DNA of 64,000 bases from Mesostigma viride (Eukaryota; Streptophyta; Mesostigmatophyceae; Mesostigmatales; Mesostigmataceae), in NCBI GenBank assembly GCA_009746045.1, contig RPFO01000065.1, positions 1,389,924-1,453,923 on the forward strand, in the 5' to 3' direction. The notes beneath the pieces are model-generated. The model did not search any database and was not told the origin of the DNA. It saw nothing but the letters and a program-made list of their open reading frames with translations. A program made the translations under genes and the position numbers. This document shows, one piece after another, positions 1 to 64,000 of the stretch. The stretch's first letter is position 1; every line of letters begins with the position of its first letter.

Positions 1-8
1 GCGTCCAC

Positions 9-530
9 AGTTATTCTAGGGCTTCAGGCCTAGACTATCAGTACACGTGGCGTTGTCCCCGTCTCCCAAGTGGGATACGGACATGGACGGTGGTGTAGTA
101 CACTGGACATATCTCTACTATAGGGTTTAGATCCGCACGTGCCACATTGGGCACGTGGGTGCTAGATATTAGCACTGAGATATGTAGGGCACACGCACGT
201 GGGTACTCACGTGGTAGGGTTATGAGCTGTGAGGCAGACCACAAGGTGGGCTGCAGTGCTAGTCCTGTACGGAGGTCCTAGGGGAGGTCCAGGACCATCC
301 ACGTAGTGCTGTTAGGCAGTCGTTGCCTGTGGGCATCGTATCAGTCCTAGCTGGAGTAGATCTAGCTGGACGGAGCCAGCACCTCATTGGTTAGCACTAG
401 TGCAGGATAGCCAGGTTACCCTAACCTACGTGCCCATGCAATCCAGCTTGGCAAGCTTGCATGGATTGATATATGCCAGCCATTGCATAATCCAACACAC
501 GTTCGCTTTCATCGCACAAGTGCATTAACT
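9..530 (+). repeat. 5' LTR of element A
   Basis: 522 bp, begins AGTTATTCTAGG and ends GCATTAACT, so the termini form a short inverted repeat AGTTA/TAACT rather than TG/CA. Differences from the 3' LTR include two-base indels near 120, 281 and 456 and substitutions near 237 and 411. No TGG-type primer-binding site follows directly; the 48-nt leader (531-578) is AT-rich. Confidence 0.93.
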
Positions 531-578
531 TGCATTATTAAAAACTCTCAGTTTTTTATACTCTACTATCTTCCTACA

Positions 579-1791
579 ATGTCGAACGTTTCTGATCACG
601 AGGGTTCTTCCTCGTCGAGCCTCTCGCCTTTGTCCGAGGATTTGGACTACCGTGCCGCCGTGAGGGGCAGGCAGGCGAGAGGAGACCACGCTGGCAGCGA
701 TGCCGGCAGTGGTCGAGAGTCCTCGGACGAGGACCCGCGGTACATTGGTCCGCTGGCGACAAAACCGCCAGTGTACAATGTCTGGCGACCCAATGCGCCA
801 CCGGCAGAAGGGCAGCCCACGGCACCCGAGATGGCAACGGGGCCGGGGAGGGTGGTGCAGCACTTGGGGGTCTTCCCGTCGGATGGTTACGACGAGGATG
901 AAGACTACGTTGATCTCGAGCTTCCCGCGAACAAGGCGAAGCGAGAGGAGAAGCTGCGCCGGGAGGCCGAGCGTGTTCGGGAGGAGGCTCAGCTGCGCCG
1001 GGAGCTGGAGCAGCAGCGCGAGCTGGAAGCACAGCGAGAGGCGCAGCTGCGTGCAGAAAACGAGATGGACAGGATCGCCCGGGAGCTCGCGGAACGGCAA
1101 CGGGAGCGGGATCGGGTGGTTCGGGCAGGCTTGCGCGGGGGCGCGGCAGGTGCGCGCGAGGCGCCTCCTTACGTGCTGCGCAAGAAGAGCGAGCTATTTA
1201 CCTTTGCTTGCCGGCGCACCGCTCGCCACTTTCGGCGTATGGCCGGCGAGGTCTTGCAGGAAACGGACTCTTCGGTCGAGATGCTGGCCGGGGAGCGAGG
1301 TGAGGACCTGGTTCTGATGGACCCGGCCATGGTCGAGGCGGAGCGACTGGCCAAGATTGACTATGCCCGGCATTGCCAGCGCAAGGCAAAGAGGGCGATG
1401 GCCAGGTCCATGGCGGAGAATAGCTCGGCACGGGAGCGTGCGGCCAGGGAGGCACAGCACGTACCGGGAACTGCGCCGACTGCGGGCAAAGGCGCACGCA
1501 GCAACGGAGAAGACCCGGCGCCATCAGGCGCGCTTGGAAGCGGCCATGAAGCGGTCGGAGGCGGCGATGGCGGCGATGGTGGGCCCGGCCCGGAGGGAGC
1601 AGGAGGCACGGCTGGCGCGGAAGAGCCGGAGGAATGCACGCGCCCTGGACAGGCGCATGCGCAAGGAGGAGCGGGCACTCCGCCGGTATCAGGAGGCGGC
1701 CCGGACCTGGGCGCTGCAGGGCGAATTTGGCGATGCCATTCGCTTTTGTCTAATCACCAAGAAAATGTCCTCAAATGAGGACATTTTCTAG
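579..1791 (+). pseudogene. ORF1 of element A, coiled-coil protein upstream of gag
   Basis: The first ATG after the LTR is at 579. The N-terminus is serine- and acid-rich, followed by a long charged coiled coil (about codons 125-185, rich in R, E, Q and L) and a basic region. The frame starting at 579 stays open to 1778, but from about 1455 the protein-like heptad composition continues in the +1 frame, which ends at the TAG at 1789-1791. I read this as a one-base indel near 1455; a programmed shift is possible but unsupported. I do not recognise a domain. Elements B and C carry an ORF in the same position, so it belongs to the family. The end of the ORF lies within a perfect hairpin (1764-1789). 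Confidence 0.6.
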
Positions 1792-3482
1792 CATGGATAC
1801 CATTTGTAATAACTAACACATGTCAACACATCCACGGGTACGGCATGGAACCATGTTCATTTATGATATGTTCAAGAGTTGCAATGCTTAACATCCATGA
1901 AATATGCTCATTGTATAATTGTTTACGATTTATGAATGCAAGGGGGTCGCTCCGCGAGTGACCAAATAGCACTCAAGTCAACAATATGCCAAGAAAGAAG
2001 GCATGGCCAGGTCATGGCTGGTCCTGAAAATGCACCCATGGTGCCCACAACATGTCTATGTTACACCCTCGCAGTCCTAGACCCTGCAGCCTGCCAGGGG
2101 GGGGCACAAAATGAACTGGCAGCCAGGGACCCTGGTGCAGGCCAAACAGCAGGTGTAAAGCTAGCTCAGTCCAAAGAGTGAAATATGATGCAAATACTTG
2201 CCAAGGTTAGGTCCATGATCGTTAGTAGAGGCTTGGCTGCCACCACGGTGCTAAACCATCATGTTGAACCCTTACGTTATATATGAAACATATACTGCAA
2301 AGAGGCACAAGTTGTAACACAAGCACAATGTAAACATGACAAGCTCAAGTTTCCAAGCCAGTCTTGATCACTTGGACATGAGTTGAAGCATTAGAAACAT
2401 ATGGGCAACATACCAGCAAGCCTTGAAAAACTTCTCAGCAACAAGGCAGTATATGTGATGAATCAAACTACCACATCGCAATTAAGCACAGCGACTTCTA
2501 CTTGCTGCTGTTTTGATAACGCAAGGCCGTTTACCTTTTCAGTGACGCAACGGGAAAAGAAAGTACCGCCCAGCAAACTTCCGTTATCCCCCGGACATAA
2601 ACGTAATCAAAACCACGAAGTTGGGCATTGAAAGCAACCGGAATTATCACGTCTGCGGGAGTTATAGGTTACAATCCGCTTACTTAGAAGGATGCGGTTG
2701 AGAATGACAGCCGGATCCTTGTTCTTTACGTGCGCCCAGGCCGCCAGCTGCGCGGGCCAGCTCAAGAAATATATATTAAAGGACGGTGACGCGTGGGAAG
2801 CACGAAGCCTTGCGGCAAAAGAAAAATATGGCTCGCGCTCGCCCTGGTTTTCGCCAGGCGCGACTGCGACATCACGACGAAAAAATAGAGACTCTTTGAC
2901 GCATGCAACTGCCCAGGTCCCTCTTCTCCCCATGTCGCCCATAAGCCCAGAAGCGTACCATAACCCATACTCGCGATATCCGCAGCGCCTGGGCGGAAAA
3001 AGAAATTGTAAAACCGAACTGCGAACTGACCTATCATGGGATCTACGTAGCTCTCAGATTTTCTTCAACAATGCCAAAATCCGTTCATGAACAAAATTTT
3101 CGACATATACAAAGCACCTGCACGTGAAGAATAGCATCTTCGAAATCACTAGATGACGATCTAAAATGCTGTCTTCGTCCGGGGCAAAATAATGCCCTAT
3201 AACATTCAGGCAAGCCTCGGAACTGGCACGACCCCATAGCCGCCACTCGACAAAACACTCGATTGCATTGCGATGTTCTTGCTATTGTAGGTACTTTTCG
3301 TCGCCTCATATTTTCCAGGTACGGTCGACCCCTGTCGACCCCAGGGGCTTGGCGCGCTCAGTACCTATCCCAGTTTCGCGCCAAAACCCACCAAGTGACC
3401 CTAGGACCAAATTTGGCGCCAAAACCGCGCCCCTGACCCCCCCCGTCTCAAACGAGGACTATGTCCTCAAATGAGGACATTT
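1764..3482. other. 1.7-kb non-coding segment bounded by two copies of one palindrome
   Basis: A perfect inverted repeat (12-bp arms, 2-nt centre AA; core TCCTCAAATGAGGA) at 1764-1789 recurs as a 20-bp version at 3463-3482. The 1.67 kb between has no recognisable gene: AT-rich DNA, then a GC-rich stretch with repeated GCGCCAAA motifs (3380-3430). It separates ORF1 from the gag frame. It may be an inserted sequence or part of the element's normal leader. I see no clear transposon termini inside it. Confidence 0.5.
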
Positions 3483-4896
3483 GGTTTTTGGACACTTTGA
3501 GCGCGGGTTGGCGCCCCACGAGCCGGTGCCAGAAGACGCGGTCCTGGAGTTCATGCGTACACCGCAGCCAGACCGAGCAAGGCGAGGAGCGGCTTTGCTG
3601 CAAGCGCGCCAGCGAGTAATCGCTGGTGCAGACACCCCTTACCCACCACCCCCCACACCCACACACCATGTGCAGACCGACACGGACCTCGAGCTGGATC
3701 GCATTGCCGCACTGCTACACCAGGAGCTGGATACAGCGGAGGCCAACCCGGCCAAGCGGGCGCGGGCAGCAGAGGCAGTAGAGCAACTGCTCGGGGCCGC
3801 CAAGAAGGTTCGCCAAGGAAAGTGGCAGGAGGGGTGTGGACCATCGTCTTCACACCAGCGGTCGCATCCAGAGGAGGATGGCGACGAGGGGAAGGACGGG
3901 GGAGCACCAGGGGGAGGGGCACCCTCAAGCACCGGGGGTATGGCGGGCGGCAACAACGCTGGAGCGACAACCCAGCAGCATCAGCCGCCACAGCAGCAGC
4001 AGCAGCAGCAGCGGCAGCACCAGCAACAGCAACCGCAGCAGCAGCAGCAGCAGCAGCAGCAACCCCAACCACAAGCGACAGTCGCTGTACCACAGTGACC
4101 CAGGTTTGATGCATCACGTAGGGAGGATAGGATTACCTTCCCAGGTCTAGCTGAGGGGTTTGTGCAGGAGGATGCACTTGAGTTCCTTTTCAAAATAGAA
4201 CATTCCTGGTCCCATGACAAAATCCGTGATTGGTTTCCTGCTTTTAGGGTGTCTAACAAGGTACACCAATCTGCACCTAGCATAAAGCAAATGGTACAGA
4301 TGTATGAGAGGAAAGCCAGCACACCTGGGGCAGAGGAGGTGCAAGTCTTCACAGACTTCATAGCAGACCTAAAAGGGTTGTTGACTAAGGGTGAACACCT
4401 GCAGGCTATCAAGGGGTTCAACTGGTTGGCCTCGTACAAAGTCAATAAGTCTGATTACGTACGTGACAACAAGCAGTATGTCCTGTATATAGACAGGGAC
4501 GAGAAGCTGAAGAAATTAAACTCCAAGTACCTAGTCAATACCTGGCTCACCAAAGCTGAACTGGACAAGAACACCAATGCAGTCCTGCTGGCTGGCCTTA
4601 AAGACAAGTGGGATGACTTCAGGGGGGCAATGTTGTTTATTCAGCAGAGCTTAGAACCCTTCTCCACTGTCAAGGAAGCCAAGGTCAACAAGGTGCAAGG
4701 GGGGGGAAATCAGGAAGGCGCAGGTCCTAGCAGGAAGAAGCTAATCAAGGCGGTGGTGGCTCAGGTCAAGGCAGTGTTCAAGGGTGCCCAGCATGGTAAA
4801 AAGGCAGGGGGGTCATCCAAGCAGCAGGGTAAGTCAGACAAAGGGGGGAAGGGGAACCCAGGCATTAAGGCAGGGTCCTCCCATGCAGGGGCCTAG
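3481..4896 (+). pseudogene. gag-like ORF of element A with one in-frame UGA
   Basis: One frame is open from 3481 to the TAG at 4894-4896 except for a single TGA at 4096-4098. The first part is charged, then glutamine-rich (CAG/CAA tract at about 3979-4074). The second part (4099-4896) is a helical gag-like domain comparable in position and composition to the gag ORFs of B and C, ending in a basic K/G/Q-rich tail. There is no ATG near the start of the frame, which opens after a stop inside the palindrome at 3463-3482. The UGA may be a mutation or a readthrough site. Nucleocapsid-type zinc knuckle coding follows in another frame. Confidence 0.7.
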
Positions 4897-5188
4897 TCAG
4901 AAAGGTAAGCCTCATGACTCCACTTTGTATTGCACCAGATGCTCGTGCAAGGGGCACGAAAGGGATGATTGCTGGAAGGGCAAACCTGAACATGGATCTG
5001 ATGTTGATGTGTGCCCAGGTTGCTGGGAGCCACGCCACCCGTTACCTGCAGGGGGACGCCGCAACAAGCCCAGGAAGGGAGCCACAGCGGGGCGCCCCTC
5101 TAAGCAAGCCAGCACTCAGGACGACTGTAAGTCTCCTGTACCCTGGTTTTCAATGGCCGTGTACCTCAATCTGCTCTGTGTTGCCTGA
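4784..5188 (+). pseudogene. zinc-knuckle (nucleocapsid) part of element A gag
   Basis: This frame overlaps the end of the gag frame in the +1 register and encodes a CCHC knuckle, C-T-R-C-x4-H-x4-C (about 4930-4971), followed by a second cysteine pair CPGC. CCHC knuckles bind nucleic acid during packaging of retroelement RNA. In B and C the knuckle also lies at the end of gag, so the register change here marks an indel near 4880 or a frameshift site. Confidence 0.7.
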
Positions 5189-6143
5189 CAGTGAGGAAGT
5201 GGACTGGGACCTGGCTTATGACATGACATTAGCACAGGTGGCCCAAGATCCCACTATAGCCTCCTTAGACGCTGCAGCAGATAAGGTTATTTCCTATGCC
5301 AGGTTAGCCCAACAGCTACACAAGGCAATGGGGCATGAGGCAGTGGCAGAAAGGCTGGCCAACAAAATTGATGGCCGTGACCTGGAACAGATGTGCAGGC
5401 ATGTCAGGAAGCACTGTGAAGCGTGCCAACTGCATGCACCTAAACCCAAGAGATGGCATGTGGCCACCCCACCACTGGCTAGAGGAAAGCTAGTAGGGGA
5501 TGTGATACACGTGGTGAAGGACACGGTGTATTACTTGGTCCTAAAAGATGCCTGGTCTAGGTTTGTGGTGATAGAACCCTTGCCAGGCATGGCCAATGAA
5601 CAACTGCACAGAGCCCTGCTGATTGCACTAGCACGGTATCATCCTCAGGAAAAATTAATGCTGGATCAGCAGTTCACGTGGATACAAGATTATCCTGATC
5701 TGCCCAAGATAGACATTGCTGGGGCTCAAGATCATGAACGCCAGGGGATGATTGAACGTACCATGCGTGCTATCAGGGACCTAATAAAGAAAAATGAGTC
5801 CAGGACAGCAGAGTCTGGGAGCTATGCTGATAGGACAGCGTGGGCAGCTGAGGTGTGCAGAACTCTGAACACCAAACCCCTCATGTCTTCTCCTTTTGGT
5901 GAAATCACATCAATTGGCCTGCAATCAGGTAGCTACTCTCAGGAGGTACTAGACCACTACAACACGCAAAGGCAACACTTGGCCAAGTTGCTGGCAAAAA
6001 AGGATAAAAGTAATGCCAGGCCTGTGTTTGAAGTGGGGGATCAGGTACTCTACTATAGGGAGGGGAAGGGAACAAAGCCCACTCTGGTAGATGGCATGGT
6101 CCAGCTGAAATCATCAGGTTGTCAGAAACAGGTGACACGGTGA
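5170..6143 (+). pseudogene. integrase of element A
   Basis: The frame encodes an HHCC zinc-binding domain (L-H-K-A-M-G-H near 5319 and C-E-A-C near 5418), then a DDE core: D in G-D-V-I (near 5500), D in M-L-D-Q-Q-F (near 5662) and E in M-I-E-R-T-M (near 5752). The second D and the E are 30 residues apart, shorter than the D-x35-E usual in integrases. The C-terminal region continues after about 6110 in another frame, so this copy is broken there. The protein would insert the cDNA into the chromosome. Confidence 0.85.
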
Positions 6144-7099
6144 CTATTCAGCATCACAGAGAGCGAATGGTTGGCAAGCATAGACTGAAGCTTTATTACC
6201 CTCCTTTGGCAGACGTGTCAGGGGTAGAATTCTTGGACATGGATTCAGAGCCTCAGTCTGGTGGGTTGGTCTCACCCAGTGAATTGGCCAGGGACATAGC
6301 TGATGCAAGCAACACAACCATAGACGCTCCTGTGTTCCTCAGTGGTGCAGCCCCACCACAGCCCAACGGTCCACCTGGGCAGGAGGAACGTGCACTGGAT
6401 GAGCAGCAGGTCGCTCCTCCCTCATCTCAGGAACAGCCACACGAAGCAGCAGATCCTGTTGTCCCCAGGAATAAATTTGCTGAGGCTCTAAAAGCTCTAC
6501 ATAGAGCACACACTGCCAAGGCACAAATGGCAGCAGGTGCAGCACAAGTCAATGCTGTGGGTGAATCTAACCAGGATCCCAGTATTCTGGCAGTAGACAC
6601 ACAGGCACAGGTGAGCATCATCAGTGCACAAGCTGTATCTGGCCTAAGTCTGCAACGCTCGCCCTGGGCTAGAGTGTCAGATTTTTCAGGCAAAACAAAA
6701 ATGGCAGTCAAAGGCCAAGTGCTAATTCCCATTCTGGGTGTGCCCACTCCCTTCCAGGTAGTAGAGGGCTACAAGGGGAATGCACTGCTGGGGGAACCAT
6801 TTGTCTCATACCCTGGAGTAGTCATCTCAGCTGGGAGGTTGAGCGTGACTGGGGTGGGGCAGGTCACCCTGGACCATTTCAAAATTCCTTTAACACAGAT
6901 CAGTGATGGCCTGGAAGCAGCCATCAATGCTGTCAACATAAAATACCTCCCAGGTCAGGAACCCTGTGTTGATTCCCTCATTCATTCTCAGAAGTACACC
7001 CCTCTGCGTTTGGGCTTGGTAGATGGGACATTGCGTCCATGTCTCCCTTGTCCTATGATGATGTGGTCAAAGACTGTCAAACGCAGATTGGTTTTCTGA
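6119..7099 (+). pseudogene. integrase C-terminus and retropepsin-like domain of element A
   Basis: The frame begins with the end of integrase and a proline/glutamine-rich linker, then a retropepsin-like domain from about 6580: D-T-Q-A in place of D-T/S-G-A (about 6595), V-S-D-F-S-G, a hydrophobic V-x-G-Q-V-L-I-P-I-L-G strand, and a L-L-G-E-P-F turn (about 6787) where retropepsins have I-L-G-x-D/N-F-L. The domain lies after integrase and before RT, unlike copia elements where it precedes integrase. The same order occurs in B and C. The glycine of the catalytic triplet is replaced, so activity is uncertain. Confidence 0.75.
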
Positions 7100-8589
7100 A
7101 ATGGATGGAAGCCTTTAACAGGGCTAGAGAGGAATGGGTTTGTCCTGATCCACGTAGTAAGTCCCAGGTACCACCTGTAACACCGATTGAGGCACTGCCA
7201 CAAGGGGCCAGAAAGCTCAGACTGAAGTTTGTCTGCAAGCATAAACCCCAGGCAGATGGGACACCTCCCATTTTTCATGCCAGACCTTGTGTCACGGAGT
7301 TCAGGGGCTCCACTGAGCTAACAGAGGCTGAACTGTATACCCCTGGTATTCAGCAGACGTCTCTTAAGGTCCTGTTGGCCACTTTCCTTCACCATCTGAA
7401 TGCTGGTAAGGACTACGTGTGTAAAGCCACTGACATTAAACGAGCCTTCCTTAAAGGCAACCCTGACATAGCCCAAAAGGTGTGGAGGGGTCAAGTCTAT
7501 GTGGTAAACACTCCCAAAGTCTGGTCTGGGGACATCAAGGAACCTCACTAAGGCCTAACTTGGGGGTAGAAGGGCTTCAGTCAGCACCTAAAATTTTTAG
7601 GCTGTCTGCCCAAGAGGTCTTCCTGAAGCTGGGGGCCCAGTATGATGATATTGACCCTTGTTTCTTCACCATCCCTCATCCTGCTGGTATGATGATGTTT
7701 GTGTGGCATGGGGATGATCAGCTCATTACTGGTCCCAGGGCAGCTGTGGAGGATTTCATTGCTCAAGTGTCTGCTAGCTTTGAATTAGGCAAGCAGCTGG
7801 AGCTGGGGAAAGATCCTGTCAAGTTCTGTGGCATCATTCTGAACCTGTTTAAGGAGCAGAAGGAGTGGGTGTGTTCTCTCAAAGCATCCCCTGAATGTCA
7901 TGTCTTGCAAAGATGTTCTCCCTCTGACATCACTCCTGATCTCTGTCCCACTATTAGGGGTAAGCTAGGTTGGCTGTGTGCCACTTGTGCTCCTCATCTG
8001 GCAGTGGTCAGCAGAGTGGATGATGATGTCCTCATGGAGGTGGGTCTAGGGCTATTAAACAGGTGTTGCATGATGGCCCTCCCCTTATTCTTCATGCCTT
8101 GGATCTGTTCCAACCCATCCACATCACATGCATGATGGACAGTTCCATGGAGTCACGGGTAGTCACTAAGGTACAAGCCAGAGAGGCAGGTCTATTTATG
8201 TTGTCTAACCCCACTGGCAAGCAATCTTTGGTTTCCTGGTTCAGCAGACTCCACAAGCGCAAGGCAGTCAGCAGCAATGTAGCAGAATGTCGTGCTGTGG
8301 TTCATCTGTGTTGCATGCCAGGTACTTGAACCATCTGCTGGTGTGGTTGCAGCATCAGGCTGGTAGTTATGCTGGTGTCAAATCCCATCTGCTGACTGAC
8401 AGTCAATCCCTTCTCTCTTTCCTGGACAACCCCTTGGCTGTGCACACCGATTTGGACTGGATTGTCCTTAAGCAGGAGTGTACCTATCTGGAGTCCAAGA
8501 CTCACATCAGAGACCCTGACAATGCAGCAGATGCACTCACAAAAGTGCCCAAGCTGCAGGGCCTCAGTATAGAGTCCTATACACGCTGA
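7039..8589 (+). pseudogene. reverse transcriptase and RNase H of element A, in three frames
   Basis: Three successive frames cover a copia-type RT and RNase H. 7039-7551 holds the fingers and T-D-I-K-R-A-F-L-K-G (first catalytic Asp). 7560-8135 holds the palm with W-H-G-D-D-Q-L-I (about 7704-7727), then the connection. 8063-8589 holds RNase H: M-D-S-S-M-E-S-R, A-E-C-R-A, L-T-D-S-Q-S and N-A-A-D-A-L-T-K supply the D, E, D, D residues. The breaks near 7540 and 8080 inactivate this copy unless they are sequencing errors. Confidence 0.85.
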
Positions 8590-8992
8590 TGAACCCGTAT
8601 AACGGCAGAGGGTGAAGTGCCTCAGCCTAGGGTTGTTAGCACCAGATAGGAGGGTGGTCATGGGGTGGCAGGGACTGAAGTGTCCACCCGTAAGACTCTC
8701 TTTGCGTCATTAAAGATTGAGGTCAGAAGGGTCCTCCTTTATTGATGGCTTGTTCTTTGTCAATAAAACGTGTGGTCTATTTTTTCTGACAATGGTTTTC
8801 CCAACACAGGCATCCAACCAGTGGGATGTTATATCCAACACGGAGGAGCTATGGGCGCTTTTAATAATGCATCTCTTTCAGTGTTCTGGTTGTCCCTGTG
8901 GGGAACCTTGTTTATCAGCAGTAGGTTGGCATATATGAGTGGGTTGTGGGAAGAGTCTTCCCCTAACTCCCCAAAAGAAAAGTAATAATGGG
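8590..8992 (+). other. 3' untranslated region and polypurine tract of element A
   Basis: No ORF of note. A purine-rich run (AAAAGAAAAGTAATAATGGG) ends immediately before the 3' LTR and fits a plus-strand priming tract. Confidence 0.6.
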
Positions 8993-9516
8993 AGTTATTC
9001 TAGGGCTTCAGGCCTAGACTATCAGTACACGTGGCGTTGTCCCCGTCTCCCAAGTGGGATACGGACATGGACGGTGGTGTAGTACACTGGACATATCTCT
9101 ACTAGGGTTTAGATCCGCACGTGCCACATTGGGCACGTGGGTGCTAGATATTAGCACTGAGATATGTAGGGCACACGCACGTGGGTACTCACGTGGTAGG
9201 GTTATGAGCTGTGAGGCAGACCACAAGGTGGGCTGCGGTGCTAGTCCTGTACGGAGGTCCTATAGGGGAGGTCCAGGACCATCCACGTAGTGCTGTTAGG
9301 CAGTCGTTGCCTGTGGGCATCGTATCAGTCCTAGCTGGAGTAGATCTAGCTGGACGGAGCCAGCACCTCATTGGTTAGCACTAGTGCAGGATAGCTAGGT
9401 TACCCTAACCTACGTGCCCATGCAATCCAGCTTGGCAAGCTTGCATATGGATTGATATATGCCAGCCATTGCATAATCCAACACACGTTCGCTTTCATCG
9501 CACAAGTGCATTAACT
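8993..9516 (+). repeat. 3' LTR of element A
   Basis: 524 bp, begins AGTTATTCTAGG and ends GCATTAACT, followed by the duplication TCCAC at 9517-9521. Pairs with 9-530. Confidence 0.93.
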
Positions 9517-9861
9517 TCCACACCCACTGGGAACGACTCCCATGCAGTGGCGAGGGTCAGCGCGCACAAGCGGCGGCACTGCTTGTTGAGCTTGTGGGAT
9601 GAGGACCGCCCCTTAGCCAAGCAGCCCAACGCCGCGGTGGAGTCCACCAACCTCACCACCCGCTTGCCTCGGTTTGCCAAGCTGCGCGCACTCCTCTCCA
9701 CGCCCGGCCCTTCACTGCAGCCCGCACCTCCTTCTCGTTGATGTGCATCCCCGGATCCCGCCAACGACTCCTCACCCCAACCCGCCATTGCTGGCTAGTG
9801 ATTGCTTGTTGCGCCCGCGCGCTCAGTGGCCTAGGGCCGGGCAGCGTATGCCACCTCGCTT
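9517..9861 (-). pseudogene. RNase H-like end of retroelement E, cut by element A
   Basis: On the minus strand the sequence reads L-V-D-S-T-A-A-L-G-C-L-A-K-G-R-S-S-S followed by an A-x4-W-E-S-F-P-V strand, the pattern of an RNase H domain with its DS-x-A-A motif. Element A inserted in the last strand, so the rest of E would resume at 8-1 and beyond the left window edge. The frame is disturbed by a short (TTAA) tract belonging to the neighbouring LINE insertion. Confidence 0.6.
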
Positions 9862-10394
9862 AATTAATTAATTAATTAAACTCGTGCTCCCGTTGGGGAG
9901 TCACGGAGCACCGAAGTGCTTTTAATCCCTGTGTGTGCACTACAGGAGAAAGGGCAGAGACCCCCAGTCTCCTTCATGCCAAAGGCATGCCACAGCTGCA
10001 ATCGGGCGCGGCTAGCTAAAAGGACAGGCTAACGATCCGGCAAACTGTGGGTGCAATAAGACCCATGTGAGCATATCATAGCAAGGAGCGTGGGCAAGTA
10101 ATCTGAACATAGCCAGGGCGTAGCATGGCTGTACTAGGACTAGGCTAAGGCTATGGCTGGTTGTGTACCGTGCGTTGGCGGCACGTGACTAGGTGTGTTG
10201 GCACAGCTAGGCAACATTCTAGGCATGGCTGCCTTAGCGGCAGTGACGCCAATGGTTACAAGCTAGGGCTATTGCTATTCTAGCCCGCTGGGGGCGTCCA
10301 CATCTTGTGGTTGATCATCAGGTCCCCGCCCCTCCAGTACACCTTGGGCTTCTGGGGGTCCTGCTTATGGCGGAGGTATTCCGGCCACAGGTCG
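9862..10394 (-). mobile_element. 5'-truncated LINE insertion (ORF1 tail plus 3' UTR)
   Basis: The 12-bp sequence GCCACCTCGCTT lies at 9850-9861 and again at 10395-10406, a target duplication of LINE-like length. On the minus strand the insert starts inside a LINE ORF1 C-terminal domain (L-W-P-E-Y-L, V-Y-W-R-G-G-D-L-M-I-N), continues with about 400 nt of 3' UTR and ends with a (TTAA)n tail at 9861-9880. The 3' end resembles that at 58880-58935 (CTCCCAACGGAG, then TTAA repeats). Removing the insert joins two parts of E in frame at S-E-V-A. Confidence 0.75.
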
Positions 10395-13300
10395 GCCACC
10401 TCGCTTGGTATGAGCAAAGTCGGGTACCCCCGCACCTCTCGTGCCCTCGCCAGCTCCGTCACATCGCCCGGCTCCATGGTTGCGTACACGACACCTTGCA
10501 GTAGGTGGACGCGTCAGATGCAACCACCTCACTGACGTGCCAAAGGTGCGCTTCGGTCAACCCTTAGCATGGGAGCCGAGGCCAGGGCACACTCTATGTA
10601 ACTCCTCCCGCACCCCGGCCCACAGCACCCAGGAGCGCTGCCCCCGGCCACCCTTGCAGGCTGATGAATTTGAAACATTGCTGCCAAATGGACAAACAAG
10701 CAGCTGCGGCTTAACATCTGCAGCCACAACCACCGCCCCAAGACGGCAGCCAGCCCCTCGGCCGTAGCTCGGCCTCGAGTGAGTATAGCCTGCGTGTGGG
10801 CGATCACAAGGTTGAGCTGCTTGACCGTTGGTTCCAGCACGCCGTTCCGTCGGTGCACCACCCCTAGGGCTTCCAGCTCGTCCCCTTCCAGGCATTCCTG
10901 AATATAGCGTGCGTGATGAGCTGGTTCACCGCCTCGCAGGTCCGCCCGTTGCTGGCCACCAAGTCATCAATGGTGATGGACAGCATGCATGGGGGCAGGG
11001 GGGTTTTCCAGGTCAATCTGAAGCTCCCCGGCGCGCTCCTCCTTGTACTCAATGGCCAATTAAGCGCAGTGGCTGGCCACACTCGTCGCGCACCAAGGTG
11101 AGCTCACCTGCGCTTGAGAGGTAGTTGACCTGGCGCCTCGGATCCAGGGCACCGGTCATGTAGAGCACAATCTCATGGATGGCCTCCCCCAGCGCCACCG
11201 CATGGGAATGTCCCATGGCCAGCACCTTGAGCACGGGCCACACCCTCCGCCTCGGCCCTGCTAGACCTACACTAGTCGACCACACACTAGGAAGCCCTTG
11301 GTAGTCCCACCACCACTCGGGCACCTCGAAGGAGTAGTATGTAGTATGACACGAGGTTGCTCTTGGCGAAGTAGCACCAGCCCTTGATGTAGACCTCCAC
11401 GAGGATGCCCAGGTGGGGTAGCAGGATCTTGGGGGGGTCCACCCACAGCAGGTTGACCAGCTTCCTGTTGACGATGAACCGTAGCTCACCCACCCCCTTG
11501 GCCACTCCAAAGCAGCCATCCACCCACTTGGGCCGCCTCTCCCGGAACGCCACCATCCCCACGCCCGCTGCCCGGCTCATGAGCTTGCCCCATTCAGCCA
11601 TGGAGCATCCCCGGCTGGGCTTGGGCACATTCCAATACTTTGCGCTCGCCACGACCGCTGGCTTGATGCAGTTCTCTTCGCTGGCATATATCTCCCGCCA
11701 GCTCGGCCGCATAGCCAACAGGTCGAGCAGCCCGGTGCCTTCCCCGCCAGTGACCTCCGCCTTCGGTAAACTCACCGCGTCCGCGCGCAGTTGTTCATAC
11801 TTATTCTGCTTCCCATATATTGCATCAGCACCTTCTTGCTCCTGGCCTGTCGCAACGCCCCCTACGCGGCGACTGTGCCAGGTGCAGTGCCTCTTGACCC
11901 TCGCAAGGGCCTCCTCCCTCCCCTTAGAGCACGCCCCTCTAGGGTTAGGAGGAGGGTCTTGCCCCCCCCCCCCAGCCAATTAAGCCAGCGCACTACCTTG
12001 CATTGCAGTGTGTACTCGCGGTGGCGGCGCGCACGTGGCACGCTGTCGCCGGCGTGCCGATCTCACCCTGCCCCACGCGGTGTACGCTGGCCTAAGTGGG
12101 TATGGCAGCGGGAAAAGGGAGCGGAGGGGATTCTATTTCCCTACTTGTTGAGCCTTGCTGAGCTTGTCCAAGAGGATCGCAGTTTGGAGAGCTGCCTTGA
12201 CAGCCGGGGTGGCTGACAGTGCAGCCTCCTCCCCCAATGGCAGGAGGTGGCTGACCACCTTCCACCCCCCCCCGCCTTGCCCCTCCACCTGCAGCAAGGC
12301 TGCCACCACCCTCGATCATTAGGTACTCCATGCCCACAAGCTCCCCGGCTGCTGAGCCCATGCAGCTCCTTGAGAAGGGTGTCCATGGCCAATGCAATGC
12401 CATTTTCATCATCAAGTTCATGACATTTTTCCTGTTCTCCATGTTCCGCGCCAATTTCCCTAGGCTTGACCGTCATGACCCACGACCGGATTCCCATCCC
12501 ATTGTCGCTGGCGTCCTCCAACACCCCCGGCAGCACCCGCTCCGAAATCCGATATTTCACGCTCTTGGCTCGGCTTGGCAGCGCCACCCCTTTCGAGGCC
12601 TTGAAGTGGCTTCCCGCCCCCTCCATTCCTCCCAGCGCTGCCTTCAAACCTTGCATGAATTTCTCGGCTGCGACCTCCCCCTCCTCGTCCTCCTCCTCGT
12701 CCTGATTTTCGGTTTCCGGAGGTGCCCCAACGAATGTCGCCAACCTCGCCCTCATTTCCTTTCCGACTGTCAGCCCCCCCACCTGCCGAAACCTTGGCCG
12801 CGCCTTTCGGCTTGGCCACTTCATTTTTTGTTGCGCAGGTGTCGTTGGTGCATGGCAGCGCCTGATCCTCCTCCTCGTTCGCCGCGAGATCTGCCACGGC
12901 CAGCAGTTTTGCCACCAACGTTCCGTTTGGGTCACGTGCGTCCAACACGTCGGCAACATCAACGTGGTCGGCCATGCAGCAACTGCACGACAGACTTCAG
13001 TTGGCTCGAGCTCCACGAGCTGGCGTCCGTCACCCAGTCCTCGGCACCGAAGACCTGCTCGACTGCCCCCACCGCCTCTGCGGGGCTGATGCACTTGGCG
13101 AGCAGAATGGCGAGCTGCTTCTTTTTGGCGCTGAAGGCGACTGGCGCGTGACTGGCGGCAGCAGCCCGCGGTGTGGGCGTCCGGCCGTCCTCCCCGCGTG
13201 CTGCATGCCTGCCCTGCATGCTGTAGCCTTGCGCCCCTTCGGCATTGCTGCTCAGGGCAAAAAATGGCTCCGACAGTACAGGTTCGTCAAACCAGAGGTT

Positions 13301-13456
13301 CGTTTCCCCTGGCTTGCTGTCGCCGCCCTGTTGAAAAGAAAAGAGGCCGACCTTAGCTAGGTGGGTTTGTTTTTGTCCTTTTTTGCGTGTCATGCGGCCT
13401 TGGCCCGGACGGCATTTTTTCGCCACGCAAATGTTGCGTCTGAACAAATGACGCAA
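10395..13456 (-). pseudogene. degraded reverse-transcriptase element E
   Basis: Several minus-strand frames, read from 13456 leftwards, form one decayed retroelement. 13456-12141 encodes a charged, Glu-rich region with no recognised domain. 11979-11287 encodes RT fingers with G-E-L-R-F-I-V-N-R-K-L-V-N and F-A-K-S-N-L-V-S-Y-Y. The frame then shifts to V-P-E-W-W-W-D-Y-Q-G-L-P. The catalytic palm motif T-I-D-D-L is at 10960-10974, followed by a connection region (10529-10861) with L-G-R-W-L-W-L-Q-M-L-S-R. RNase H follows at 9517-9788. RT followed by RNase H, with no integrase upstream, could suit a DIRS-like or other group; the window does not show a recombinase, so I leave the class open. Confidence 0.6.
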
Positions 13457-14760
13457 TGTGGCGGTCTAATTGCCGGCACTCTTACGTAAGGCTGCAGGGG
13501 TTATTAGTTAGGTCACATATTGCGTGAGAGAAGGAATCTAGATCTAGTTAATCACTACGCCATTAGCCAAGAAACCTGGACAGTGGCAGGTTTATATCTC
13601 AACGTAGCTCTTGCCACCTGGCCAAGAAAAACTGGCCAAAGTTTTGGCCACGACTGATCCGGATCAGGCCGCACCGGCCTCAAAAGGTATGTCACGTGAA
13701 CCCAATAACCTAGCTATAGCGGCTACCCTTCCATCTCACTATAAAGAAACTATGTTCAGCGAACCACGAGTATTTCATCATCGTTCAGGGCCAGGAAAGT
13801 CTCGACGCAGTGATGAGATTGCCTTTCTGTCATGAGATTGCTAGCTTTCCGCTAGCCTTCTTTTTGCGGCTTCGGCATGGCGCAGTTTAGTGTACCTGCA
13901 GATACCGTCAACAAGGTAAAGTCGTTATATCATTCGGTAAGTAATCTCGGACACGTTGTTGAAGGTTTGTGGTGATAATTTCGCTAACTTACTACTCCTG
14001 TGTACTAGTTTGTGGTTGTGGTTTTGTACAACCATCGTCGTAAGATTTTCATCAGTTTTGTTCATGATTAGCTGCGTCTGTACCTAATTTTCTAGAATGA
14101 CGATTGATTTAACATCTAAAGAAGTTGTAGATGGTAGCACGATGGTTTCTATTGCCTAAATTCTTCAGGAAAGATGGTATCATGGCCAGTTTTTTGTCAG
14201 CCTTTTGGCTTTGCTAGTAAAGGACGCCTGTGCATGCAGCAGTTGTGCAGTCCATGCAACATCTATGGAGGCCCCAGTGCCTTGCTGACGTAGAAAAGAA
14301 GTTCGATGCAGTGTTTGTATATTTTCATCCTAGGCATGCATATGGAGGTCATTTCTCATGTTCTGGATGCATGGGTAACACCGCCCCTTGCACCCCCTTG
14401 CTACGTGTGCATTTGGGCCTTGGTTTGTGAAGACGTCCAATATTGCATTAATTATCACTTGACATTGCATTGTAAGTGTCTTTTTTATCGCACCCGTGCA
14501 CCCCCCTGAGATTAGTGCTGTATTTAGCACCCACAGCTAGGACATTGCAACATGACTAATGACATGACCCCGAAGTAACTCCCTATATGCGTGTGCTTTG
14601 GTCCCAGTATGGACACTAGATTGTTGTCAGGCTGGTTTCTGGACATAATCATGCAAGGTGCAACCAGCCATAATTAGGGGTAGAGTTACACACTGGTCAA
14701 GTGGTCATCCAAGGGTTAAGTGCAGGCCTGGCGCGGTAAAATGGTGACTGTGCATTAATA
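13457..14760. other. intergenic stretch without recognisable gene
   Basis: Mixed-composition DNA. Small ORFs are unconvincing and no repeat termini were identified. Confidence 0.5.
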
Positions 14761-15115
14761 TTAAAAAATTAAATTACGACACGCAGACGCTACGCGTTGA
14801 TCAGGCGTCGCGTGACCGCCATGCGACCATTAATAGTTGTCGCGTATATTACATTCTCAATGATGTGGAGGCGGAGATGGAATGAGTATCTATAATATGT
14901 TGGCAATGTAACCTTGAGTGACAGGGTTGCTGGCGCCACGGCCCGAATCACTGTTATTACACTTGTACTGAATTGGGTCACATGCATACCCCCACCGACT
15001 TGGGGTTGGTATCCTTTATATATCCTGCAATGGACTGGAATCGTTGTCTCCTTGAATACATGTATGACTCACATGGGTCAGGGGGCCTGCCCATATTCAC
15101 CACCATATTAATCCC
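14760..15115 (-). mobile_element. degraded LINE 3' fragment
   Basis: The sequence around 14930-15060 resembles that around 31905-32000 (both contain CGGCCCGAATC, then GGTCACA and a CCC-CCAC-GACTTGGGG-like block). On the minus strand it gives a short peptide ending P-K-S-V-G-V, comparable to P-K-P-V-G-A in the better preserved LINE tail at 31883-32350. Only similarity by eye supports this. Confidence 0.35.
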
Positions 15116-15139
15116 TAAAAGGTGCTTACATTGTCCTAG

Positions 15140-15900
15140 GTCGCATTCATGCATGCATTCGCGTATCCATGCATGCAATCACTTCCATCCCTGCAAGCAT
15201 TCACGCATCCATGCATGCAAACACCATCCATCCACGCAAGCATTCACGTATCCGGATGCATGCAAACACCATCCACCCCAAGCACTCACACATTCATGCA
15301 TGCAAACACCATCCATCCATGCTAGCATTCACGTATCCATGCATGCAAACACCACCCATCCGTGCAAGCATTCGATCACGTATCCATGCATGCAAACACC
15401 ACCCATCCGTGCAAGCATTCACGCATCCATGCATGTAAACACCATCCACCCATGCAAGAATTCACGTATCCATGCATGCAAACACCATCCACCCCAAGTT
15501 TTCAGGTATCCATGCATGCAAACGCCACCCATCCATGCATGCAAACACCATCCACCCATGCAAGCATTCACACATTCATGCATGCAAACACCATCCATCC
15601 CTGCAAGCATTTACGTATCCATGCATGCAAACACCACCCATCCCTGCAAGCATTCACGTATCCATGCATGCAAACACCATCCATCCAGGCTGCAAGCATT
15701 CACGTATCCACGCATGCAAACACCATCCATCCCTGCAAGCATTAATGCAATATCGATTCGTGTGATTAGCACCCATCCTGCGAGCATCCATGCAATTACC
15801 ACCCATCCTGCGAACATTCACGTGCAATCCATGCATGCAGACACCGCCATCCATTCGATGCAAGCATTCACGTTTCCATGCAGCCACCCATCCTCGGCCC
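15140..15900. repeat. 43-bp minisatellite
   Basis: About 16 imperfect tandem copies of a 43-bp unit containing CATGCATGCAAACACCA and GCAAGCATTCACG. Some units are shortened to 20-30 bp. Because 43 is not a multiple of three, all three plus frames stay open and encode the same His/Cys-rich peptide pattern; this is an effect of the repeat, not evidence of a protein. Confidence 0.9.
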
Positions 15901-15959
15901 GCAGCATCATGCATGGTGAACACAGCATTTCCCTTGCCCGGTCTGCGGCCGGACTGTAA

Positions 15960-16783
15960 CACTGGACTGTCTCACCGCTTTAACAAAGACGGTTCAGGGC
16001 GATATATGTAGTCACCTCAAAGTTGCACCCGCACGGCCAGCAAATGCTGGGCCGCTGCCATCCCCACTTCACAAACACACCCTCTTTCAGAATCTGTCCA
16101 GTATTGTTGCCAAATGCATCCCCGTTCGAAAGAGCGACATAATGAAACCACACTGCGAATGAAACAACGCAGTTTGTTTAACATGCCACGGCGCCGAATA
16201 TTATACCTCAAGACCATAGCTGTGTAATGTCGGCGGGACCATGACGGGGTAATTACGCGCAATGACGAGACGATGACGCGCGTGATGAATAGGGAACTGT
16301 TTGATAACGAAAGGTTAGTGGTTGTAGTAGACTAATTATAGGTCGTTGATTATTCAATGAAGAGGCGGCACACTTTTGTTTTTGTTCATTATTGCACTGA
16401 CTTCCGCGCGATGAATCCCACTGAACTGAACTGAATGCACCGCGCGGCAAATCAATCGTCACCGGCGTTAACTATTGCAAGTACATATCGGAACCTGCAC
16501 GCCGATTGGCGACAATTCATTCCTTCCGGCGCAGGTGTACGGCGTACTTTTGGTATACTTGCCAGGTTTGTTGCGATTCTGTTGCATTGCGGAACTCAGA
16601 ATTGGTGGGTTTTCAGTTGCGGAACTAGGTGTTGCGATACTCGAGCACGCTCCCATTTCTCATCCAAACATCACTTTTGAGAAGTGAAGGTGCCATGGTG
16701 TGCCCATACCTGCCCTTAATCGAAGTGGATGATAATTTTTTTTTTTTGAGTTGCAATTCTTGTTGCGATACTGCGGGTGACCC
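15960..16783. other. intergenic stretch without recognisable gene
   Basis: No supported gene. A T-run lies at about 16738-16748. Confidence 0.45.
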
Positions 16784-16791
16784 CTGTAGGG

Positions 16792-18108
16792 CCAGGTTGT
16801 GAAATACGTCGGTACGTCAAATACGTCGGCCTCCAAAATACGGGTATATACGTAGACCCCGGCAGAATACGTCGGCTTGAATACGGCAAAATACGACAGT
16901 GTGCAATTCGGCCTTTAGAGCATGGTTATGAAAGGGCCTTTTGGGTTTGAGGCTTTAGGGTATAGTTATGCAATATGTTTACCACTCATGGCAAGGTGCA
17001 GTCAAGTCAGAACACTGACAACCATTACCATGCATGAATGAGACAACGAGCTATCAAATCTGATCATCCTATATCAAAATGGGTCATGAATGAATAACTA
17101 ATTGCCTTGTCTTTTGCTTCTGAAGAAGTTTGCCTGCCAGCAGCCACCGACTGGGAGCAGTGATCAGCCCTTTGTACTGACTCAGGCCGGAAATCATTGC
17201 CTTGAAAGACCGGCTCTGAGCCGCGTGAAAGGAAATTGCATTCTCAACAAAGAAGTTGGCCACCAGGAGCTGGCACTCCTCTTCGTTGCAGGGGTTCACA
17301 AACCTCGTCATTGTTTGCTGGCGAGGATCACCTGCAATGGCCGACCCCGAAGCAAGGCCCTGGCCGCTCTCCGCCACTGCCCTGAAGCTCAGGTGCTGCT
17401 GCCTCTTCGCCTTCAGCCCGGCCTTCTTGGCCCACAACTCCTGGAATTCTAGCTTCCGTTTCCCAATCTTTGCGTCAGGGCAGGCCTCTATGCCCTGCCC
17501 TGCGATGCCCGCAAAATGTGCGCGCATCCTGGTCGCACTGATCTGCTTGCCATCGCCACTGGTAAAATTGTGGCCGCAAAATGAGCAGCTAAACTTGACC
17601 TGCGAAACCGTATTCCCCAGAGCATCCTTAACAGTGACAGTCTTTTTTGCTACAAATTTATGCTCTGGCCCTTTGTCTGGCATGGCTGCAAAAACACGTT
17701 TGACAAGTAGCACAAAATCCGATGGCACACCGCCATGCAATATTAATCAAACAGGCTACGTTCCCAACACAGCTGGCATTTTCATCGTGCTGGCACTCTC
17801 TCCGTGTATGGAAATTTCAGTTAGCTTGCCAACTGCCAAGTCATTACCGTAGTGACTGGACTCAGGACTGACGAAAAGCCCAGTTCGTAGTAATCGAGCC
17901 TAGTTTGCATAGTAGAAGATCTTGGGGGAGGTACGCGCCGCGCCACGTTCCGGCTGGCCTCGCGCCAAGCACTGCCCCGGCTCGAACCTCGAAAATTTTT
18001 AAGTCCAAATCACGTATTCGGGACCAAATACGCGTAGAATACGTCGGGGCCAAAAAAACGCGTATTGCCGTATTTATTTTGACAATACGCACGTATTTCA
18101 CAACCTGG
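16792..18108 (-). mobile_element. hAT-type DNA transposon, internally deleted
   Basis: Terminal inverted repeats start CCAGGTTGTGAAATACGT at the left (16792) and match the reverse complement of the right end (18108). The 8-bp sequence CTGTAGGG flanks both sides (16784-16791 and 18109-18116), the target duplication length of hAT elements. Both ends carry many copies of an AATACGTCGG-like motif, as expected for transposase binding. Only one transposase fragment lies inside, on the minus strand, so this 1.3-kb copy depends on another source of transposase. Confidence 0.9.
17084..17740 (-). pseudogene. N-terminal part of hAT transposase (BED finger)
   Basis: 218 codons on the minus strand. A BED-type zinc finger is visible (C-S-F-C-G-H-N-F, then R-M-R-A-H-F-A-G). 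A basic, Q-rich linker follows, then V-A-N-F-F-V-E-N-A-I-S-F-H and F-K-A-M-I, matching the start of the hAT catalytic region where F-x-x-x-x-I-P-F is usual. The catalytic DDE core and the dimerisation domain are absent, so this is the surviving first exon or fragment. The reading frame itself is intact, and a repressor-like role for the DNA-binding fragment is conceivable but not shown. Confidence 0.75.
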
Positions 18109-18116
18109 CTGTAGGG

Positions 18117-18719
18117 CACACGCTTGTCGTTGTGTCTACAAGGGGTTGTGGTTCCTTCAATCACGTCACTGTGGAATCTTCATCTCAAGGTTGCCTGGAT
18201 ACTTGAAGTTCTGTGACCCAAGAAAGCAAACCAGGTAAAAGATCTTTCATATTTGGACTATGGATGATGTTGATGATCATTTTTAGTCGTTACATTGGTA
18301 TCGGAGGATCTCTACTTTGGTGTTTCACTTGGGTCATTACCTTCCGGGTAGTACAATGTTGAACAGCTAGATGTCTATCATCCGGGAAGAATCATGGAGT
18401 TGCGGCACAGCTCCAAGTGATATACAGAGAGAGACACATCCTGATGTGAATGTCTTGCTCTTTCTCACTGAAAGTCAGCCGTAAGCGTGTTTCTACTAGG
18501 TAGACGATCGCGACCTCATGTGGTAGTATGAGTAGTTCGAAGACACAATCACCTTTACAACACCCTACTGCATGATCCAGGTGCAAGAGATCCATCATCA
18601 TCTCGTGAACCTATTACTAGGGAAGGTGCTGAGAGAACTACCCTTACTCCACGGCGTCAACTTGATTTCAATTGTACTTCTATGTCTGAAGTGAGGCGGG
18701 CATCGTTGTCCGTCGGGCC
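18117..18719. other. sequence between two hAT elements, with a possible primer-binding site
   Basis: No gene recognised. At 18288-18304 the sequence TTACATTGGTATCGGAGG resembles the end of an LTR followed by a primer-binding site for initiator tRNA-Met (TGGTATCAGAGC), with one mismatch in the core. No matching LTR pair was found, so this may be a truncated retroelement. Confidence 0.3.
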
Positions 18720-20470
18720 CCGTGTTGGTTCGTACGGCACCTCGGGTATGAAAATACGTCGTATTCCACGGTACTGACGCTTTCGACAGTGTACACCGTA
18801 CGATTTTCACTGTTTTTCACTTTGGACTTAGCCGATTTTGGAGATCGCGGACGTGTCACGCGGTGGGGAGAGGCCCAGGAACCTGTCGGTGGTGCTGAAA
18901 TTGCAGCGAGTGCATAGCTACTTGCTAGTAAACGCGTGACGGTGTGCCTATTTACATTTTTTGACAGGATATTTTTTATTGCGCGGGAGAAAAGCTGTAT
19001 GTAAGGGGACAGCCTGGCAGAATCATAAGGTTTAGGGACGGGTGCACTTCAGAAGGCGCAGAAGAGTGACGTATATAAAGCAAATAGAGGGTGATGCGAC
19101 GGTTCATGCATTGTGCGCCAGGCAATCCTAAGAGGCGACCATCATTGCCTAGACTCCAGAGTTCCAGTCGTCAGAACTCAGAAGGGGAGAGGAGTATCCA
19201 TACCTCCACCTGATTGACGAGGTCAGAGGTGGAAAAGACCGTTCTTGGGAAAGACGTGGTTACTAGTCGGCCAGAGGTGGGCGTGCAAGGTGTGCGATTA
19301 CAAGTTCGGCAAGCCTGGCAACTTTAGCAAGGATCGCGCTGTCGGCCATCTCGGCCACATCCCCAACAAGGGAGCCACATTTTGCCAGCAGTCTGGGAAT
19401 GTAGAAGGCCTGACCGGGAGGCTTCAGGCGGCTGAGGCAGCCCGGTTGGAAAGGAGGGAGCAAAAGGCAGTGTTCGGTGCCCGCATTGCCAAGGCCCTGC
19501 TGCCTGCCGCTGCCTCGGGTGCTGGACCTTCTGGATCCGGCAAGGCTGTGCAGAAGACGATTCCACAGTGCTTTACTACAAATGCATGTGCAGTCCGCCT
19601 TGCCCAGGCCTCTTTCTTTTATGAAAATGGCATTCCGTTTCACGTGGCCGCCAGCTCATCGTACAAGAACATGATCGCGGCAGTGGTAAAGTATGGACAT
19701 GCCGCAGCAGTGAAGGGCAATATCGTTTCCCGCAGTTAACCTTTCCAAGCATATCCTCTGCAGTTGACAGTGTTTTATGGGCAGTTTGCCATATACTTTT
19801 CTCAGGCATGCCCTGGCATGCAGTTGACGGTGTGTTTTATGGGCTACTTGCCACTTATTATTTACTTTTTCAGGCACGTCCTTGGCAGTCTTATTGTATG
19901 GTCAATTCTGGGTTCATTGCCAATGATTTTATTTTTCAGGGATTCATGGCATGCACTTGTTGTCATTGTGCAGCGAAGCTGCCATCTATAGTGCTATGAT
20001 ATCCACTGCATCAAGGCTGCCAGAGCTCTGGGTGCATTATACCATTCAACCATGTGTTATGGTGTCAATAATGCATTGTAATAAAAGAGACCGGTGTTAG
20101 ATGGTCAATAGTTTGCATGTCCACAATATACAAATGTACTTGAAGGATGTATTGCAATGTCGATCGATCTACTAACTAAGTGTGGCAGGTGGCAAGTCAC
20201 TGCCATTATGCTCATTAATGAATAGCATAGAGCATAATAGTACATAGTAACATTTGTTGGCTGCAGGTCACACATCCTTAGAATACCCCGTATACTTTAA
20301 GCCTTGGCATCAATAATACCCCGTACTTTTTTACCACAATTTCAAAAATACCCGTAATGCCGTATTGCATATTTTTTCGCGTATTTTTTACCCCTCGCAA
20401 AAATACCCGTATTTTTACAGTACGCAAGGGTTTCACCGAGTACCCCGTACTGCCGTACGGACCAACACGG
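18720..20470 (+). mobile_element. second hAT-like DNA transposon remnant
   Basis: The left end reads CCGTGTTGGTTCGTACGGCA and the right end is the inverse of CCGTGTTGGTCCGTACGGCA, one mismatch in 20. Subterminal regions are rich in TACCCGTA/ATACG motifs. An intact N-terminal transposase ORF lies inside. The 8 bp flanking each side (18712-18719, 20471-20478) do not match, so the target duplication has decayed or the ends are placed one or two bases off. Between 19750 and 19990 there are three degenerate copies of a 70-80-bp unit. Confidence 0.75.
19245..19739 (+). pseudogene. N-terminal part of a second hAT transposase
   Basis: 164 codons. W-A-C-K-V-C-D-Y-K-F starts a BED-type zinc finger, with histidines in V-G-H-L-G-H. 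After an Ala/Gly-rich linker, A-S-F-F-Y-E-N-G-I-P-F-H-V and Y-K-N-M-I mark the beginning of the hAT catalytic region; the ORF ends there. The order and spacing equal those in the hAT fragment at 17084-17740, but the sequences differ widely, so two hAT families are present. Confidence 0.75.
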
Positions 20471-22015
20471 CCGCCGTAAGACGGGAGCCAATACTACCCT
20501 GTTGAGTTAACATGACAGGCAAACTATTGTAATACGCCTTACTTTGTCAAGTGGTATATTAGTTGTCATGGATTTATTATGCTTATATTAAATATGTACT
20601 GGGTTTTATTATGGGATTAGTATCTGGGATTAATAATGTAACTCACCGCCAGAAGGTCATTGTACTGGAGGCTCTACCGAGGTGATGGGATTAATTCCTG
20701 GAGAAGACCTGAGTCATAGAATATAACCTGTATGTCAAGGAGACAACCAGCGCAGGCCAGAAATCGGGAGAATCCGGACCATGGTAGCTCGAGCCTGCCG
20801 TTATCTTGTATGTATTTAATTCTGTGTGTTTCCAATATCTGGTGGTACTCTGTAATGCCACTTCCATAGGTTTTTCTCCATTTCTCATGGAATGGTTTTC
20901 CCTGTGGCAGATCTGCTTCTTTTCCAGTTCCTTAAAAGAAAGGGCTGGGGGGATGGCATTGGCCATTAACCCATGGTCCGACATCTGTTCAAGCTTCAAG
21001 CTGGAGTGAAGGACATTTCAAGCTACTTCAAGGGTCCCTGACAGGGGATGTGATCCCTAAAGAAAAGAAGGGATTGGAGTTAACGTAAAGGATTTACGTT
21101 AGATGGATAGAGATTGTTACGCTCTTTCCAACGGCACCTTGAGCGCCTCATTTGGTTATGGGACGTAAAAGTTATGACGTTTCCTAGGCTGTGCCGACAG
21201 TACCCGGCGCGCCACTGTGCCGGGCGCGTACGGACACAGGATGTACAAGTGTCACTTTGATAGTCCGCAGGACGTTGACAGGACTTGTACAGGACTTGAT
21301 GGTCAATTGATAGGTAGGCGTGCTGTAGCGCGCCAGGACCTATGAGACAATTGATGCTGAGTAATGTACGGATAGGTCCACAGGACTAGCCGTATGGACA
21401 ATTAATAGATCTGCGCGCCAAAGGCGTGCCAGAGTCTGAGTGATCAATTGATTGACACTTCAGCTCTGACAGTGCAGCTGAATACTTGGACGCGTCCCTA
21501 GCAAGTTATATGTGTGACTTGGTAGCACCAGGACGCTAGCTCTTGCGTGCACGTTCTCTTGGCACTGCGACCTTGTCGTCTGTGCTGCGTGCAGCCTTGG
21601 AAGTGACGTGACTTACGTCTGTGTTTTCCTTATTCAATAAAGGCAACATTCCTGCAAGAGCCATGGCGTTCTTCGGCATTACTCTCTCACAACTATAGTG
21701 CATGTCCATGCCTCGATCGGCGCCATACAGTACGTAAGCACCGCGTGAAGACCAGGGCCTTGAAGAGCATATTCGATTGCGGTGCTCGCCCAGGTCCTTC
21801 GAGTGCCAGTAGGTTTTGAGCGAACGTAGCCTGGTCCTCAATTGATATATATTCATTGAGAATGATATAAATTACGGAGGTGAGATTGGCATGCAACATA
21901 AGGAAAAACCCGAAAAGAAGAACAACCCTGAAGAAATAAATAGTAATCCGACTGGCAGTCTGGCACGGACATCCAAGGATCACGCCACTCACAGCTGCAC
22001 AAGGTACAACTAACT
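20471..22015 (+). mobile_element. 3' end of LTR retrotransposon F (relative of A-C)
   Basis: At 21059-21077 a polypurine run AAAGAAAAGAAGGGATTGG is followed by AGTTAACG, the same arrangement as PPT plus LTR start in B and C. A second PPT-like run lies at 20933-20948. The presumed LTR (from 21078) includes CACAGGACTAGCC and GACTTGGTAGCACCA, the latter nearly identical to CACTTGGTAGCACCA in the B LTR. Its end is uncertain; TAACT at 22011-22015 would fit the family terminus. No 5' part or duplication was found. Confidence 0.5.
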
Positions 22016-22079
22016 ACATCACAAAACTACGACACGCAGCAACATCGCTGCCGGCCCACCATGCAGGCCTGGGAGGGAT

Positions 22080-22600
22080 CTAGACCGCATGGGTCGCGAC
22101 AACTGAGTCGGCCCGGGTGCGGCGGAATAACACATCAGCCACATTGCGAGTGAGGGTGAATGACAGGCGCTGCCGCCATGCAACACGATCGGACCACCAC
22201 GGCGTGCGGGCAGACCACGGGGCACTCCGACCCTCGAGGTCAAGGCGGTCTTCACGGCGCTGGCAGTACTCGTGGAAAAACTCCGCTGTCTTGGTTGGGG
22301 CCCATGGCCCCGAACTCCTCAAGGACAAAGGGGATGACCCGGTGGGGCCCCTCATTGCCGTAGGAGGCAAACTTGTCGCGCTCAGCCACCCTAGCTGCAG
22401 CTGCAGTGCCGGCATCCACAGCCGCCCAGAGGATGTGGCGACCGGAGAGCGGCCGAGCCACGGAGGGCATCGATGAGCAGGTGGCAACCCTGCATGCCCA
22501 TCGTAGTCAAGCACGGTAATGTCGGGGCGGAGGTTGCCAGGGTGAGTAGAGGGCGGCCCCATCCGCATCCTTAATTGCACAGTTGATTGATGTTGCATTT
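22080..22600 (-). pseudogene. degraded LINE-like C-terminal region
   Basis: Split over three minus-strand frames: L-R-P-D-I-T-V-L-D-Y-D-G, then V-A-E-R-D-K-F-A-S-Y-G and V-I-P-F-V-L-E-E-F-G-A-M-G, then a closing helical segment. This succession (RPD-x-V, an A-x-x-K-x-Y-G helix, PFV-E-x-G-A-x-G) is seen at the C-terminus of some RT-bearing elements. Frameshifts show that it is not functional. Confidence 0.45.
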
Positions 22601-22609
22601 CTGTAGTTA

Positions 22610-23379
22610 TTAGGGGGCTTCAGTTTTGATACATTTCCATGGGACCCTCCCCTTAAATATGGTTGAGTGGGGAAAGACCGACCGAACCGGAACCATGGCA
22701 CACACCACCCGGAGGAGAGCGGCCGGTATGAAGATTATTAGAGGAACCAGTTCTGGTTCTGCTGGCCATGCACCCATGCACGCGATGTAGTGCGTCCCAG
22801 TAGTATCGAGAGCAATTAAGCCCGCTGCTGCCGCAGGACGCACCCGCCGTGATGAGAGGGTGCGGAATGTATATAATGTAGTGGTATCTCTTGTTTGCGT
22901 TGGCTTTGTTTATGGTTAAGGGGAGGGGACACCCCTAAAGGGCACTTTTCTGGAAACCATACCTATGCATGTGCTAAAAATCCAATGATGATTGGGGACC
23001 ATTAATATGATAAAAAAAAAATTTTCCAGCCACTTGGGGGGGGTACTAGCCCCCACAGGGCACCGGTAACGCGCTAAAAATAGAAAAAGACGCTATTCTA
23101 GTCACATTTTTCATAGGGCAGTGGGCAAACATATTGGGACCAAATCATATATTCCCATATAGTTCCCTGACTTTTGAGAAATGCTACCTAATTTTGAGCA
23201 CAAAATAATCATGTTTACACACATTGATGGATTTTCCCGCAAAAAGGGTACTTTTTTAATGAAAAAAAAAATTATCAAATCATAAACACATGGAATAGGG
23301 CCAAATCATATATTCCCAAATACTAGAGGTTGGGGGACATGCAGCCCCAAATTTTCAGGTCATTCTGACAAGCGCAGCC
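22610..23379. other. AT-rich DNA, start of a degenerate repeat array
   Basis: No gene. A CAAATCATATATTCCCA-type motif recurs at about 23140 and 23300. The last bases (CATTCTGACAAG...) belong to a degenerate unit that resumes at 29818 beyond element D. Confidence 0.4.
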
Positions 23380-23928
23380 TGTTAAATAAAGCATCAATTA
23401 CAAGCTTAAGGAGTTGGCGAAGATCCTCGAAGATGATGGTAGTGGGTATTGTGCTCAGATCCATAGCCCGCAGCCCTTAGGCCCGTAGGTGCGCGCGCTC
23501 ACATGGTGATTGCGCCCCAAAATGTAATGACGGCTGCCTTTGTGGATCATCACCGCAACGCATCAGCTCAACCACAAGACACACATACCGCGAACTGAAT
23601 ATCAACGCGACGCCACAAAGTACCCAGAAATAGAGCGATATCACCGCAAGTAGTAAAACTGCACAAGTACCGGCGCGGCGCCACACACATCGGCCACAGC
23701 CGAAAGTACTCAACTTCCGATCACTGACAGACTTCCGCCCACTCGATAAGTCACAATCCCAGATCAACACATAGCCCACATCAGCTCATCAAATACCAAC
23801 ACCAATCAACACAGACAAGATGGGTGAACACAAACTTGTATGAATTACCACCAGTTGGTTAATGCACCAATCAACACAGGTTGTTATAGGTTACCCACCA
23901 ATGTGACTGCGAGCCATAAAAGACAACA
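23380..23928 (-). repeat. left LTR of element D
   Basis: 549 bp; 3' LTR in the element's own orientation. Differs from the right copy by a missing A near 23921; I noticed no other difference. Confidence 0.9.
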
Positions 23929-26900
23929 CCAGCCCATTTTTCCCGAGCAGTCACATCCCCATGTGATTTTCAATCAGAACCACACTTAGCCTGTCCGCAC
24001 CCACAACTGATGCCATTTCACAACAACTACTCGTCATCACCTCTCAGACATAACATTATGTAACTGTCACATGACACACCATTAACTCCTCAAGCAAAAC
24101 CAAGACCCACAAATAAACACTGTTGGTCACAACCATGCATACCAAACAAAGACAATAAGCGAGAATCAATGAGACAACCAAGATAACCAAAATCAACATC
24201 ACTTGGCTATAACGGTATCACTTGTCAACTACACATCACTAAATGTATCAAGGAGACAACCAGCGCAGGCCAGAAATCATATATGCATACGCATTGACGA
24301 TTATCCAACATGGATCTGCCACCACCACACATCAGCATACTCAGCTTCAACATTGCACAGATCATCTGCACACACCACACAAAATAATACGAGCCAGAAC
24401 ATTATGTACTAGGGGAGTGCCAACCCCGTTATCAGGCGCCCATTGATGCCCTGCTCATATTATCAGCATGTGCTAGAAAGTCATGTAAGCAAGCGAGAAT
24501 ACAAGACTGGTCCACCAAGACCATCTGTGCCACTGACCTCATCAACACTCAATCACTTTACGCCAGGCACTAGGAATCACACCGCCACCTTTGCGGCTTT
24601 GCCAGGTCAACCAGGTGAGTCATTGCCCACTGCCCACCAGACGATCCTTCCTGGACCAAAGTACCCGACTTCCCACGTACCCGAATAAAACGAACATGAG
24701 CTGACACGGACCCGTGGGGTCAATACCACACTGACCATCAAGAGAGAAGCAAGAAATGAATCAAGAACTCAGGTACTCAGACCTGTTCAGCAATCAGATT
24801 TTTCAGTGCCACATTATTCCAGTAGGCTTGATATTACCGGCACACACGCCCAAGGCCTTCCTGGCCCATGCCCTTGCCTGCGGCCTCCCCAACGCCAAGG
24901 CATACACTGCAAGTCGATCACACTGACTATCAACAAGCCATACGGTCACAGAACACATTCCCTCACTCCCATAAAGTAGACACCACTCACAAGGACATCC
25001 AACTCCAATGACATGCTCTCACCAGCATCCATGCTTTGTCCACATAACATTCATCGCGGCCCCCAAATATACACCACACCATCTACTCAGGCCACAAAAG
25101 TTTAGGGCAAACTGCCCACCATATTCCCGTTAAACTCAGACCTGCTCACATAGCCTCACTCTTATAGGAAATGTCACATATTGATGCATATCAATTGGGT
25201 GATTTCAGCCAATTCACTCGTTTGCACGTTTGGATGCCTATGTCAAAACTATTTACGATCATCTCACAGCTCACAGCACCACATCATATGCAACAAGGAC
25301 CATCACTGAATGAGACAACTCAAAACTGTGTGCATAATTCACATGCATCATGCAACACTGATCCTATGCCCACATACCCATCCTCACAAGGTGCTTCGCT
25401 CATAAAACCATCATGCTGCGGAAGACCCTCGACACATCTACATTCCCGTGCATCTAAGCACATCCAGTGCCCACAACAAGCATACCCCGCCTGCGGCATG
25501 CACCACGCACTGCCGGCCCGCGGTGTAAAATCCCAGGCGTCATCTCCTTCCGCCTCATCATCAACACGTCTCTCCAAAGCGTGTATCCTCGCCTGTGGTT
25601 GATGCACCTTGCACCACCAGCCCGCGAATTGAGCGCCATCGGCTAGTGCCCGAGCACTACCGGACCCCGCGCTCCCTTGCCTTCAGTAGGTGTCACAGCA
25701 CCTCTGGTCCGCAAGACCCCAGCAGTCGCTTCATACCGGGCAAGTATGAGCCTCGCAGACTGCTCGCATTACCATCAGCAAGTGGGGCAACCCCCGAAAT
25801 GCCTAGGTACTCTAGCCGTACTGCCCCCGGATTTGGGCAACCCCTCATCCAGCAGAAGTGGCAAGTAGGGTAGCTAGTCCTACTCTCACCACCCAAGTCA
25901 GCTTCCAAGCAGGGTTTCCCCCTCCTCAACATCAGGCATCAGCCTATGTCCTGTTCACCATCTGTCGCGGGGAGTGTGTCAGGGCCACCGTCTCCCCATG
26001 GTGCTGCTGGAGCTGAACTTCCCAGGCTAGGCACACACGTTCAGCTCTGCTGTTGTCAAGCATTATTGAGCCTGAACACAACGACCAGGGCGCGCGCATG
26101 ACTCCACTCATGCTCCCCATTGGTCCCGCACCACAGACCCACTGCTTGGCAACATAAATATATCGGGGCATGTACACCACGGGTGCAGATCCGTTCATCA
26201 CCAGACCAAGTATCTGTCTGCTAGCTCCCATCTCTGAACAACCCAAACCAGTGTCATGGTCACAGCTACCTTTCCAGAACAATACCAACTGCGCAAAACC
26301 CGAATTGTTACCAAACGCTCATGAGGTACTTCTACGCCCGCAAAACAGTACAATTCCCAACGCTTTCCTTTTATTAAGGAGTAAAATGTGCGTTTGACCG
26401 ACCAACACGAGCATAAGGACGCGTGAAGTGACACGCCACGGAGCTAACGCACCACGATGGGTTGGTTTAGAAGAAAAGGTCGTTGGCGGAGAGGAGACAC
26501 AGCAAGTTCACACAAGCAACACCTGACTGCAGTTACCACCGCCAAATCGGTACCTGCACTAGTAACCCCACCTGATCGCTGGTACCCAAAACGTTGTCAC
26601 TCACAGCACCGGCACCTTAGGGAACAATACCACAGAGATTAGCTGCACGCCCAGAGAGGTACTGTGTGATGAATCAGACACCGATCTCAATCTGCCACCC
26701 ATGCCCCACCAAGCGTCCGGATACTAAGTGGGACAACTTTGTCTGTGGTGGGCCCCCTTTTAGTGTACTCAATTCCAAGCTCCCATTTCTTCCTCGTTCC
26801 CAAGGGTAGCTTCCCCCGCTCACAGCTCCCTTTGCCCCAGGCGGGACCCTCCTACATGCAAGCTCCAGCGGGATGCCCCCCTTTCTGTGCACACCCGCGA

Positions 26901-29262
26901 GCGATCTCTCCATGGACCGAGCTGCTGCCTGGGCAACCGAGAAGGGACTAAGTCTCGGTGGGTCAGACCTAACATGCCCCCTTCAACATGAGCATGCAAG
27001 TCCGCAGTGAACGCCATCAACCGGCACGCACCTTGACCTTAAATCGGCACGCACCATCTGACCTTCAACCCCAAACATATCCAGAGCACACTCACCAAGT
27101 TCCCTTCTAGAGGTCTGCACTGGCACAATCAAAAGGTGCCGCCAATGACTCAACATCATGCCACAGCACAGGCCATTCACATCAGAATTCAACTCCATGG
27201 AAGCTCGGGCACACAAATAACAACCAAGGCATTTTAGGCTATTCCCGCTCCAATCCCAGTAGAGGCAACCTGACCCAGACTATGCACAAATGGGCTGTTA
27301 GTCTGCTACTGTTGCCTCCTCCCACATCTATAGAAGTAGTCGGTGCATGGACAGAGCTCAAAGCAAGAGGACACGGGATAATGCCACTGTCAGGCCAGCA
27401 AGCCCTCTGCCAGCCCCTGTCAGGCACATCTTAACAGGCCTGTAAGCTATCACATGAATGAACAACGCACATCCTATCCACATCAAGCCTTAAATGGAAC
27501 CTCCACATGATACGCACTGCCTGAAAGAAACGCCAGACACAAGTCACACGCCACTGCAACCTTGCTTAGCGGGTCACCATCCCACAACCCATTCAAATGT
27601 GCAATCTCAGCTTAGACACCGCCTTGCAACTTCGTCAGATGTAGAGGCAAACTCTATCATCAACTCATAGACAGCACGGAGCAACCCTAGCCACAAAAAC
27701 AGATGAAAAACCACAGATGAAAACACAGAGAGAACCCATCGGAGGAAGTCTTTAGAGAAAACACGCCCCCTTCCCAGGTTTATAAAAGACAAAGACACTT
27801 AGTCCAAGTAAGTCTCCAGTCATTGACACATAGAAAAACAGCGTGGGACATCTCATCACTGTCCGCTCATAAACAACTGCCTTCATCCCAGCTGCCCAAC
27901 CATAACCGGCAGCCACAAACATTAGCATGCCACACCGAGGCACCACGCATCATCCAACGAACGCCAAGCGACAAGTGTGACAGCCACTCATTCATTAACA
28001 AATTCCAAATAATCATCACATGGAGTCATAAACAAATTCCAAATAATCAAGTAGAGTGTCACACATACTCCCAGATAATACAAGGCTCACTCGACTCAGT
28101 GATACAGTTTCGTTCTCGGATTCCACTGCACCAATATTGCCCCAGCGGGCAGGATGCACCACGGCTGGTTCAGCCAGACCACCATACCCAGTCACACACG
28201 GGTTACTGAAAATGCCTCTCACAATCATCATCACCACTGGTATCCCAACTCTCTGTCTCAGCAGGGCACAGCCCAACACTGCGCATGCGCATGTGGTATA
28301 AAATGCAACCGTTACCTGGGAGAACGCTGAACAGCGCAGCCAGTACACTGTTCTTGACATGGCTGAAATGGAGAACAGAACACTAAGAGCAGGCACACTC
28401 AGCGGCCTTCAGTTGGCGCAAGCGTCCCAAAGCCGGTAGCACATAGCTCATGGTGCTGCAAACAAGGAACAAGATGAAGCAAGCCTCTTCTCGGTACATG
28501 CAACTTTCATCACATGCATAAACTTTATTTGAGTACGCTTAGCACCCAGGCTGAGAAGGAAGCCACCAGCCGAATCAAAAGAACAAATTATACATTGCAA
28601 GTCGTCATGGACTTGCTCCGGAGAACTAGCAATTTCGGCGCAGAAGAAGCGCAGATAACGTCAAATAACAGACTTTTGTAACACACACAGAGCCTACGTT
28701 TCCTGCACAAAGACTTGTCCATATGCAACCACAACGTATCGAGACAAGACAATAGCAGGTGCCCAGTTGACGCAGAGAAATCGCTAGCATACTGCATGCA
28801 GCAAGTAACGACCCAAGAAAACTGCATTCCGACAATCAGCATGACGAGCATGACCCACAAGAGATCACCTCAGTCTATTTCGTTTGAGATACACAGCACA
28901 CAGTTACGGACTCTATTGCAAACTCAATGGACACGGCTATCATAATAAATCCATTAGCATTCTTAAAGGACAAGCGCACAGAGAGAGATTCTGGCGCAAT
29001 TCAGTCGGTCAGTCGAGACGACCCGAAATTCCAGGCACATCGCCTACCGAGCTCCGTTTCAGATCGAAGTTGTCGCAGCTTCAAGCAGCCAATCAGGAGT
29101 AGCTCGCCAAGATAGCAGAGGACATTTCCTTCGTCACTTCCGTTTACATTACCGCTAGAAAGTGTACAATTCCGTTAGAAATTCCGCATCGTTTTCTCTT
29201 GGACAAATGCCGCCATGGTCAACTGACGCTTTCAGCTAAAACAAGAACCCCAACCTAGTACA

Positions 29263-29812
29263 TGTTAAATAAAGCATCAATTACAAGCTTAAGGAGTTGG
29301 CGAAGATCCTCGAAGATGATGGTAGTGGGTATTGTGCTCAGATCCATAGCCCGCAGCCCTTAGGCCCGTAGGTGCGCGCGCTCACATGGTGATTGCGCCC
29401 CAAAATGTAATGACGGCTGCCTTTGTGGATCATCACCGCAACGCATCAGCTCAACCACAAGACACACATACCGCGAACTGAATATCAACGCGACGCCACA
29501 AAGTACCCAGAAATAGAGCGATATCACCGCAAGTAGTAAAACTGCACAAGTACCGGCGCGGCGCCACACACATCGGCCACAGCCGAAAGTACTCAACTTC
29601 CGATCACTGACAGACTTCCGCCCACTCGATAAGTCACAATCCCAGATCAACACATAGCCCACATCAGCTCATCAAATACCAACACCAATCAACACAGACA
29701 AGATGGGTGAACACAAACTTGTATGAATTACCACCAGTTGGTTAATGCACCAATCAACACAGGTTGTTATAGGTTACCCACCAATGTGACTGCGAGCCAT
29801 AAAAAGACAACA
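29263..29812 (-). repeat. right LTR of element D
   Basis: 550 bp; 5' LTR in the element's own orientation, followed by CAGCC (29813-29817). Confidence 0.9.
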
Positions 29813-29817
29813 CAGCC

Positions 29818-30290
29818 CTATTTGATGGATATTCCTAGATTGCCACCTGTGACGAAGCTAAGGGAGGTTTTAGCTAGTATTTAACCACACTAACACCCCT
29901 TTATACATCTAAGCCTCATGAAAACTGGCCAAACCACATACTACCATTCTCTGCACATATGGTACCTCCTATGTTCAAGGTTTGACGCCATTCTGACAAG
30001 AACTGCCCAAGTTACAACCATTCCAAGACAGCCACCCATGTAGACGCTACAAGGAAATTAGAGTAACCATTTAGCCACACTAGCACCTCCTTCTTCATCA
30101 AAGACATCTGCAAACTGACCAAAGCACACATAATCAACTCTTGCACGCTGACGGCAACGCATGCTCAATGTGGGGGTCATTGCGACAAGAACTGCTCAAG
30201 TTGATGGGTTTCCTATATGACCACATGACAAGGCGCTAAGGACCACTCAGTAAGTTAGTAACCCCACAGTGCCACTTAATATGCCATCCA
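29818..30290. repeat. degenerate tandem repeat of about 185-190 bp
   Basis: Blocks with CCACACTAACACC / CCACACTAGCACC (29885, 30075) and CATTCTGACAAGAACTGC / CATTGCGACAAGAACTGC (29990, 30180) recur with a spacing near 190 bp. The unit broken by element D (23361-23379 plus 29818 onwards) belongs to the same series. Confidence 0.6.
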
Positions 30291-31640
30291 ACATGCACCA
30301 AAACCATGCAGAGTATGTTTACAAAGTACAAAGGGGTGGCCACGCACCTCATATGTCTTCATCATCCCTCCAGCATGGCCAGCCTTGTAAATATGTGCAT
30401 AGCCTTGACGGTGGTAGCCCTAACATGCCTAAGCGGCATTTCCTATGTTTCTCCCAGGTTAGAGTGTAAGGTTGATGCCAACCAAGCTAATCAACACAAC
30501 AACACCTCCTAAACTGTCCTCCCCGGCATGGATGACAAACTGGGACTATGGAGGGCAAGGAACCAAGTAAGAACATGGTATATATAGCTTGCATGCAGTC
30601 ATGCATGTCAACCATGGTTGGCTCAGCACATTGTAGTCTTGTCACATCATCATAACAAAGGAAAGCTCAAACAACCATTGGTGCCAGCTATCTACATGCA
30701 GTCACACAAATGCAATATCTCCAACATCATCATCACTATAACACTTCCATCCCTGCACGATAAAATGCAAAGAAACCATTGGCGGCCCTTCACCGCATGA
30801 GCGCTGTGATGCCGCTGCGGCCTGTGAGGAGAGGGTGCGTCACTCTCAAACAACAAGAAGCGTCCATACGCACAACATCCTTGCCAGAACACGTTTTATG
30901 AAATGCCTTATACCTTCCCGAAGAGCTATAGGCTGCGACTGAAGCGGCCCTGATCACGACATCAACGAAAACAATCTAAAGCTGCCAGGTATTCGACAAC
31001 ACAACGGCAAGCGACGGCGAGCTAGCTGGCGGAAACTGCCCAAAAAGAACGCAAAAAACCTCGAACGATGAGCTCATAGAAGAAAGCACCGATAGCAGAT
31101 AACGTTCGCGACAAATCTATACCTTGCCCTCGTAAATCCCTCGCCCAGGCGCGCAACAACAGCCGTTCTTCCATGGACAGGTCAGACACGCACTGCGCAG
31201 GTCTGAACAATTACTTACCGATAATGGCCGAAAATCTGGCAAAAAGCACCAGCTCGGTTTAGAATTCGATGCAACCGATATTAATGCCTGCTTCAAGGTC
31301 AGAACAGCCCCCAAAACCGCTATTTTACAGCCGCTATCATGAATTCTATTTCATTCCGCGCGACCAAAAAATTCAGATTACCCCCCATGCCGATGGCATA
31401 AAAAAACAACAGCGATATTGTAAACCAGCTGATTTCCGCCACAAACTAACATCATAAACTCATCTCCTTTTAGATTCGAGTAAAATTTTTGCATTTCGCC
31501 TGCCCTAGTGTGGTAGTTTCGCCTGAACGCAGTCGCCATGGCCACTTCCGCAAGGGGTGCGCGCTCCGTGCACGTGAAATTTGTGACCTTCGGCTCCGGC
31601 GCGAATTTTTTGGCGCCAAAAAATTCGGGGGTGTCCCGTC
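30291..31640. other. intergenic stretch without recognisable gene
   Basis: Only short ORFs without recognisable domains on either strand. Confidence 0.45.
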
Positions 31641-31649
31641 CCCTTAATT

Positions 31650-31736
31650 GGGTGCATTCACTCTTCTGATGTAAGTAATTATAATTTTTAGTATATATTA
31701 AACTATATAATTACTTACATCAGAGTAAATGCACCC
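31650..31736. repeat. 87-bp inverted repeat (hairpin, possible small MITE)
   Basis: The left arm starts GGGTGCATTCACTC and includes TGATGTAAGTAATTATA; the right arm is its inverse with a small deletion and few mismatches. Arms are about 33 nt with an AT-rich centre. No clear target duplication. Confidence 0.75.
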
Positions 31737-31743
31737 ACGTAAA

Positions 31744-32350
31744 ATTAATTAATTAATTAATTAATTAATTAATTAATTAATTAATTAATTAATTAATTAA
31801 TGAATAGACACGTGACTGCGTCACGTGAGCATAAGTCCTCAGTGGGAGGGGAACATGGGATGGAATGGATGGTATAAGCTATCTAGGTCCTAGTTACAGG
31901 GGTGTGGGCACCGCGGCCCGAATCGCTATGAATGCCATACTTGGTCACACGCGGAGCCCCCACAGGCTTGGGGGTGGTCTCCTTCATTACTACTTGCCAT
32001 CTATCCTTGCGCACCATCTGCCTCCATATTACAGACAAACCAGGAGGCTGCCCGGGTGTGAGCCCGTCACGTCTAGTGTAGCACATGTCCATGCCGAGTC
32101 TATCACGAAATGTGCACGGGTGGCGGCCCTGCCGCGCGCGGCCGGGGGCACGCCAGGTTAGGACATATCGCCCAGGCTGGGCGGGCTTGGTGCCAGCTAG
32201 TCTATCTGAGGTATCTACCTGATCTGTGCGAGCCAGGTGCCCGGCTAGGCCCAGGCGCCTGTGCCTAATAATGTGGGAAACATATATGCCATTTTTGCGG
32301 GCTTTGCGGCCCGCGCCCCGTTGCTGGCGCCCCCGGCACCTGCCGGTCAT
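31744..32350 (-). mobile_element. LINE 3' fragment with (TTAA)n tail
   Basis: Minus-strand coding at 32350-31883 includes I-I-R-H-R-R-L-G-L-A-G-H-L-A-R-T, matching the R-R-I-A-F-V-G-H-L-A-R-T segment of the LINE at 58206-58712, followed by L-T-W-x-x-P. It runs on to a tail of about 14 TTAA units at 31744-31801. The tail polarity agrees with the LINE tails at 9861 and 58922. Confidence 0.7.
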
Positions 32351-32400
32351 GCCCCGCCGACGCCCCGGCCCGCTCTACCACCAGGACCCCAAGGCTGGTC

Positions 32401-32978
32401 TTGGCCGCCCGGCATGGCCTCAAGCGTAACCGGGACCCGCTGCTGAAATCGGTGCATGCTCAAGGCCGCCCTTGTGGAGGCCTACGCACATGCTCAGGAC
32501 GCAGAGGCAGCCCAATGCATCGCGGACGCCAAGGCCTGCCAAGCTCGCAACCAAGCCGGCAAGGACATGTACGTGGTACCACCTCGACCGGCTCGGCGGC
32601 CGGCGCCGGCAGCGCATCCCGGTGGAGCACACGGGCCGGGGACGGCGCGGCGCCAGTCAGCCTTGACCGCTGGTTGGCCCACAATGTTTCCTTGACAGGT
32701 GGGGCTCGCGCCCCCCCCCCCGGCCCGGCGGCCGCTTCACCCCGAGGCGGCCGCCCGTCTCAGCGTTGCCGAACCGGCGCCCCCTGCCGCCTGCGCCGGC
32801 CCCGGCCTCCTCGGCTGCGGACTACTCAAGTCCCCGCCTTGAAGGAGGGCTGCCTTGCCACCAACGACGTCGTCCACTGCCCCTTCACTTTGGAGGAATT
32901 TGACGGCGCCCTTGCTCGCCTGCGGTACGACGCGGCGGTCGAGTGCCGACCACGTACTTTTGGCTGAGCTGCTGAAGA
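32401..32978 (+). pseudogene. LINE reverse-transcriptase region, left part, split by element C
   Basis: The end of the segment encodes F-T-L-E-E-F-D-G-A-L-A-R-L-R and, after a frame change, A-D-H-V-L-L-A-E-L-L-K, the typical start of a LINE RT domain. It stops at the target site GAAGA (32974-32978) of element C. The continuation is at 48845. Confidence 0.65.
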
Positions 32979-33632
32979 AGTTAGCATATTGGGGCACCAA
33001 TGTGCTAGATGGATGCAGGTTGAGGAGACCTTTCCAACGCCGTGTCAACCGCCTAGAACAGACAAGGGACTAGAAAGTTATCAAGTCCCGAAGTACTGCC
33101 GACCGGTGGGCGAGGGCGGTGCACACTCAGGGCATAGTGGACAGGACACGTGGCAGGCCGTGCCTGCACAGGCTTAGCCTGGACTCTCACGTGACTTGGA
33201 CACAGTGTACTGAGGGCTCAACGGTACTGTGGCTAGTAGAAGCCAGTAACCAGCCAGCAGGTCTGCAAGGATGTAAGTCCTTGCAGGACTGTGGCAGGTC
33301 CTGTGCTGTCCTAGACACAGGATAGCCAGAGATTCCTGTATGCTGCCTGCAACGAGGATGCAAGGCAGTGATACGAGGCTCTGGCAATGTAGCGTTGCCC
33401 AGCGTTGCTCATGACCGAGGAACAAGGATGGAACGAGGTTGCATATAGCTCGAGGCTCAACGAGGCAACGAGCGTCTTCACACACGAACCTTGGTCGTCG
33501 CGACGAGTGGCGAGCCTATCGAGGGTCGTAGGCCTGGTGTGAGGATAAAGGTTGCTAGCCAGCAGCCTAGGGTCATTCCAGCCGGCAAGGACCAGGAGCT
33601 CACAAGCTCTGCTGACGAGTTGCTGCGCAAAT
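32979..33632 (+). repeat. 5' LTR of element C
   Basis: 654 bp, begins AGTTAGCATATTGG and ends GCTGCGCAAAT. Only 23 nt separate it from the ORF1 start; no TGG primer-binding site is seen there. Confidence 0.92.
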
Positions 33633-33655
33633 CGTACTATTGCTTCCACGCTTTC

Positions 33656-34792
33656 ATGTCTGGTTCATCGTCAAGCAGCCACGGTGCTGGTGAGGCGAAC
33701 GAGCAGAGAGACGCGCAAGCGTTTTTCCCCTACCGAAACCAAGCAAACGCTCCAACATTCGTGCAAGCGGCCTACGTAGCGAGGCACTTGGCAGAAGAGG
33801 GGTGGGTGGCGGTGAGTGGGGGAGGCAACAGGCCAGCGGCGGCGGACCCGATTATTCAACGGGCTCGCGTCGTGATTTCTCCAGGTGAGACGGGGCGAGT
33901 GGCGGTGGAAGAGTTGGTGCGCCTACGGGACGCGCTAGCTGAAACTGCTAATCGTGTGGAGGTCGCTTATCAGGGCGCCCATATCACGCTTGCCGGTCTC
34001 GACCTTGCCAGGGAGGCGCTTAGCCAGATTGTGGCAACAGCGCTCGGCAGCACCAGACTGTTCAACCACTGGGTGGCGACAGCAGTGCTAGGAGAGGGGG
34101 TACCAGACGCCGACATCATCCGGAACGCGCGTGCTCGGGAGACGGTAAATCCTTGGAGCACGGCGGAGGTATTTGCCCAAACCATTGAGAATCTTGTTGC
34201 TGTCCTTTTGCAAGAGTCGAGAGGGTACGCAGACAGGTTCTATATTACCACGCAGCCTTTCGGGGTCTACTCAAGGCTTGATACACCGAGGCCGGAAACC
34301 ACCACAGCGTGGGGTCCGGAGGTGGAGATTGTCGCAGGGGTCGAGAAGACGCCTGAAGACGTCCATTTTGAGTGGACTGACAAGCCAGAGGGCTCCGTCA
34401 AGCGCTCAGCCCAGCAGATAAACGAGGGCGACGGCACTACCGAGACCTACGAGGCAAGGCAGAGAGCTGATCTGCATATACCTCGGGAGGCGACTCACGA
34501 GTACGACCGTTACGGCCGAGGCGAGCAGAACGAGCTGGTCGGCGGCGGTAAGCGGTGGTTGCGCAATCTTGCTTGGCATCGCAACCCAGGCGAGACACAA
34601 CATCCAGTCGAACGCAAGGAAGACGGGCGACCTGTGACCTGCGTGCTGGGAGAGTTTAACCCAGACCTCCAGATTGTCGCAGAGGCAGCAGCAGCCACAT
34701 CGGTTGCTGAGGGTGTTGAGCAGCGTCCAGACCGTGAGGAGAGGCAGGCGAGTGCAAGCCAGGAGGCGGCCTCGTCTGGAGTAAGTGCGTGA
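33656..34792 (+). CDS. ORF1 of element C, unknown protein upstream of gag
   Basis: 378 codons from the first ATG after the LTR to the TGA at 34790-34792. The N-terminus is serine-rich; the middle (about codons 55-210) is a mostly helical region with alternating hydrophobic and charged residues; the C-terminal third is hydrophilic and acidic. No known domain is recognised, and there is no zinc finger or catalytic motif. B and A have an ORF in the same place. Gag starts 54 nt downstream at 34847. A structural or accessory role is a guess from position only. Confidence 0.65.
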   Translation: MSGSSSSSHGAGEANEQRDAQAFFPYRNQANAPTFVQAAYVARHLAEEGWVAVSGGGNRPAAADPIIQRARVVISPGETGRVAVEELVRLRDALAETANRVEVAYQGAHITLAGLDLAREALSQIVATALGSTRLFNHWVATAVLGEGVPDADIIRNARARETVNPWSTAEVFAQTIENLVAVLLQESRGYADRFYITTQPFGVYSRLDTPRPETTTAWGPEVEIVAGVEKTPEDVHFEWTDKPEGSVKRSAQQINEGDGTTETYEARQRADLHIPREATHEYDRYGRGEQNELVGGGKRWLRNLAWHRNPGETQHPVERKEDGRPVTCVLGEFNPDLQIVAEAAAATSVAEGVEQRPDREERQASASQEAASSGVSA

Positions 34793-34846
34793 GCCTGAGG
34801 GGGTTCCAGCGGCCATGTCTGCGTGTGTTTTCTGTGGTATTCTATA

Positions 34847-35839
34847 ATGCTTCGTAACACGCGCGGGGGCGGCAGCGGGAGCGGGGCGGGAGCGGGGGAT
34901 GGCGGGGGTGAGGCAAGGGCAGAAACAGGAAGCCCCGCCAACGTCGTGCCAGAGGGACAGGCAATCCCAACGGCAGAGGGCGTCAATGGCAGGAGGGCGT
35001 CCAACCGGAAGAGGAAGGAGGTGGCACAAGGGGAGGAGCGTGCAGGGTGGCCAACCGACGGCGTGGTGCTGACGGGGGAGGGCCAGAATGATGCTGAACG
35101 GCAAGCACCTGGTAAGAGACCATGTGTGCCTCTGTCTGGTGTTCCTGAAGCTCATGTTCCTGCGCCATTAGCACCCGTAGGAGCTGCTGTCATTGGCAGT
35201 GACCCTCGTGCTTTGCCTGGGACTAGACCTCATATGAGTGCTGTGGCTGTGATGAATGGCCAGAAGCCTCTCAAGCCTCCTGTGGGACAGGAAGAGCTAG
35301 ACAAGTGGTTGGAGGATATGGAGCTAGTTTCATGCTCTGTAGATCCCACTGTCAACCTTGTGCAGGTATTCCACACATCCACGACTAATAGGGATTCAAG
35401 TGAGAGGGTGAGGGACAAGGCTAGGCAGGCTGTCAAGGACAAGCTGACTTGGTCTCAGTTCCTAGAGGGCCTACGTCAGGAGTTTTCTGATAAGGTACTC
35501 AACCTCACTAATCACTATAAGCTCAGCTATGATACCTTTGAGATCAAGGGCACAATAGCTGAGGAGCTGCAGCGGCTCACACGCATCAGGGAGAAGGGGG
35601 CCAAGCATGGCTTCAATCTGACTGATAGAGCAGTGGCAGATTACTTCCTGGATCGCATGGGGCTGAGTGTGGATGGGAGAAATGCAGCTAGGATGTTTGC
35701 TGATCAGACAGATGGGACGTGGCCAGCCTTGCAAAAGGTTATTTTCAATATCCGTCCATCTGACAATGCTGCTTGTAAGGCAATCCAGGTGACTGGTGCC
35801 CCTTCAGCCTCCGCTCATCAGGTCCATGGTGACGCCCCT
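34847..35839 (+). pseudogene. gag of element C, first part, interrupted by element B
   Basis: The ATG at 34847 opens a Gly/Ala-rich leader, then a helical gag-like domain (about codons 140-320) with W-S-Q-F-L-E-G-L and a D-Y-F-L-D-R-M-G-L motif that corresponds to D-D-F-L-G-S-L-G-L in the gag of B. The frame is cut at the CCCCT target of element B and continues without shift at 43297. The apparent stop at 35842-35844 lies within the B LTR. Confidence 0.8.
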
Positions 35840-36467
35840 AGTTAATATTGCCTGGCAAGCAATATTATTCTACTAAGCTACTTGGCTTGTAGAGATTCTA
35901 CTTCCGGTTACTACAATCCAGAAACGGGTTCATTCTGATGAGTATTGCTCGAGATGTGAGCAAGATACTGTTCTACTACATTCTACTTGGATTCAGTTAT
36001 TCTACGGTGGTTCTTCAAGTGACGCGTGGCATACGACGTCTTGTCACAGTGTACGATAGGACATTTAGTCTCCGACACTGCGGTCTATTCAATGCTATTG
36101 ATTAGACGTAACAAATAGTGACAGGACTTGTGCGACAGGACACTGATGTGACTATTTATGGATAACGAGTCGAGATCTGCTGGTCCAGAGTGAAGGACAG
36201 CAATATTGTGAGATGATCTGTCCTATCAGTCATCTGGATGTGACTGCGTCACAATTAGTATATAACGAGCAGGACGCTGCCACTTGGTAGCACCACTTTC
36301 CCTGCACCTGTGTCCTCGCACCTTCGGCGACGGTTCTCACGTGCCTTGTGCGTTCTGTGCTGGTAGCCATAACCAGCAACGTAAACCTATTGATTAATAT
36401 AACTACTTCCTCTGTAGATATTAATCAGTGCAGGCTGAACCACAGTTCAGCCACAGTTTCGTTAACT
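35840..36467 (+). repeat. 5' LTR of element B
   Basis: 628 bp, ends with the inverse of its first six bases (AGTTAA/TTAACT). The 81-nt leader after it holds a perfect hairpin (CGTAATC-TACT-GATTACG, 36485-36502) and no TGG primer-binding site. Confidence 0.93.
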
Positions 36468-36548
36468 CGAATTACAAGCGAGTTCGTAATCTACTGATTA
36501 CGGCATTGATTTCTGGTGTCGGCAATTTTTACGGTGTTTTTCCATTAT

Positions 36549-37112
36549 ATGGGAAACACGCGTGAATATCGTGAGCCATCTCCCGAGCGTGCGTCGGCTC
36601 CATCGTCTTCAGGTTTTAATTTCAACGTTCAACGTACGGCGTCAACTGCTGCGCTGCATTCGCGTGCTGTTCAACCTTCGCTGTCTCAAGCGCTCGTCAG
36701 CCGGCCGCCAGTTTCTAACGATCTGCATCAGTTCGTCGACGACCTTACTCAAGATTTGGAAATCCTGTCGGAAAATTCCCATATTTTCCGAAGGCTTGCA
36801 GCTTCGGGATCAGACGAGCAAGCTCAAGTAATTTCGGCGCTTCGCACCTACGGCTTGGGTGTTCTGGCGTTGGCGACAGCGTGGTCTGGAATTTCGGCGA
36901 CTCTTCCGGCTGTCGCAGTTCCGGTTAGCAACAACGGGTGGGCGTCGTCAGTCGACGGTATCATAAACGTCGCTGCTTCGATTCAGCGGCAATCAAACGC
37001 TGAGGAGCCAGGTGAAAACAGCGAGGGGCTTCCTGATTTATATCCGAGTATTGTGCAGCAGATTTTGGATAACGTATTGCAGTTTCCGCGCGACGATATG
37101 CGGCTGGATTAA
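36549..37112 (+). CDS. ORF1 of element B, unknown protein upstream of gag
   Basis: 187 codons, ATG at 36549. The N-terminus is polar with many Ser, Arg and Pro; from about codon 70 the protein is helical (Q-F-V-D-D-L-T-Q-D-L-E-I-L) with an Ala/Val-rich hydrophobic patch (about codons 105-135). No recognised family. It corresponds in position to ORF1 of A and C. The TAA stop overlaps the start of a 12-bp hairpin (37112-37139) and gag starts 150 nt downstream, so gag would need reinitiation, leaky scanning, splicing or a separate transcript. Confidence 0.65.
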   Translation: MGNTREYREPSPERASAPSSSGFNFNVQRTASTAALHSRAVQPSLSQALVSRPPVSNDLHQFVDDLTQDLEILSENSHIFRRLAASGSDEQAQVISALRTYGLGVLALATAWSGISATLPAVAVPVSNNGWASSVDGIINVAASIQRQSNAEEPGENSEGLPDLYPSIVQQILDNVLQFPRDDMRLD

Positions 37113-37262
37113 ATTTTCTGTTATAATTAACAGAGAATTAATTCAGGAAAATTTTTTTCTTGGTTCCAGAGCTTAAGGGATTAATTTATTAATTCCCCAG
37201 CAGTATTCTTTCTTCAGCATCGGCATCGGCATCGACAGTTGTCATCGGCATTCGCAGCGACC

Positions 37263-38326
37263 ATGCAGGGTTTGGAAGACGGCGAGATACGCGGCGAACA
37301 AATGCTGCGGGGTCAGAATTTTAATCGTCCAGCAGCAGCAGAGCAGCCCCGCAGAGCCAAGGCCCAGGAGGGCTTTGCTATTCTTAACCAGCTTCCCAGT
37401 CTCAAGGAGCACTGGACTGTTAAGGATAAGGATATTACCATTAGGCACCTTAAGGGATATAAGGGCTTGTATAATGGTAACAATCCTCTGCAGGTGCTGT
37501 GTATGTCACAGTACCTTCTTAAGTGTCCCAAGAGGGTGCAGAAGTATGTAAATGACAAGTTTGAGGATGGAGATTCCTGGGATGTTTTTATAGCTGAGTT
37601 TGAGGTGTTCCTAGATGATAAGAGGGCTAGTGATGGCTCCTTTTGGAAGAAGGAGTACATTGATTTCAAGGCTGAGGGTCTGATTCTGCAGGCATTTGAG
37701 GATTTTCAGGAGCTCAGGCACAATTGTGCTGGCAAGGGGTATGTAGTGTCAGATGAGATTGCCATGGATGATTTCCTAGGTAGCCTGGGATTGGATGAGG
37801 TCACCTTGGATAACCTGCAGGTGCACATGCGTACATGCACCACCTGGGCTGCTATGGTGGCCAAGATCAAGGATTATTTCAGGGGCAAGTATGTGGGAGG
37901 CAAGAAGGAGGCAGACAAGGCCAGGGAGAAGCAGAAGGAGAAGGATAAGGTGGATGTGGCAGCTGCAGCAGGGGGCAGTGTTCCCAAGGTCAAGGGCAAC
38001 CAATGGGGGGGGCAGCCCTCCAACGGTTATGGTCCACCAAGGTCAGGGCCTTCCAAGCGGGGGGCTTCCAGGCCAAGGGCTTCAGTGGCTTCAAGCGTCG
38101 TGGAGGTCCTTCCCAGGAGCAGCCAGCGGCTCAGCGTCCCAGATTTGATTTCAACAGGGTGGGGTCCCAGCGGGGACCACCTGGGGTGGGGACACCTCGT
38201 ATCACATGTTATTTCTGTCACCAGCAGGGCCACATCCGTAAGGACTGCCCTAGCTGGCGTAAGCAAAGGGGCCAAGGGGGTATAACAACCCAACCTGACA
38301 GGCTCAGCCTTCCCTGGGCTTGCTAG
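37263..38326 (+). CDS. gag of element B with C-terminal zinc knuckle (frame change)
   Basis: The ATG at 37263 opens a gag-like domain: V-L-C-M-S-Q-Y-L, W-D-V-F-I-A-E-F-E and D-D-F-L-G-S-L-G-L-D-E in a helical protein, followed by a Lys/Glu-rich region. The frame runs to 38285, but the CCHC knuckle (C-Y-F-C-x4-H-x4-C, about 38209-38250) is in the -1 frame, open from about 38003 to 38326. An eight-G run at 38004-38011 lies where the frames overlap and could be either a slippage site or a one-base error. The pol frame (opening after 38298) overlaps the knuckle frame again in the -1 register. Confidence 0.75.
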
Positions 38327-41300
38327 GGTCCGCCAGGGAGGGGGCTAAGAGTGACCCCCCCATTACTCTGGATGAAGTTGATTTGCTCCCTGCACAGGTT
38401 GAGAGTCTCCCGCTTAAGGTTGAGAGTCCCCCTGCACAGGTTGAGGGTGCATCCATGGAGGAAGAACACAATGGGGTAGTGACTGGGTCTTCCCACGTCA
38501 CCATGGTGAAAGCAGTTACCACAAGGCAACAACGTTCCCACATGGCTCTTGGAGGTAGTTTGCGTACTCCTTCAATGTTGGAGCGTGGAAGTCCTGCCTT
38601 AGGGCAGGAAGCTCCTTTAGAGGAGGAGGATGAGGCTGATGGCCTGAATGATGCAATGGGGAGCTTGGTTGTAAGAGAGAGTGCTGTTCCAAGCACCTCA
38701 CCTGTATTTAATAAAATGTCTCTTGTGTCAAACATTGCATTGAGATTGCATCATATGTTTGGTCATGCTGCCCAGGCACTCCAGTTTGCAAGGAGGCTGG
38801 GAGGGACATCTTTGTTTAATGCAGTAAAGCAGGTTGCTGAGGCTTGTTCCTGTAGGCTGGTTGCTCCCAAGCCTAAGAAGTCTCATGTCAGACAACCTGT
38901 GTTGCAGCCTGGATATGTACAATGTGATATCCAAGAAATCAGGAAACTGATTTTGTTGGTGGGTGTTGACAGATACACCAAGTACAAGGTGCTGGAGCTG
39001 TTGCAAGACAAATCTAAGCCATGTTTGGTGGCTGGGCTCCAGGCTATCAGATCCAGAATGAAACCAGTGATCCAGCTGCAGTGTGATTTAGAATTTGAGT
39101 GCTGCATGGGGCATGAAGACCTCCCTGAGTTATTTGTTGTACACAGGGAGTCCCATGGCAGTCAAGGCGTGGTGGAGAGGACAATCAGAGAGCTCAAGAC
39201 TATTCTGCTGACGGAGAAGAAGATTCCAAGATTGGTTCCAGCTATTATCAAGACGGCCTGGTTAAGGTCAGTTGAGGACAGATTGAATGTCAGGGCACCC
39301 ATGTATGTTGGAGAGGTCCCTGTGACTCCATTATCATTGCATCTTCGGGAGCTCCCTACTGAGGTTGAGCAAGCCTGGAAAGATAGCCTTATGTTCAAGT
39401 TTGCCAAGTTGAGGCAGAAAGACAAGGGCTGGAGTGTTCTGAAACCTGTTGTTGGCCAGAGGGTAATTGTGTGGAAAGAGCCCAAGCTTGCAGGCAAGCG
39501 TGGTAGCTGGCACCCTGGAGTAGTGACCAGGGTGGAACTAGCTGGGCACAAGTGCTGGGTGAAGATGGAGGATCCTCCCCAGAATGTGCACCGTCTGTCG
39601 TGGTCATATGTACGTCTAAGGGGTGCTGAAGCAGAGGCAGTAACTCCTGATGTGACAACCTTGCCAGTTGGTCATGACGTCATCCCTGATCATCACGTTC
39701 CGGCTGGAAGTAATCCCCGGGTAAGTCCTGGCCAGACCCCTGGACCGGTTAACTTTCCAGATTTAGAGCAGGCAGATGTGGTCCCCTCTAGCCTCACTAA
39801 GCATAGAGGTGTGGGCCTGAAAGATGTGGTGCTGGCTATGCAAAAAGCCAAGCAAAAGCCTCGGGTGTCCAAGCTCAGCCAGTTGGGGGAGTCCGAGTGC
39901 ACTGCACTAGAAGTAGATACCAATGCAGAGGTCTCAATCATGGGGTCTCAGCATACAGGGCAGCGGCAGATTGGCGAGTCTAGCTGTTCCTGGGTGTCTG
40001 ACTTTAGTGGCAGGGTTCATATGAAAGTGGTAGGAGAAATCATCTTACCATTTATGGGTGTAGATGTTTCCTTCCTAGTGCTAGAAGATTACGATGGCCC
40101 TATCATTTTGGGTCAGAATTTTCTTTGCACCCCTGGAGTTGTGGTTGTATCTCATAGCCTTATTCGTAAGGGTTGGGGTAGCATTCCACTGACTAACTTC
40201 AGGGCCCTGAATCTTAATTTTTTCTCTGTGAAAGCGATCAGGAATGTGCAGTGGCCTGAGGATCAGATTCCTGTGGCTTCCAGTCTTGTGATGCCAGCTG
40301 CTCTTCATCCTAGCAGTATTGGTATTACTAAGAGATCACTGGCTGCTCATTCTCCTCTTAGCTATGATCAGCTTGTCCAGGAAATGAGTTCTCCTCTGAT
40401 GTTTGAGGCCTGGAGGCTAGCATTTGCCAAGGCCCTAGAGGAGTGGTTGCAGTTTGACTGCTGTCAGCCTGTGAATGAAGTTCCTCCATACAGTACACGG
40501 TTGAAGCTCAGATTCGTCATCAAGCGGAAGGAGGTGGAGGGGGTGTCTGTTCCCCATGTGCGTCCAGTTCTTAATGAATACCGTGGTACTGGGGATCTTC
40601 TGGGCGAGGAGTTGTATACACCTGGGATGCTACATGATACATGGCGTATTTTATTGTGCCTGTATGTCGGTATGCTGAACCAGGGTGCTGATGTGTCTTC
40701 AGTTCTGCTAGATTTCAAGAGAGCATTTCTGAAGGGTGATCCCAGTGTGGCTCAGCAGGTGTGGCATTGTGAAACTCCATTTCATGTGCCAGTTCCTGTA
40801 GCCTGGCAGGCAGAGCTCCAGTCTAGCTACCTGCTGATTCTGAAGGGTCTAGAAGGTCTCAGGTCCAGTCCCATCATTTGGAGGCTCACCTTGGAAGACT
40901 TCTTGACTAAACACTGTGGGTTGAAGGTGTCATCTGTGGACCCATGTTTATTGCTGGGTAGGTGGCATGATTTACCTGTGTATGCTAGCCTGCATGGTGA
41001 TGACTTGCACTTGATTGCTCCCACTAAGTGGTTGAGTCAGTTTGTGCCCATCATTAATGATGCATTTCCTTTGGGAAAAGAATTGTGGCAGAAGCCTGGA
41101 GAGGCTGTCACGTTCTGTGGAATGCAGGCTACATTGGTTCAGGAGGGGAGTCAGTGGCTGATTAAGCTGCAGGCGGGCAATGACTACAAGAGTACCATTC
41201 TTCAATCTGTTCCAGAGGTCATGACGTCATCCATTGCACCTGAGCTGAAAGGCAAGTTGGCCTGGTATGGCAGCATTTGTGGGCCTGACATGATGGTCCA

Positions 41301-41892
41301 TAGCAGATCCCCTGATGATGTGCTAATTCTGGAGGAGCCTTCCCAGATTATTGCACATGTTAACAAGTCTCCTGGTATTACTTTAGCTGGGATAGATTTG
41401 TCTTTGCCATTTTCCTTGGATATCTATGTTGATAGCTCCATGGATAGCAGGCAAGTTTCTAAGGTCAGAGGCAGGTCAGCTGGCTTGTTTGTGCTTCAGC
41501 AACATAGGCCTAGTCTTGTGGCCTGGTACAGTCGTCTTCAAAGAAGGGTTGCTGTGAGTTCAGATGTCTCTGAGTGCAGAGCCATTTGTGAAGGGATTCA
41601 GTCTAGTTTGTACATCAAGGAGCTGTTGCTAGCTATGGCTTCAGTGACTCCTCATACTCTTCAGCTGGAAACCTTGATCCTTTCAGATAACATGGGTATG
41701 GTCCAGTTTGTGCACAAGCAGTTGGCCAGAAGCAGAGATCTGGATTATCTCCTGTTGAAGGAGTTGGCAGGTCTGGTGGATATTCAACATCTTCCAGGTT
41801 CTGAGAATCCTGCTGATGCCTTGACCAAGTTGCCTCACAAGTCTGCTGAGCAATATAAGCTTCTTTACAAGCTGATGAGCTCCTCTGTGTGA
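38320..41892 (+). CDS. pol of element B: integrase, retropepsin-like, RT, RNase H
   Basis: 1190 codons without a break, no ATG at the start, so probably made by frameshifting from gag. Integrase: HHCC zinc domain (H144/H145, H148, C-S-C near 174) and catalytic D203, D256, E286, with only 29 residues between the last two. Retropepsin-like domain: D533-T-N-A, V-S-D-F-S-G, I-I-L-G-Q-N-F-L at 595-602. RT of copia type: D798 in D-F-K-R-A-F-L-K-G-D, E-G-L-R-S-S-P-I-I-W, and the active-site box H892-G-D-D895 where copia elements have Y-V-D-D. RNase H: D1038, E1085, D1123, D1166 with N-P-A-D-A-L-T-K. The protease between integrase and RT is the notable feature; A and C share it. Confidence 0.93.
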   Translation: MLGSAREGAKSDPPITLDEVDLLPAQVESLPLKVESPPAQVEGASMEEEHNGVVTGSSHVTMVKAVTTRQQRSHMALGGSLRTPSMLERGSPALGQEAPLEEEDEADGLNDAMGSLVVRESAVPSTSPVFNKMSLVSNIALRLHHMFGHAAQALQFARRLGGTSLFNAVKQVAEACSCRLVAPKPKKSHVRQPVLQPGYVQCDIQEIRKLILLVGVDRYTKYKVLELLQDKSKPCLVAGLQAIRSRMKPVIQLQCDLEFECCMGHEDLPELFVVHRESHGSQGVVERTIRELKTILLTEKKIPRLVPAIIKTAWLRSVEDRLNVRAPMYVGEVPVTPLSLHLRELPTEVEQAWKDSLMFKFAKLRQKDKGWSVLKPVVGQRVIVWKEPKLAGKRGSWHPGVVTRVELAGHKCWVKMEDPPQNVHRLSWSYVRLRGAEAEAVTPDVTTLPVGHDVIPDHHVPAGSNPRVSPGQTPGPVNFPDLEQADVVPSSLTKHRGVGLKDVVLAMQKAKQKPRVSKLSQLGESECTALEVDTNAEVSIMGSQHTGQRQIGESSCSWVSDFSGRVHMKVVGEIILPFMGVDVSFLVLEDYDGPIILGQNFLCTPGVVVVSHSLIRKGWGSIPLTNFRALNLNFFSVKAIRNVQWPEDQIPVASSLVMPAALHPSSIGITKRSLAAHSPLSYDQLVQEMSSPLMFEAWRLAFAKALEEWLQFDCCQPVNEVPPYSTRLKLRFVIKRKEVEGVSVPHVRPVLNEYRGTGDLLGEELYTPGMLHDTWRILLCLYVGMLNQGADVSSVLLDFKRAFLKGDPSVAQQVWHCETPFHVPVPVAWQAELQSSYLLILKGLEGLRSSPIIWRLTLEDFLTKHCGLKVSSVDPCLLLGRWHDLPVYASLHGDDLHLIAPTKWLSQFVPIINDAFPLGKELWQKPGEAVTFCGMQATLVQEGSQWLIKLQAGNDYKSTILQSVPEVMTSSIAPELKGKLAWYGSICGPDMMVHSRSPDDVLILEEPSQIIAHVNKSPGITLAGIDLSLPFSLDIYVDSSMDSRQVSKVRGRSAGLFVLQQHRPSLVAWYSRLQRRVAVSSDVSECRAICEGIQSSLYIKELLLAMASVTPHTLQLETLILSDNMGMVQFVHKQLARSRDLDYLLLKELAGLVDIQHLPGSENPADALTKLPHKSAEQYKLLYKLMSSSV

Positions 41893-42668
41893 GTTGAGCA
41901 ATTCCAGTTGGAGCTTTGAGCTTGATGACTGATTGGGTGAGAAGAGCTAACATAGAGCTGGGCTCTGTTATGCTGAGAGCTGTGTTGCTCTGAGGGCAGT
42001 AATGCTCTGTGTACATATGTGTATAATACTGTATTCTATGTAATGCTCAGTCATGGAGCATGATGTTGGTTGGGGGTTTGTCCTCAGTTTGAGGTTTGTC
42101 TCAACCAAAGGGATTTTATAGGGCAGGGTTCGATTCCCTGGGGCTGCTTAGGCGGATTTTCCCGGATTGGCTGACCCATCAACCTTGCTGGTGAGGTGGC
42201 GACAGGTCCCCCTAGTTTTGTCCCAGACAGAGGAAGGTAGTTTGTCATGTGCTTAATATATTTTGTGATGTGCTATTTCTCAGTCCATGGTGGGCGCCAG
42301 TTCTGATAACTATCAATGTCTACCTGATAAGGTCTTGTGGGTAACTTGTGGGGTTCCAATCAGGAGCCATTATGGTGGTGATTCCATTTTGGTCATTATT
42401 CTGGTTAGCCACAAGCTGCTACTCCAAACACTTGGCTTTCTACTTCCAGTGGATAGGGAATTCATTGTAATTCGTCATGGCTGAGATGTGTTGTGATCTG
42501 GTGCTTGATTAATCCCGAGCAGAGACTACAGAGAGCTGGGAGGGATGTCAAGTGCTATGCATGTTGTTTCTATATATGTGTTGCCAAGCCTAACAGCTCT
42601 AAAAGAAAGAAAGGGCTGGAGTTAATATGGCTGTTATGTCCAAGCTCTAAAAGAGAAGAAAGGGCTGG
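41893..42668 (+). other. 3' untranslated region of element B
   Basis: Contains a 5-bp stem and 7-nt loop CAGGG-TTCGATT-CCCTG (42124-42140) like a tRNA T-arm, the motif GGGCGCCAGTTCTGATAAC (42292-42310), and two polypurine tracts ending in GGGCTGG (42601-42618 and 42648-42668). The second tract abuts the LTR and is the likely primer site. Confidence 0.7.
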
Positions 42669-43296
42669 AGTTAATATTGCCTGGCAAGCAATATTATTCT
42701 ACTAAGCTACTTGGCTTGTAGAGATTCTACTTCCGGTTACTACAATCCAGAAACGGGTTCATTCTGATGAGTATTGCTCGAGATGTGAGCAAGATACTGT
42801 TCTACTACATTCTACTTGGATTCAGTGATTCTACGGTGGTTCTTCAAGTGACGCGTGGCATACGACGTCTTGTCACAGTGTACGATAGGACATTTAGTCT
42901 CCGACACTGCGGTCTATTCAATGCTATTGATTAGACGTAACAAATAGTGACAGGACTTGTGCGACAGGACACTGATGTGACTATTTATGGATAACGAGTC
43001 GAGATCTGCTGGTCCAGAGTGAAGGACAGCAATATTGTGAGATGATCTGTCCTATCAGTCATCTGGATGTGACTGCGTCACAATTAGTATATAACGAGCA
43101 GGACGCTGCCACTTGGTAACACCACTTTCCCTGCACCTGTGTCCTCGCACCTTCGGCGACGGTTCTCACGTGCCTTGTGCGTTCTGTGCTGGTAGCCATA
43201 ACCAGCAACGTAAACCTATTGATTAATATAACTACTTCCTCTGTAGATATTAATCAGTGCAGGCTGAACCACAGTTCAGCCACAGTTTCGTTAACT
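42669..43296 (+). repeat. 3' LTR of element B
   Basis: 628 bp, followed by the target duplication CCCCT at 43297-43301, where gag of element C resumes. Confidence 0.93.
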
Positions 43297-43658
43297 CCCC
43301 TGGGCAGGGTGCTCAGGGAGAAACCAGACCTAGTAGGCGTCAGAGGGCTAACAGGCGCAGGCAGAATGGTAACCAGGGTGGCAAGGGCCAGCAGCAGGGA
43401 TCCAAAGGCAAGGGTCAGCAGCAGGCTGGTGGTCACCAGGGTGGTCAGCAGAACAAGGGTGGCCAAGGGCAAGGCAAGAGCCAGGGCCAGGGCACCCAGG
43501 CTAGTCAGAGCAGCCAGAACCAGGGTGGCCTGAAGAAGGCTGCTGCTGGGAAGGATGACAAGTGCTTTGGATGTGGCAGGACGGGTCATTGGCGACGTGA
43601 CTGCCCAGACCAGGCCAAGTCTGCTGGAGCAGGCTCTGGCCAGGTGGGTAAGCCATGA
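43297..43658 (+). pseudogene. gag of element C, second part, with zinc knuckle
   Basis: Continues the frame left at 35839. A basic Q/G/K-rich tail is followed by the knuckle C-F-G-C-x4-H-x4-C (about 43563-43604). The frame ends with TGA at 43656-43658; the same frame then stays open into the beginning of pol. Confidence 0.8.
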
Positions 43659-46600
43659 CTTGAGATGTTGTCCCCTGTAAATAGTCAATCACCCCTAGTG
43701 GGACGAACAGTTGTACATAGTAATGGGGGTGTCCCTCTTGTGCAGCAGCAAGGGGTTGGGAATGATGAGGTGCTTCCACTCAATGATTGCAATAACGCTG
43801 CTGCAGCAGTGGAATTCCCTGTGCCTGTGGCAGGTGCAGGGTCTCCAGTTGTTGGGGTTGACTCTGGGAGTCAAGCCGCCAGACTGGAAGGACCTGCAGC
43901 TTCTGTGGGAACCGGGGCTGGCTCTGGGAGCCGAGCTACCTTGGAGGAGGTCCCTGGAGCAAGAGAACAGCAGGTGGGTCGTGCTATCCCAAGCACACAG
44001 TCTTTGTCACGTTCCTCTCTGTGCAGCCAGGCTGACAGGGGGTTGAGCTATGCTCAGGCTGGAAACACTCTACACCATATCTTTGGTCACTCTAAGCAGG
44101 CAGAGATGTTTGCTTGGAAGATTGGCAAGGAGCCTTTGCTAGAGGCCTGCAGTGCAGCTGCTCAGAATTGTGTCTGTCAGGAGAATGCTGTTCGCCTCCC
44201 ACAGTCCCATGCCAGAGAGCCTGCTAGAGAGCGGGGGATATCCAGGTGGACATCCAACACATCAGGGGCATGTATCTGTTGGTGGGGGTGGATAGGTTCA
44301 GCAGATATAGGTTGCTGACCATTCTTCCTGGAATGCAGGAGCATCAGCTGTTGATGGGTCTCCAGTCTTTGTTGCCAGGCTTTGGGGTGTACACCAAGGT
44401 GCAAGCTGACTTGCAGTTTGACTGCTTGATCAAGCTGGCTGACCAGCTTCCTTGTAAGTTGGTAGTGGTCCCTAGGGAATGCCATGGGCAGCAGGGAGCT
44501 GTAGAGAGATCTATACGTGAAGTAAAAACAGTGGTGCTAGCAGCTAGGAGTGTGCCTGTTGTGGCATCAGCTCTAGAGAAAGCAGCTTGGTGTAAGGGGA
44601 TTGAGGAGCAGCTTAACCACAGGGTAACCTATTACTATGATGGTGTGGCAGTCTCTCCCCTGGCATTGCAGTTTGGTATGCTATCACAGGACGTGGTGGC
44701 AGCCTGCCTGAAGAAGGCAGACAGGGTGTTTTCCAGATTGAGGCGTAAGGACAAGGGTTGGAAAATGCTGAGGCCCCAGGTGGGACTGAGGGTCAGGATG
44801 TGGAAGGAACCGTCATTACCAGGCAAGCGTGGCAAGTGGCAAGATGGGCAGGTAACCCATGTTGAGGAAGCTAACCATTCTTGTCTGGTGGCTTTGGAGA
44901 GTAATCCCAAGCACGTGTACAGGCTATCCTGGGCTCACGTCAAGGAGAGAAGGCCAACTGCAATCTGGCCTGAAGACGGCCCTGATCCTCCCTTGGAGGG
45001 AGATGAGCAGGATGAGAGCCAGGCAGCAGATGCTAACCCGCCATGCTTGGATTATGGTCTGTCCTGGATGGATGAGGGTGAGCAGGAGTCTGCTGAGACG
45101 TCTGTCACAAGGCCAGAGGTGGCCAGGGCTGCACCACAGTCCAGGGGGCTGCTTATGGCGGACATCATTCGAGCTCTGCAGAACAGCAAGCGTGATCCCA
45201 AGGTATCTAAGCTCACGGGATGGGGGTCATGTGGGGCACCAGCACTAGAAGTGGATACCAACTCACAGGTGTCCATTCTAAGGGTAGAGGATGCTGCAGG
45301 CTTGCAGTGGTCATCCCCTAGCTGCCTAGCTGTGTCTGATTTCTCTGGGAATGTGTCCATGAAGATCTTGGGAGAAGTGAGTGTGCCTATCCTGGGGGTG
45401 CCCACCACGTTCAGTGTGGTTGAAGGGTATCAGGGGCCTGCCATTCTAGGTCAGAACTTCTTGTGCTTACCAGGGGTGAGGATATCCTCTGAGGAGCTAG
45501 CATTAGAAGGGCAGGGCCGCCTTCCCTTGCAGAGATATCGCTACTCCCAGGGTCTTAGTGTGGCTGTAAGGGCTGTGAGGGGTCTAGAGGCAGAGGGTCC
45601 TGATACAAAGGAGCCCATTGCTGGGGACCTGCTGATCCTCCCTACTACGTTTGACCCACGTGAGTTGGGTGTGCAGAGGTACCAGATCCCAGGAACGAGT
45701 CCTGTACCTTGGCGCAAGCTAGTGGAGATGATGCAAAGCCCCAAGATGGCTAAGGCATGGACTCTTGGCTTTGTTGCTTCTGGGCATGAGTGGATAGTTG
45801 CCAACTGTGCAGAGCCTGTGGATGTCCTCCCTGAGGATCACCAGCTGCTCAGATTGATGTTTGTCCTCAAGCTCAAGGAGGTAGATGGCGTGCAGGTGCC
45901 ACATGTTAGACCAGTTGTGACTGAGTACCATGGCACTGGACAGTTAGCAGATGAGGAGCTTTACACACCAGGGATGCTGCATGATACATGGAGGATTTTG
46001 TTGTGCATTTATTTGTCTTTTCTGCAGAAGGGGATACCCTATAGCTCTGTGTTGGTAGATTTCAAGAGGGCTTTTCTTAAGGGTGATCAGCAGGAAGCAC
46101 AGGATACTTGGCGCACAATACCCCCTTTCTTTGTTAAGGTGCCTGCAGTGTGGAGGGCAGAGCTGAAGACGAGGTATTTGAGGATTCTCAAAGGCGTGAA
46201 GGCCTTAGATCGAGTCCCATCATCTGGAGGAAGAGCTTGGAGAAGTACCTCAGGTCTGTCTGTGGTCTCTCAGTCTCTCCAGTTGATCCTTGTCTGTTTC
46301 AGGGTAGCTATGAGGGGCTGCCAGCGTTTGCCTCCCTGCATGGTGATGATCTGCATCTCCTGGGCCATCCCACTTGGCAAGAGTTGACTCTGGCCAGGAT
46401 CCAGAAACGGTTTGAACTGGGTAAGATCCAGTACATGGTTGAGAATGAGCCCATGGTGTTTTGTGGAATGCAGGCGACCTTGGTCCATCAGCAGGGTACA
46501 TGGTCCATCCAGCTGGAGGGTGGTAAGGATTATCCTCAGCAGATCATAGATGCCTTGCAGGAGCCCATCACCCAGGCCAGATGTGCAACAATACGAGGTA

Positions 46601-47250
46601 TGTTGGCATGGCTGGCCAGCATTTGTGCTCCTGACCTGTTGGTACTGAGTCGGTTGACCGATTCCCAACTGGTTGAGGTGGGTGCTGAGAGAGTGGTAGA
46701 GGCTGTTCGCATGTCTCCCCCTCTCATGCTGGGTCCTTTGGATTTGTACAGGCCTTTTGACATGATGCTCTATGTGGACAGTTCTATGGATAGTAGGAAG
46801 GTCACAGAGGTCAGGGGCCGTGCAGCAGCATTAATATCCCTGGTGCAGGAACAGTCCTCTCTGGTCTGCTGGTACAGTCGGTTGCAGAACAGGGTAACTC
46901 CCAGCAGTGACATTGCTGAGTGCAGGGCAATCTGTGAAGGGCTTCATACTGCTCTTTACTTGAGGGAGCTATTTTACCAGCTATGTCAAGTGGCTTCCTG
47001 TCGGTTGCAGATGCACACACTGGTAAGAACTGACAGCATGGGCATGGTGCAGTTTGTGCACAGGCAGCTGGCCAGGAGCAGGGACCTTGATTATTTGTTG
47101 CTCAAGGAAATGTCTTGCTTAGCTAACATTGAACATGTGGCTGGCGTGGACAACCCTGCAGATGCTCTCACCAAGCTGGAGGAGAAGGCTGAGCTGCAAT
47201 ACCCTTTGCTTCGTGGGCTCATGGCCTCCAAGGGGGGAGGGCCAGAGTAG
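43659..47250 (+). pseudogene. pol of element C: integrase, retropepsin-like, RT, RNase H, two frame breaks
   Basis: Frame 1 (to about 44230) has the HHCC part (H-H-I-F-G-H, C-V-C). Frame 2 (about 44230-46205) holds the integrase core (Q-V-D-I-Q-H-I; D-L-Q-F-D; A-V-E-R-S-I, last two acidic residues 32 apart), a retropepsin-like domain (V-D-T-N-S-Q near 45250, A-I-L-G-Q-N-F-L near 45442) and the RT start (D-F-K-R-A-F-L-K-G-D). Frame 3 (about 46205-47250) has E-G-L-R-S-S-P-I-I-W, the H-G-D-D box (46339-46350) and RNase H (V-D-S-S-M-D-S-R, A-E-C-R-A, R-T-D-S-M-G, N-P-A-D-A-L-T-K). Breaks near 44230 and 46205 look like single-base indels when compared with B. Confidence 0.88.
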
Positions 47251-48185
47251 ACCAAACAGCCTTGCTCTAGGTGGGAGGCATCCCAGTGGGCTGGGCAGCC
47301 ACGTGGTGGCTGACAGCAGGTCCTTCAGAGTTCAGACACACTCTGCTGGACAGGGGTCAGGGTGGAGTCACTCCCCTGGCTGAGAATTTCGCCTGGCTCT
47401 GTCATGGAGCTGCAGAAGAGTCTTAAGGACTTTGTAATGGGCCTTGGGTCTTCATGGAATGGACCCTGCAAGGGCAGCCCAAGTGTTGGCTCTAACAGGT
47501 TGCTGTACATTTGTATATATTCTCTGTAACCAACCTGTTGCATGCTAATAAAATCCCTGGTTGTGTGACCATGTTGGACGTGGTTGCCAGGGGCCTCACT
47601 ATGGGTTATACTCCTTTATAATAAAACATAATCTTGTTATTGTCATGTCTTGTTGTTTGTGATGCTCAGTTCCAGGAGCTGATCCAAACCTGGAGGATAT
47701 GGGGTGGGGTTCGATTCCCCAGCTGACCTCAGCCTGGCATGTATGAATCCTGAGTGAGACTCAGTGAGGACATGGGCTCCCCATGTGTTGGCTAACATTT
47801 GTCAGGGCTCTCTCAGTCTTTGGAAGGATTTAAAAGATAAAGGAGGCTCCGTGGCGGGCGCCATATGAACGGGCGCCTGTGATAACTGGATGACCAGGAA
47901 CTCACAATAGTACGTTCATGGACTCCTCTATCCAAACTCCTCTGACTAAGTGAAGACCTAACTTTAATCTACACCAGGTTCCCAAAGAAAGGGTTGGGAT
48001 GTCATGTGGGTCAGAGGGCAACCTTTGAACCAATGAGCAGGCCTAGCTAATATTTGGAGGCACCTCAGGTTCCAAAAGAAAAGGCAGGTCTGGTCTCTGG
48101 GAGGGATCAGATGTCTGAAGGCTTGTGGGGACAGTGGCTGATAGGTTCTCAGGCTGGTCCAAGCTCCAAAACAAGAAAGGGTTGG
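47251..48185 (+). other. 3' untranslated region of element C
   Basis: Carries a T-arm-like hairpin TGGGG-TTCGATT-CCCCA (47705-47721), two GGGCGCC boxes before TGATAAC (47856-47886), and three polypurine-like runs (47981-47997, 48071-48093, 48166-48185), the last abutting the LTR. Confidence 0.7.
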
Positions 48186-48839
48186 AGTTAGCATATTGGG
48201 GCACCAATGTGCTAGATGGATGCAGGTTGAGGAGACCTTTCCAACGCCGTGTCAACCGCCTAGAACAGACAAGGGACTAGAAAGTTATCAAGTCCCGAAG
48301 TACTGCCGACCGGTGGGCGAGGGCGGTGCACACTCAGGGCATAGTGGACAGGACACGTGGCAGGCCGTGCCTGCACAGGCTTAGCCTGGACTCTCACGTG
48401 ACTGGGACACAGTGTACTGAGGGCTCAACGGTACTGTGGCTAGTAGAAGCCAGTAACCAGCCAGCAGGTCTGCAAGGATGTAAGTCCTTGCAGGACTGTG
48501 GCAGGTCCTGTGCTGTCCTAGACACAGGATAGCCAGAGATTCCTGTATGCTGCCTGCAACGAGGATGCAAGGCAGCGATACGAGGCTCTGGCAATGTAGC
48601 GTTGCCCAGCGTTGCTCATGACCGAGGAACAAGGATGGAACGAGGTTGCATATAGCTCGAGGCTCAACGAGGCAACGAGCGTCTTCACACACGAACCTTG
48701 GTCGTCGCGACGAGTGGCGAGCCTATCGAGGGTCGTAGGCCTGGTGTGAGGATAAAGGTTGCTAGCCAGCAGCCTAGGGTCATTCCAGCCGGCAAGGACC
48801 AGGAGCTCACAAGCTCTGCTGACGAGTTGCTGCGCAAAT
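48186..48839 (+). repeat. 3' LTR of element C
   Basis: 654 bp, ends GCTGCGCAAAT and is followed by GAAGA (48840-48844). Confidence 0.92.
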
Positions 48840-48844
48840 GAAGA

Positions 48845-49090
48845 CCCCTGACCCGGCCGTGAGGGAGCTTCAGTGCTGGCCGGTTCTGCAATCGTGACAG
48901 TCCTGCTCTCTGATGAGCCTCCGCCTGCTGAGTGGCAGACAGCCATCCTGAGTCATGCTGTACAAGAAGGGCTCTGCTGCTGATCGACCCCGGTAACTAC
49001 CGGGGACTGTCTGCCTCCAGAGCGCCGCGCTGAAGGTCTTCATGCGCATGATGCTGCACAGGCTCCCTAAGCTCGTCTGGATTTGTACTA
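48845..49090 (+). pseudogene. LINE reverse-transcriptase region, right part
   Basis: Resumes the LINE broken at 32978. It encodes E-W-Q-T-A-I-L, then Y-K-K-G-S and, after a frame change, N-Y-R-G-L-S-A, the first conserved RT block of LINEs. The rest of the RT is missing; AT-rich DNA follows. Confidence 0.6.
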
Positions 49091-49172
49091 GAACACTACT
49101 ACAAATTGAGATTTTTCAAACTTTGTTATTTAGGGCCTCTCGTAAGTCCAAAGCATGTAGGTTATTGTCCCA

Positions 49173-49920
49173 ACATGTTGTGACACCGTGACACCGTGAC
49201 ACCGTGACACCGTGACACCGTGACACCATAACGCTAGTATTTTACGATTTTGTATGGTGTCACTTAAGGTAATGTGGCGCCCATGGGGTTGCAACAATGA
49301 TATTACATTGCCCAGAAGCACTGATTAACATGAGGTGACATTGTGACACCGTGACACCGTGACACCGTGACACCGTGACACGATGGCACCATAACGCTAG
49401 TATTTTACGATTTTGAATGGTGTCACAAGGTAATGTGGCGCCCATGGGGTTGCAACAATGATATTACATTGCCCAGAAGCACTGATTAACATGAGGTGAC
49501 ATTGTGACACCGTGACACCGTGACACCGTGACACCGTGACACCGTGACACCGTGACACCGTGACACCGTGACACCGTGACACGATGGCACCATAACGCTA
49601 GTATTTTACGATTTTGTATGGTGTCACAAGGTAATGTGGCGCCCATGGGGTTGCAACAATGATATTACATTGCCCAGAAGCACTGATTAACATGAGGTGA
49701 CATTGTGACACCGTGACACCGTGACACCGTGACACCGTGACACGATGGCACCATAACGCTAGTATTTTACGATTTTGTATGGTGTCACGAGGTAATGTGG
49801 CGCCCATGGGGTTGCAACAATGATATTACATTGCCCAGAAGCACTGATTAACATGAGGTGACATTGTGACACCGTGACATCGTGACATTGTGACACCGTG
49901 ACAGCATGATAGTGACAATA
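49173..49920. repeat. compound satellite: octamer runs inside a 165-190-bp unit
   Basis: Runs of the octamer GTGACACC (4 to 9 copies) alternate with a unique block containing ATAACGCTAGTATTTTACG and GGCGCCCATGGGG. The block starts at about 49228, 49391, 49583 and 49752, so the higher-order unit varies mainly by octamer number. A fifth, diverged unit follows to 49920. Confidence 0.9.
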
Positions 49921-50180
49921 TGACACGATAGCACTAGCATTTCATGATTTTGTTGTTTAGTGCCACAAAGTATTAACGCAACATTAATGTATTATGCAAC
50001 CATGTATAAATAAAAGAAAATTTATGAATATGATGGATGACCAATAATCCCTATTACATGGCCTAGCAAACTTGCATCTGCCAACTGTGTCTCTCTGCCT
50101 CTTTAATATCAAATGCAAGATAAAATAATGTATATTAGCTTAAACTTACCTGACAATGATTTGCATACAGCTTTCTTTAA

Positions 50181-52260
50181 CCCTTAAACTGTACTGAGTC
50201 CGTTTTCGTGGCGCCAGTTGAACTCGCGCCACTCTAACGGACTGAGTTTGTGGCAGAACCAGGCGCCGCGCCAATAATAATTTAACGGTCAAACCTGGGG
50301 GGATCGAAAGATCTAGACGTAAGCTATGCCTGGCGCTATTCAGACCGTATTTTGGACACCTGGCCAGGGAGATATGCTTGAGCAAAGTTAGGGGGGTACC
50401 ATGGTCCAACGGGACCGACGTGCATGAAAAATATTGACGCGCACGGCTATGGCGGTGCACGCAACTGACTGGTACGAGAGAATGGCTTGACATAATGGAC
50501 TCAAATTTTGTAGGCATGATTTTCAAGTCCTAAAAACGTTTTATCCCCAGCCATGGAACGTTTGAAGATGCGTAGATGGGTCATCGGGGTGCTGGTCGGC
50601 GCAGCAAATCATGTCAGCGGCCAGGCGGTGACAGTGCGAGTGCTGCATGTTGCTAGGCGGAAATTTTCGAGGTATTTGCGCATGGATAAACCTTTGACGT
50701 TGTTCCCAACCAGATTTGCTAGAATTGGCAGCCAGGAAAGGCTCGAGGCTACGTCCATGAATCGGGCGTGCTGGCTCCCGCAGGAAAGGTAATCTGCTGT
50801 TCCGACCTGGTACGTTCTAGCCTCCTAGCGTGTTCCGTTAACCGTATATGGTTGTATTATCGTTTATAAATAATATCAGGGTTATAATCGAGGGCTTGTG
50901 ATTGTCATTTTGTTGTTTTGCTCCCTCTACGCATCGGCTTGTCATAGTTGTGGAATACCATCAGGTCAAGCAGATTTTGGACCATGTTTGGTCGCTGTTA
51001 GCTGAGGCTGCAACGGAAATAGCGTGATAACGGTTGGTATTGGTTAGTAATATGGTAAAGGTGATTACCCAATGCTTTTCCTGGCTCAAACAGCCCGAGA
51101 CAAGTTCTTTTCTGACCAGTTTTAGGCATGGCTTCTTGTTTTGCTGGCCAACGCCCACCTTCTGATTTTGCATCCATTGCATGTGACAAACATGGAGATA
51201 CCCAATACCTGTTTGCATGGAAGCATTACCAACTTGTTCATTTTGTTTTCTTTATTGTTGCAAAGAACGTGGAGGTGTTTTGTCATTCATCGGGTGGGTT
51301 AGTGATGTAGCTCCTTGCCACCCCTTTGACGCGCGCTTGAGGCCTTGATTAATGAGCCTTTCACCTATTTTTTAGCATGGTCTTGTGTCTTATATGCTGG
51401 CTTATCTCAGCTTCCACGCTGGGCCAGTGGCTGGCCTCGACGACGACGACGCCCGCCGCCAGCGTGCCATGCAGCCCTTGTCAGCCCGCAGCCCGGCTGG
51501 CCGCGCATGGGCTGAGGCCAATGGCCGCACGACCCGCACGTTGGCAGCTGGCACCCAGCTGACAGGGCCTTGTAGGAGGCAGGATCTGCGCACCCAGAGG
51601 CGCAATCCGTAGTTTGGCACATAGCCAGGTAGCCCAATTGACAGTTAGCTACACCCTTGGCTAGTCTTGCGCTATGTATACCGCACGCGCGCGCTAGTGC
51701 CATTTTGGCCCCTTGCGGCATGTTGGCATGTGTTATATGGCATGGTCTCTTGTTTTATCACCTGGGTATGGTGCATGATGCCCAATTGGGCATCCCTTGT
51801 TGTTTCATGCCAATTGGAATAAAGTTTTGTGTTGTTATGCTACCATTTATACCCCTGCCAGCTGGCACCGTTATAACGGTGCCAGCTGGCTTTGGCCATT
51901 TTGTAGCTAGCGTCCACAGTTTTGTGACATTTCATGTTGTGAATGCATTGATGGCATGTCTATGATTATAATAACCTGCCTTTAAAAGGCCAGGGCCAAC
52001 TGATTTGTGTAAATGGTCGATAATTCATTATATATGTCTCCAACCCCATGTGCACTGTACCCCCCTGAGGGGGGTGCTATTTTTAGCAGGTGTAGGGCAT
52101 GGATATGTGACCAACCAAATTTCCCAAACATTATTTGATATAAAAGCATGCTTGGTTCCAAGGGTGGGCCAGAAAATGTTATTTGGCTAGTTACTCTCAG
52201 GCGCACAAAGATACCCAAACTCAGTCCGTTCTCGTGGTTCGAGTTTTGACAGTTGAAGGG
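50181..52260. mobile_element. piggyBac-like non-autonomous DNA transposon
   Basis: TTAA lies on both sides (50177-50180 and 52261-52264). The left end is CCCTTAAACTGT and the right end is the inverse of CCCTTCAACTGT. TTAA targets and CCC-starting ends are the mark of piggyBac elements. A subterminal motif AC(T/C)NAGTCCGTT occurs near both ends (50193-50204, 52219-52230), and its inverse at 50236-50247. No transposase with a DDD core is visible in the 2.08 kb, so mobilisation would be in trans. Confidence 0.8.
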
Positions 52261-53264
52261 TTAATGCAGAATCTGGTGCCAAGCAAATGCCGTATCAAAA
52301 CCATACATGCCCAATCTAATATGAACCATAATAATCGTGTTGCCCCGACTCGTCTACTACATCTTGCGAGTAGGGTGGCCTTTTCCGCGGTGGAGCCTGG
52401 GCATGTGCCAGGTTGTGGGGCCGGCCGGACGTGGGCGTTGTAGGCCCACGTCCCTTGCTCATCAAAATTGCTATGACCCATGAAATGAGAATCCCTGGCT
52501 GCATAACCTCCTCCCTCATCATGATGTTGCCAGTCTTGCTCCCCGGCGGCCTTGGGGATTTGGGGCCTCGGCTTTGTCTTCCTTGGAGATCTCCTTAGAG
52601 GGGGGGCTGCGGCATAACGGTAAGTGCCGTCATTGTAATGCTGCACGGGCTCAGGGTTCTCAACGTAGGTGGTTTGTTGCAATGTGCCGCGACCTCAAGG
52701 CTGATGTGGATCACCTGCCGACCCTTCGCCAGGCTGTGGATCGTACATGCCGGCATGGTATACATAAGCATTGGCCGCTTGCCTGCCAGCGGCAGTAGGC
52801 TGGGCATGCATTCCTTGGTCGTACGGCGCGTACACACCGTGCTCGCCGTACGGTTCCCCCTCCCGATCCAGCTGCCTCGGCCCATCAATTGCGACTGCGC
52901 GCGCGCGCGGCTCTTGTTGACGGTGTGCTGGTTGCAGTCCTGTCACTTGGCCATGGGCCGCGCTGAAGCTTTCGCGTTGCCCCAACGCGGCAGGCGCAGC
53001 GGGCCGGCGAAGCTCCGTGCCAACGCCAGTGCTGGAGCTGGGTGCAGCACTTGCTGGGGTGGATGGCATTCTTCGTTGGTTCTCCAAAGCATTGACCCTC
53101 TCGGTCAGGGCCTTAACCTTGACGTACACGTGCGATTTCTTATTCCCCCGCCCTTCATCACCTACGGGTGTCCCCGCATCAACTGCGCTCTCAGTCTCCT
53201 CCCCCGTTGGCCGTGCTACGCCCGTTCCATCGTCATGCTCCGCACAACGGTCTGAAAGTGCCAA
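52261..53264 (-). CDS. unknown exon-like ORF with one in-frame UGA, cut by the piggyBac-like element
   Basis: One minus-strand frame is open from 53264 to the insertion at 52261 apart from a TGA at 52697-52695. An AG acceptor with a T-rich tract (about 53253) may mark the exon start. The protein is hydrophilic, has a short coiled coil (V-K-V-K-A-L-T-E-R-V-N-A-L-E-N), many Tyr/Gln/Pro residues and a basic R-R-S-P-R-K-T-K-P-R patch; no family recognised. On the other side of the transposon (50180-50153) the frame continues for about ten codons to CAG|GTAAGT, a good splice donor. It may be a host gene or a gag-like remnant. Confidence 0.4.
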
Positions 53265-53273
53265 AAAACAGCC

Positions 53274-54240
53274 TTATAACTCATGTACGATGCAAATATT
53301 GTCGAAACATGCTAGATCTTGGTAGGTAGCATGTTCAGGACACCAGTAGAAGGATTGCAACTTTCCGGACTTACCGGACCTCAGCTGACCTATTTTTGGC
53401 ATTTCTATTTTTAGCAGTTTTCCAGATTTTAACCCCTCATTGGTCTTGCAGCCGATTTTCCGCCAAAAATCGACTTGCAGCCGAGGCATCGGCTGCTCCG
53501 CGGGGGACCAAATTGCGCGAAAACTATTGAGAATTAGGAAAAGTTTAGCTGAGAAGATCGAAAGTTTATAATTTTCCTCACAGCATGGTACTAGGGTTTG
53601 CATACTTCTGACAAAGTTATAGAGGTGTTCTGGCCGGTCAAAGTACAAGGGGTCAGGGTACTTTTTCACGTAAAACGTGCATTCCGGAAAACGACGACCT
53701 GGCCATGGCGGCTTGCGCCCACGCATGGCATTTACGTTTGCGTTCGAATTTTCTGGCCAAACTTACGAAATTGATTTTATACGTCCTAAAGATGCTACAG
53801 GCCAATTTTTGGTTCGCGGGAATGCCATTTGATAGGTGTCGGCAGCGTTCTTGCTGGAAAAAACTGCGATCAGGCCGGACGATAGAAACGTTGACAGCAA
53901 TAGATTTCCGGCGTATTTTAAAGGATATATCGGTTTCTTTGTACTTTTTATGATACATAGTAGTCGTAAACGTGCAAGGGTGGCCAGAAATCGCCGAATC
54001 CAGCGACCGTGCTGCACAACTTTGGTGTGCCGAAATGCGCCATTTTGCGGCCACCGCCTGGGCCAAGGTAACGCCATCCATGCCTGGTAAAGCTTAAGCA
54101 TCGTTTTCCTATCGATGTTTGACGTTTATATGTACGTTCTAGCTTGTGTAGCACATTCTTTTTGCATTATTCATGCTCTTTCTTGACCCTGGCCTGAGGG
54201 GCTGTATAAACAAATACATTCTAATATGCAAATAAAGAGT
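53274..54240. other. stretch without recognisable gene
   Basis: ORFs of 80-150 codons overlap on both strands without known motifs. An AATAAA-like signal lies at 54230. Confidence 0.4.
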
Positions 54241-54299
54241 TCTTGACCTGGCTGTTTGCAAGTAAGTTGATACTCATGACTAATGACTGTACACAAGAT

Positions 54300-54830
54300 C
54301 TGATGGTCATCCAACCGCATTCGGTAACAAAATGCCACCAAATGCTAGCAAAAATGTGCGTTTTTTGTATTTTTCATCACATTTCATGGCAGTTTCCATA
54401 CAAGCTGTGCTTGGTTGAGGCTGGAAACTTGTAGGCATCTTAAACATCATTATTCTAGACATCCCACAAAAATTCAGGTCCATCATAGGGTATTTGATGT
54501 CAGTTTGCTCACAAATGTTACCAAAAATGCACGTTTTTCGTATTTTTCATCACATTCCATGGCAGTTTCCATACAAGATGTGCTCAGTTCAGGCTGGAAA
54601 CTTGCTTGCATCTTTGCCATCATTATTTTAGACATTCCACAAAAATTCAGAACCATCAGAGGGTATTTGATGTCAGTTTGCTCACAAATGTTACCAAAAA
54701 TGCACGTTTTTCGTATTTTTCATCACATTTCAGTGCAGTTTCCGTACAAGATGTGCTCTGTTGAGGCTGGAAACTTGCATGCATCTTAGCCATCATGATT
54801 TTAGACATTCCACAAAAATTCAGGCCCATC
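54300..54830. repeat. 173-bp tandem repeat, about three copies
   Basis: GTATTTTTCATCACATT recurs at about 54367, 54540 and 54713, with GGCTGGAAACTTG and CCACAAAAATTCAGG at matching offsets. Copies differ by scattered substitutions. Confidence 0.85.
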
Positions 54831-55199
54831 ATGTTCTATTTGGTAGAGTTATCAATGCCGTACCTGCCAGTTTCCATTACAAATTCTTACCCATGGATGC
54901 GAAACTGCCAGTGTGGAATATCAAGGAGACAATCTGGTCAACTCAAATAAGATGACTCACTAAAACATGGAAACCATTCACGAGTGATGTAAGACAACCC
55001 GTCCAGGAGACATACATAAAAGTTCATTGATATAGACACAGCTGACAATATGCACATGTGGCCATGTGGATGCTCACGCAATTTCTATTATACGGAGGAG
55101 CTTGCTGAACATAATATTGGCAGCTGTCGCATGCATGGCTAGAAAGGTCATTTTACACGTGCACCCACAGCATGCCAAGTAATGTAGTTGCAAATTACT
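54831..55199. other. intergenic stretch, nothing recognised
   Basis: No ORF or repeat structure of note. Confidence 0.4.
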
Positions 55200-55722
55200 C
55201 AACACGCGGCATGGCGCTGATGCGTTTGCGCGCCCTCATCTCGGTATCGCTAGCTAGGAGGTAGTGGCCCTAACGAGCCTCGGCCCCGCGCTGGACCCGC
55301 ACCTAGGTGAGTCTCAGATGGGTTTCCGTCGTGGCCGTAACACTTTCATGGCTGTATTTGTGGCGCGCCGGTTGATGGAGGAGGTGCGTCGCATTTGCCC
55401 TGATGGTTTTCCGCTGGTCTTCATCTTTGTTGACTATATTAAGACTTTCGACACGGTCCTCTGGGAGGCTCTTTGGGCCATCTTAGCTCTGGACCGCGTG
55501 CCCGGCCCCAGCGTTTATTGCTGCCATTCGCCGGCTAGCTGTATGAGGGCTCACAGGCAGTAGTAGTGCGGACTGCGGAGGGCACCACCCCACCATTCCC
55601 CCTTCATCACGGGGTGTGGCAAGGTTGTGTCCTGTCCCCATACCTGTTCATTACTGTCGTGGATCACGTCATGCGCCGGGCACATGCGCGCTTTACTGCT
55701 CTTCAGGGGTCCGAGCCCGGCT

Positions 55723-57766
55723 AATTAGGAACATAACTCCGTTGGGAGTGTATGTAGCATGCACAACATATGATCCCAGAGAAAGGGCATATGGCTTTTA
55801 TAATACATTCTAAGCTACTTCCTGCAAGGGTGGGATCGAATGGAAACAACACTAGCTTGCTCGAGGTGCACCAAAGGCAGCTGCCCCACCACGATCTCTC
55901 AAGCAACGCCCTTGGAATCACTAAGGGGAGCCTGTCATGGGGGGGGAATCTTGATCATCATGGCTATACAAGAGCGAGGGTATGGCTTCTCAATGCAGAG
56001 AGCGTCTCTCTGCATAGGCATAGCATTGCTAAATTCTTAATGCAACATCCATGGCCCATGCATATCAGTAGTAGGCATGGCTTGGCTAAATGCCGAAGGC
56101 ATCATCCATGGGGGCCATTATGGGCGCACATATGCGCGTGGGCCACATGCTAGTAGGCTAAGCCTGACTAATCTACATGCACTACTGGTATATATTCCCT
56201 AGTCTGAGGTGGCAGGAGGTGCCTGCATGCCAGGGCTTGTGGTCAACGTGGATGACCGACCCCCTCCAGTATACCGGCTTCCCCCCTGCGCTCTGCCGGA
56301 GCTGAAGGTAGGTCGGCCATAGCTCGCGTCACGCCGCTGTTGCTGGGCCAGGGTCAAGTCGTCGTCCAGCGTAAAGCGAGTCCCCGAGAGCTTCTTGCGG
56401 CCCAAGTTTAAGGAACGACAGCTTGTCCGCCATGTACCTATAAAGGTGAGGAGGCCAGGAGCACGGGTGCCGGGCCAGCCTTACCCCGCGCGCGGGGGAG
56501 GCGGACAGCCGACATCCGCAGCTCCGGCCAGTGAGTTGCATGGGGGCAAGAATGTCGCGCTTAAAAGCCGTGAGAAGAGTCGTCGAGGTCACACCTACCG
56601 GCTGGTCGAAGTGCTTGACGATGACATTGTGGCTGCGCTGGGTGATGTCGGCCTCCTCGCGAATGTCGAGGGCTTGTTGCTTGAGCTGTGCCGCGATGGT
56701 GGAGGTGGTGGAGGTGGTATGATGCCCAGTCCGCCCACTGAGGTGGAGGGAGCATCGCTGGCCGGGCCAGCAGATGCCGGCTGGGCAGCGATGTCCTTCA
56801 CCGCCTGGGCGGTGACTCAGGCCGGCGGTGTCATGCAAGCACTCAAGGGCGGCACCTGGCGGTGGCTCAGTTGGAGGCGCTCGTCGAGGTCGAGGAGCTG
56901 GGCCTTGATGTCGGCAGTGGAGGCGGAAATGGCAGTGGAGGTGGAGGCGACGGTGGTGGAAAGGTGAGGAAGCTCAGTAGCCAGCGTGCCGCCCATTGCT
57001 GCCACATCGGCAGCAAGGGGGGTCACGTGCTGCTGAAAGGCTTCCGTAAGGATGGAACGGAGTGTGGGGGCGGAGATGGCCTGGAGCCCAGATCTCGCCG
57101 TCAGAGCGCATGAGAAGGGAGTTGAGAATGGTGTGCTGGAGTTGCATGGGGGCGGGCGCACCCGAGCAGGGCGTCGGGGTTAAACCAATTCCCGTGCGGG
57201 GTGATGAGGCGATTCAGATGTCGTGGAGATGGAGGCACAGGTCGTAAAGCGAGGCGTAGTCCCCGAAGAAGAGGCAATGCATGGCAGATGCCGGGGACAT
57301 GTTGGTCCAGTCGTGATCGTCGACCTTGAAAGGTTCGAGCCGAAAGCACGGTTCTGTGGGGCGTGAAAACCCTCCTGTTTTGTCGGCTGGGCAGCTGCGT
57401 TTAGGGTCAGGCGATGCCGATGGCGAGGCATTAAGCCCGGGAGGGTTCGGGGCGACCACCAGTGCGCGACTAGTGTCACCGCTGCCTGCCGGACCTGAGG
57501 GCGAAGCTGCAGCTGGAGCTGCAGACGTCTGACGTATTTTCATGGCCGAGTGCAGCCGCCAGGCTGCGTTGCGTCGAGGAGCTTGTCATATATTGCGTAA
57601 TAGCTTCGGAAAATTATATCAGCATGTGCGTCTTAGAAAGACGAAGCGATAGTGATATTCACAGCCGAATTCGGTGCTCAAACGTGAAAGTTATGAGCTC
57701 CGCCGTCAGCCATGGCAACCTCGTGGCTCGTGGCAAGCCCTAGCTTGTGGCTCGTGGCAAGCTGGC
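55723..57766 (-). mobile_element. antisense ORF1-only LINE derivative
   Basis: GAGCCCGGCT occurs at 55713-55722 and 57767-57776, a 10-bp target duplication. On the minus strand the insert has a 5' leader with two copies of GTGGCTCGTGGCAAGC, an ORF1-like region and a 3' UTR ending at 55723 with the family's CTCCCAACGGAGTTATGTT sequence. There is no endonuclease/RT ORF2. It interrupts the RT of the plus-strand LINE between the G-C-V-L-S-P block and the Y-A-D-D block. Confidence 0.75.
56199..57543 (-). pseudogene. LINE ORF1-like coding region, frameshifted
   Basis: Read from 57543: a Ser/Pro/Ala-rich N-terminus, F-K-V-D-D-H-D-W-T-N and a helical coiled-coil region with many Ala, Thr and Leu. 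Then R-S-H-N-V-I-V-K-H-F-D-Q-P, as in an RNA-recognition domain, then F-T-L-D-D-D-L-T-L-A-Q-Q-Q-R-R-D and a short C-terminal domain. This succession matches L1-type ORF1 RNA-binding proteins. At least three frame changes are needed to read it through. Confidence 0.6.
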
Positions 57767-58935
57767 GAGCCCGGCTTGGACATCCTTAACGAGCGCGAAC
57801 ACGGCGGCGGTGGCGGCCCCTGGTTACCGCCTGTCCGACCTGATTTATGCGGATGATACCACCCTCATCGAGCGCCCCGAGCACATTCAGACCTGGCTGG
57901 ACTGTCTGGGCTTGGAGGCGCGGGCAGTGGGGTTGGAGATCAGTGTCAAAACCGAGGCGATGGTGATTGGGGCTACAAGTCGCCCGCCGCTGCCGCGGCT
58001 GCTAGACGGGACGGAGGTCCCGTTCCGTGATCGCTTCAAACTGCTGGGGAGCATGCTCCCCGACACCGCCGACGATGTGGACATCCGCATCGGCGCCTGG
58101 CCTGGGCTAGGCATCGTTCGCTCAAAACCTACTGGCACTCGAAGGCCCTGGGCGAGCACCGCAAGCGGATGCTCTTAAAGCTCTTGGTTCTCACGGTGCT
58201 CACGTATGGCGCAGAGGCGTGGACACTCGCGGACACGCTGGCCGCCAGGCTGGACGGCATGGTTAATTTACAGGATGCTTCGACAGGTCCTGAATGTAGG
58301 GTTTTCCACACATAGGGCATTAGAGTCTTTGTATCAGGGTATGCCTCGCATTTTGGACGAGATTAGACAGCGTAGGATAGCATTCGTAGGACATCTTGCT
58401 CGCACCAAACAGGTAGACACCGACCTCGGTCTGGCCGGCCCCCAGCTGCTTGGCCAGCCAGGGCGGCATATCCTGACCTGGCCTGGCCCCAAGGACATTC
58501 CTAAAAAGATGGGTAAGCATGCCATGACCTACCCACAGCTGTTGCTGGCCGACCTTGTGTTCCCAGCCCCGTTTGAACATCGCATTCACTCCCTCTCTCT
58601 TGCTTGGACTGCTATGCAGGACAAGAAGAGGTGCAAGACAATTGTCCAGGCTCACACGCCAGCCCCTGTGGGCAAGCCCCCCCCCCCCCAAGAGGAAGGG
58701 GTGATTTGCTGAGTAGGGTAGTCAGGGTTTTTTCTAGATAGATTAGCTTAGAGTTAGACTAGTTCGGTTTCGCGGCTTTGCCCACCTCCATCCATCCAGT
58801 AAGGGAATATGTGCTACATGATCTCCCAACAGAGTCATGTTATAATTTGATGAAATTTAATTTTAATGCCCCTTCTAAGGGATATGTGCTAGCTACATAT
58901 ACTCCCAACGGAGTTATGTTCTTAATTAATTAATG

Positions 58936-59549
58936 AGTTAAATATACTTGAGGGTCCTCTACAGGTTTACCCTTTTGGTGTCCATAATATGTACATTGAC
59001 TACCTAGCTGAAGGAGATATCTTGGGTTGTACGAGGCCGGAGGGAGGGTTTTTTCGGGCATGTACAGGGGCGATTCGTACATAATTAAGCGTACTGATGT
59101 AAGGGCCACTACGGTATGCCCTACATGCAACTGGCTGGGATCACACCATGTGCATGTCCCGCCACTAATCCAGCAAGTAACAGTGCACATATGCTTACAC
59201 TCCATGCTCATGCACGGCTAGCTTGTGTCCGCATGTCCGGCCTCGCTGGCCATGCATGCAATTAATATTAATGCATGTGCACATGTGCACAAAATTTTTG
59301 TTCTATCAGGTCCCCAATCGGCCCCATCATGCACATGGGCAATCTGCATGATTGATCTGAATTCGTGCACACTGTCATCTTCTGCAAGGAAACGAAAATG
59401 GACATCGCCCAATTAAGAAATTTGAATAATAACTGTAGATCACGTATCAAGAATCACGCATGCAGGTGGTGCACTAGCTATACACCATTGAAAAAACAAG
59501 AAGCAATCATTACCATAAATAACTATATCTAAGGCATTTCCCACAAAGC
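58936..59549. other. 3' flank of the VTE3-like gene, no gene seen
   Basis: AT-rich DNA between the LINE tail and the stop codon of the minus-strand gene; it should contain that gene's 3' UTR. No canonical polyadenylation signal was singled out. Confidence 0.4.
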
Positions 59550-62500
59550 TCAAATGCTCCATGACTTCGGGAAGATCAAGTTCTTGATCCACATGTAAAT
59601 CGGCACCCAGAAGTAGTAAAAACCACCTGCACTTTCAGCCAGTGGATGATAGAGGGGGAGGGGGAGAAAATGGTTGAAGAGGTTCAGACAATGACAAGGA
59701 CAAAAGGCATTGGCAACAAACATTTCATGAAACCGGGCAGCACCATACTAAGTGAGGCAAGTCACTACCAGAAAGAAAGAGTAAGCTAACCGCATTCTTT
59801 GCAACATCCTACAGCATTTACCAGTACGCCATAATCCAAGGACAGAACAGTCTGAGATGTCTCCAGGACGCGCAAGGAAATCGTTAACCGTGGAAGTAAA
59901 GGGGGCCCACACGTGTCACACCAATTTCGCTATAGCTATTTTGTGCCCTGGTGCTCGTCTCACCCACCCACACAATACCTCAGCGCTGATCCCAAACCCT
60001 GCACCACAACGACCTTGCGTCGCTGTCCCATGAGTTATTGGAACGGTTGGAGGGAAGCTGACACAAGGTGAGCGCCTCAAGGGCGTAGTACACTTACGGC
60101 ACAGCGCAGATCCCCATACTTGGCACTGGTGTCCATGCGCCCACGCACCCTCATTTGTTAGAAGACAGCTGATGCCACCCCTATGGACGCCATGGGAAGC
60201 ATCTTCCAACGATCCATTGCTAGCATCGCCACTCACCATCCAACAACCAGTCTCACCCACTCACCATCCAACAACCAGCCTCGCCCACTCACCATCCAAC
60301 AACCAGTCTCACCCACTCACCATCCAACAACCAGCCTCGCCCACTCACCATCCAACAACCAGTCTCGCCCACTCACCATCCAACAACCAGCCTCGCCCAC
60401 TCACCATCCAACAACCAGCCTCGCCCACTCACCATCATCAACCAGCCTCGCCCACTCACCATCCAACAACCAGCCTCGCCTACTCACCATCATCAACCAG
60501 CCTCGCCCACTCACCATCCAACAACCAGTCTCACCCACTCACCATCCATCAACCAGCCTCGCCTACTCACCATCATCAACCAGCCTCGCCCACTCACCAT
60601 CCAACAACCAGTCTCGCCCACTCACCATCCAACAACCAGTCTCGCCCACTCACCATCATCAACCAGCCTCGCCCACTCACCATCCAACAACCAGCCTCGC
60701 CCACTCACCATCCAACAACCAGTCTCGCCCACTCACCATCCAACAACCAGTCTCACCCACTCACCCAGCGTGCCCAGTAGCAGGTTGAGCGCAAACTCCA
60801 ACGGGTTCTTCTTTGTCGTCAAACTCTCCGCCTTGGGCCCCAGCTTGAGAGGGGACTCCCCTGCCACCGGCTTGACGCCCGTGACCGAGCAGCCCATGAT
60901 GAGGCCGTGGCGCCGTACGCCGCGGTACCAGCTGGGGCCGATGCGCTTGATCTGCACGTCGGTGAACCCCGCCTTGGTGAACCACTCGATGTACTCGCTC
61001 TCCTTGGGGAACAGCATCCACACGTCGGCGAAGAAGGCAGAGATCGGGTTGGTCGGGTGCACGGGCCCGATCAGGCAGGCCTTGCCGCCGGGCTTGAGCA
61101 GCCGGTAGGCCTCGCAGATGCCGCGCTGCGGCTCGGGCCAGTACTCAATGCTGCGGGGGTAGGGGGGGGGGGGGTGTAGTGAACGGCAAGGGGGGGGCGG
61201 GGGCAGTACACTGAAGTTAAATGGGGGGTGTATTGTGAATGAATAATTCGTAGCCGTGCATCGTGTACAGGGGCGGTCGATGCGATGCCCCTTGGTCCGT
61301 GGTTTGTGGGTCTCAGCAACGTTGTGCCGAGCGTAGGGACGGGCTGCGCTGGGTTTCAGCGATGGTTGGGGCCCGGTGACGTGGCATGAGCGGGTGCCGC
61401 CAGCGAGACCCTGGCACTGTAAAGGGGCAAGGGGGCGGCCGTCTATGTGGGTGCACACGTAAACACTGGTTGATGGAAGATCTCGCGGTATCTCGAATGG
61501 TTGGTTGGTAATCCACAACGGTCTTGTCACGGAGCCATGCTGGCCAGGGGTTTGTGAACTGTGGTGTTTTTTTTGCGATGGCTTGTACTGAAGGGCTCAT
61601 GACAGTGACTGGCTGTGCTCTGCAACAGAGACAAACGTCGTCCAGGGGGGCGGGAGTCCACTCTTGTTTTGACCTTTGTGCCACTGTCGAAGTAAGGCAG
61701 GCGTGTGGCAAGGGCTGCATTCCCCCTGACCAAAAAGGCTTGTTTCCCACTCCCACCTTCCATGTCATGCATATCACGGTGCGCGCAGAGGCGATAATGG
61801 TGCATGGGGCCAGGTGCATGGGGCCAGGTGCATGGGGCCAGGTATATGGGGCCAGGTGCATGGGGCCAGGTGCGTGGGGCCAGGTGCATGGGCCCAGGTG
61901 CATGGGGCCAGGTGCATGGGGCCAGGTGCATGGGGCCAGGTGCATGGGGCCAGGTGCATGGGGCCAGGTGCATGGGGCCAGGTGATTGGGGCCAGGTGCA
62001 TGGGGCCAGGTGCATGGGGCCAGGTGCACGGGGCCAGGTGCATGGGGATGCCCTTGTCCACGTGCCAGCGCGTCCCCACACTACGCCTTGTCCCCACACG
62101 ACGAAGGGAGGGTGAATCACAGAGATGCCAACATGCATCAGAAGACTACCTCCCCTCCTCCCATCTTCCCCCTTCCCCCCCCCCCCCCCCTTGCCTCAAC
62201 TCCACCCCCCCCTCCTTCCCCTTCCCCGCGCTTTCAACCCCTTCCCTGATTTTCGACCCATGTCGCCCACTTGCACTGTCAACATATCGCCAGCCATTTG
62301 CCACGCAGGCACCCATGTGTGTACGCCAGACCTGTCGCACATCGCACGCGCTGCCCTGCCCCCCCACAGAGTTGCGTGCGCATGAAAGACGCCGGCTCAT
62401 CACCCATCTTGTCCTACTTATCCTCTGCCCGCGCCCCACGGTGTGTCAACGCCTAACAACGCGCCATCACGCCCTTCTCACCTGCCCGCGGAGACGTATC

Positions 62501-63022
62501 GGTCAAAGGCGTCGGTCGGCAGCGGCACGTCCTCCGCATCGCCCTCCATGATGGTGCACTCCTTCAGCGCCTCCTGTGATGTGTTTAGAGGTTGGTTCAG
62601 AGGTGAGTTCACAAGGGTTTTACAAGGGTTGTGTACGAGCAGGTGGGGTGGTGGCACAAGGTGAGTTTGCGCCGCAGCAAGCGCAGGCAGAGACTGACGT
62701 TGATGCGCTTTTTGAGCGCCCCTGCAGGATGCATCCTGATTATGGCATGACAATGGAGATTCGACCATGTCTAGGACCACCACAGGGCAATTCCCCAAGA
62801 TGGCAGCACAACCTTCCCAACTCGCAAACCCCGGCCCACGAGGACATGAATCAAGCCCAAAATATGCCTGCTGCTGCTGCTGCTGGTGGTGGTGGTGGTG
62901 GTGGTGGTGGTGGTGGTGGTGGTGGTGGTGGTGGTGGTGGTGGTGGTATTGGTGGTGGTATTGGTGGTGGTGGTGGTGGTGGTGGTGGTGGTGGTGGTGG
63001 TGGTGGTGGTGGTGGTGGTGGT

Positions 63023-63056
<34 letters not shown>

Positions 63057-64000
63057 GGTGCGGTGGGGTGTGGGGCACGTGGCTATCGCTTTGCAAGGCC
63101 ACTGCCTGCGGCTGGATTGCGATCAAGTAGGGCATGGAAACGCTGAACACTTCGACAAGCACAACACCTGAATACATAGCATCAACACTTTACTTAGCAA
63201 ACATCATCATATTGTGAATCCCTACACTTCTCTCGTGTCACAAGCTAGAAGTCATCCTTACACTTGTCATGGGCCACAAGCAATTCGTCACACTGGAAAA
63301 ATGTGCATCTTCCGAGAGAGCTCCTTGTTTGCAAATAAATGTCGTGGATTCTAAGAATTATGTGCAGCAAGGCTTTCTCTCTCCAATACTTCGATAATAA
63401 CGTTTTGCCTCAGAATCTTAGCAGTTGATTGTCAGTTCATTGCGCCCCATTCACTACACCTTACTGGCCCTGACCAGGCTGGCAGACAGGGCACGAAACA
63501 ACAGCAGATCAGGCGTACAAGATATTACTGTCATCATGCCGGTACGTGCCTTCTGCTTCGCCTTCTGCAGCTGGTGCGGCGATTGGTCCACCATCGTCAC
63601 GTTCTTCGCGGGAATCGACTTCACCACGCCCAACGTGCAGAAGCCGGTGCCCGCGCCCACGTCGACGACCTTCAAATTCGGGCTGCGGCAGGAGGTGGAC
63701 ACAAATGAGAAACCCAACTATATAAAGTCAGCCACGGTGAAATTGCCATCGTGACGTTGTCAACCTTCCATTTCATGAAAAGTGTACACGCCTGCTGCAA
63801 TGAAAATGATGTCGCTGAAGGCGTTACCTCCGGATACAAATGTACGTGCCGTGAACGATGAAAGCTGAAACGGATAATGATTCAGGGACTTTCAAACTAC
63901 GAATTCATGGTATGAAAATTACAAAACTCCCACCTGTCCAGACCGGCAACGGACAGGGCATCCTCCCGCATTTCCTCGTCCCAGTGAAGAGGGTTGACAA
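59550..64000 (-). CDS. VTE3: MPBQ/MSBQ methyltransferase (37-kDa chloroplast inner envelope type), five exons seen, 5' end outside window
   Basis: Transfers a methyl group from S-adenosylmethionine to 2-methyl-6-phytyl- (or solanesyl-) benzoquinol in tocopherol and plastoquinone synthesis at the chloroplast inner envelope. Exons on the minus strand: 64000-63934 (N-P-L-H-W-D-E-E-M-R), 63682-63550 (SAM motif V-V-D-V-G-A-G-T-G-F, then D-Q-S-P-H-Q), 62573-62482 (E-G-D-A-E-D-V-P-L-P), 61150-60765 (I-E-Y-W-P-E-P-Q-R-G, L-K-P-G-G-K-A-C-L-I, W-Y-R-G-V-R-R-H-G-L-I-M-G) and 59626-59550 (hydrophobic anchor F-Y-Y-F-W-V-P-I-Y-M-W-I-K, stop TGA). Phases agree at every junction. About 250 codons are visible; the transit peptide lies beyond 64000. 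Intron 2 appears to use a GC donor. Introns 2, 3 and 4 carry tandem repeats. Plant orthologues have the same C-terminal anchor. Confidence 0.93.
60229..60764. repeat. 28-bp minisatellite filling the start of VTE3 intron 4
   Basis: About 19 copies of a 27-28-bp unit. On the gene's strand each unit contains GGTGAGTGGG(C/T)GAG(G/A)CTGG followed by TTGTTGGAT or TTGATGAT. The array begins at the exon 4/intron 4 junction, where the genuine donor reads G|GTGAGTGGG. Confidence 0.93.
61796..62042. repeat. 14-bp minisatellite in VTE3 intron 3
   Basis: About 17 copies of GGTGCATGGGGCCA, with a few substituted units (GTATATGG, GTGCGTGG, GTGATTGG). Long C-runs (62174-62189) and a G-run (61159-61174) lie in the same intron. 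Confidence 0.93.
62884..63048. repeat. (GGT)n microsatellite in VTE3 intron 2
   Basis: About 55 GGT units with two GGTATT interruptions near 62945 and 62958, preceded by CTG repeats. On the gene's strand this is (ACC)n. Confidence 0.95.

Follow-up and report, generated by a model that had tools for sequence, protein, structure and literature searches.

An LTR retrotransposon lineage of Mesostigma viride with a retropepsin-like segment between integrase and reverse transcriptase

Domain order is a main criterion in classing LTR retroelements. In Ty1/copia elements the protease precedes the integrase, in Ty3/gypsy elements the integrase comes last, and in Gmr1-like elements the protease stands before the integrase. 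Gmr1-like elements are described as gypsy elements with the integrase upstream of the reverse transcriptase (RT), which provides a precedent within gypsy for this position (PMC3587641). Departures from the TG..CA ends of LTRs are likewise described, as in TARE1, where the LTR starts with TA and ends with CA (PMC3701649). For Mesostigma viride, the main text of the genome paper does not contain the word copia (PMC7027972).

Here we describe a lineage represented by three LTR elements, A (9-9517), B (35840-43296) and C (32979-48839), in a 64,000-nt stretch of the M. viride genome, hereafter the window. The lineage resembles Ty1/copia in that its RT comes nearest to the copia type, with RVT_2 matches below the curated cut-off, its integrase lies upstream of RT and its target duplication has 5 bp. 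It differs from Ty1/copia in that the protease-like segment is not located before the integrase, in a very long stem branch of its RT, and in an RT motif that reads H-G-D-D, the usual copia motif being Y-V-D-D. With Ty3/gypsy elements and retroviruses it shares, by eye, a protease-like segment directly before RT, the I-L-G-x-x-F motif and a W-x-G-P-like C-terminal module of the integrase, but its integrase is first and not last, lying upstream rather than downstream of RNase H, and no RVT_1 match at E ≤ 1 was obtained in lineage Pol. Gmr1-like elements differ from the lineage in having an RT of the gypsy type. The LTRs resemble those of TARE1 in departing from TG..CA and differ in sequence, those of A and B starting with AGTTA and ending with TAACT; the LTRs of C start with AGTTA and have another end.

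Layout, copies and domain order of the elements

Two LTRs, a target duplication, and gag and pol, the features by which an LTR retrotransposon is recognized, were all found in this lineage (Table 1). Element C is the outer element and B is nested inside it. No TGG primer-binding site was seen just 3' of the LTRs of A, B or C. A reading frame is located upstream of gag in each element (ORF1 in B, 33449-34792 in C and 411-1778 in A), none of which showed a Pfam domain above cut-off. A fourth LTR pair (23380-29823) encloses no frame of at least 200 aa and is perhaps a non-autonomous element. The window also contains tandem arrays at 49170-49941, 60241-60823, 61743-62103 and 62839-63096, with units of about 8 and 161, 28 and 14 bp, plus TGG runs.

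Table 1. Positions in the window of the LTRs, genes and domains of elements A, B and C
Element	Feature	Position	Strand	Remarks
A	5' LTR	9..531	+	Ends within 1 base; target duplication TCCAC
A	3' LTR	8993..9517	+	98.5% identity to A 5' LTR; ends within 1 base
A	gag-pol	4099..8589	+	Several frames in window copy; open in relative L051
A	Retropepsin-like segment (VDTQAQVS ... ALLGEPF)	6587..6802	+	
B	Target duplication, 5-bp CCCCT	35835-35839 and 43297-43301		
B	5' LTR	35840..36467	+	AGTTAA...TTAACT, without TG..CA
B	3' LTR	42669..43296	+	99.7% identity to B 5' LTR
B	ORF1	36552..37109	+	186 aa; no Pfam family above cut-off
B	gag frame (capsid part)	37263..38285	+	Not continuous with zinc knuckle in window copy
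B	Nucleocapsid CCHC zinc knuckle	38207..38248	+	Frame other than capsid part in window copy
B	pol open frame	38299..41892	+	1197 aa
B	Integrase, HHCC-like and DDE core	38749..39198	+	H..H 38749-38766; C-S-C 38845-38853; D, D, E motifs start at 38923, 39079, 39166
B	Integrase C-terminal module, presumably SH3/GPY-F-like	39451..39600	+	Extent approximate
B	Retropepsin-like segment (VDTNAEVS ... IILGQNF), between integrase and RT	39868..40185	+	D-T-N-A within 39907-39936; I-L-G-Q-N-F-L within 40102-40125; ends approximate
B	Reverse transcriptase	40480..41400	+	H-G-D-D within 40987-41013; ends approximate
B	RNase H, copia-like by eye (ends ADALTK)	41422..41829	+	Motifs
C	5' LTR	32979..33632	+	
C	3' LTR	48186..48839	+	99.7% identity to C 5' LTR; target duplication GAAGA
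C	pol	43659..47250	+	Three overlapping frames; broken in window copy
C	Retropepsin-like segment (VDTNSQVS ... AILGQNFL)	45245..45463	+	

The pol frame of B runs from an HHCC/DDE integrase through the stretch bounded by D-T-N-A and I-L-G-Q-N-F-L to RT and RNase H, as the original prediction had it, motif for motif. Elements A and C, for which the same order had been claimed, do show it, with the pol genes of both split over several frames in the window. The order was also found in two open A-type stretches elsewhere in the genome, L050 and L051, and in P0009, a protein from another data set with 58% identity; in L051, Gag, integrase, protease-like segment, RT and RNase H form one 1730-aa frame. 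The order integrase, protease-like segment, RT in B, A and C is real. In the integrase, the C-S-C of B is unlike the usual C-x2-C motif, and A has CEAC in its place. The C-terminal module of the integrase, which we take to be of the SH3/GPY-F type, has W-x-G-P in A (6086-6112); Foldseek alignments to intasomes cover about 310 columns, and a weak Agenet match was obtained (E 0.012).

The Ty1/copia order (protease, integrase, RT, RNase H) is that of the ordinary copia elements of the same genome and not that of the lineage. Ordinary copia loci L042, L043 and L045 run Pol_BBD protease, gag_pre-integrs, rve, SH3_retrovirus and RVT_2; Pol_BBD, gag_pre-integrs and SH3_retrovirus gave no match at E ≤ 1 in either of the two open lineage polyproteins and matched in all three ordinary copia. 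A protease before the integrase or in gag would have spoken against the original prediction, and neither Pfam nor motif searches found a candidate there; the motif D-[ST]-[GA]-[ASCG] is absent from the L051 polyprotein and from the pol of B and L010. In line with the supposition that the order was undescribed, no description of it was found in the open-licence papers searched.

Copies were searched for in the 440 Mb genome. Of 10,069 first-look candidates for B, 39 were scored, and 29 of these, the window copy included, span pol residues 1-1190 without a stop, ten of the 29 having 100% (rounded) identity, all such counts being lower bounds; the matches lie on many contigs. For the A piece, 117 of 5,433 candidates were scored. 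The high identity together with the open frames suggests recent amplification.

The relation of Gag to Pol varies among copies. In B-type copy L010, where Pfam zf-CCHC scored over cut-off, capsid, nucleocapsid and pol are in frame with one another, and Gag is separated from Pol by one TGA codon with a C after it (4702-4704, minus strand), and in L011 the nucleocapsid part is also in the pol frame, with a single TGA and then C before Pol. In L001-L008, a set that includes the window copy as L003, nucleocapsid and pol are in different frames and the capsid frame varies from copy to copy; the gag motifs are absent in B match L009. Judging from the gag frames of the window type, this B-type subfamily probably either frameshifts or is gag-defective; other copies are intact. 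A-type copy L051 has Gag and Pol joined in a single frame.

The segment between integrase and reverse transcriptase

D-T and the 72-residue span to L-G-x-x-F, with the lead-in, align without gaps in all eight sequences compared, two of which (the window copy of A and L051) belong to one family, and both ends, D-T-x-A/S and L-G-x-x-F, are conserved at constant spacing in the eight. The D-[ST]-G catalytic motif was not found, as the glycine is replaced by N or Q in 8/8 sequences. When seven segments, including one without the D-T end (P0013), were scanned with Pfam, gag-asp_proteas matched two (best E 0.0058), Asp_protease_2 two (0.077) and Peptidase_A2_2 one (0.0031); no clan AA profile exceeded its curated cut-off in these seven, the best E being 0.0031. 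Weak protease-family matches fell at the same place in A (0.0093), P0009 (0.086) and L050 (0.051 and 0.17). The B segment by itself matched no Pfam protease family, with DUF6898 and DUF3558 scoring instead, and DUF6898 (E 0.0033, two of the seven segments) and DUF3558 (0.025) score as well as the protease families. An NCBIfam scan of the segment gave no protease match, and PDB sequence searches with it returned nothing relevant.

With hhalign, the segment aligned to gypsy-type protease at 4.9% probability, and true copia protease aligned to gypsy-type protease at only 3.0%. When the gypsy-type protease profile was compared with the 1172-column pol alignment, the sole place found was the D-T-N-A stretch, in register, at 0.6% probability. 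Structure prediction had been proposed for B residues 520-640; the segment of A was modeled with AlphaFold instead (six sequences), with a pLDDT of 47. Foldseek with this low-confidence model gave no significant match (best E 0.77), the top matches being a mixture of MspJI, single-strand-binding proteins and HIV protease; HIV proteases, which are over-represented in PDB, appeared with E values no better than 1.8. All five lineage polyproteins tested contain a single instance of a composite retropepsin-like pattern, located between integrase and RT, and the one ordinary copia tested has none. When the residues of each protein were shuffled 2000 times, the pattern arose in 9-16 shuffles (10 for B), or 0.5-0.8%, a test that is not independent because the pattern was chosen after viewing the sequences and the five proteins are related. 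On the basis of these sequence comparisons, a retropepsin identity is moderately supported; we term the segment retropepsin-like, not a retropepsin, and consider it likely, not proven, to be a protease.

Simple pairwise counts (Nei-Gojobori) gave dN/dS values for the segment of 0.205 (B versus L010), 0.116 (L051 versus L050) and 0.185 (B versus L049). For L051 versus L050, the values were 0.102 in the integrase, 0.060 in RT-RNase H and 0.292 in the integrase tail plus linker; for B versus L049, the linker gave 0.416 and RT synonymous sites were saturated. Purifying selection on the segment, at dN/dS 0.12-0.21, argues against a dead remnant. Among ordinary copia loci of the same genome, the catalytic motif by eye is D-S-A-A in L042, L043, L044 and L048 (L043 and L048 being one family) and D-T-G-A in L045, L046 and L047; the L049 copia piece stops short of the motif. 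The D-S-A-A of the former four stands where D-S-G-A is expected in a copia protease. With D-S-A in four ordinary copia loci, absence of the glycine alone is no mark of a dead element here. The earlier proposal that the missing glycine points to an altered or non-catalytic domain was not supported, given these four loci and the purifying selection on the segment.

The pol of B and that of L010, which stand for two otherwise near-identical B subfamilies, are 93-100% identical in eight other segments measured and 71% identical in residues 511-640, where dS is 1.02 and dN 0.21, compared with dS of 0.01 to 0.11 in the other segments. The divergent block covers approximately 39,740-40,330 and is strongest at 39,860-40,275. 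Recombination or gene conversion between B subfamilies would be the simplest reading of this block.

Relationships and distribution

An RT tree was built from sixteen RTs, with gypsy RTs among them and no Ty1 or Drosophila copia RT included. The nine lineage RTs group together (100/100), and the stem leading to them measures 3.96 changes per column; this grouping supports the view that the distinct arrangement is common to a lineage. Four Mesostigma copia RTs were placed beside the lineage with weak support (78/74), the program warning of long branches meeting, and a fifth copia RT, P0018, was placed with gypsy, weakly. A position of the lineage inside copia and one beside copia are both compatible with this tree. 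RVT_2 matched L051 at E 2e-7 (31.3 bits versus a cut-off of 31.6), L050 at 9.6e-7, below cut-off, and B at 0.063.

Three protein searches over 5.8 billion sequences, in which shared 5-residue words were needed and about 8000 candidates were scored each, returned 1, 10 and 2 proteins. Mesvir1 (Mesostigma viride) proteins P0015 and P0017 are 98% and 97% identical to B-type pol, P0019 is 95% identical to L051 over 130 residues, and P0010 is 84% identical to C over 251 residues. P0018, also among the returned proteins, is ordinary copia. P0011, P0012, P0014 and P0016 match the Mesostigma genome closely; P0014 (98.4% identical to a piece of L049) and P0012 (90% over 309 residues) are probably from Mesostigma on account of their close identity to this genome. 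P0011, labeled Prorocentrum lima in EukProt, matches element C at 314 of its 315 residues and is probably contamination, and P0013, which carries that label too, shows 78% identity to C. Among the roughly 8000 candidates per search sharing 5-residue words, from 5.8 billion sequences, no relative was proven outside Mesostigma viride. The best aspartyl-protease match of the genome, L052 (G000 contig C2011), is of bacterial type by eye, and its contig may belong to a bacterial associate.

Interpretation and alternatives

We consider it probable that A, B and C represent one LTR-retrotransposon lineage with the order Gag, integrase, retropepsin-like protease, RT and RNase H, in which the middle segment is the only protease. 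The segment, with a putative retropepsin fold, would dimerise after Gag-Pol packs into particles, and the dimer would then release the integrase that precedes it and the RT/RNase H that follows. In L010, the single in-frame TGA suggests that Pol and protease would be made by stop readthrough. By analogy with Gmr1-like gypsy elements, the order may have arisen through relocation of the integrase to a position ahead of a block of protease and RT.

The glycine position, occupied by N or Q in all eight sequences, and the lack of a profile match over cut-off would also suit a retropepsin fold that no longer cuts and is retained in a structural or binding role, with processing of the polyprotein left to a protease of the host or to one of the element that escaped recognition. 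We regard this alternative as credible though unlikely, because D and T are kept in 8/8 sequences, ordinary copia loci of the same genome have glycine-free D-S-A, and the dN/dS of the segment is near that of the integrase in the single pair measured (0.116 versus 0.102), though RT-RNase H is lower (0.060). A non-catalytic segment is possible, not favored. It is improbable that the retropepsin likeness is coincidental and that the segment is some other small beta domain, such as a linker or one that binds nucleic acid; three clan AA families match it in some members, and the D-T-x-A/S and L-G-x-x-F ends keep constant spacing in 8/8 sequences. Nevertheless, the low-confidence model with its mixed Foldseek matches, none significant, the occurrence of the motif pattern in 0.5-0.8% of shuffles and a DUF6898 score as good as those of the protease families would all fit a coincidence. 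Finally, the frame-broken window copies of A and C might suggest that the order arose artificially, through damaged or rearranged copies or through the assembly, which is extremely improbable in view of the 29 stop-free B matches on many contigs, the open L050 and L051, and P0009 from another data set.

Returning to the preferred reading, of one lineage with its protease in the middle segment, a more far-reaching version can be put forward only tentatively, and we are doubtful that all of it will hold. The elements would then be a deep separate lineage combining a copia-type RT/RNase H with a gypsy-like protease and an integrase whose tail is gypsy-like, arranged as Gag, integrase, protease, RT, RNase H, with an active glycine-free retropepsin and exchange of the segment between subfamilies by recombination.

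An amplified lineage whose protease-like part separates integrase from RT would show that a position next to Gag is not required of the protease, and it would make a glycine-free retropepsin testable. As most domains of the lineage are only weakly matched by Pfam, such elements may count as unknown repeats in algal genomes.
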